From: Acidobacteriota bacterium
Lineage (GTDB): Bacteria > Acidobacteriota > Terriglobia > UBA7540
Assembly (NCBI GenBank): GCA_902812465.1
Contig: CADDZE010000035.1
Coordinates: 1 to 40,428 of the forward strand
Direction of reading: 5' to 3'
Length of the DNA stretch: 40,428 nucleotides
In this document: piece by piece, positions 1 through 40,428 of the stretch
Position numbering within the stretch: position 1 is the stretch's first letter
Layout of the letters: each line of letters starts with the position of its first letter
Program-made: the position numbers and the translations under genes
Notes under the pieces: generated by a model
Database searches by the model: none
Seen by the model: only the letters and a program-made list of their open reading frames with translations
Told to the model about the DNA's origin: nothing

Positions 1-30
1 GGCGGGGGGTGAGGACGGCGATTGCATTAC

Positions 31-71
31 AAAAATGAAGGAACGAAGCCACCAAGTTACTGAAAATACGT
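31..71 (+). repeat. Interspersed repeat, copy A
   Basis: This 40-nt unit starts with five A's and contains the core GGAACGAAGCCACCAAG. Positions 38-71 match 28804-28837 (copy C) exactly over 34 nt. A third copy at 28554-28593 (copy B) is about 85% identical over 40 nt. All copies are on the same strand and all are intergenic. No family is recognised. The copy lies about 190 nt upstream of nuoN. Confidence 0.8.
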
Positions 72-74
72 GAA

Positions 75-124
75 GGCACCGCGGTGCCCAATTCCCTTTG
101 TCGCCGTCCCGGCTCAATGCCGGG
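75..124. other. Perfect palindrome and small hairpin ahead of nuoN
   Basis: A perfect 14-nt palindrome (GGCACCGCGGTGCC, 75-88) follows repeat copy A. It is followed by a 6-bp hairpin, CCCGGC (108-113) with loop TCAAT and GCCGGG (119-124). They could end transcription from an upstream unit or belong to the repeat element, but neither is followed by a T-run. The rest of 125-261 shows no gene that I can support. Confidence 0.4.
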
Positions 125-261
125 GCCGAGCAGGAGGCAAAACCGAGACAAAGAAAACGCCGGGAAGGGCGGTAATGTTCGCCCACAAGCCACACAATGT
201 ATACCAGCACAGCCGATTTTGATCGCCAACACAAGGTTTACAAACGAGAGCGCTGAACTGA

Positions 262-1740
262 ATGCCGAGCTTCTACCAACCCGGTGACTACCAGGCTATC
301 ACGCCGGAGATTCTGCTGACCCTCTTCGGCCTGGCGATCCTGGCGCTCGACTTTCTTCTCGGCAGGGGCGAGAAGTGGTGGAACGCCCTGACGGCTCTGC
401 TGGGGCTCGGCTTCGCCGCCGCCAAGCTGATCATGTTCTGGCGGGAGGTAGCCGGCCAGGGAGCTTCGTACGAGGCCTTTGGCGGGCGCGTGCTGCTCGA
501 CACCTTCGGCATCTACCTGAATCTCATCGTGGTGCTGGCTACGGCTCTGGTGGTCCTAATGTCCGCCCGCTACCTCGAAATTGAGAAGGCGCACCACGGA
601 GAATATTACGCGCTGCTGATCTTCTCCGCCGTGGGGATGATGCTGCTCGCCTCTGGCAGTGACCTGATCGTGCTCTTCACCGCACTCGAGTTGATGGCCC
701 TGTGTGAGTACGTGCTCACCGGCTTCCTGCGCGGCAGCCGGCGCTCCAACGAAGCGGCGGTGAAGTTCTTCCTGCTCGGCGCGTTTTCCTCCGGACTGCT
801 GCTTTACGGCATGTCGCTGCTTTATGGCCTCTCCGGCTCGACGCGGCTGGGCCCTATCGCCGAGGCGCTGTCCCACCGCCCTGCCAATGATCCTCTCTCC
901 TGGATGGCTATGATTACCCTGCTGGCGGGTCTGTTCTTTAAGATCGCTGCCGTGCCCTTCCACCAGTGGACGCCTGACGCCTACGAAGGTGCTCCAACAT
1001 CCATCACCGCCTTCATCTCGGTGGGGCCCAAGGTGGCTTCGTTCGCGATTCTGCTGCGCATGCTTTTCAGTGCTATTGAACCACTGGCCGCCGAATGGAA
1101 GACCCTGACGATCGGCGTAGCGGTGGCTACCATGACGCTCGGCAACCTGGCAGCACTGACTCAGACCAACATTAAGCGATTCTTTGGCTACTCGACCATT
1201 TCACACGTCGGTTACCTGCTACTGGGCGTCGTCGCAGCCGCTGACGGGGAAAGGGATGGCTTGACCGCGGTCATCATCTACCTGCTCGTTTATGCTTTCA
1301 TGAATCTGGGCGCCTTTGCGGTGGTCATCATGCTGCGGCGTAAGGACCTGATCGGCGATGACATTGACGATCTCGCCGGCCTCATGGCGCGCGCTCCCGG
1401 CTTGGCGATCCTGATGCTGGTATTTCTGCTGTCGCTCGCCGGCATTCCGCCCCTGGCTGGCTTCATCGGCAAGTACTACATCTTCCTTTCATTGATCGAA
1501 ACCCGCCATTACTTGCTGGCGGTCCTGGCCGTGGCCTATTCCGTGGTTGCGCTATACTACTATTTCCGCCTGGTTGTAGCGATGTTCATGAAGCCGGCGC
1601 TGACGCATGACCCACTGGCTACTAGCGCCGGCCTACGGATCGCTCTGGCCATCACGCTGGCGTTTACGCTGGTGATCGGGATTTATCCCCAGCCCTTCAT
1701 TGGCTACGCCCAGGAGGCCATCCGGCCGTTCTTCGGTTGA
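262..1740 (+). CDS. nuoN: NADH-quinone oxidoreductase subunit N
   Basis: This encodes a 492-residue, very hydrophobic membrane protein of the Mrp-antiporter-like NuoL/M/N family. It is one of the proton-pumping subunits in the membrane arm of respiratory complex I. Family features include about 14 membrane segments, the Glu in the ALELMALCEYVL segment (about residue 142), the Lys in GLFFKIAAVPFHQWTPDAYEGAP (about residues 222-244, the antiporter-family signature), and TQTNIKRFFGYSTISHVGY (about 301-319). The length is typical for NuoN. The ATG start has only a weak GAGAG upstream. No nuoM precedes it within the 261 nt available, so nuoN either heads a transcription unit or is set off from the rest of the nuo operon by the repeat-bearing spacer. 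The F0 ATP synthase genes follow within 31 nt, which suggests co-expression of proton pump and proton consumer. Confidence 0.95.
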   Translation: MPSFYQPGDYQAITPEILLTLFGLAILALDFLLGRGEKWWNALTALLGLGFAAAKLIMFWREVAGQGASYEAFGGRVLLDTFGIYLNLIVVLATALVVLMSARYLEIEKAHHGEYYALLIFSAVGMMLLASGSDLIVLFTALELMALCEYVLTGFLRGSRRSNEAAVKFFLLGAFSSGLLLYGMSLLYGLSGSTRLGPIAEALSHRPANDPLSWMAMITLLAGLFFKIAAVPFHQWTPDAYEGAPTSITAFISVGPKVASFAILLRMLFSAIEPLAAEWKTLTIGVAVATMTLGNLAALTQTNIKRFFGYSTISHVGYLLLGVVAAADGERDGLTAVIIYLLVYAFMNLGAFAVVIMLRRKDLIGDDIDDLAGLMARAPGLAILMLVFLLSLAGIPPLAGFIGKYYIFLSLIETRHYLLAVLAVAYSVVALYYYFRLVVAMFMKPALTHDPLATSAGLRIALAITLAFTLVIGIYPQPFIGYAQEAIRPFFG

Positions 1741-1771
1741 GAAGCGCATCCGCTATGTGAGGCGGGCATAG

Positions 1772-1999
1772 GTGAAGAAGCAAGATATATGGGCCCAGGT
1801 GGCTTATTACTCCAGCCTGGGCTTCGTGCTGCCGGCGGGCGCCGTGGCGGGTTACATAGCTGGCTGGGCGTTAGACCGGTGGCTGGGTACGGCGCCAGTG
1901 TTGGCTGTGATCCTGGCCATTCTGGGCGCTGCCGGAGGGTTGGTGGAAGTGCTGCGCATCCTATCGCAGGCTGAAAAAACAGAAGACCGGGGAGAGTGA
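1772..1999 (+). CDS. AtpZ/AtpI-family small membrane protein
   Basis: This 75-residue protein has two predicted membrane helices (about 11-31 and 38-61) joined by a short GWALDRWLGT turn, the usual architecture of AtpZ-type proteins. In other bacteria AtpZ acts with AtpI, and roles in Mg2+/Ca2+ transport and in assembly of the c-ring have been proposed. The start is a GTG at 1772 with a GAGG about 9 nt upstream. Its stop codon overlaps the start of the next gene (TGATG at 1997-2001), indicating translational coupling. Its position just ahead of atpI and atpB supports the assignment more than the short sequence alone. Confidence 0.75.
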   Translation: MKKQDIWAQVAYYSSLGFVLPAGAVAGYIAGWALDRWLGTAPVLAVILAILGAAGGLVEVLRILSQAEKTEDRGE

Positions 2000-2388
2000 T
2001 GGAACAAGACCGGACCGCTAGCACCCTGGAAAACGCTGAGGGCCGCCTGCTGCGGTGGATGGCAGCCATCGCTGTGCTGACTGTGGCGGTGATGCTGGCC
2101 AGCGGCCGCCTTCGCTTTGCGGCCGGATTCCTGCTCGGCGCCGGGTTGGCGATGCTGGGGTTCACTTGGCTGCGCGCCGCCGTGGCCGCGGTGCTCTCTG
2201 CCGGCGAGCAACGTCCGTCAAAGCGGATACTGCTGAGGGTAATCATCCGCTATCCTTTGGCCCTAGGCCTGACATACCTTTTCTATCGCACCCGCTGGCT
2301 GCCCTTTGCGTCCGTCCTGGCGGGGTTTTTCACGCCGGCCGCGGGGGTGCTGGTGGAATGCGGCTGGCAATTGTGCAGCGGTTGGTAG
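1999..2388 (+). CDS. atpI: ATP synthase protein I-like membrane protein
   Basis: This 129-residue protein has four predicted hydrophobic segments (about residues 19-36, 41-60, 83-98 and 102-125). The pattern fits AtpI, the assembly factor encoded first in many atp operons, which helps form the c-ring in the membrane. I chose the ATG at 1999, which overlaps the preceding TGA by one base. A GTG one codon earlier (1996) is also possible. Sequence conservation is low in this family, so the call rests on topology, size and position upstream of atpB. A 159-nt spacer separates it from atpB. Confidence 0.7.
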   Translation: MEQDRTASTLENAEGRLLRWMAAIAVLTVAVMLASGRLRFAAGFLLGAGLAMLGFTWLRAAVAAVLSAGEQRPSKRILLRVIIRYPLALGLTYLFYRTRWLPFASVLAGFFTPAAGVLVECGWQLCSGW

Positions 2389-2547
2389 GGCGGGGCATTG
2401 AAGCAAAGAGGATCAGAGTTGTTAGGCTCAGCCGAGCAAGGGGCTGCTGGAGGGCTCAGCAAGCGTCCGGGTCCCGTGCCGCCAGCGTTGCTCAACATAG
2501 CAGGGTAGCGATTTTGGATCTTCCAGTTTCTGGCTGGGAGCGGTCTT

Positions 2548-3300
2548 ATGCATGACTCGTGGTTCGCCGCAATCGTCAACAAGCTCCTGGCACCTGTGGT
2601 GACGCCACTGCTCGACGCTCTGGCACGCGAGCCGGGGTTCGCCTGGGTGCGTCCGGCGGACGCCGCTCATCCCATCCCCAATTACCTCGCGATGGAGCTG
2701 TTGGTGATTCTGATCACCGTTGCCGCAGTGCTCTTCTTGCGGTCGCGGCTTTCCGTCGAGCGCCCCGGCAAGCTCCAGCATATCGCCGAGGTTATCGTTG
2801 AGTTTACGCGCGATATGAACCAGGAGATCATCGGCCGTGACGGCGGCCGTTATGTGGGCATGATCGCGACGCTGGGCATCTTCATCGCCCTGTGCAACCT
2901 GCTAGGGTTGATCCCTTCGCTCGAGACACCCACGGCACATATCCAGGTGACGCTGGGCTGCGCCGTAGCCGCCTTCCTTTACTACAATTTTCACGGATTC
3001 CGCCAGCATGGTGTGGTCGGTTACTTGAAACACCTTGGCGGGCCTATGCTGGCCATTGCCATTATCATGTTCCCGATCGAGGTGATCGGCAATTTCGGCC
3101 GGCTGCTCTCGTTGAGCGTCCGTCTTTACGCCAACATGATGGTGGGCGACCTTCTGGAAAAGGTCTTCACTGGGCTCGTGCCGGTCGCTGTACCCGCAGT
3201 GTTTGCGGCGCTGCACATCTTCGTGTCGCTGCTGCAAGCGTATATCTTTATGCTGCTGCCCGCCGTATACATCAGCATGGCCGTGGCAGAAGAACACTGA
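2548..3300 (+). CDS. atpB: F0F1 ATP synthase subunit a
   Basis: This 250-residue membrane protein provides the proton half-channels of the F0 sector next to the c-ring. The hallmark helix LSLSVRLYANMMVGDLL carries the essential Arg (residue 192, equivalent to E. coli Arg210). The last helix, SLLQAYIFMLLPAVYISMAVAEEH, holds the conserved Gln near the C terminus. The N-terminal helix (about 46-64) is followed by the family segment ending in FTRDMNQEIIGRDGGRYVG. The ATG start has GGGAG 8 nt upstream. It lies between atpI and atpE. The b, delta and F1 subunits are not in this window, so the ATP synthase genes are split into at least two loci. Confidence 0.95.
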   Translation: MHDSWFAAIVNKLLAPVVTPLLDALAREPGFAWVRPADAAHPIPNYLAMELLVILITVAAVLFLRSRLSVERPGKLQHIAEVIVEFTRDMNQEIIGRDGGRYVGMIATLGIFIALCNLLGLIPSLETPTAHIQVTLGCAVAAFLYYNFHGFRQHGVVGYLKHLGGPMLAIAIIMFPIEVIGNFGRLLSLSVRLYANMMVGDLLEKVFTGLVPVAVPAVFAALHIFVSLLQAYIFMLLPAVYISMAVAEEH

Positions 3301-3506
3301 GCCGATGGAACATTGGACCATAGACTCATCGGCGGTCTGGAGATGGAATCATCCCAAGGACTCGATCAATCCATAGCGGAAGGAAGCAATTGCTCGATCC
3401 GCCAGTGTGAGCCCCGTCTGAACGTTGTGGTGTCGGGGAACCACCTCCTGACGGAAAATTCATAAGCGGTGCCGCGGCGGGATGGCCACGGGACCGAGGA
3501 GGAAAC

Positions 3507-3824
3507 GTGAAGGGCAAAATTTTCGTGTATCTGTTGGGTTTGGCAGGGCTGCTGGCGTCCGTTCCCGTTTTCGCCCAGGCCGGTCAAGAGGGCGGCGCAT
3601 TGTCGGGCACCAACTGGGTGGCCATCACCGCCGGCTTCTCGATGGCCATAGCTTCGGCGGGGTGCGGCTACGCGCAGTCTAAGGCCACGGCCGCTGCGTG
3701 TGAGGGGCTAGGACGAAATCCAGGAGCGCGGCCGGCCATCCAATTCGCACTGATCCTGGCGTTGGTGCTGATTGAATCGATGGCCCTGTACACCTTCGCC
3801 ATCATATTCGCCAAAGTTAAGTAG
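3507..3824 (+). CDS. atpE: F0F1 ATP synthase subunit c with N-terminal signal-like segment
   Basis: This 105-residue c-subunit forms the rotor ring of F0. It is longer than the usual 75-90 residues because of an N-terminal hydrophobic leader ending VFAQA (about residue 25), which looks like a cleavable signal sequence. The two-helix hairpin follows, with the loop GRNPGA (69-74). The ion-binding carboxylate is Glu90 in LIESMALYTF. Gln57, Ser91 and Tyr95 occupy positions that bind or frame Na+ in Na+-driven c-rings, but the Thr after Ser is Met and the upstream Pro is missing, so ion specificity is uncertain. The start is a GTG with a strong GAGGAGG about 4 nt upstream. A 206-nt spacer without a supportable gene separates it from atpB. 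Confidence 0.93.
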   Translation: MKGKIFVYLLGLAGLLASVPVFAQAGQEGGALSGTNWVAITAGFSMAIASAGCGYAQSKATAAACEGLGRNPGARPAIQFALILALVLIESMALYTFAIIFAKVK

Positions 3825-3947
3825 CGTCATCCGGTAGCATCACTATCCTCAATCCTGTGCCACCTCGGTGGACTGAGTCCGCCAGGGTGATAGGGCCCCG
3901 GGGATCAGTGTGCAGCCTACGAGGAACACGCGATCGAAGGAGGCACC

Positions 3948-4919
3948 TCAATACCGTGCCAGATAAGCAGCCGTGAATCGCTTTACAGCCTCCTGTGAGG
4001 TAAAGCAGGGTTGGTATCCGAAGACCGTCTTCAGCCGTGTGTTGTCGGCAACCCAGGGATAGCGCATCAGATCGAGGATGCCGCTGGGGAAGGGCGAGAG
4101 ATGTAACACCCACAGCACGCCCGTGAGGGCGTGCAGCAGCCACGCCGGAAGTTTCAGACTTCGCTTTCCCGCCGCCCCCACCACTTCGCTGAATCGGACC
4201 ACGCCGTCGGCGGCAGCATTGATGACGCCGCGGACGTGCGACTTCAGGGCGCGGTAGAGGATTTCGCCGGCGTCTTCTTCGGCAAGAAACTGAAGCGGCG
4301 GATCCGCCCCCTGAACTTGGAAGACCCACGGGAAGGCGGGAAAAGGCCAGTCGAATAGCTGCGAAACGATATTGTTCGTATGGGCGCCCAATACGATCGG
4401 CGCACGAAGGATGAGCACCTCGATCCCCGGATGCGCAGCCATGAAGTCCTGGGCTTCGCGGTCCACTTCGGCTTTGTATTTCGAATAGAGATAGTTCGTC
4501 GTTCCTCGGGGTGGTATTTCCTCCATCAGAAAAGGTGGCTGCGAAGGATTTCCCGGCTGGACGTAGACGGTGGTGCTGCTGGCGTAAACCACCCGGCGCA
4601 GGCCGGCCCCGGCGGCGGCACGGAAGAAGTTGCGAGAGCCGTCCACGTCAATGGCCCTTTCACGCGCAGTGTCGTGAATCGGATTGAACTGCCAAGCCAA
4701 GTGCAGCCCCAAGTCGATCCGATGCTGGACCAGCAAGTCCCGCAGCTCGGACCAGGGAGCAGTGAGATCAAACCGGACGAACGAAAATCCGCCGGCCATT
4801 TCTGATCTGCCGGGGCGAATATCAAGACCGAGGACATACTCGCAGTCGGGGTCGGCTGCTAGCCGGCCGACTAGTTGCTGGGCCAGGTAGCCGCTGCTGC
4901 CGGTAATGGCCAGCCGCAT
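3948..4919 (-). CDS. NAD(P)-dependent SDR-family epimerase/dehydratase
   Basis: This 323-residue extended short-chain dehydrogenase/reductase begins with a Rossmann beta-strand and the glycine motif TGSSGYLAQ (6-14). It has an Asp at the end of beta-2 (LGLDI, about 33) suggesting NAD(H) preference. It also has the catalytic Ser/Thr region YASSTTVY (112-119) and YLYSK (Tyr143, Lys147) as the YxxxK pair. The fold fits nucleotide-sugar epimerases and related enzymes, but the substrate cannot be read from the sequence. The ATG at 4919 was preferred because the Rossmann strand starts at once and an AGGAG lies about 11 nt upstream. It begins 14 nt after the sulfatase-like gene stops and is probably the last gene of that unit. 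Confidence 0.85.
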   Translation of the reverse strand: MRLAITGSSGYLAQQLVGRLAADPDCEYVLGLDIRPGRSEMAGGFSFVRFDLTAPWSELRDLLVQHRIDLGLHLAWQFNPIHDTARERAIDVDGSRNFFRAAAGAGLRRVVYASSTTVYVQPGNPSQPPFLMEEIPPRGTTNYLYSKYKAEVDREAQDFMAAHPGIEVLILRAPIVLGAHTNNIVSQLFDWPFPAFPWVFQVQGADPPLQFLAEEDAGEILYRALKSHVRGVINAAADGVVRFSEVVGAAGKRSLKLPAWLLHALTGVLWVLHLSPFPSGILDLMRYPWVADNTRLKTVFGYQPCFTSQEAVKRFTAAYLARY

Positions 4920-4933
4920 GCCCAAGGTTTCTC

Positions 4934-7048
4934 CTAAGGCTCCAGGCGCGAAGCGAAAGTGGACGCGTACTGGCGGCAGAGGTCGTGGTTCAAGCCGCAG
5001 ACCTTTTGATAGCAAGCCCGAGCCTTGGAAGTCTGCCGTTGCCGCAGATATTCGAAGGCCAAGTTCAGGTATGCCGCTGCGTAACGAGGATCGAGCGCGA
5101 TGGCAGCCTGGTAAGCCCGAACCGCGCGATCAGACTCATTCGTATTGGCAAGGGCGATGCCCAGGTAGTTGTACGCCACCGCATTCCGGAATCCTAGATC
5201 GATGCCCCGCTGGATTTCAGACTGGGCATCGCGATACTGGCGCAGCATGGCGAGGACGATGCCGTAATCGGTGTGCCCCTCGGCAAATTGCGGCTCCTCC
5301 TCGACGACGCGCGCCAGCTGAGCTCGCGCCTTCTCCGGCAGGTTCTGGCGCAGATATACCCGGGCGAGGGCTACCCGCGCTAGAAAGTTGCGAGGGTTGA
5401 GACGCAGGGCCCATGCGAGGCTGGTCTCCGCAGCGTCGTCCCTTCCCAGGACGAAGTAGGCCCGGCCCAGCCCCAGCGCCGCCTGATCAAAGGCTGGGTT
5501 GCGCGCCAGGGCTTGACGAAATTCGTCGGCAGCTGCCCGCGCCTTCCCCCACCCCAAGTAGTTTTCCGCCCGCTCGAAGTGGATCACGTAAAGTCCTGGC
5601 TCCTCGCGCTCGAGTTCAGCAAGCATGTGGTCCGCCTCAGCGTATTTTCCGAGCCGGGTGAGGTCGGAAGCGCGCAGGATGCGGTTCAGTGTCTCGATCT
5701 TGTCCTTGGGATCGGCCCCCGCAGAAGCCTCGGGGGAATCGCGGGAGGCAATGTAGCCAAGCGACCGCAGCTTCGCTAGCGTCTCCGGGTCAGGTGTCGC
5801 GTCCGGCGCTGGCCTGTGGGGATTCGTGAAGGCGCGCTCGAAGTCGGCGAGCCGCGTGCGCAGGGAGCGTGCCAGGTCGGGTTGCACGGCGAATAGGTTC
5901 GAGCGCTCGCCGGGATCGTGGCGCAGGTCATAAAGCTCGGGACAGGGGGCGTCGATGTACTTGTAATTCGCGGTGACCGCAGCGCGTAACTCGTGCCAAC
6001 CAAAGGAGTCGCGCGGATAGTAGGACTCCGCGTAGACACTCTCGCCTTCCGGAGGCAAGCGAAACAGGGAGCGGCCCTGCATGCTGGCGGGCGGCCGAAC
6101 CCCACAGAGCTCAAGGATGGTGGCAGCGATATCGACGACCGACACAGGTTGCGCAACAACGGTACCCTTCTCAGCCGCACCCCCAAGCTTGAGGATGAGG
6201 GGAACGTGGAGCGTGGCGTTGTAAATAAAGAAGCCATGCTCCTGCTCGCCATGCTCGCCCAGCGATTCTCCATGGTCACTGGTGAGAACAATGACGGTGG
6301 GGTCGTAGAGGTTCATTTCCCGCAGCCCTGCGATGACACGCCCAACCTGCGCATCGTCGAAGGCGATGGCGGCGTCGTACGGCCGGCCTGGGAAGCGGCT
6401 GCGATAGGGGTCAGGGGAGGTGTACGGGCTATGGGCGTCATAAAGGTGGAGCCAGGCAAAAAACGGGTGGTGTCCGTTTTCATGCAGCCACTTCAGGAGG
6501 CGGTCGACCGAGCGATCGCCTCGCCGCTGGAGCAGGAAGAGATCCTGAGACCGGCCTACACTCGCGCCCATATTATCGTCGTAGAGGTCGAAGCCCCGGT
6601 TCAGGCCCCACATCGAGTTCAGTACAAACGAGCTGACAAACGCAGCCGTATGATAGCCGTTCTGGCGGAGCAATTCGGCGAGTGTTGGAATACCAGCTGG
6701 CAGCCCTGCCGACGTGAAATCTCGAACCCCGTTATACGTGGGATACGTGCCGGTCAGGATCACGGCGTGGGCGGGAAGGGTGATTGGAACCTGGGTGTAC
6801 GCGTGTTCAAAGCGCCAGCCTTCGCTTGCGAGCCGGTCGATGTTGGGAGTGCGGGCCCGCGAATATCCATAGCAGGCGAGGTGGTCAGCCCGGACTGTAT
6901 CAAGGGTAATCAGCATAACTGAAGGCCGGAGGCTGTCCGAGGGGCGGCTCACCATCGCAGAGCTCATCAAGGCGAAACACGCTGAGAAGGCAAAGCCCAG
7001 CGCCAAAGCTCCAGCTTGTGCCACAGCGGTTTTGTGGGAAGGCTTCAT
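4934..7048 (-). CDS. Secreted sulfatase-fold (alkaline phosphatase superfamily) protein with C-terminal TPRs
   Basis: This 704-residue protein starts with an N-terminal signal or anchor (about 10-33). A sulfatase-like catalytic domain spans about 42-430 and TPR repeats about 445-700. Metal-ligand motifs of the superfamily are present: LDTVRADHL (Asp50) and TSDHGESLGEHGE (Asp258, His259). The position of the formylglycine Cys/Ser (C/S-x-P-x-R) reads TLPAH, so Thr90 replaces Cys/Ser and His replaces Arg. A classical formylglycine sulfatase is therefore unlikely. A Thr nucleophile, as in phosphoethanolamine transferases of the superfamily, is possible. The gene overlaps the upstream paralogue by ATGA (7045-7048) and is followed 14 nt later by the SDR gene. 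The ligand of the TPRs is unknown. Confidence 0.85.
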   Translation of the reverse strand: MKPSHKTAVAQAGALALGFAFSACFALMSSAMVSRPSDSLRPSVMLITLDTVRADHLACYGYSRARTPNIDRLASEGWRFEHAYTQVPITLPAHAVILTGTYPTYNGVRDFTSAGLPAGIPTLAELLRQNGYHTAAFVSSFVLNSMWGLNRGFDLYDDNMGASVGRSQDLFLLQRRGDRSVDRLLKWLHENGHHPFFAWLHLYDAHSPYTSPDPYRSRFPGRPYDAAIAFDDAQVGRVIAGLREMNLYDPTVIVLTSDHGESLGEHGEQEHGFFIYNATLHVPLILKLGGAAEKGTVVAQPVSVVDIAATILELCGVRPPASMQGRSLFRLPPEGESVYAESYYPRDSFGWHELRAAVTANYKYIDAPCPELYDLRHDPGERSNLFAVQPDLARSLRTRLADFERAFTNPHRPAPDATPDPETLAKLRSLGYIASRDSPEASAGADPKDKIETLNRILRASDLTRLGKYAEADHMLAELEREEPGLYVIHFERAENYLGWGKARAAADEFRQALARNPAFDQAALGLGRAYFVLGRDDAAETSLAWALRLNPRNFLARVALARVYLRQNLPEKARAQLARVVEEEPQFAEGHTDYGIVLAMLRQYRDAQSEIQRGIDLGFRNAVAYNYLGIALANTNESDRAVRAYQAAIALDPRYAAAYLNLAFEYLRQRQTSKARACYQKVCGLNHDLCRQYASTFASRLEP

Positions 7049-9036
7049 CGTGCGCCACTGCCTTTGGCCAAGCTAAACTCGCGTTCGGCGTCGGCGCCGC
7101 GCCCCAGCAGTTGATAGGCCCGGCCTAAATCGTAATGAGCTTTGGCCAGGCTGGGAGCAAGCTGGGTGGCACGCTCGAGGGCGCGGGCTGCGTCGCCAGC
7201 TCGCCCCTGGTACAAATAGAGCTGGCCGAGTGCTTCGTAGGCCTGGGCGTACTCGGGATTGATTTCGACTGCCCGCTGGAACTCGCGCAGCGCGTCATCC
7301 ACCCTTTTCTTCTTCACGAGTGTGGCCCCAAGATTGTAGGCTGCCGAGAAGTTCGTCGGATCGAGCTTTAGGGCCTCCTGAAAGGCGGTGATGGCGCCGT
7401 CGAAATCGCCCATCTGAACGCGAGTCAAACCAAGATAGTAACTGGCGAGCGCGAACTTGGGGTCGAGGCGGAGTGCAGCCTGGAAGCTTGCGGCTGCCCG
7501 GCGATAATCCCTCAGCCGGTAGTAGTCGAGCGCTGCCAAGTAGTGAGCAGGCATCAGAGCCGGATCAGCCTTCTGCACTTCCTCAAGCTTGCGCAGCGAA
7601 TCCTGGTAGCGGCCCCGTTGGCCATCTTCCATCGCTTCAGAGAAGGTCTCGTAAACGTGGATGCGGTCCTTGGGGTCAGAGAGGGGCCTGCCATTGGAGT
7701 TGGCGAAATGCCCACCGGAGACGGCCGCGTACCCCAGCGACCGCAGCCGCTCAAGCAAGGCCGGATCAGTCAGCTCCTTCTCGGTGTTTCCTGCACTCGG
7801 AGTGAAGCGCTGAATTAGGGCATTAAGCCGGGCATGCATCGCAGCCGCCTGCACCTTGCGAGACTGGAAAAGGTTCTTCGTTTCCAGTGGGTCGGTACGA
7901 GTGTCGTAGAACTCCGGCCTTGGCGCGTCGATGTACTTCAGACCCTGCAATTGCAGGCCACGGAGCTGACTCCAGCCGAAATGCAGCAAGGGCAGGTAAG
8001 TTTCCGAATAGAGAAGGGAGGCGCCGGTCAGGTGCCGCTGTCCCTGAATTTCCCGGAGCAGGCTGCGCCCCTGCACACTCTTGGGGATAGAAAGGCTTAG
8101 GGCATCGAGCACCGTCGGCATGACGTCGGCGAGCGACACTTCGCTCTGTACAACACGCGGGTGGACGCCCGGAATTCTGATCAGCAGCGGCACATGAAGG
8201 GTCGAGTTGTAGATAAAGAAGCCGTGGGTCCTTTCGCCGTGTTCTCCGAGTCCCTCGCCGTGGTCAGCTGCCAGGACAATGACGCTGGGCGTGTAGAGGC
8301 TTCTTGCGCGCAACCAATCCAACAGGCGGCCAACTTGGGCATCTGCGAACGCGATCTCTCCGTCATATGGCCGTCCCCGGTAGCGGGAAGCAAAGGGTTC
8401 CGGAGGCGCATAGGGATAATGCGGGTCGTAGAGATGAACCCAAAGAAAGAAGGGTTGTGCAGGCTGCCGCGTCAACCATGCCAATGCCTCGTCGACTACC
8501 TGGTTGCCAGGACGCTTCATTTGGTCGAGCTTGGTTTCGTCGAGGCGGCTAAAATCGAAGTGGTCGAAGTAGGTGTCAAAACCCTGGTTGAGCCCGAAGC
8601 GCGAATCGAGCACAGCACCGCCGACAAAGGCTGCGGTGGTGTACCCGTTCTCGTGGAGCAGCTTGGCCAGGGTCATCGCCGTGGCGGGCAGCTTGTTGCC
8701 GCTGAAATCGTGCATCCCCGTGGCCATGGGAAACTTACCGGTAAAGATCACGGTGTGCGCTGGAAGGGTGATGGGGACAGGAGTGTACGCCTGGATGAAG
8801 CGCGCGCCATCCGCCGCAAGGCGGTCGATATTCGGTGTCCGGATGCGAGCGTCGCCATAGCAGCCCAGATGGTCGGGGCGAAGCGTGTCAACCGTGATGA
8901 AGATGACGCTCGGCCTCGCGGTCCGTGCCGGCTCCAGGTGGCTGCGCGGTGAGGCCAGCATCATGACGGACAGCGCGAGTGCTGCCATCCTCCGGATCGG
9001 GCGGGGCCTACGCTTGGGTTGGCAGATGATCTTCAT
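7045..9036 (-). CDS. Secreted sulfatase-fold (alkaline phosphatase superfamily) protein with C-terminal TPRs, paralogue
   Basis: This 663-residue paralogue of the adjacent gene shows the same order: a signal peptide with an Arg-rich n-region (KRRPRPIRR, 8-16), a sulfatase-like domain (about 42-440), then TPR repeats (about 465-655). The motifs fall at identical residue numbers to the neighbour: VDTLRPDHLG (Asp50), TLPAH (Thr90) and AADHGEGLGEHGE (Asp258, His259). Thr again replaces the formylglycine Cys/Ser. The ATG at 9036 was chosen because a signal peptide follows directly. An upstream in-frame start at 9129 would put 31 atypical residues in front. No strong ribosome binding site is visible. 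The pair likely arose by tandem duplication and is translated as a coupled unit, divergent from the TPR/CRTAC1 operon. Confidence 0.83.
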   Translation of the reverse strand: MKIICQPKRRPRPIRRMAALALSVMMLASPRSHLEPARTARPSVIFITVDTLRPDHLGCYGDARIRTPNIDRLAADGARFIQAYTPVPITLPAHTVIFTGKFPMATGMHDFSGNKLPATAMTLAKLLHENGYTTAAFVGGAVLDSRFGLNQGFDTYFDHFDFSRLDETKLDQMKRPGNQVVDEALAWLTRQPAQPFFLWVHLYDPHYPYAPPEPFASRYRGRPYDGEIAFADAQVGRLLDWLRARSLYTPSVIVLAADHGEGLGEHGERTHGFFIYNSTLHVPLLIRIPGVHPRVVQSEVSLADVMPTVLDALSLSIPKSVQGRSLLREIQGQRHLTGASLLYSETYLPLLHFGWSQLRGLQLQGLKYIDAPRPEFYDTRTDPLETKNLFQSRKVQAAAMHARLNALIQRFTPSAGNTEKELTDPALLERLRSLGYAAVSGGHFANSNGRPLSDPKDRIHVYETFSEAMEDGQRGRYQDSLRKLEEVQKADPALMPAHYLAALDYYRLRDYRRAAASFQAALRLDPKFALASYYLGLTRVQMGDFDGAITAFQEALKLDPTNFSAAYNLGATLVKKKRVDDALREFQRAVEINPEYAQAYEALGQLYLYQGRAGDAARALERATQLAPSLAKAHYDLGRAYQLLGRGADAEREFSLAKGSGAR

Positions 9037-9161
9037 CGGGGCAAAGCCGGAACCACTCAGGATCGGCGGCCCTAAGCCTGGTCGCCATGGCATTGCGGCC
9101 TGCCGGGCAGCCAGAGGGCATTGTACCAAGCCCGAACGTTTCGAATCGCGGTCGCACGTGT

Positions 9162-9190
9162 TTGACTCCGAGCACGCACAGCACTAACAT
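9162..9190 (+). promoter_or_regulatory. Candidate sigma70-type promoter for the TPR/CRTAC1 operon
   Basis: TTGACT (9162-9167) and TAACAT (9185-9190) are separated by exactly 17 nt. They lie in the 168-nt divergent spacer between the sulfatase-like pair and the TPR gene. The predicted transcript start would fall only about 8 nt before the GTG at 9205, so the leader would be very short. It is supported only by consensus matching. Confidence 0.4.
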
Positions 9191-9204
9191 CGTGGCATAG
9201 GATC

Positions 9205-10176
9205 GTGCGGGACACTCAGCAGAACGTTTTCAGGCGCGCGGCAGCGACTCGAAGCGCCCCGGGTATCGTCGTACTTTTCGCTCTCCTTGCAGGCACCGAT
9301 TGCGCAGCAAGATTTCAGCAGCCGGAACAGGTGCTGGTCGACAAGATCAGCCAAGAGATAGCGGCAGGCCGTACCGAAGGGGCGCTCAATACCGCGCGGA
9401 GGGCCGTCGACCGGTATCCGAAGTCGGCCTTGCTCCTGCAATTGCTGGGCGTGGCCGAGTTTAAGGCGGGACTCAACGATGCTGCCCGCCAATCGCTTCG
9501 CCGCGCTGTAGAGCTCGACCCAAGCATTCCCGAGAACTACTTCAACCTGGCGCTGGTCGATCTGAGCGAGAAGCGCTACGCCTCGGCGGCTAGCTCATTG
9601 GAAGCGTTTCTGCGCTTGAAACCGCACTCGGCACAAGCCCACCTGTTGCTAGGCCGTGCGTACCAGAACCTGAACCGCACGCAACCAGCGATCGAGCAGT
9701 TCCGACAGGCCATCGTGTTGTCTTCGCACTTGCCGCTTGCCCACTACCACCTTGGCTTTGCGTACCAGAGCCAAGGGAACCTCGATGCGGCATTCAAGGA
9801 GTTCGAGAAGGAGATCAAGGCCAATCCAGAATTCAGCGACGCCTACTTGCTGGCAGGTAACATTCAGCTTGAACGCGGCAACACCGAGGCCGCCGAGGGT
9901 CTGTTCCGCCAGGCGGTGCGCCTGAAGCCGGACTCGTTTGAGGTGCACTACGGCCTGGCACGGGCCTTGCTGGCGCGCGACGAGCTGGCGGAGGCGGAGC
10001 TGGAACTGCACCGAGTGCTCGCGCTGAGCCCCGGCAACGTTGAAGCGCACTACATTTTGGCCCGTACCTACCAGCGAATGGGAAAAGCGGCGGCCGCCGC
10101 GCAGCAATTCCGCGCAGTGGCCGAACTGCACGAACGGCAGCGGGGCGAGCAGTCCGGGATCGCGGCGCGCCACTAA
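9205..10176 (+). CDS. Secreted TPR-repeat protein
   Basis: This 323-residue protein has an N-terminal signal-like hydrophobic stretch (about 19-34). About eight tandem tetratricopeptide repeats cover residues 45-315. Typical repeat signatures include YFNLALVDLSEKRYASAASSL and AHYHLGFAYQSQGNLDAAF. TPR arrays form superhelical peptide- or protein-binding scaffolds, and no catalytic domain is present. The start is a GTG with AGGA close upstream. Start choice is uncertain because the leader from the best promoter would be very short. It is followed 8 nt later by the CRTAC1 gene, and the two probably act together outside the cytoplasm. Confidence 0.8.
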   Translation: MRDTQQNVFRRAAATRSAPGIVVLFALLAGTDCAARFQQPEQVLVDKISQEIAAGRTEGALNTARRAVDRYPKSALLLQLLGVAEFKAGLNDAARQSLRRAVELDPSIPENYFNLALVDLSEKRYASAASSLEAFLRLKPHSAQAHLLLGRAYQNLNRTQPAIEQFRQAIVLSSHLPLAHYHLGFAYQSQGNLDAAFKEFEKEIKANPEFSDAYLLAGNIQLERGNTEAAEGLFRQAVRLKPDSFEVHYGLARALLARDELAEAELELHRVLALSPGNVEAHYILARTYQRMGKAAAAAQQFRAVAELHERQRGEQSGIAARH

Positions 10177-10184
10177 ATGCTTGC

Positions 10185-12026
10185 ATGGCGACTTACTCTT
10201 CCTCATTACAGGCCAGCTTAGGTTCCAAGAAGGCCTGCCTCGTCGTGTTGTTAGCTGCGGCTTGCCTCTTGTTGTCGGAACCGGGCACGACGTCGCCGAG
10301 GGTCGGCCGTGCTGCTAGCCTGACGGCGAGAGCTGGTGCTCAGCGGCCAGCAAGAGGGCGCGCCAGTGTTCCGGCCAACCTGGACCAGTTCATTGAAGTG
10401 GCTGAACGGGCTGGCATCCACTTTAGCCTGACCAGCGGCGGCCCCGAGAAGCGCTACATTATCGAAGCCAAAGGGGGCGGGGGCGCGGCCTGGTTCGATT
10501 ACAATAACGACGGCTTTCCCGACCTGTTCCTGGTCAATGGGTCGACCTTCGAAGCATGGCGGCAGGGTACCAGTCCGCCTTCCCACCTCTATCGCAACAA
10601 CGGTGACGGTACGTTCACGGACGTGTCCAAGGGCTCCGGCCTGAACCACACGGGCTGGGGCATGGGCGTGTGCGTCGGCGATTACGATAATGATGGTTAC
10701 GACGACCTCTACGTGACGTATTACGGCGGCAATGTCCTCTATCACAATAACGGCAACGGTACGTTTACCGATGTGACGGACAAGGCGGGAGTGCGCGGCC
10801 ACGGCTGGGGCATGGGCTGCGCCTTCGGCGACACCGACAACGACGGTTACCTGGACCTTTATGTCGCCAATTACCTCGACGTGGACATCAACCACCTAGG
10901 CGAACCCGGCAGCGCACCCAACTGCACCTATCGCGGCATTGCTACCTTTTGCGGGCCCCGTGGCCTGCCTGGCGGCCGCGACATCCTGTTTCACAACAAC
11001 CGCAACGGCACTTTCACGGATGTCACCGAGCGCGCCGGCATCGATCCTCATGCCTATTCCGGGCTGGGTGTTGTGATGGGCGATTACGATGGCGACGGCC
11101 GCTTGGATATTTACGTTGCCAACGATTCCACGCCCAGCTCGCTTTACCATAACAACGGCGACGGAACTTTCACGGACGTCGGCCCGCAAGCAGGAGTTGC
11201 TTATAGCGATGAAGGCCAGGAGCAGGCGGGAATGGGAACAGACTTTGCCGACTATGATAACGACGGTTGGGGAGACCTAGTGAAAGGTAACTTTTCCGAC
11301 GATACTAAAAACCTATATCACAACAACCGCGACGGTACCTTCACTGACGTAACGTACCAGGCGGGTCTGGGCGGCGCCGGCTGGCTCTTTACCACCTTCG
11401 GCGCCAAGTTCCTGGACTACGACAATGACGGCTGGAAGGACATCTTCCTGGCCGACGGTCAAACGTTTCCCCAGATGGACCGCTATCCGACGGGCATCAC
11501 GTACGCGGAGCGAAACTTACTGTTTCATAACCTGGGGACCCAGCGCGGCCAGGTGAAGTTTGAAGAAGTCGGATTGCGCTCGGGTCCTGGCCTCGCCATC
11601 AAGAAGGTTAGCCGTGGCCTGGCGGTCGCGGACTACGATAACGACGGCGACCTGGAGATAATCGTGACCAATATGAATGATTCGCCGGACCTCTTGCGCC
11701 ACGCGCGCAAGAATCTGCACCACTCGATCATCATCAAGACCGTCGGCACCCGGAGCAATCGTGACGGCCTCGGTGCGGAAATCAAGGTAGTGGCGGACAG
11801 CCTGACGCAGTACGACACGGTGCGCAGCGGCGGCAGCTATCTTTCGTCGAGTGATTTGCGGCTCCATTTCGGATTGGGCGCCACCGCCCGCGTGGATCGT
11901 ATCGAAGTGCACTGGCCCAGCGGAGTGACCGACGTGGTGAAAGACTTGCCAGCGGACCACATCCTGACGGTCACAGAAGGGCAAGGGGTAACCGCCAGCA
12001 AGGCTTTTCACAAGGGCACTCTTTAG
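10185..12026 (+). CDS. CRTAC1-family protein: FG-GAP/VCBS propeller with ASPIC/UnbV domain
   Basis: This 613-residue secreted protein has a signal segment (about 16-33). Blades of an FG-GAP/VCBS-type beta-propeller follow (about 80-500), with Ca2+-binding loops such as DYDNDGYDDLY, DTDNDGYLDLY, DYDGDGRLDIY and DYDNDGWKDIF. The C terminus matches the ASPIC/UnbV domain (about 520-600): GLGAEIKVV, GGSYLSSSDLRLHFGLG and VHWPSG. Such proteins are abundant in Acidobacteriota and Planctomycetota and are named after cartilage acidic protein 1. Their bacterial role is not established. It lies 8 nt after a TPR protein and its stop directly abuts the next ATG, so the three genes form an operon. Confidence 0.9.
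   Translation: MATYSSSLQASLGSKKACLVVLLAAACLLLSEPGTTSPRVGRAASLTARAGAQRPARGRASVPANLDQFIEVAERAGIHFSLTSGGPEKRYIIEAKGGGGAAWFDYNNDGFPDLFLVNGSTFEAWRQGTSPPSHLYRNNGDGTFTDVSKGSGLNHTGWGMGVCVGDYDNDGYDDLYVTYYGGNVLYHNNGNGTFTDVTDKAGVRGHGWGMGCAFGDTDNDGYLDLYVANYLDVDINHLGEPGSAPNCTYRGIATFCGPRGLPGGRDILFHNNRNGTFTDVTERAGIDPHAYSGLGVVMGDYDGDGRLDIYVANDSTPSSLYHNNGDGTFTDVGPQAGVAYSDEGQEQAGMGTDFADYDNDGWGDLVKGNFSDDTKNLYHNNRDGTFTDVTYQAGLGGAGWLFTTFGAKFLDYDNDGWKDIFLADGQTFPQMDRYPTGITYAERNLLFHNLGTQRGQVKFEEVGLRSGPGLAIKKVSRGLAVADYDNDGDLEIIVTNMNDSPDLLRHARKNLHHSIIIKTVGTRSNRDGLGAEIKVVADSLTQYDTVRSGGSYLSSSDLRLHFGLGATARVDRIEVHWPSGVTDVVKDLPADHILTVTEGQGVTASKAFHKGTL
10588..11352 (+). repeat. Internal FG-GAP coding repeats
   Basis: Five in-frame copies of a segment encoding (Y/F)(H/R)NN(G/R)(D/N)GTFTDV occur inside the CRTAC1 gene at intervals of roughly 150-250 nt, with a sixth degenerate copy near 11520. 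The DNA copies remain similar, for example the AACGG-GACGGTACGTTCAC type core. This fits propeller blades that grew by duplication. The boundaries given are approximate. Confidence 0.7.
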
Positions 12027-12632
12027 ATGAGCGAGGACGAAAACCATATGAACTGCAGGGTGCGACACAGGCAAGGGATTCAGGCCGCTTCTTTCAGCGC
12101 ACTGGCGGTATTCCTGGCGCTCCTCGCCGCAAGCTTGCAGGCTCAGGGTCAGTTTCAGGTGGTGACTGGGTACGCGTTCGACGCAGCGCTGCCGAGGGAT
12201 TTTTACCTGGAAGGAAATGCAATTCCTACTGAGAAGCGCAATGCCGCGCTAATACAATTGCCTGCTGGCGGGCGTCTGCTGGTGGCACTTCTCGATACCA
12301 GCGGCTACAGCTCCCAAGTCCAGCAGAAGTATGCGGGAATGCTGATCACAGAAGATGCCGTCTTCGTCTGCGGCCAGAGAGTTAATGGCGGAAGCTACGG
12401 CTTTGGAATCGTCCGCGCGTTTGCTCCGGATTCTTACGCCGGGGGGAGCCATCCGAAGGCCCGATTTCGGGTCTACGATCAGGCGGGCAGGCAGGTGATC
12501 GAGTGTCTGGCCGAGAGGGATGAACAGATCGGGCACCCTCGCCCGCTGCAGGTACTGATAGAACAGGGTGTGGCCGCTCGGCTTTATCTAGGACGCGATT
12601 GGGTGGCCCTGACAACGGTCGGCTCGCGATAA
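12027..12632 (+). CDS. Small secreted protein of unknown function, third gene of the TPR/CRTAC1 operon
   Basis: This 201-residue protein is not recognised. A hydrophobic segment (about 22-39, ending LQAQGQ) looks like a signal peptide. The mature part is mixed, with no Cys pairs or catalytic motif I can name. The first ATG directly follows the CRTAC1 stop. A second ATG at 12048 has a GAGG-like sequence about 10 nt upstream and would give a more usual signal peptide starting MNCRVRHRQ, so the true start may be 12048. Its position suggests it is exported with the CRTAC1 and TPR proteins. Confidence 0.65.
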   Translation: MSEDENHMNCRVRHRQGIQAASFSALAVFLALLAASLQAQGQFQVVTGYAFDAALPRDFYLEGNAIPTEKRNAALIQLPAGGRLLVALLDTSGYSSQVQQKYAGMLITEDAVFVCGQRVNGGSYGFGIVRAFAPDSYAGGSHPKARFRVYDQAGRQVIECLAERDEQIGHPRPLQVLIEQGVAARLYLGRDWVALTTVGSR

Positions 12633-12704
12633 CTTTCAATCGACCTATCATGCTCCGATCTTTGACTGCCCCAAGACCTCGATCAACTGCAGCGCCACGA
12701 CAGC

Positions 12705-14981
12705 CTAAGGATTTAAGGCCTGCTGCAGCTGATGGGCTGCAGCTTCAATGAAGCTGGCCTCTCCTTCCAGCACCTTTGCCACGGCGCCAATCTGCTCTTC
12801 GGCTTCTTTCCAATTCTTCTGTTCGATCGCCTCGCGAACGCCGGGTATGGTTTTGACTCCGTAGCCCGTATAGGAGCCCGGAGCGTAGATGGCGTGGATA
12901 TACCAGGGGCGGCGTGGCAGCCCCTCAGGGGTGGTCAACTTGCGCTCACTCTGCACGAGCAGGTCATTGAGAGGGTGGAGTGGGGCGTGCGCTAGCACGG
13001 CTCCACCATTGCGGCTTGCCTGGTCGAAGGCCTTCTGATAGTCCTCGGCACTCTTGGTCAGGCTGGCCAGCGCATTTTCCATCGGCGCGAAATTCAGATA
13101 CGGGGGCACCGGCTCAACGCGCGGTGGCAGGGTCGGCTGCCGGGGATCAGAGGTAGCAGTGAACACGCCTTCCTCGATCTCGCGGTTGCGCTCGATCGTC
13201 TCGTCGCGCTCCTTCTTCGTCAGCGTCTCGAGCTCATCCAGGTAGCGACGAAGCGTATCGGCGAGTGCAGTGAAGTCGTATGGCAGCAGGTCGGCGTCAG
13301 CAAAACGCATTACGGCGGTGCCGGCGGTTTGTGCCAGCGCACGCCCATAGACGAATTGGGTGTCCGCAAAGTGGGTGTACCAATAAAAGTCGTCGTAGAT
13401 CGAGTGATAGACACCTCCCCCACCCTCACCACCATAGCCCAGGTTCAGCGACGCGATGCCGAGATGCTGGAGAAAGCCGGTGTAGTCCGAGCCTGAACCC
13501 AAGGCACTGATTCGCAGGTCGGGTCTCTGGCGTATCTCGCCCTTCTCTTCGGGTGACTGGGCACGCTCGATGCGCGCCAACCGATCGCGCTCCCATACGG
13601 TGAGCTTGGTTTCTGGGTCCTGGACATCGCGGGCCACGCCGTTGATGAATTTCTCCAGGGAGTGAGAGCCGCCCACGTTCAGGTAGCCGCGGCCGTTCGA
13701 ATCCGAGTTGACGTAAAGTGCCGCGTGCTGTTCGAGCTCCGCGGCGTGATCTTCTGCCCACTCGGTTGAACCGAGCAACCCTGGCTCTTCCCCATCCCAG
13801 GCGCAGTAAATGATGGTGCGCTTGGGCCTCCAGCCTTGCTTGAGTAGCTCCCCAAGAGCCCGCGCCTCCTCCATCAAGGCCACCTGGCCTGAAACCGGAT
13901 CGTCAGCGCCGTTCACCCAGGCATCGTGATGATTGCCGCGGATGATCCACTCGCCGGGATAGGTCGTGCCAGGGATCCTAGCAATCACGTCGTAAATGGG
14001 CTTGATATCCCAATTCGACTTAACCTTCAGGTGGACTTTTGTTGGTCCGGGCCCGACGTGGTAGGAGATCGGCAGGGCTCCGCGCCAGTTTTGCGGCGCC
14101 ATCGGACCTTTGAGAGCCGCGAGCAGCGGCTGGGCGTCGCCATAGGAGATGGGCAGGACGGGAATCTTGGTAAACACCTTGACCTGGTCGAGGAGGAGAC
14201 GCTTGGCGTCCTTGGTGGCACCGATTCCGGGTGTGAGCGGATCGCCACTGTAAATCGGCATATCCATCACACTGCCGCGCTGCACCCCCTCACGCGGGCG
14301 AAAGGGTCCGTCGGGGAAAACGTCGCCCTGGAAATAGCCGTCGTCGCGCGGATCGGAGTAGATGAGGCAGCCCACGGCTCCGTGCTCCGCGGCAACCTTC
14401 GGCTTAATGCCACGCCAGCTGGCCCCGTAGCGCGCGATGACAATCGCGCCCTTCACCGAGACGCCTAAGCGCTCCAACTGCTCGTAATCCTCGGGAACGC
14501 CATAGTTCACATAGACGAGGGGAGCTGTGACATCGCCGTCGACCGAGTAAATGTGGTACGTGGGTAGTTGCTCGTCGTGCTGGCTGGAGGTGGGATCAGC
14601 CTGGACCGCCGGCTCCTCCAGCTTGGCGGTGAAGTGCGCAGGCTCCACCATCTCGACCACGCGCTCCTTCGGCGTGGGGTAGAGGGGATAATACGTCTCG
14701 ATGTGTGCGTCCAAGCCCCATGCCTTGAACTTCGACAGGATCCACTCTGCGTTGTCCTTGTCGTAGGGTGACCCCACGTTGTGCGGGCGCGCGGAAAGGC
14801 GCCGCATATACTCTCGCATGTTGTCCGGGTTGGGAATAGCACAGAACTTGCCCTCCCACTCTCGCTCGGCGCGAGCCGATTCGTCCGAGTAGCCTAGCAG
14901 GCCAGTGGGTGAGTCGCCGGCGGCAGCGCCAAGCACGATCGACCCAATTACCAGCGTTGCACTGAAAACAGCACGTCTCAT
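12705..14981 (-). CDS. M28-family zinc peptidase, glutamate carboxypeptidase II-like
   Basis: This 758-residue exported peptidase has a signal peptide (about 1-21), a PA (protease-associated) insert (about 140-290), the M28 catalytic domain (about 330-560) and a transferrin-receptor-like helical dimerisation domain at the C terminus (about 620-755). This is the human GCPII/PSMA order. Zinc ligands match the GCPII set: His in GNHHDAW (about 352), bridging Asp in GADDPVSG (about 360), Glu pair in DGEEPG (about 397), Asp in NSDSNG (about 425) and His in YHSIYDDFYW (about 525). It is expected to trim C-terminal acidic or other residues from peptides outside the cytoplasm. The ATG is preceded by GGAGGA at ideal spacing. 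It lies 122 nt downstream of a broken S9 peptidase gene and was likely co-transcribed with it. Confidence 0.92.
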   Translation of the reverse strand: MRRAVFSATLVIGSIVLGAAAGDSPTGLLGYSDESARAEREWEGKFCAIPNPDNMREYMRRLSARPHNVGSPYDKDNAEWILSKFKAWGLDAHIETYYPLYPTPKERVVEMVEPAHFTAKLEEPAVQADPTSSQHDEQLPTYHIYSVDGDVTAPLVYVNYGVPEDYEQLERLGVSVKGAIVIARYGASWRGIKPKVAAEHGAVGCLIYSDPRDDGYFQGDVFPDGPFRPREGVQRGSVMDMPIYSGDPLTPGIGATKDAKRLLLDQVKVFTKIPVLPISYGDAQPLLAALKGPMAPQNWRGALPISYHVGPGPTKVHLKVKSNWDIKPIYDVIARIPGTTYPGEWIIRGNHHDAWVNGADDPVSGQVALMEEARALGELLKQGWRPKRTIIYCAWDGEEPGLLGSTEWAEDHAAELEQHAALYVNSDSNGRGYLNVGGSHSLEKFINGVARDVQDPETKLTVWERDRLARIERAQSPEEKGEIRQRPDLRISALGSGSDYTGFLQHLGIASLNLGYGGEGGGGVYHSIYDDFYWYTHFADTQFVYGRALAQTAGTAVMRFADADLLPYDFTALADTLRRYLDELETLTKKERDETIERNREIEEGVFTATSDPRQPTLPPRVEPVPPYLNFAPMENALASLTKSAEDYQKAFDQASRNGGAVLAHAPLHPLNDLLVQSERKLTTPEGLPRRPWYIHAIYAPGSYTGYGVKTIPGVREAIEQKNWKEAEEQIGAVAKVLEGEASFIEAAAHQLQQALNP

Positions 14982-15103
14982 CAGGTTCCTCCAGTAGCTC
15001 AGGCAGCTGGAAGCTCTGCCACGGAAACAACACCGTCAGCGCCCTGTCACTAAGCCACGCGGTGTCTCTTTGCCTTAGTGGCCGCAGCTCCAGACTTCTA
15101 AAG

Positions 15104-17067
15104 TTACAAACAACCCTTCAAGAACTCGAACACCCGCTGATTCAAGTACAACCGCGACGCCTCGGAGCGGAACCCATGTTTCTCTCCCGGCTGGATATAC
15201 AGCTCGAAGGGCTTGCGCGCCTGGATGAGCGCCTCGAGAAAATTTATGGTGTTCTGCATGTGGACGTTATCGTCGTCGGTGCCGTGGATCAGCAGCACCT
15301 TCGCCTGGAGCTGGCCAGCCGCCTCGAGCAGCGATGCATCCCGGTAGCCTTCTGGACTCTCTTTTGGGGTGCGCATATAGCGCTCGGTGTAGATACTGTC
15401 ATAGAACTTCCAGTCGGTTACAGGGCCGCCAGCGGCGCCGCACTTGAACCGATCGGGAACGTGAGTGAGGGCGAACAGCGTCATATGTCCACCGTAGGAC
15501 CAGCCACGAATGCCGATGCGAGTGGGACCCACATAGGGCAGCGTCTCAAGATAGTCAAGCCCAGCGAGCTGGTCCTCGAGCTCATGCTGCCTCCGTCCTT
15601 GGCTTTGACCTCGACAAATTCGGTCCTACTGAGCGCGTAGTCCTGAAGGTGGTTCTCGGGCTTGTCGATCGTGGCCATCGGCTTACCGTCCGCGCTGAGC
15701 AGGCACACCTCGGGCGGCGTAGCCAGATCGGAGAATGTATCGATCAGCAAGTTCTCGTCTGGCGAAAGGCTGAATGAATGCCTTCCCGCCTGGCGGGTGA
15801 GCCTTTCGAAGCCGGTACCATCCAAGCGGACGCGGTAAACTCGGCGCTCGCGCGAATCGTGCTCTGTAGCGGCAAAATGGACCCAACCAGATTTCTCACC
15901 CACCTGGAACATCGGCACATCGGAGAACACCGGGTGGTCGATCAGCCACCGGCCACGTGTGAGCTGCGTTTGCCAGTGGCCGTTGGCGCCGTACAAGTAG
16001 AGGTGAAGCCAGCCGTCACGCTCAGACAGCCAAAGGAAGCGCGCGTCGTCCAGGTAACGAGGGGCATCCACAGAGTTAATCCAGTAGCGGTCGCTTTCGC
16101 GCAGCAGTTCGCGGCAGGCGCCTGACTCCCGCTGCCATGCGAGGACTTTCAGCTCCGTTTGCGGGCGATTCAGGGTGATCGCGACCACCTGCGTCGAGTC
16201 CGGCGTCCAAGCGAGGTTAGGGCCAAAATGCTCGACGCCGGCGTCAGCCAGCGAAAGGTCCCAGTGCTTCCTCTCGCCTTCGACAACGGACACCACATGC
16301 AACGATGGCTTCGGATTGGGATCGCCAGGCTGCGGAAAGCGTTCGTTCGCGAGCTCGACGTGCGTGGAGAGGTAACTGATGAGCGAATACTCCGGCACCG
16401 GCGTATCGTCAAGGCGCAGGTAGGCAATGCGATTGCCGCCGGGCGACCACTCGTAGGCACGGCCCGTCGCCCGGTTGGCAAGCTCCTCTTCGTAAACCCA
16501 ATCCAGCTTGCCATTCAGAACGTTTTCATTGCCGTCGCGCGTGAGTTGCTTCAGGACACCGGTCTTGAGGTCAAGCGCGTAGAGGTTGTTCGCGCGCACG
16601 AAAGCCAGGCGATCGCCTGCGGGCGAAAACGTAGCATCTTCGTCGGGCTCAGCGTCGTCCGTAAGCCGGCGGAACTGGCGGTTGTCCATGTTCCATAGCC
16701 ACAGGTCCAAGGTGCTCTCGATGAGAAGCTGATCGCCACGTGGCGACCACTGATAGCTTGCCAGGGCGAGTCCGTTCCTCCTGACCTCTTCGGCGACTGC
16801 ATCGAGCAGCACGTGCTCTTGGCCGCTGACCGCGTCGTACAAGCAAAGCTTGGACTGAGTTTGCCTGTCCGATTCGCTACGGCGGAGGTAACTGACCTGG
16901 TTGTGGCCTGGGCGCCATGCTACGCGGGCGATTCCACGTGCCACGACAGGGGCAGGATTCGTCACCAGCTCGATGGTCAGGGGCTTCTTCCTATCTTGCC
17001 GGCCAGCTTCCGGCCAACCCGTTTCCGGCAGAAACACCAGTAGCAGTGTGAGCGCAACGGGTTTCAT
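15104..17067 (-). pseudogene. DPP-IV-like S9 peptidase gene with internal deletion and frameshift
   Basis: Residues 1-492 read as an exported DPP-IV-type protein: a signal peptide, then the eight-bladed propeller with LDWVYEEELANRATGRAYEWSP, the family Glu-Glu segment for binding the substrate N terminus. After VKAKDGG, near 15590, the frame changes. The catalytic part resumes in another frame with QHELEDQLAGLDYL and GIRGWSYGGHM (Ser nucleophile), then GTDDDNVH (Asp) and GEKHGF (His), ending at 15104. Known family members have about 80 more residues here, including the YGGP oxyanion Tyr and the DNRG segment. I infer a deletion of about 240 nt that also shifts the frame. The first reading frame runs on out of phase to 15481. 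This is either a real pseudogene or an assembly error. Confidence 0.85.
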
Positions 17068-17201
17068 GTGCTTTAATTTCCTGATGCGGGTTTGACGAGA
17101 TCACCACCGACAAGGTCATTCTAAGGAGACGCAAGGAGGGCTACGAAGGATCTCAGCGGGGCGCTTCCCTACCACGCTCAGCATGGCGTTCCTTGGGCTT
17201 G

Positions 17202-17816
17202 CTATGCAACCAAACTGCGCCAATCGGCCTTTTCCAGCTTCATGTCGGACTTTACGAGGCCGTACTCGGTGGTATTCACCAGGCGCACCGTTTCGTAACG
17301 CTTGGCCTTCAGGTCATAGACTTCGCAAATGTCGTAGGGTTTCGAGTAGATGTGAAGCGTCACGGCACGGCTGCCAAAGGACTGCGGATTGGCTACCAAG
17401 TGAATGGGCTCGCCCGGGTCAACCTCCGCCGGGCTGTCCCGGTCGATGATGTAGCTGTCGCTCGACTCGAGCTCGCAGAAGCCTGTTGCCGCATCTTTCT
17501 TGACCAGCCGAAAATTGTGCACCTGCACCTTCCCATACGCCATGACCATCCAGCAGCTTTGGTTGCAGTGATTGTGGACGGGACTCTTCTGGCCAGTCTC
17601 CCAACAGATGGCGATCAGGTCAAACAGAGGGGTCCGCTGAATGAGGTTACGGGTATAGTGCTCTTGGCAGAAGTAAAGGTAGGGTTCCAGACTCTCGAGG
17701 TCGATGGGATGGCGGCGAAGGAACTCCAGCACGTTCGAATGCGTGAACTGCTCTTCAGGGATCGCTTTCAGCTCTTTGACGAACTGCTGAATCGGCACCA
17801 TGTTCCCCACGAGCAT
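17202..17816 (-). CDS. Cysteine dioxygenase family protein
   Basis: This 204-residue cupin-fold, non-heme iron enzyme is expected to oxidise L-cysteine to cysteine sulfinate with O2. Iron ligands are His81 and His83 in SPVHNHCNQSCW and His139 in EPIHLVANP. Arg56 in YTRNLI corresponds to the substrate-carboxylate Arg60 of mammalian CDO. Cys88 aligns with mammalian Cys93 (five residues after the second His) and Tyr157 in LHIYSKP with mammalian Tyr157, the two residues of the thioether cofactor. The length equals that of mammalian CDO. The ATG at 17816 has only a weak ribosome binding site. Met6 (17801), preceded by GGGG, is an alternative start. A thiol dioxygenase with another substrate remains possible. 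It lies alone between the DPP-IV remnant and rluD. Confidence 0.85.
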   Translation of the reverse strand: MLVGNMVPIQQFVKELKAIPEEQFTHSNVLEFLRRHPIDLESLEPYLYFCQEHYTRNLIQRTPLFDLIAICWETGQKSPVHNHCNQSCWMVMAYGKVQVHNFRLVKKDAATGFCELESSDSYIIDRDSPAEVDPGEPIHLVANPQSFGSRAVTLHIYSKPYDICEVYDLKAKRYETVRLVNTTEYGLVKSDMKLEKADWRSLVA

Positions 17817-17932
17817 AAGCTATCCAGCCGGAAAGTCAAGCCACCTCCCGCAACCGCCGCAACTGCCGTGAGTGAGCTGCAGGCGAAATCTCGAACGCCG
17901 CCTTGCCTCACCTGCGTGCCGCGCATCAACCG

Positions 17933-18865
17933 TCATGACAGCCGGCCTAGGAACTCTTCAAGATCGGCGGGGAGAGGAGCCTGAAAGCTTAGCGGTGCGC
18001 CGGACCGCGGGTGGCGAAACTCAAGTCGGGCAGCGTGAAGGAAGTTTCGCTCGAAGGTCTTCTGCTCGCGCCCCCCCACCATGATGCGCGACGGTGCGCC
18101 GTAGAGCGTATCGCCAACCAAAGGATGCCCTAAGGACGCCAGGTGAACGCGGATCTGATGAGTGCGGCCCGTGCGCGGTACCACCTCGAGCAAGGTGAAG
18201 GCGGAAAAGCGGCGGATGACGCGATAGGTAGTTTGGGCCGGGCGAGCCCTCAGACCGCCGGCACGCATGCGGACGCGATGCCAAGGATCGCGGCCGACTG
18301 GCTTGCGGATGGTGCCAGCATCCTCCCTCACCTTGCCGTGAGCCAGGGCCAGGTAGGTCTTCAGAACTTGGTGCGCCTTGAACTGCTCGGTCAGGTTAGT
18401 ATGGGCCTGGTCGTTCTTGGCTACTACAACCAAGCCGGAGGTCATGCGGTCAAGGCGATGCACAATCCCGGGTCGCAGCTCGCCGCCGGACTGCGACAGG
18501 GTGCCAACGTGATGCAGTAAGGCGTTGACCAGCGTACCCGACTTCACCCCCGCGCCCGGGTGGGTGGCCATGCCCGCTGGCTTGTTGACCACCACTAGAT
18601 CAGCATCCTCGTAAATCACCTCCAGTGGCAGGTCCTCCGCCACAGCCTGCAACTCATGACGCGCGGCACGGATTCCGATGCGAACCCCTGCCTCCAGTGC
18701 CTCGCCGGCCTTGTAAACCGTGCGCGAGCCCACGGTCACCAGGCCGCAGCGAATCTGTTGCTGAAGTTGGCTGCGCGTCCAGCCGGGCATGTGGCGGGCC
18801 AGGAAGACGTCCAGGCGGACGCCTGCCTCAGACGGACTTACGGTGAACTCGCGGATCTCGGACAC
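17933..18865 (-). CDS. rluD: RluA-family 23S rRNA pseudouridine synthase, RluD type
   Basis: This 310-residue protein has an N-terminal S4 RNA-binding domain (about 17-75) and an RluA-type pseudouridine synthase domain (about 85-300). The catalytic motif is HRLDRMTSG, with Asp139 as the nucleophile. Other family motifs are VVNKPAGMATHPG (92-104), GRTHQIRVHLASLGHPLVGDTLYG and FLHAARLEF. RluD isomerises uridines of helix 69 in 23S rRNA. The S4 domain and HPG motif favour RluD over RluA, but other RluC/D members cannot be excluded. It lies 48 nt downstream of lspA in the ileS-lspA-rluD order common in bacteria. Confidence 0.9.
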   Translation of the reverse strand: MSEIREFTVSPSEAGVRLDVFLARHMPGWTRSQLQQQIRCGLVTVGSRTVYKAGEALEAGVRIGIRAARHELQAVAEDLPLEVIYEDADLVVVNKPAGMATHPGAGVKSGTLVNALLHHVGTLSQSGGELRPGIVHRLDRMTSGLVVVAKNDQAHTNLTEQFKAHQVLKTYLALAHGKVREDAGTIRKPVGRDPWHRVRMRAGGLRARPAQTTYRVIRRFSAFTLLEVVPRTGRTHQIRVHLASLGHPLVGDTLYGAPSRIMVGGREQKTFERNFLHAARLEFRHPRSGAPLSFQAPLPADLEEFLGRLS

Positions 18866-18913
18866 CGGTTGAAGATTAAGCTGGCGGTTTTGCTGCCCGC
18901 GAGAATCGATGGC

Positions 18914-19453
18914 TCAAGGATCTAATGACCCGGGCTCGGAGTGTGGCTGCCCCTCACGGGCCAATAAGACCTGGAGGATCAGGAACCCGGCTCCCACCAC
19001 GATGGCGCTGTCTGCCAGGTTGAAGGTAAACCAGTGGTAGCTTTTGAAGTACAGATCGATGAAGTCTACCACGCGGCCCTCGCGGACGCGGTCGATAAGA
19101 TTGCTGAAAGCTCCCCCGAGGATCAGCGAGAGTCCCACCCCTGTTTCCCATTGAATGCGGCGACTCCTCCACACGATGCTGGCAACGGCCACCAGCAGAG
19201 CGGCAGATACGGCCACCAGCAGTGCTGTCTTCCAGGGCGAGGGCGACTCGGAAAAAAGGCCGAAAGCGGCGCCAGAGTTCTCCGTGTGCGTGAGGTTGAA
19301 GAAGCGGGGGAGCACCGGCACCACGGCGTGGAGTGGAATCGAGCGCTCGACCATCGTCTTGGTTGCCTGGTCGCCCACAAACACAATCACGGCAATGGCC
19401 ACGTACATGGCCCGCGAGATGCGCCGCACCCGGGTTGCCAGAGTTTCATTCAT
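18914..19453 (-). CDS. lspA: Lipoprotein signal peptidase (signal peptidase II)
   Basis: This 179-residue inner-membrane aspartyl protease removes signal peptides from diacylglyceryl-modified prolipoproteins. Four membrane helices are evident. Family motifs are VGDQATKTMV (27-36), NLTHTENSGAAFG (53-65), GGAFSNLIDRVREGRVVDFIDLYF (113-136, catalytic Asp130) and WFTFNLADSAI (141-151, catalytic Asp148). I chose the ATG at 19453. A TTG at 19468 would add five residues, and neither has a clear ribosome binding site. It lies 93 nt downstream of ileS and ahead of rluD. Confidence 0.93.
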   Translation of the reverse strand: MNETLATRVRRISRAMYVAIAVIVFVGDQATKTMVERSIPLHAVVPVLPRFFNLTHTENSGAAFGLFSESPSPWKTALLVAVSAALLVAVASIVWRSRRIQWETGVGLSLILGGAFSNLIDRVREGRVVDFIDLYFKSYHWFTFNLADSAIVVGAGFLILQVLLAREGQPHSEPGSLDP

Positions 19454-19546
19454 AGCCGGCGACGGCAAGAGCGCGAATAATGGCCAGGATGGAGGCTTCC
19501 TCGATGCCTCACTGCGCCCAGCATCATGGCCGTCATGCGGTACCCC

Positions 19547-22402
19547 TCATGCGTCCCTTCCAAGGTACCCGCCGGCCTCCATTTCCTCCAGCGCCGCCAC
19601 GCAGCGCTCGCAGACCTCTGGGTAGCGCGAATCCTTGCCAACCTGCTCCGAGTAGTTCCAGCATCGCTCGCACTTCAGGCCGCGGGCACGCTCCACCACC
19701 ACGCGAAGGCTATCCCGTTCGCTCGCCGATGATGGCACGTCCCGCCTGTCCTGATCCAGCTCAACCTGGGAAACGATGAACAGCATGGGTAGCACTTCGC
19801 GATACTCGGCTAGCAGGGGAGCCAACTCGCCGTTAGCGCTGAGGCGTACGCGGGCTTCCAGCCCTCCGCCAATCCGCTTTTCCTGCCGCGCCTTCTCCAG
19901 CGCCTTCAGGACTTGGTTGCGCACCGCTACCAGCCGGTCCCAGTTCCCGAGCCGGCTCCGGAAACGTTCAGGAATAAAAGCGCGCAGATCGCTGGCGCGC
20001 GTGAGGGTCGCTAAGTGGACGCTAGGCTCCCGCAGGTGAGGCGCCGGGAGATGTGACCATGCTTCTTCCGCCGTGAAGCACATGATGGGGGCTAGCACGC
20101 GTGCCAGGGTGTCCGCAATTCGGTAAAGCACGGACTGTGCCGCCCGGCGCCGCACTGAGCGGCCAGGCGCTGTGTAGAGCCGGTCTTTGAGAATGTCAAA
20201 GTAAAAGGCGCTAAGGTCGACGGTGGCGAAGTCATAGAGCGTGCGATAGACCTTGTGGAACGCGAATTCCTGGTATGCCTGCTCGACGCGTTCGAGGACC
20301 TCAGCGGTGCGAGCCAGTGCCCAGGCGTCAATCTCCTCGAGCGCTTCGCCGTCCACCAGGTCCTTCTCCGGATCGAAATCGTAGAGGTTGGAAAGGCAGT
20401 AGCGGAATGTATTGCGGAGTTTGCGATAGGCGTCAGAGAGGCGCTCAAGAATGTCGGGCGAGATCACCACATCCTCGCGCAGGTCCACCGAAGCGACCCA
20501 CAAGCGCAGGATCTCCGCGCCGTGGCTCTTGATGATTTCCTGCGGGTCGATGCCAATGCCCAAGGACTTGGACATGGCTCGTCCCTCGGCATCCAGCACC
20601 CATCCGTGCGTCACCACCTGGCGGTAGGGCGCGGCATCGCGCGTGGCCAGGGCCACCAGCAGTGAGCTGTGGAACCATCCGCGGTACTGGTCGCCTGCCT
20701 CCAGGTAGACATCCGCCGGCCAGGGCAGGTCAGGACGCCTTCCCAGCACGGCGAGGTGGCTCGACCCGGAGTCGAACCACACATCCAGGATGTCGCTTTC
20801 CTTGCGCAGCCTGCTGCCGCCGCACTTCGGACACTTCGTATCGGGTGCCACCAAGTCCTCGACGGGATGCGTATACCAAGCATCCGCACCCTCGCGGCGG
20901 AACAGCTCGATCGCCGGCCGGGCGGCATCGGCATCCAGCAGCGGCTCCTGGCACGCTTCGCAGTGAAAGATGGTGATGGGCACGCCCCAGACCCGCTGCC
21001 GGGAGATGCACCAGTCGGGGCGGGTGGCGATCATGTTGGCGATTCGCTCCTCGCCCCACTCCGGCAGCCACTTAACCTGGTGAATGGCTTCGAGGGCGCG
21101 CTCGCGCAGACGGTCATGGTCGATGTCGATGAACCATTGGTCACTGGCGCGGAAGATGATGGGCCGGTGGCATCGCCAGCAATGCGGGTAGGAGTGCGTT
21201 AGCCACTGCGGCAGCCCCACCAGTGCGCCCCGCTCCTTCAGCAGCGCCACAATCGGTTCGTTGGCCTCGAACACCACCTTACCCTTGTACTCCGGCAGGC
21301 CTTCCGTAAACTCCCCCGCTTCACCTACCGGACAATAGATTTCCAAACCATATTTGATCCCCGTTTCGTAGTCCTCGCGCCCGTGGCCGGGGGCCGTATG
21401 CACGCAGCCGGTACCGTCTTCGGCTGTGACGTAGGTCGCGAGGACACCGGGCACTTTGCGGTCGAGAAAGGGGTGCTGCAGCGTGATGCCTTCCAGCTTC
21501 CTCCCCGGAATGCGCGCCAGTACTTGCGGCAGCGCAAGGCCCGTCTCATGCTGCGTCGGATCGAGCCGGCGGCTTTCGACAAGGTAGACGTCGCTGCGCT
21601 CCGCGGGCGCGGCCGCGACATACTCGAAGTCGGGATGGAAAGCCACGGCCATGCCAGCCGGAAGCGTCCAGGGGGTAGTGGTCCAGATGATGACGTATAC
21701 TTTTCGGCCGGCCAAGGCTGGATCCAGCGCCGCGGGGTCGGAGGCCAACTCATACCGGACGTAAATGGAGCGGCTGCGGTGGTTTTCGTACTCGACTTCT
21801 GCTTCGGCGAGCGCTGTCTTGTCCGAGATGCACCAATAGACGGCCTTGCGTCCGCGATAGACGTAACCTTTGCGCAGGAAGGTCAGGAACGCCTCCGCGA
21901 TCACCGCTTCGTATTCAGGGTCCATCGTCAGGTAAGCAGCGTTCCACTCTCCGGAAACACCCAGGCGCTTGAAGTCATCACCTTGCAGCTTCACGTACTC
22001 TTCGGCATAGCGCCGGCAGGCCCGGCGGATATCGACCTGCGTCATCTGCGCCTTGCGGGCACCCAGCTCTTGGTCCACCTTAATCTCAATGGGCAGCCCG
22101 TGGCAGTCCCAGCCGGGCAGGAAGGGCGCGTTGTATCCCGCCAGGGTCTTCGACCGGACAATAAAGTCCTTGAGCAGCTTGTTTAGCGCGTGGCCCAGGT
22201 GAATAGCGCCATTGGCGTAGGGCGGACCATCATGTAGGGTAAACAAGGGGGCGTCTTTGCGCGCCGCGCGGATTTGTCCGTAGAGGTCCATCTCGGCCCA
22301 CTTGGCGAGCCATTTGGGCTCATTTTGGGGCAGATTGGCCTTCATCGGAAACTTCGTCCGAGGCAGGTTCAGCGTACTTTTCAGGTCTAGGGTTTTCTGC
22401 AT
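19547..22402 (-). CDS. ileS: Isoleucyl-tRNA synthetase
   Basis: This 951-residue class Ia aminoacyl-tRNA synthetase charges tRNA-Ile in the cytoplasm. The HIGH motif appears as HLGH (68-71) in PYANGAIHLGHALNK. The KMSKS loop reads AMSKSLG (about residue 609). The editing (CP1) domain is present, with TTTPWTLPAG and DGTGCVHTAPGHGREDY. A C-terminal zinc-binding pair CERCW...CERC (about 910-940) places it in the bacterial type that keeps the zinc module. The ATG is preceded by GAGAGGAG. A consensus promoter with a short leader lies just upstream. It is followed by lspA and rluD on the same strand. Confidence 0.97.
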   Translation of the reverse strand: MQKTLDLKSTLNLPRTKFPMKANLPQNEPKWLAKWAEMDLYGQIRAARKDAPLFTLHDGPPYANGAIHLGHALNKLLKDFIVRSKTLAGYNAPFLPGWDCHGLPIEIKVDQELGARKAQMTQVDIRRACRRYAEEYVKLQGDDFKRLGVSGEWNAAYLTMDPEYEAVIAEAFLTFLRKGYVYRGRKAVYWCISDKTALAEAEVEYENHRSRSIYVRYELASDPAALDPALAGRKVYVIIWTTTPWTLPAGMAVAFHPDFEYVAAAPAERSDVYLVESRRLDPTQHETGLALPQVLARIPGRKLEGITLQHPFLDRKVPGVLATYVTAEDGTGCVHTAPGHGREDYETGIKYGLEIYCPVGEAGEFTEGLPEYKGKVVFEANEPIVALLKERGALVGLPQWLTHSYPHCWRCHRPIIFRASDQWFIDIDHDRLRERALEAIHQVKWLPEWGEERIANMIATRPDWCISRQRVWGVPITIFHCEACQEPLLDADAARPAIELFRREGADAWYTHPVEDLVAPDTKCPKCGGSRLRKESDILDVWFDSGSSHLAVLGRRPDLPWPADVYLEAGDQYRGWFHSSLLVALATRDAAPYRQVVTHGWVLDAEGRAMSKSLGIGIDPQEIIKSHGAEILRLWVASVDLREDVVISPDILERLSDAYRKLRNTFRYCLSNLYDFDPEKDLVDGEALEEIDAWALARTAEVLERVEQAYQEFAFHKVYRTLYDFATVDLSAFYFDILKDRLYTAPGRSVRRRAAQSVLYRIADTLARVLAPIMCFTAEEAWSHLPAPHLREPSVHLATLTRASDLRAFIPERFRSRLGNWDRLVAVRNQVLKALEKARQEKRIGGGLEARVRLSANGELAPLLAEYREVLPMLFIVSQVELDQDRRDVPSSASERDSLRVVVERARGLKCERCWNYSEQVGKDSRYPEVCERCVAALEEMEAGGYLGRDA

Positions 22403-22440
22403 CTCCTCTCCACTATGGGGTGCCCACGGGACGCGGATTC

Positions 22441-22470
22441 ATTATAGAGAATACCTTCAGCGGGTGTCTA
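22441..22470 (-). promoter_or_regulatory. Consensus promoter of ileS
   Basis: Read on the minus strand, TAGACA (22465-22470) and a perfect TATAAT (22441-22446) are separated by 18 nt. Transcription would start near 22434, giving a leader of about 32 nt before the ileS ATG. That is too short for a T-box or other large leader, so ileS regulation by such an RNA is unlikely here. Confidence 0.65.
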
Positions 22471-22554
22471 TGAAGGGGTGGAGCCGAGAGGTGGTCCTAC
22501 CCTGACGGGTAAGGGCCGACGCCGGGATCATCGCCGGCCGACATCCTACCGCAC

Positions 22555-22582
22555 CACACCTCGACGCTGCACACGAGGTGTG
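22555..22582. repeat. 9-bp perfect inverted repeat between ileS and the methyltransferase gene
   Basis: CACACCTCG (22555-22563) and CGAGGTGTG (22574-22582) flank a 10-nt loop in the divergent ileS/methyltransferase spacer. A further GGTGTGG follows at once. It lies 40 nt before the methyltransferase start, so it could be an operator for a dimeric regulator or a leader hairpin. No regulator family can be assigned. Confidence 0.45.
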
Positions 22583-22621
22583 GAAGGTGTGGCAGTCAAA
22601 TCGCCGCTGTAGAGAGCACCA

Positions 22622-23230
22622 ATGGGATTCTACCAGGACCACATTGTTCCTTCACTGATCAGCTTGGCCATGCGTAACCGCGTGCTGCAGCCGTACCGGC
22701 AGCGGCTGGCCGCTCAGGCCGAGGGGCGGGTGTTGGAGATTGGGGTTGGCTCCGGATTGAATCTGCCGTTTTACTCGCCGCGTGTCGCCGAAGTGCTCGG
22801 GCTTGACCCCCAGGCTAAGCTTCTGCGCATGGCCGGCCGGCAGCTTTCTAGCGTTCCGCTGACCCTCGTCGGGGGATCGGCGGAGTCGATTCCTTTAGGA
22901 GACGCATGCTTCGATACGGTGGTCACCACCTGGACATTGTGCACCATTCCGAAAGTTGTATGCGCTCTGGGGGAAATGCGCCGCGTCCTGAAGCCTGGCG
23001 GGAAGCTGCTGTTTGTCGAGCACGGACTTGCTCCGGAGGAAAGCGTCCAGCGCTGGCAGCACCGGCTGAATCCCCTGTGGAGAAGGTTTACGGGCGGCTG
23101 CAACCTGGACCGCCCCCTTGCCATGCTCATCCGCGAGGCGGAGTTCGAGATCACCCATCTCGAAACGGGGTATATGCAGGGACCTCGGATGATGACCTTC
23201 ATGTACGAGGGTTGCGCCCGCAAAGGTTAA
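22622..23230 (+). CDS. Class I SAM-dependent methyltransferase, UbiE/METTL7-like
   Basis: This 202-residue Rossmann-like methyltransferase has motif I VLEIGVGSGLNLPFY (37-51), the acidic end of beta-2 LGLDPQAK (59-66), motif II/III VGGSAESIPLGDACFDTVVTTWTLCTI and the post-motif MRRVLKPGGKLLFVEHG. The CTIPKVVCALGEMRRVLKPGG pattern resembles bacterial phosphatidylethanolamine/quinone methyltransferases and METTL7-like proteins. It may methylate a lipid or small molecule, but the substrate is not determined. The ATG has AGAGAG about 5 nt upstream. It is a single-gene unit facing away from ileS. Confidence 0.85.
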   Translation: MGFYQDHIVPSLISLAMRNRVLQPYRQRLAAQAEGRVLEIGVGSGLNLPFYSPRVAEVLGLDPQAKLLRMAGRQLSSVPLTLVGGSAESIPLGDACFDTVVTTWTLCTIPKVVCALGEMRRVLKPGGKLLFVEHGLAPEESVQRWQHRLNPLWRRFTGGCNLDRPLAMLIREAEFEITHLETGYMQGPRMMTFMYEGCARKG

Positions 23231-23283
23231 CGGCAAGAGTCCAGGCATTGAAGGTAAGCGGGAGCACGGGGGAGGCGCCGACC

Positions 23284-24030
23284 TTATCCTGGGCTGGATA
23301 GAAGCGTGACTCCTGGCCGTTCGGAATGTGCCAGCGTTCTTGAGTATCGGAGCAGCAGACTCTTCAACCACGCCTGGGCTTGCGGATCGCCAGCGCCCAG
23401 GTGCGGACCGATCGGGGAGCCGCAGCAAATGAATTCTCCGCGCCCGATCCGCCGGCGGCACGCAGCGGGTGTGTCGCCGATGCGCGCCACCTCGCTTGCG
23501 TCCTTGCCTCGCACCGAGACGAGGCGGCTGAAGTCCCGAACCATCACCGGCAGAGGCCAGCGATAATGGACATAGGGCAAGCTGCCGGCTTCCGCGTGCT
23601 GCGGCCACAGTGTGACCGGTGGATCAGCCTCCAGGCCGAAATAGGACCTTAGCAGCCGCTGCTCCGCTCCGAAAAGCGCCGATTCCGCGTACCCTGCGCC
23701 CGTCTCGTAGACTACGGCCGTGCCCGCCGCGCAAAGCTGGCGGAGGGTCCACGCAACCTCGCCCGCTCGCAGGATTCCGCCCGGCACGAGAAGCAGCCGC
23801 GCCGGCTTGATCGCGCCTGGGCCGACCCGTTCGAAGGCGATGCCACACGCCGCCAAGCCGCGCGCAAAGCCGGCCACTGATTCCGGCAAAGCACCGGACT
23901 CACCCCAATCCACCAGGAGGCAGGCGGTGCAGTCTTGGCGGGCAAAGAAGGAGCCCCAGGGGGTCCATCGCCCAAGCGCCAAGGGAGCGGCAGCGATACT
24001 ACCCAGGAATCGGCGGCGCGGCACCGTCAT
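23284..24030 (-). CDS. Tat-exported protein of unknown function, possible GATase-like fold
   Basis: This 248-residue protein begins MTVPRRRFLGSIAAAPLAL, a twin-arginine signal. The mature part alternates hydrophobic strands and helices, with LLLVPGGILRAGE (about 78-90) and GTAVVYETGAGYAES, which faintly recall class I glutamine amidotransferase-like domains. I see no clear catalytic triad. Its start overlaps the stop of the upstream TIM-barrel gene by one base (TGATG at 24028-24032), so the two are translationally coupled. A role in sugar processing alongside that enzyme is a guess. Confidence 0.65.
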   Translation of the reverse strand: MTVPRRRFLGSIAAAPLALGRWTPWGSFFARQDCTACLLVDWGESGALPESVAGFARGLAACGIAFERVGPGAIKPARLLLVPGGILRAGEVAWTLRQLCAAGTAVVYETGAGYAESALFGAEQRLLRSYFGLEADPPVTLWPQHAEAGSLPYVHYRWPLPVMVRDFSRLVSVRGKDASEVARIGDTPAACRRRIGRGEFICCGSPIGPHLGAGDPQAQAWLKSLLLRYSRTLAHSERPGVTLLSSPG

Positions 24031-24869
24031 CAGAGCCTTCCCGCGATCAAGCGGTCGATAGCGGCCGCGGTGTCATAGAACTGCTGATCCTGGGCGAAGC
24101 GATAGCGGTCCTCCATCTCCGCCACCAGCCAGCCGTCGTACCCCACCTTGTGCAGGGCGGCGCGAATGGCTGGCCAGTTGTTGTTACCCAAAAAAAGATT
24201 GGTGTAGACGCTCTCTTCGCCGCAGCGGCCGCGATGCTTCTTGACATCCTTCAGATGAATCCGCGTAATGTGCGGTCCGTGAATCTCGATCCACTGCTCG
24301 GCGAAGCCGGTGTCATGAATGTTACCGACGTCTAGGTGCAATCCGACGTAAGGCTTGTTGACATCCTGGAGAAATGTCTGGAATTCCCGCGGGCTTAACA
24401 AGAACCGCTGCTCGGAGTTGCAGTTTTCGCACCCAATCTTCACGCCTGTCTTTTCTGCTTGATCCCCTAGCTGCTGCAAGGCATCGACACAGCGGGTGTA
24501 GACCTCGTTGTAGGGCACTTCCTCGGTCACCAGCCCGGCTACCACTAGGATGGCGTCCGTCTTGAGCAGCTGCGCCGTCTCGAGCTGACGCTCGACAATA
24601 CGCATGGCCTGCGCCCGCACCTTGGGATCGCGCGCCGAAAGGGGAGCTCTCCAGTGCAGGCCGGTCGAGACGTTGGAAACCACTAGCCCGGCGTTTTCCA
24701 CCTTGCGCCGCAGCTCGATCACCTGCTCATCCGTGGTGCTCATTTGAAACCACGGCACGTCGCCCAGCCAGAGCTCCACCCCGTCGTACCCTGCCTTCTT
24801 GATGAGCTCCAGACCCTGCTCGAAGCTCCAGCCGGGGGGAATCATGTTATCGCCAATAGCTTTTTTCAT
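24030..24869 (-). CDS. Sugar phosphate isomerase/epimerase-like TIM barrel (AP endonuclease 2 fold)
   Basis: This 279-residue protein has the xylose-isomerase-like TIM barrel (Pfam AP_endonuc_2). The strands carry expected metal-binding residues: KIGCENCN (Glu), VGLHLDVGNIHDTG (Asp, His), ITRIHLKDVKKH (His) and WLVAEMEDRY (Glu). The N terminus, DGVELWLGD, is typical of barrel strand 2. Members isomerise or epimerise sugars and inositols, and the substrate here is unknown. The cytosolic enzyme (no signal) is coupled to the downstream Tat-exported protein. AGGAG lies 3 nt before the ATG. Confidence 0.85.
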   Translation of the reverse strand: MKKAIGDNMIPPGWSFEQGLELIKKAGYDGVELWLGDVPWFQMSTTDEQVIELRRKVENAGLVVSNVSTGLHWRAPLSARDPKVRAQAMRIVERQLETAQLLKTDAILVVAGLVTEEVPYNEVYTRCVDALQQLGDQAEKTGVKIGCENCNSEQRFLLSPREFQTFLQDVNKPYVGLHLDVGNIHDTGFAEQWIEIHGPHITRIHLKDVKKHRGRCGEESVYTNLFLGNNNWPAIRAALHKVGYDGWLVAEMEDRYRFAQDQQFYDTAAAIDRLIAGRL

Positions 24870-24970
24870 CAGCTCCTACCCGTTCTAGTTGTTCCAGCAA
24901 GTGGTGGCATCTTACCACGGCTCACCGGGCGCTGTTGGCGCATGATCGCGTATAGGCCCGGGGTCAGCTT

Positions 24971-24992
24971 ACACAACAACCGAGCCTTGTGT
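24971..24992. promoter_or_regulatory. Inverted repeat ACACAA-N10-TTGTGT upstream of the hybrid kinase
   Basis: Two 6-nt half-sites are spaced by 10 nt, about one helical turn, in the 209-nt divergent spacer. A second imperfect palindrome around CTTATAAG lies near 25023-25032. Both could be operators for the kinase gene or the divergent sugar isomerase gene. The evidence is symmetry only. Confidence 0.3.
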
Positions 24993-25078
24993 TACCATTC
25001 CATACATAGGAGTGGTATGATTACTTATAAGTTAATCTGTGACGCCGAGGCTCAGACGCAACTGCCCGGAGTGAACGC

Positions 25079-28553
<3,475 letters not shown>

Positions 28554-28555
<2 letters not shown>

Positions 28556-28593
28556 AAATGCCGGAACGAAGCCACTAAGTTATTGAAAACACA
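28554..28593 (+). repeat. Interspersed repeat, copy B
   Basis: This copy begins on the last two bases of the kinase stop codon (TAA, 28553-28555). It matches 34 of 40 positions of copy A (31-70). It is in the same orientation as copies A and C, and lies 242 nt from copy C. Confidence 0.75.
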
Positions 28594-28795
28594 AGAAGTC
28601 TGTCCGCCAGGGTTCCCGTTGGCGCCCAGTTCACCACTGGATCGGATTGAATCGGGTGCGCTGCCTGAGACACCCGCTGGGAAGGATCTCAAACTTGGGG
28701 TTGCCGCTGCGACGCGCTCGGGTCCCGAAGACTAAAAGAGGTAAAGTCCGATTCAAGATTGCCCTGGTCTAGAGGCTTGCATTGGGACTGAAACG

Positions 28796-28837
28796 AAAAA
28801 TTTAAGGAACGAAGCCACCAAGTTACTGAAAATACGT
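28796..28837 (+). repeat. Interspersed repeat, copy C
   Basis: Positions 28804-28837 are identical to 38-71 (copy A) over 34 nt. Both are preceded by an A5 run, with one extra base in copy C. With copy B it brackets about 240 nt of non-coding DNA in direct orientation. Confidence 0.8.
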
Positions 28838-28943
28838 ACCGGGATAACTTAGGATGTCAAACGGCGGAGGCGGCGGGAGGGGAGCAGCAGGTGGGCTTGT
28901 TTACAGAGCAAATGATACAGACGAGCCGGACCCAAAATACCGG

Positions 28944-28972
28944 TTGACAAACCCGATCGGCTGTCTGATACT
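28944..28972 (+). promoter_or_regulatory. Promoter of the Oar-like receptor operon
   Basis: A perfect TTGACA (28944-28949) is followed after 17 nt by GATACT (28967-28972). Transcription would start near 28980 and leave a leader of about 190 nt before the ATG at 29176, long enough for post-transcriptional control. No riboswitch family was recognised in it. Confidence 0.6.
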
Positions 28973-29175
28973 TTGCGCCAGCGCGCGTTGTTAGTCATGC
29001 GACGCGTAGCGGGCCTGATTTCGTTCTTAAACTTAACTTTCACTTGCTTCGCCCCGGGTTACCGAGCCCGCCTAAGAATCCAGGCTGGAGGGCGGAGCCC
29101 CAGTTTCCTGTTAGCGTCCGGTATGATTGGTCCTACGTCATGGAACGCCGGCAAGTTGGCTGGGGAGAGGGTCCC

Positions 29176-32100
29176 ATGAACAAATGGATTGCCCACTGGC
29201 TAATGCTTCTGGTCATTGGGTTCTGGCCACTGCTAATACGTGCCCAGGTGGACACCGGCACGGTTCTGGGCACGGTGAAAGACCTCTCCGGGGGTGTAGT
29301 CCCGGGCGCCAAGGTGATCTTGACCAACGAGAGCACTGGGCTCACTCTAACCACGACTTCAGCCGCCGACGGGACGTATATCTTTACGCCCGTCAAGGTG
29401 GGCACCTACTCGGTTGAGACAGAAGTGGCCGGCTTCGAGAAAGCGATCCGGAAGAACGTTACCGTGGAGTTACAACAGCGCGTGGTGGTGGACTTCACCC
29501 TGCGGCCTGGTGCATTGACGCAGGCGGTGGTGGTGAGCGGCGCACCACCGCAACTGCAGACCCAGGACGCGTCGGTAGGCCAGGTGGTGGGCGCACGCGA
29601 AATCAACAACCTGCCACTGAACGGACGCAATTTTACCTTCCTGGCACAGATCGTGGCGGGGGTCAATACGCCCCAGGCTGATACGCGGGGCAACGCGGCC
29701 TCCGGCGCCTTCTCGGCCAATGGGGAGCGGCCGGCACAGAACAACTACCTTTTGGACGGCATCGACAACAACTCCAATACCATCGACTTCCTCAACGGCA
29801 CCAACTTTGTCGTCCTGCCTCCGGTGGATGCCATCCAGGAGTTCAAGGTCCAGACGAGCAACTACAGTGCCGAGCAGGGACGGGCGGGCGGGGCCATCCT
29901 CAATGCCACCGTCAAATCGGGGACGAACGAACTTCACGGCGATTTCTGGGAATTCTTTCGCAACGACAAGCTGGATGCCGCCGACTTCTTCGAGGACGCG
30001 GGAGGCATCCAGAAGGGCGAGTTTCGCCTGAATCAGTTCGGTTTCACGGTGGGCGGGCCGGTGGTGATTCCCCACAAGTTCAATGGGCGAAACAAGCTGT
30101 TTTTCTTCGGCGACTATGAAGGTACGCGGCGGCGGCAAGGCAGCGTCTTCACCAATTCCGTTCCTACAGCACTCGAGAAAGCAAGCGGTTATACCAACTT
30201 ATCGGAGCTCATCACCGAGCAGACCGGCAACGTGAGCAGCACGGACGTGCTGGGCCGGACTTTTCCCTTCGGAACCGTGTTCGATCCGGCTACGGTGCGC
30301 CCGGTGGTTTGCGGGACGACGGACGCTGAAACCGGCCTGCAGGCCCCCAGCTGTGCTTCGGTAGGGCAGCCTGCCGGAACCATCCTGAGCTATGTTAGCG
30401 ACCCCTTCTTCGGGCCTAACGGGACATCCCCCGTGGGCAACAGAACAGACTTTACAGGGCTGTGCCCGAACACTGGGTCTTGTCTGCTCAATCAGCTTCC
30501 GGCCGGACGTCTCGATCCCAATGCCATCAAACTGCTAGGCCTTTACCCACCAGCTCAGCGGCCCGGGATCGTCAATAACCAGACGTCTAATCCCAATCTG
30601 CGGGAGAATCGCAACGGCTTTGATATCCGGACGGACTTCAATGCTAACGAGAAGAACCAGCTCTTTGGCCGCTTCAGCTATGTCAATGATCCGCAGTTCA
30701 TCCCCGGACCTTTTGGAGGGATCGCTGACGGCGGCGCTTTCCAGCAGGGAGTCCAGACGGCCCTTTCCGAGCAGGGCGTCCTAGGCTGGACGCGTGGCCT
30801 CTCACCCACGGCGGTGAACGAAGCGCGATTCGGCCTCACTTACATCCATACCTCGCGGAACGGTCCCGAGGGTAACACCATGGGGCTTCCGGCGCAGTTT
30901 GGGATTCTGGATGTTCCCCAAGTGCCGGAGAATGGCGGCCTTCCCGCGTTCACCATTGGCGGCCTCAACACCCTCGGCACCAATGCCTTCCTGCCTTCCG
31001 ATGAGGTGAATAGCACCGTACAGGTGACGGATAACTTCAGCAAGGCCTATGGAAAGCATGCTTTTAAGATGGGTTTCGAGTTTCAGCACATCAAGTTCTC
31101 CACCCTTCAGCCCTCCTGGTCGCACGGCCAATTCGACTTTGGCGGCACTTATACTGGACCAGGCAACACGGGTATCGCTCAGCTCCTCCTCCTGCCCTGC
31201 CCCGGCGGCGGTGACCCAACGCCGTCACCGGTGGGCTGCCCCAACGTGCTGAATGCGGTGCCCAACGTGGGTGGTGCGGACGCCGTCTTTACGTCCAACA
31301 TTTCGCTCGTCGACGATTTGCACAATTACTACGGTACGTACTTTCAGGACGACTGGAAAGTGACGCCCAAATTGACTCTGAACCTCGGCCTGCGCTGGGA
31401 GCACTTCGGACTCCCAGAGGAAGCTCACGGGCGGCAGGCCAACTTCGTGCCTGGCGTTCCTTTCCAAACCGCAGCTTACCTGGTCCCCGACACCACCAAG
31501 AATCGCGCCATCTTCTCCACCTTTGCTCCCAGTGTGGCTCCCAACGGTTTCAGCGCTGCACTAGCCACGGACGGCATTGCGCTCACATTTGTGAAGAACA
31601 AGCCGGAACTCGCCGATGCTCAGAACCGTAACTTCGCTCCCCGCTTCGGCATGGCTTATCAAATTACGCCCAAGCTGGTCATGCGCGGCGGCTTCGGCAT
31701 CTTTTACGGCGGTTTTGAGGTGCAAAACGGAAACAACCAAGGCAACAGCTTCCCGTTCCAGTTCAACTTCGGATTGTTCAGCCCGAACTCGAATACCCCA
31801 ATTACCGTCCCCGGCCTTTCGAACGCCCCCGCGGGTTGCAGCGTGGCATACACCTTTGAGCTCGGCTTCGCCTGTACTCCCCTCGATCCCGCCCTGGTGC
31901 CGGGCTTCGGAGTGGGGCTGACCGGGCTCCAGACCAACTTCCAGACGCCCTACTCCGAGGGCTGGAATCTGACGTTCGAGTACGCCTTTACCCCCACGCT
32001 CACCCTGACCATGGGTTACGTTGGCAACAGCACACATCACCTAGAGCTTTTCAAGGGCGCCAATACTGTGTCCCAAATCCTGCCTCCGAACACTTGCCTG

Positions 32101-33027
32101 GAAGCTCCCAGCTGTCCCGGCCAGAATCCCGGCAACGTCAGTTACGTACCGTTCCCACACTTCTCCCCCGGCCAGACGTACCAAACTACAGACGGCGACA
32201 GTTACTATCATGGCCTTCAGACAACTCTCGAGAAGCGGTTTTCGCGAGGATTGAACTTCCTCGCGACCTACACCTGGTCGCGATGCCGAAGCGATGCAGC
32301 GGACCTGCTCAACGCTACTGCTATCGGCTCCTATCGTGCGGTGAATGTTCCCGGCGCCGGGATCAAGCATGACTACGGTGACTGTGACTTCGACATCCGG
32401 CATGTCGTTCACTTCAGCGGCGGATACGAGCTCCCCTTTGGCCGGGGCAAGAGTTTTCTCAAAAACACCAGCCGTGTGGTGGACCTCCTACTTGGTGGCT
32501 GGAGCACGCAGTGGATCACAACGCTCGAGGGCGGCCAGCCGATTACCATCCCTTGCTCGGCCGACGATAATCCGGCCTCTGGGGTGGGCTGTTATGCCTT
32601 TACTATTCCCGGGGTGAACCGCCACGGGCCTGGAGCGCCTGACCATTTCTTGAATCCGGCAGCCTTCACTCAGCCGTGCCCGCCCCAGGGCTTTCCGCAG
32701 CCCTCCAAGTGTATCCCGGTGGGAACCGGTCTCGCCTTGCTCGGGGGGACGGCAACGCAGGTCTCGGGTCCGGCCATCAACCGGCTGGATTTTTCGCTGT
32801 TCAAGAACTTCCAGTTGTCGGAGCGCTTCCGCTTACAATTCCGCAGCGAGTTTTTCAACATCCTGAACCATCCGACCTTCAACGCTCCAGGATTCGGCGG
32901 CAACGGCGTCATTGCCATCCCTGGATCGCTCGATTTCTCGAACAGTGCTTTCGGAGAAGTCGGGTCCACGCGCTTTCCGTTCAATGATCCGCGGCAGATT
33001 CAGTTTGCCTTGAAGCTCTACTATTGA
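29176..33027 (+). CDS. Oar-like TonB-dependent outer-membrane receptor
   Basis: This 1283-residue protein begins MNKWIAHWLMLLVIGFWPLLIRAQ, a signal peptide. A carboxypeptidase-regulatory-like beta-sandwich follows (about 25-110, GTVLGTVKDLSGGVVPGAKV). The plug (about 115-250) contains GREINNLPLNGRNF-type and LLDGIDNN motifs and VDAIQEFKVQTSNYSAEQGRAGGA. The rest is a large beta-barrel ending in the aromatic strand RQIQFALKLYY. This is the Oar/Cna-B-like type that is strongly expanded in Acidobacteriota and imports large substrates such as glycans or peptides. I chose the ATG at 29176 because it starts the signal peptide and has GGGAGAGGG about 5 nt upstream. Two small secreted proteins follow on the same strand. 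Confidence 0.92.
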   Translation: MNKWIAHWLMLLVIGFWPLLIRAQVDTGTVLGTVKDLSGGVVPGAKVILTNESTGLTLTTTSAADGTYIFTPVKVGTYSVETEVAGFEKAIRKNVTVELQQRVVVDFTLRPGALTQAVVVSGAPPQLQTQDASVGQVVGAREINNLPLNGRNFTFLAQIVAGVNTPQADTRGNAASGAFSANGERPAQNNYLLDGIDNNSNTIDFLNGTNFVVLPPVDAIQEFKVQTSNYSAEQGRAGGAILNATVKSGTNELHGDFWEFFRNDKLDAADFFEDAGGIQKGEFRLNQFGFTVGGPVVIPHKFNGRNKLFFFGDYEGTRRRQGSVFTNSVPTALEKASGYTNLSELITEQTGNVSSTDVLGRTFPFGTVFDPATVRPVVCGTTDAETGLQAPSCASVGQPAGTILSYVSDPFFGPNGTSPVGNRTDFTGLCPNTGSCLLNQLPAGRLDPNAIKLLGLYPPAQRPGIVNNQTSNPNLRENRNGFDIRTDFNANEKNQLFGRFSYVNDPQFIPGPFGGIADGGAFQQGVQTALSEQGVLGWTRGLSPTAVNEARFGLTYIHTSRNGPEGNTMGLPAQFGILDVPQVPENGGLPAFTIGGLNTLGTNAFLPSDEVNSTVQVTDNFSKAYGKHAFKMGFEFQHIKFSTLQPSWSHGQFDFGGTYTGPGNTGIAQLLLLPCPGGGDPTPSPVGCPNVLNAVPNVGGADAVFTSNISLVDDLHNYYGTYFQDDWKVTPKLTLNLGLRWEHFGLPEEAHGRQANFVPGVPFQTAAYLVPDTTKNRAIFSTFAPSVAPNGFSAALATDGIALTFVKNKPELADAQNRNFAPRFGMAYQITPKLVMRGGFGIFYGGFEVQNGNNQGNSFPFQFNFGLFSPNSNTPITVPGLSNAPAGCSVAYTFELGFACTPLDPALVPGFGVGLTGLQTNFQTPYSEGWNLTFEYAFTPTLTLTMGYVGNSTHHLELFKGANTVSQILPPNTCLEAPSCPGQNPGNVSYVPFPHFSPGQTYQTTDGDSYYHGLQTTLEKRFSRGLNFLATYTWSRCRSDAADLLNATAIGSYRAVNVPGAGIKHDYGDCDFDIRHVVHFSGGYELPFGRGKSFLKNTSRVVDLLLGGWSTQWITTLEGGQPITIPCSADDNPASGVGCYAFTIPGVNRHGPGAPDHFLNPAAFTQPCPPQGFPQPSKCIPVGTGLALLGGTATQVSGPAINRLDFSLFKNFQLSERFRLQFRSEFFNILNHPTFNAPGFGGNGVIAIPGSLDFSNSAFGEVGSTRFPFNDPRQIQFALKLYY

Positions 33028-33060
33028 GGTGGAATTCGCTGTGACCCGAAAGGGGCGGCC

Positions 33061-33609
33061 ATGCCAGCCCGTCGCACGAAAGCTTGTGAAAATCTGGCCT
33101 CCTTTTGCCGAACCGGCATGCGCAACGGGGTTGGCCGTTTTGCAGAGGCCCCCGTCTCCGCACGTTGGCGTGATGGCTGGCGACCCGGCCTGCTCACGGT
33201 GCTGGCCGCCCTGATGCTGCTGGCTGGCAGGGCGGCGGCAGGCAAGGCGGGCCAGGAGAAGTCCGCACCCGCCAGTTCTGCATGCTTGCTGATTCAAGGA
33301 CGCATCGTGGCCATGCACGGCGCAGTCTTGTCCGTCAAGACGCCGGACGACTACCCCGGCACGGGTCCTGGCGTCCATGCCCAGGTGGTGGTGCGGGGGC
33401 CCGTCTATGAAGTGGACATCTCTGGTGCCCGCCTCTTGCTGCCCGATGGACGCCGCACGGACACCTTGCCGCTGGCGCTGGGTGAGCGCGTGGTCATGAT
33501 TCTGAATGACGCGGGGGCGGTGCAGCCTCCGAGGCCCGGCGTGCGCCAGGCGTATCGCGCCGCGGTCGTGGAGCGCCTGGCGGCAAGCGATAAGATTACC
33601 GGGCATTGA
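33061..33609 (+). CDS. Secreted protein of unknown function downstream of the TonB-dependent receptor
   Basis: This 182-residue protein is not recognised. A hydrophobic segment at about 44-60 (GLLTVLAALMLLAGRAAAG) looks like a signal peptide with a long n-region. The true start may be downstream, for example Met20 at 33118. The mature part is beta-rich (CLLIQGRIVAMHGAVLSVKTPDD; VHAQVVVRGPVYEVDISGARLLLPDG). The ATG at 33061 has GGGG about 6 nt upstream and lies 33 nt after the receptor stop, so it is probably in the same operon. Confidence 0.6.
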   Translation: MPARRTKACENLASFCRTGMRNGVGRFAEAPVSARWRDGWRPGLLTVLAALMLLAGRAAAGKAGQEKSAPASSACLLIQGRIVAMHGAVLSVKTPDDYPGTGPGVHAQVVVRGPVYEVDISGARLLLPDGRRTDTLPLALGERVVMILNDAGAVQPPRPGVRQAYRAAVVERLAASDKITGH

Positions 33610-33680
33610 GCGGCTGCAGATAGGCTTGCGGCAACCTGCTATCGTTTTCGCGCCGTCCGCTTGGCGGTCAGCAACCGGTC

Positions 33681-34337
33681 GTGACCACCGCAAGCAAACC
33701 GACTGCCTTTGTTCGCAAGAGTGGAGCCGTGCTCTCATCAGGCGCTGCAGCATTTCTGGCGTCGCTGGTGGTGCTCACCGGCACCCGGGCGCTTGCCCAG
33801 AAGCTCGAATGCGCGCTGAAGCTTCCGGACTTCACGGCCCTCCAAGTGACGGAGTCGCGCGGTCGGCCGCTGCCCTCCATGAAGGTCTATTACTCGGCCG
33901 CGACGTTGCGGCTGGAACGCGGACCCGGCCTGGCCACGCTCTATCGCTTTGAAGAGGGCGAGGCCTATGACCTGCTCGCTAGGGCGGATGCGTGCCTCAA
34001 AAGGAGAACCAGCCAGGTGACCGCCATCCCCAGCCCGATCGAGCTCTTGTTCGGCACCGTGGCAAAGCGGACGGCATCGGGTTCCGATGTGGTGAAGGGT
34101 CATATCTGTCATGTCGAAGACGTCATCGTCACAACCGCGCAAGGCAAGAGTATCCACTCCAGGGTTTGGGTTGCACAGGATCTCCAGGGTGTTCCGCTAA
34201 AGATCGAGACTGATTCCGAGCACGGCCCGATGACAGCCACCTTCCGCCAAGTGGTGCTCGGAAAGCCCGAGGCGGCTCTGCTCACCCCGCCTGCCAAGTG
34301 TACGCCACTCGAGCACATCGGCCAGGAGGCCCAGTGA
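33681..34337 (+). CDS. Secreted DUF4412/LolA-like protein of unknown function
   Basis: This 218-residue exported protein has a GTG start and a signal segment (about 15-40, ending TRALAQK). The mature part alternates short strands (MKVYYSAATLRLERG; HSRVWVAQDLQGVPLKIETDS; MTATFRQVVLGKPEAALL). That is the pattern of DUF4412 and outer-membrane-lipoprotein-carrier-like half-barrels that report on a modified residue or ligand. Four Cys occur in the mature part (near residues 44, 104, 142 and 207). It is the third gene behind the Oar-like receptor, 71 nt after the previous one. Confidence 0.6.
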   Translation: MTTASKPTAFVRKSGAVLSSGAAAFLASLVVLTGTRALAQKLECALKLPDFTALQVTESRGRPLPSMKVYYSAATLRLERGPGLATLYRFEEGEAYDLLARADACLKRRTSQVTAIPSPIELLFGTVAKRTASGSDVVKGHICHVEDVIVTTAQGKSIHSRVWVAQDLQGVPLKIETDSEHGPMTATFRQVVLGKPEAALLTPPAKCTPLEHIGQEAQ

Positions 34338-34379
34338 CGTTCGTTCGTGGTATGGCTGCGCTCTATGGCGTGGGGGAGG

Positions 34380-36872
34380 TCAATGCTCGGTCGTCCTGGG
34401 AGCGGTGGCCCGAGGATGGCAGCGAAGGCTCAGGGAGCCGTCGCCTATTTGGTCGAAGCGCAGGTTCAGGATGGGATATCGGCGCCAGTCCTTGTAGTCG
34501 AAGTGCCACCACTCTTTCTCGTACACGGTGAAGCCCTGCTCTTCCATGGTGTGGCGTAACAGAGCTCGATCCCAACGCTCGAGGGACGTCCCACCCGGAT
34601 AGAACGGAAAGGCGCGCTCTGTCATTTCGTCGTACCCGCTGACCATTGGCACCTCGTTCCCGGTCCGCAGATCATAAAGCGTCAGATCCACCGCGCAACC
34701 GCGATTGTGCCGCGAGCCCTGGGTGGGGTCGGCCACGAAGATATGGTCCTGGTCGGGCACGGCATCCCAGAACATTTTGGTGACATACCACGGGCGGTAG
34801 GCATCGTGAATCAGCAGGCTGTAGCCGAGTTCATGCAGCTTCTCGTTGGCTCGTACCACAGCTTCTGCCGCCGGCCGTTGCATGAAGGCGCGGGCCTGCT
34901 GGTAAAGGGGCGTGCCGAGAAAATTGTTCGGGGTGGCATAGCGGATATCCAGTTTGATCGTTGGATCCAGTTCGATCAGCTCGACGAGGTCCGGCCTTAA
35001 GAAATCCCCTGTCTCCTTCGGCGGCTGCTCCGCCAGCGCTTCGCGCCTCAGCTCGTCGACCGGCTTTAACGGCCGGATGCGAAATATTTCGCTAGCCGGG
35101 GTTGCCTCCGGACGCCGCCGGAATTCCACCCAGCCGACTTTCGCCGCGATAACGGCGCCGCGCGCATCGCGAACGAAGGAAACGCGCTCGCCATCATAAA
35201 GACCGTAGTCGGGGAACTGGAAGACATCTTTTGCAATCTGCTTGAGGGGAGCGTATTCAAACCACTCGATCAGCGCCGTCAAGCGGCCATCCTTCTCGAG
35301 AATGTAGAGCGTGTCGTAGTCCCAGCCGTACTCACCGATGAAGTCCTTCCAACTCGCGGGCGGGGGGGTCGGCCTTGTCCTTTGGACCGCCGGCAGCCGC
35401 TGTGACCCGACCTGGATGGCGCCGTCCAGTGCTTCAACCGCGGTGCCGTAGGCCAGCCGGTCGTCCACGACCAAGCGGTTGCCGAGGGAGCGCAATTCCA
35501 CCTGAAAACCGCCGCGCTGGGGAAGCATGAAAAGATGCCCTTCGCGCTCGCAGAGATCGATGGCATCTGGTCCAGTGCCGTACCGGCCTGCCAGGCGGCG
35601 CGCCCTGGCGGGATCAACCGCGGAAGCGAGCTCGATTGTGGGAAGTGGATGGTACTGGTGCTTTGCCAGCATCAAGCGCAGCGCCTCGGTCACCATATGG
35701 TCGGTGACCGCGTTCGCGCTGTCCAGCGTTGCGATGGCGACCGCCCCTAGCTTGTCATCCGGTAAGGCCTTGAGCGAGGTCGCAAAGCCGTAAATGGCTC
35801 CGTCGTGGCCTACGGCGCGGTGTCCGTCTACGCTGCCGAGAACAAATCCGAGCCCGAACTGGGCTGGTTGCCCGGCAACGGCGAACTGCGGCCTCCACAT
35901 TTCATCCAGCATGCGGCGGCTTACCACCTGCCCGCCCGGGCCCCGTCCGCCCGCAAACAGCACGCTTTCAAACTTGCCGAGATCGAGCATGGTGGTGTAC
36001 AGGCTGCCAGCAGGAAAGATGCCGATTTGGAAAGCAGGCGCAGCAAAGAACCGCCCGTCGTAGGTCCACATCTGGGCATATGCCAGATCACGCAGGAGGT
36101 CAGGTGCGGGCTCGAAGCTGCTGGTGCGAAGGCCCATCGGGTCGAGCACCGCACGCTTGAGGTAGGCAGCAAACGGCTGGCCGGTTCGTTGCTGGAGAAG
36201 ATAGCCCACTACGGTGACGCCGGCATTCGAGTATTTAGTGTGCGTTCCCGGGGGATAGACCAGAGAGGTCTGGTTCAAGCTGTGCACCACGCCCGCGAGG
36301 CCGGGCGGATTGGCGTCGAAGTAGTGGCCCGCTGGAGGCTCGCGCACCAGCCCGGAGCGGTGGGACATTAGCTCCCGGAGCGTGACGGGCTGGGAGAAGG
36401 GATTCCTGGGGTGAAAGTCGGGGAGGTAAGTGGATACCGGAGCGTCCAGATCCAGCTTGCCCTGCTCGGCGAGCTGCATGATAGCGAGGTCAGTGAAGAG
36501 TTTGGACACTGAGCCCACGCGGTATACAGTGCTGGCCGTGACCTCGCGTTTCAGGGCCGGATCCTGATAGCCGAAGCCCTGCGCCCAGACGATACGCTGG
36601 TCATCGACGAGGGCCACCGCGATCGACGGAATGCGCTTGTCGTGTAGTTCATGCTCGATGAGCGGCTGGAGTCTTTCTACGACGTCCGCATAATCGCTGT
36701 CAGCGGCTACGTTTAAGGGAGGACGTGGCCCTCCCGCAGCGGAGCCGCAACCCAGCGCCGCGATCCCCAGCCACAGAACGGCCTTAGCGGCGGACCACCA
36801 TGGGTCTATGGGTCGAGCTCCTTCGATGGCCCTCACCCACACGTTGGCGGCTTTCCTCTCTTCCGTGGTCAT
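34380..36872 (-). CDS. Fusion of serine beta-lactamase-fold hydrolase and VanX-type D-Ala-D-Ala dipeptidase
   Basis: This 830-residue exported protein has a hydrophobic N-terminal segment (about 31-43) ending LGIAALGC, a possible but non-ideal lipobox (Cys42). The first domain (about 65-420) is a class C beta-lactamase-like serine hydrolase with SVSK (Ser121, Lys124), YSN (Tyr214-Asn216) and a GHDG triad near 365. A linking region of about 180 residues resembles the C-terminal part of such hydrolases. The last domain (about 630-815) is an M15D D-Ala-D-Ala dipeptidase: Arg in DAYRPW (about 695), zinc ligands in SRHNRGCAVD (about 723-730) and KEWWHFDY (Glu and His, about 786-789). The ATG at 36872 was chosen for its GGGGG ribosome binding site and because an earlier start would overlap the upstream gene. 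It probably acts on D-Ala-ended peptides from peptidoglycan. Confidence 0.85.
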   Translation of the reverse strand: MTTEERKAANVWVRAIEGARPIDPWWSAAKAVLWLGIAALGCGSAAGGPRPPLNVAADSDYADVVERLQPLIEHELHDKRIPSIAVALVDDQRIVWAQGFGYQDPALKREVTASTVYRVGSVSKLFTDLAIMQLAEQGKLDLDAPVSTYLPDFHPRNPFSQPVTLRELMSHRSGLVREPPAGHYFDANPPGLAGVVHSLNQTSLVYPPGTHTKYSNAGVTVVGYLLQQRTGQPFAAYLKRAVLDPMGLRTSSFEPAPDLLRDLAYAQMWTYDGRFFAAPAFQIGIFPAGSLYTTMLDLGKFESVLFAGGRGPGGQVVSRRMLDEMWRPQFAVAGQPAQFGLGFVLGSVDGHRAVGHDGAIYGFATSLKALPDDKLGAVAIATLDSANAVTDHMVTEALRLMLAKHQYHPLPTIELASAVDPARARRLAGRYGTGPDAIDLCEREGHLFMLPQRGGFQVELRSLGNRLVVDDRLAYGTAVEALDGAIQVGSQRLPAVQRTRPTPPPASWKDFIGEYGWDYDTLYILEKDGRLTALIEWFEYAPLKQIAKDVFQFPDYGLYDGERVSFVRDARGAVIAAKVGWVEFRRRPEATPASEIFRIRPLKPVDELRREALAEQPPKETGDFLRPDLVELIELDPTIKLDIRYATPNNFLGTPLYQQARAFMQRPAAEAVVRANEKLHELGYSLLIHDAYRPWYVTKMFWDAVPDQDHIFVADPTQGSRHNRGCAVDLTLYDLRTGNEVPMVSGYDEMTERAFPFYPGGTSLERWDRALLRHTMEEQGFTVYEKEWWHFDYKDWRRYPILNLRFDQIGDGSLSLRCHPRATAPRTTEH

Positions 36873-36927
36873 ACGGCAGTCCACCCCCTCGATCTTGACC
36901 CATTCCGGCGAAAAACCCGCATGAAAT

Positions 36928-38808
<1,881 letters not shown>

Positions 38809-38868
38809 ACTCTGGACATCTCCAGCGGAGGAATTGGCTCACGGATTCGCAAGCCGTGGGAAGATTTG

Positions 38869-38981
38869 CGGCGTGCGTCAGCCTGCTGCCGCTTTCGTGA
38901 GGCCAGCTTAATGGCGGGACGCTATGAAGCTTACCACCACCAAGCCCGGGGGCAAAAGCGGCAGCAGGCTGGCGCACGCCG
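38869..38981. repeat. Long inverted repeat, 27-bp arms, 59-nt loop
   Basis: The left arm 38869-38895 and the right arm 38955-38981 are reverse complements over 27 positions with a single mismatch (T38878 against the right arm). They sit in the 280-nt spacer between the stop of the downstream receptor gene and the start of the ester hydrolase gene, both on the minus strand. No T-run follows and no transposase is nearby. It could be a transcription terminator, a hairpin-forming mobile element remnant (MITE-like) or an RNA-stabilising structure. Nothing else in 38809-39088 looks coding. Confidence 0.75.
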
Positions 38982-39088
38982 GGGCGTCTTTGCATACTGG
39001 GCAGGTTGTGTTGCCCTGCTACCTTCGGGGCAAGAGTCGCCCAAGCCAGATGCATGGGTCACGGCGCCCTCATAACTCCCAACGCTGT

Positions 39089-40428
39089 TCAGAACACAAA
39101 CTTTAGGCTGAATTCCATGGCTCGCGGGTCAGTTTGAATATTGGTAATTTTGCCAAACGAGCACCCGGCTTGGTGCACCGCATCTGGCTGTTGGCCGGGA
39201 GCCAGCGGCAGACAAAAGTTGTTTTTCGGGAGCCCCAGGTTCTGGTGATTGAGTGCGTTGTACACTTCCCAGCGAAACTGAAGGTACCGGGATTCGGAGA
39301 AGTGGAATTGCTTGGAGAGAGACGAATCGAGATTCCAGAAGCCAGGCCCCCTCAAACCTGGCAGATAGAGGCCCGCGGTGCCGAACTGCCAGAAGCGCGG
39401 ATCGTTGGGGTTGGGGTTCTGCCAGAAAGTTTGGTCTGAGCCATAAGGGGGCAGGAAAGCGTCAGGGTTGATCCAATCGTTGATGCGCGCTGCCTTAGGC
39501 CGGCTGTGGCTCAGTGAGGGATTGCCCACCAGGTCGGGACGGCAGGTCAGCGCGTCGCAGGGGCCGGTAACCTGGAGAGGTGTTCCACTCTCCGCGCTAA
39601 AGTTAGCCGTCAGGACCCACCCTCCCAGCACGGCGCCCGCGATGCCGCCGCGGTTGAGGAATCGGCGGCCCGGACCCGCTGGCAGGTTATAAGAGCCGGC
39701 GAAGTTGAAGGACTGCGGGATGTCGGAAATGGAGATCGTGCGATCGCCTCTGCGATTGTCCTCGTCCTGGCATCCCGTTCCGAATACCCCCGACGCGCCC
39801 GAGGCGAACGATCCGCCCTGCGCTCCAATGCGCCCGCCAATGTTACCCGCGTAACCGGAGTGGATGGGATCAAACAGCTGGGAAGCAAGCTGCGCCACTG
39901 TGCAGCTATCAATCTCCTTCGACCACGTATAGGTGGAGATGAAGTTCAGTCCGTGGGAAAAGCGCTTTTGCACCTTGACGTGCAGGGCGTTGTACGACGA
40001 CGAGGCGTCCAGCACAGTCTGCGAGAAGATACTTCCGAACAACGGATAGGGCACAAGCATGGCGCTGAGCGGCAGCTGAGTGGCGCCCCACGCCTGCTCC
40101 ATGAGTGCCAGCGCCTTGCCGGAGAAATACTGGCTGACCGGCACCTCGGTATTCAACTGGTTTTGGTATTTCAGCTTATCGGCAGTAGGCACGTAGTTAA
40201 AGGAGCGGAAGGTGTCACCGGCCAAATGGGTGCCGTGGGTTCCGACGTAGCCGATCTCAATCATCATGTTGCCGGGAAGCTGTCGCTGAAAGTCAAGGTT
40301 CCACATTTGCACCATGGGATCCCTGGAGGGCGGCGGTGCATAAAACTGCAGCGATTGCCCATAGCCCGGCGACCGGTCCTGTGCAGGCGAAAGTTGGTTA
40401 GCGGGAATGGGGGGCTGGGTGAGCTGCC
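39089..40428 (-). CDS. Oar-like TonB-dependent receptor, C-terminal part (runs off window)
   Basis: The reading frame is open to the window edge, so only the last 446 residues are seen. They are the C-terminal beta-barrel of a second Oar-like receptor: IEIGYVGTHGTHLAGD, SSYNALHVKVQKRFSHGLNFISTYTWSKEID, ISDIPQSFNFAGSYNLPAGPGRRFLN, NLDSSLSKQFHFSESRYLQFRWEVYNALNHQN and the terminal aromatic strand PRAMEFSLKFVF. These parallel the corresponding parts of the receptor at 29176-33027, but the sequences are clearly diverged. An internal ATG at 40315 is not the start, because sense codons continue upstream of it. The N-terminal regulatory and plug domains must lie beyond the window. Confidence 0.9.
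   Translation of the reverse strand, partial: QLTQPPIPANQLSPAQDRSPGYGQSLQFYAPPPSRDPMVQMWNLDFQRQLPGNMMIEIGYVGTHGTHLAGDTFRSFNYVPTADKLKYQNQLNTEVPVSQYFSGKALALMEQAWGATQLPLSAMLVPYPLFGSIFSQTVLDASSSYNALHVKVQKRFSHGLNFISTYTWSKEIDSCTVAQLASQLFDPIHSGYAGNIGGRIGAQGGSFASGASGVFGTGCQDEDNRRGDRTISISDIPQSFNFAGSYNLPAGPGRRFLNRGGIAGAVLGGWVLTANFSAESGTPLQVTGPCDALTCRPDLVGNPSLSHSRPKAARINDWINPDAFLPPYGSDQTFWQNPNPNDPRFWQFGTAGLYLPGLRGPGFWNLDSSLSKQFHFSESRYLQFRWEVYNALNHQNLGLPKNNFCLPLAPGQQPDAVHQAGCSFGKITNIQTDPRAMEFSLKFVF

Follow-up and report, generated by a model that had tools for sequence, protein, structure and literature searches.

The closest described relatives of the gene set analysed here are the SusCD loci of Bacteroidota PULs, in which, as in our module with its putative one, the gene for a TonB-dependent barrel stands beside genes for exported ligand-binding candidates and hydrolase-like enzymes. 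The barrel itself resembles Oar of Myxococcus xanthus, which, according to PMC6434023, has the same CarboxypepD_reg extension joined to a TonB-dependent-type barrel. The two enzymes, SulfA and SulfB, share the PF00884 fold family with the formylglycine (S1) sulfatases and score high against many solved members of that class; with the EptA/MCR transferases they share a Thr at the nucleophile site. The remaining landmark is a protein of the CRTAC1 family, with an FG-GAP propeller and a UnbV_ASPIC domain. Acidobacteriota are abundant in soil, and their genomes carry many Oar barrels as well as CRTAC1 and TPR genes with unassigned use. A description of this gene set was not found in the open-licence PMC literature.

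Gene content of the locus

The window, by which we mean the whole stretch of 40,428 nucleotides that was analysed, contains two divergent units separated by a spacer of 168 nt (9037..9204). On the minus strand, SulfB (7045..9036) is the first gene of a pair and is predicted to encode an exported Thr-type enzyme of the alkaline-phosphatase superfamily (PF00884) with a C-terminal TPR array. It overlaps by ATGA with SulfA (4934..7048, minus strand), a second Thr-type enzyme with C-terminal TPRs, and the Sulfatase matches in the two enzymes are both over the Pfam cut-off (E values of 6.8e-48 and 2.7e-47). After a gap of 11-14 nt follows the SDR gene (3948..4922, minus strand), of the NAD-dependent epimerase/dehydratase type and assigned to the Epimerase type by Pfam. 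On the plus strand, TPR (9205..10176) encodes a predicted exported protein made of TPRs only, and 8 nt further its partner CRTAC (10185..12026) encodes a predicted exported seven-bladed FG-GAP propeller with seven DxDNDG-type calcium loops and a UnbV_ASPIC domain; Pfam finds FG-GAP six times together with UnbV_ASPIC, the combination by which we assigned it to CRTAC1. The stop codon of CRTAC is in contact with the start of a gene for a small secreted protein (12027..12632, plus strand; 201 aa, no Pfam family).

The six open reading frames, their spacer and their close junctions (ATGA, stop-start contact, gaps of 8-14 nt) are as the sequence-only reading had given them, and Pfam bears out its count of three TPR-bearing proteins (SulfA, SulfB and TPR). 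Its prediction that five of the six proteins are exported also agrees with our hydropathy check of the N-termini, which found a hydrophobic segment after basic residues in five proteins and none in the SDR. Regulatory signals between 3800 and 12800 were close to chance, with nine terminator-like matches against a shuffle mean of 6.7 and three promoter-like matches against 2.0; one of the latter (9162-9190, plus strand) lies within the divergent spacer. Scanning the window against Rfam and for tRNA genes gave no matches.

A conserved module in Terriglobia

Conservation was examined in 399 genomes of the class Terriglobia, evenly drawn. SulfB orthologues were found in 29 of these and CRTAC orthologues in 26, with both in 23 genomes where about two would be expected (Fisher p ~1e-28, shared ancestry ignored). 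SulfA/SulfB and CRTAC/TPR are thus co-inherited above chance. A fragmentary SulfB in G015 (2.5e-174) falls below the cut-off of this count. SulfB occurs without a CRTAC orthologue in G009, G023 and G042, and the reverse is found in G043 and G044.

Outside the window's family (f1), 15 of the 16 genomes with SulfB share one order, SulfB> SulfA> <TPRc <Oar barrel <CRTAC <TPR, and this order extends across three families (f6, f10 and f12). Here TPRc denotes a second, CarboxypepD-like/TPR protein of the module. All six genes stand in order in loci L223-L235 and L238 (TPR being partial in L238), and five of the six in L237, where the fetched sequence ends before TPR. The exception, L239 of genome G235, has SulfB-SulfA and TPRc and lacks CRTAC, and we counted it as a miss; L229, L237 and L238, where CRTAC identities are below the listing cut-off, were not so counted because each of them has the gene by tblastn. 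Genes of the module loci were called with a codon-score caller, and the small-protein locus and the CRTAC1/TPR background counts with tblastn or an earlier caller. Three of the related contigs are identical to records of Terriglobia bacterium SRVP_28, Acidobacteria bacterium YP1.bin34 and Acidobacteriota bacterium MAG_BO2, and none of the genomes examined was identified as that of a cultured strain with the locus.

Orthology was assessed with trees, supported by SH-aLRT only. SulfB falls in a single clade with the 16 enzymes that come first in the related loci (SH-aLRT 100), and SulfA in another with the 16 that come second (98), and the CRTAC orthologues, the window's among them, form a clade of 25 rows from which 16 same-genome paralogues are excluded. 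For TPR, orthology was defined by adjacency and 36-59% identity: the gene immediately precedes the CRTAC orthologue in all nine loci of the window's family whose upstream context is intact and, outside the family, in 14 of 15 loci, the fetched stretch of the fifteenth not reaching that far. An Oar-type barrel gene is beside CRTAC in 15 loci outside f1. When 25 genomes were searched, an Oar orthologue was present in seven of the eight that bear CRTAC (the one lacking it is 66% complete) and at comparable score in none of the remaining 17.

The window genome has orthologues of SulfB, SulfA, CRTAC, TPR and Oar, and its Oar gene also falls in the module clade. They do not form one locus in the conserved order: the pairs are divergent in the window, the Oar gene is on another contig (C27), and TPRc was not found in this genome. 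In f1 generally, the CRTAC-TPR pair and the SulfB-SulfA pair are mostly on separate contigs; the two pairs share a contig in the window and in G016, where 17 kb lie between them, and in no other case. The sequence-only reading had proposed to look for conserved co-occurrence of TLPAH-type enzymes, TPR and CRTAC1 in divergent order. Co-occurrence and clustering of the three in related Acidobacteriota were borne out, and therefore we regard them as a system; the divergent order was not, since the genes are convergent elsewhere and no other genome examined has the arrangement of the window. The Oar-type barrel and TPRc had been missed altogether.

That reading had also made the SDR and the small secreted protein part of the locus, and here it fails. 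Seven relatives of the SDR at 57-63% identity are never beside module genes, and homologues of the small protein, found in 18 of 40 other genomes, are not beside module orthologues in any of the 18 loci fetched. We rejected both as members; judged from these neighbourhoods they are probably only chance neighbours. The other four genes (SulfB, SulfA, TPR and CRTAC), from synteny and orthology, belong to a conserved, predicted envelope module of Acidobacteriota, whose genes usually stand beside that of a putative outer-membrane transporter.

Active sites and partner proteins

Both SulfA and SulfB have Thr in place of the sulfatase Cys, as had been noticed from their TLPAH motif. All 29 alignment rows, which stand for 28 distinct genes, keep the Thr and His of TxxxH, as do 41 of the 42 enzymes from the related loci; CxPxR is in none of the 42. 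In an alignment with steryl-sulfatase the Thr falls on the site of the modified Cys and the His on its Arg; a Lys site of sulfatases is His in the window enzymes. With Thr for Cys and no CxPxR, sulfatase activity was judged unlikely, and SulfA and SulfB are, on these residues, predicted not to be sulfatases of the formylglycine kind. Their Thr, Asp-His and His resemble instead those of phospho-transferases and diesterases. When SulfB was modelled with AlphaFold from an alignment of two rows, the mean pLDDT was 51 and most of the catalytic domain was below 50.

These letters could fit an envelope modification, in which SulfA and SulfB, working like EptA/MCR or LtaS, would attach a phosphoryl-alcohol or similar group to a polymer or protein of the surface, and the placing or display of the product would fall to Oar, CRTAC and the TPR proteins. 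With 12 residues, the Asp-His...His spacing matches His466-His478 of MCR-1 and, with the Thr, fits the phosphoethanolamine transferases at the positions compared, which are those other than Glu246 and His395; further genes for PF01663 phosphodiesterase-type enzymes flank several loci, and constant catabolic genes were not recognised in the locus. However, scores to the transferase model stay far under its cut-off (34.8 bits against 500), and the hydropathy check found a single N-terminal hydrophobic segment and no multi-helix membrane domain. Their nucleophile motif, TxPxH, resembles phosphodiesterases, and PF01663 (type I phosphodiesterase / nucleotide pyrophosphatase) is over its cut-off of 23 at 54.3 and 39.7 bits, with PF00884 scoring higher. 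We consider such a modification less likely than not.

The model of CRTAC (pLDDT 85) has murine CRTAC1 (9etn) as its best PDB match in a fold search, followed by GlcNAc lectins. TPR has no lipobox-like site. Around CRTAC1 genes in general, a TPR gene is adjacent in 48 of 112 cases versus 36 of 394 background genes, and Oar is within three genes in 50 of 139. CRTAC1 paralogues elsewhere are near glycosidase genes: Pfam families of 110 of the 278 CRTAC1 neighbours include arabinofuranosidase C (five), GH3 (two) and melibiase (two), none of which is among the 25 top families of the background set (110 of 129 genes).

The barrel of the module, in the two proteins scanned, consists of CarboxypepD_reg plus a TonB_dep_Rec barrel at 27.1 bits (cut-off 27), and Plug had no match in either. 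According to PMC6434023, M. xanthus Oar with this extension is required for secretion of the protease PopC, and the module barrel might likewise export or mature a surface protein, CRTAC and the TPR proteins being cargo or chaperones and the enzymes modifiers. Against this, the locus has no conserved protease or cargo gene and the CRTAC1-Oar theme elsewhere adjoins glycosidases, and we find this improbable. That the genes, all from large families (17 UnbV_ASPIC and five Sulfatase matches in this paralogue-rich genome, with many TPR and Oar genes), are together by chance is scarcely credible given the co-occurrence and the order shared by three families, and is refuted for SulfA, SulfB, TPR, CRTAC and Oar, holding for the SDR and the small protein.

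Possible working and known systems

Taken together, the module suggests an unrecognised cell-surface machine that captures and chemically trims outside material. The cell-surface modification or recognition proposed earlier may hold, and we put slightly more weight on a TonB-dependent barrel at which a ligand is captured and processed. Our leading, still tentative, reading is a TonB-linked capture-and-processing module, SusCD-like in working and not by membership. The genomes show which genes the module has, that they are inherited together, their shared order outside the family, their orthology and their active-site letters; its mechanism we infer. CRTAC, a calcium-loop propeller of CRTAC1/lectin-like kind, and TPR would sit at the outer membrane next to the Oar barrel and bind the ligand there, in the role that SusD has for SusC; the exported SulfA and SulfB would dock via their TPR arms and either take off or transfer a phosphoryl-type ester group of the ligand, and the barrel would then move the product. 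Perhaps, and this is more doubtful, Acidobacteriota have a SusCD counterpart of their own, with Oar-type barrels, CRTAC1 propellers and TPR proteins replacing SusD in many copies per genome, of which this locus would be a specialised form whose two TPR-armed Thr-type enzymes dock and process a phosphoester-bearing ligand. A conserved and patchily distributed locus ties the Oar, CRTAC1 and TPR families into one testable unit for the role of CRTAC1 in Acidobacteriota, and the usual 'sulfatase' label of TLPAH-type enzymes would be corrected.

The differences from the systems named at the outset are as follows. Unlike in SusCD loci, TPR has no SusD match in the best 25 of its 34 Pfam rows, the barrel is Oar-type and the host is not of the Bacteroidota; among the constant genes of the conserved locus we recognised neither a glycosidase nor a sugar transporter nor a regulator, and it is therefore not a classical PUL. 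M. xanthus Oar differs from the module in that the latter has CRTAC, TPR and SulfA/SulfB as constant partners, and in its unmatched Plug. From formylglycine sulfatases SulfA and SulfB are set apart by Thr for Cys and by His for both the motif Arg and the Lys, and from EptA/MCR by the TPR tail, the missing membrane domain and a score far below the family cut-off. Finally, CRTAC shares its domains and best solved match with the CRTAC1 family and, unlike the murine protein, is bacterial, with its gene in operon order beside those of a TPR protein and an Oar barrel.

Six genes and their surroundings

The six open reading frames of the sequence-only reading, and the couplings between them, were found as it had described. 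By Pfam and NCBIfam they encode an epimerase-type SDR (3948..4922, minus strand), two PF00884 enzymes with C-terminal TPRs (SulfA, 4934..7048, and SulfB, 7045..9036, both minus), a TPR protein (TPR, 9205..10176, plus), a CRTAC1 protein with FG-GAP and UnbV_ASPIC domains (CRTAC, 10185..12026, plus) and a small secreted protein of 201 aa that matched no family (12027..12632, plus). Five of the six would be exported, as had also been proposed, judging from a hydrophobic N-terminal segment behind basic residues in the hydropathy profile; only the SDR has no such segment.

The host genome amounts to 3.9 Mb in 190 contigs, of which the window is C35. To the left of the six genes are those for ATP-synthase subunits a and c (2548-3824, plus), with the rest of the atp operon absent beside them and a proton-antiporter-type subunit gene upstream (262-1740); to the right is an M28-type peptidase gene. 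On the minus strand at 15104-17067, an ORF with a DPP IV N-terminal domain (15481-17067) overlaps, in another frame, a 142-aa ORF carrying a GxSxGG-type serine peptidase motif (15104-15532), to be explained either by a frameshift in an S9 peptidase gene or by an error in the assembly. An 861-aa protein (34380-36965, minus) fuses a PF00144 beta-lactamase/esterase domain to a PF01427 D-Ala-D-Ala dipeptidase domain. Downstream of the gene for a hybrid sensor kinase with a receiver domain lies one for an Oar-type barrel that carries CarboxypepD_reg (25079-33027, plus), and a second barrel gene is truncated by the right window edge (39089-40426).

A conserved locus and its dispersal

Outside the window's family, 13 of the 16 genomes with SulfB (L223-L235) present all six genes of the order SulfB> SulfA> <TPRc <Oar <CRTAC <TPR, where Oar is an Oar-type outer-membrane barrel, probably TonB-dependent, and TPRc a second, CarboxypepD-like/TPR protein. 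The Oar gene is doubled in L229 and L231, and the TPR of L228, absent from the gene calls, was recovered by tblastn. G080 (L238) has the six-gene set with TPR only partly within the fetched stretch, G055 (L237) has five of the six visible as far as the stretch's end, and CRTAC and TPR are absent from the stretch fetched for G235. Inside the family the set is split up, with SulfA> <Oar in G007, G008 and G016 and TPR>CRTAC at separate places, where in several cases the next gene encodes a DUF4097-like or similar secreted protein; in G016, SulfA and CRTAC share a contig, 17 kb apart. TPR is immediately upstream of CRTAC in all nine family loci with intact context (contig ends cut L118 and L119, and in L242 the caller inserted an 82-aa ORF between the two). 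The sequence-only reading had proposed a search for TLPAH-type enzymes, TPR and CRTAC1 genes together in divergent order: they do cluster in related Acidobacteriota genomes, and among the genomes examined only the window has the SulfB-SulfA and TPR-CRTAC pairs back to back.

Quick trees, with SH-aLRT as the only support, placed the window's CRTAC in one group (99) with 15 sequences from the loci and nine from the family, while 16 paralogues from its own genome fell outside it. SulfB grouped with 16 first-position enzymes (100) and SulfA with 16 second-position enzymes (98). The CRTAC group is well separated, at 73-83% identity inside the family and 56-62% outside; no paralogue exceeds 57%, and most are near 50% or lower. 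The window's genome has, at C27:48031-51648, an Oar gene that is close to a contig end and preceded by its own TPR gene. In the tree this Oar gene joins 17 Oar genes of the loci and five more from the family (99), and Oar orthologues occur in seven of the eight CRTAC-bearing genomes among 25 searched. TPRc may be lost or too diverged in the window's genome, since it was not found there at E 1e-30.

Among the 39 genomes of the family, CRTAC orthologues are found in 13 and SulfB orthologues (identity at least 56%) in 14, with 11 in common (p 1.4e-5). When 399 genomes were sampled evenly across the class, 29 had SulfB, 26 had CRTAC and 23 had both. SulfB was counted without CRTAC in G009, G023, G042, G055, G080 and G235, and CRTAC without SulfB in G015, G043 and G044; on inspection, G055 and G080 have CRTAC at the locus after all, and SulfB of G015 is present but broken.

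The SDR and the small secreted protein, which had been taken as partners in the locus, fall outside this set. Close relatives of the SDR (57-63%) occur in seven of 40 other genomes, with no module genes within the stretches fetched, and the small protein has matches in 19 of 41 genomes (18 of the 40 others), with no CRTAC or sulfatase-type orthologue beside it in the 18 loci fetched. Its homologue adjoins a TPR gene other than that of the module in L079, and lies 9-12 kb from a CRTAC paralogue in L082 and L088. The protein family that it represents has no model in Pfam or NCBIfam and is widespread in the window's family (L007-L024, L075-L092), with DUF1080-like or sugar-isomerase-like genes nearby in some loci.

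Repeatedly (L223, L225, L226, L228) the conserved locus is bordered by a gene for a PF01663 enzyme of about 670 aa. In the window's family, where the module is split, such a gene lies next to one half or the other (L061, L062, L112, L114, L116); the enzyme is possibly a further member. In another family, f10 (L227, L229-L234, L238, L239), the locus is adjoined by a third sulfatase-type enzyme with TPRs, which forms a clade of its own, and in some by another PF01663 gene.

CRTAC neighbourhoods and a proposed role of the module

The CRTAC structure model (30 alignment rows, pLDDT 85) resembled murine CRTAC1 most closely in a fold search (9etn, E 2.8e-31), with GlcNAc lectins next. UnbV_ASPIC expansion is described for Solibacter and Poribacteria, in passages that give no function (PMC3174227, PMC3909097). 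Of 112 CRTAC genes in 80 named loci retrieved through CRTAC (the best 80 of 557 confirmed), a TPR gene adjoins 48, versus 36 of 394 other genes of at least 300 aa (p 7e-15). With improved gene calls (95 loci), a TPR gene lies within three genes of CRTAC in 88 of 139 cases and an Oar gene in 50 of 139. None of the 112 has a sulfatase-type gene nearby, and therefore the link to SulfA and SulfB is particular to the window's CRTAC orthologue group. Other neighbours (110 of 278 scanned) include arabinofuranosidase, GH3 and melibiase families; no glycosidase family was among the top 25 listed for background genes (110 of 129 scanned). One Oar-CRTAC locus of the window's own genome includes a GH2 gene, and a putative glycosidase picked by eye in L131 had no Pfam match.

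From what was observed, namely gene content, linkage, orthology, active-site letters and N-termini that look export-type in hydropathy profiles, we tentatively assign SulfB, SulfA, TPR and CRTAC to a TonB-linked capture-and-processing module. The placing of its proteins at the outer membrane, their assembly into a complex, the substrate and the direction of transport are inferred. Surface modification, in itself rather unlikely, follows closely because none of the constant genes of the conserved locus is catabolic and further PF01663 enzymes lie on its flanks. By analogy, Oar-type barrels may also act in export, a warning that comes from Myxococcus Oar (PMC6434023). In L243 (1078-6669), a protein bearing a sulfatase-modifying-factor (FGE) domain lies near the split-off Oar gene and adjoins another Oar-type barrel and a TPR gene; the window's enzymes are without the Cys that such a factor would modify.

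Active site of SulfA and SulfB

Asp-Thr, Thr-x-x-x-His and Asp-His...His are invariant in 29 aligned rows (28 genes). Among 42 enzymes of related loci, the Thr and Asp-His motifs were each present in 41, the two misses being a late-called start and a single-letter variant, and CxPxR in none. The Thr aligns to the modified residue of steryl-sulfatase. Another Thr stands opposite the second Asp in the metal pair of sulfatases, and a Lys of a carrageenan sulfatase is aligned to a His. This Lys is catalytic in sulfatases, and NPP-type enzymes use TxPxH. Given the conserved motifs, these alignments and this background, together with a spacing shared with MCR-1, SulfA and SulfB are likelier to be phosphoryl-type hydrolases or transferases than sulfatases. 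The residues Asp465-His466...His478 of MCR-1 (PMC5175174, PMC5031297) have the same spacing as the Asp-His...12...His of the SulfA/SulfB type.
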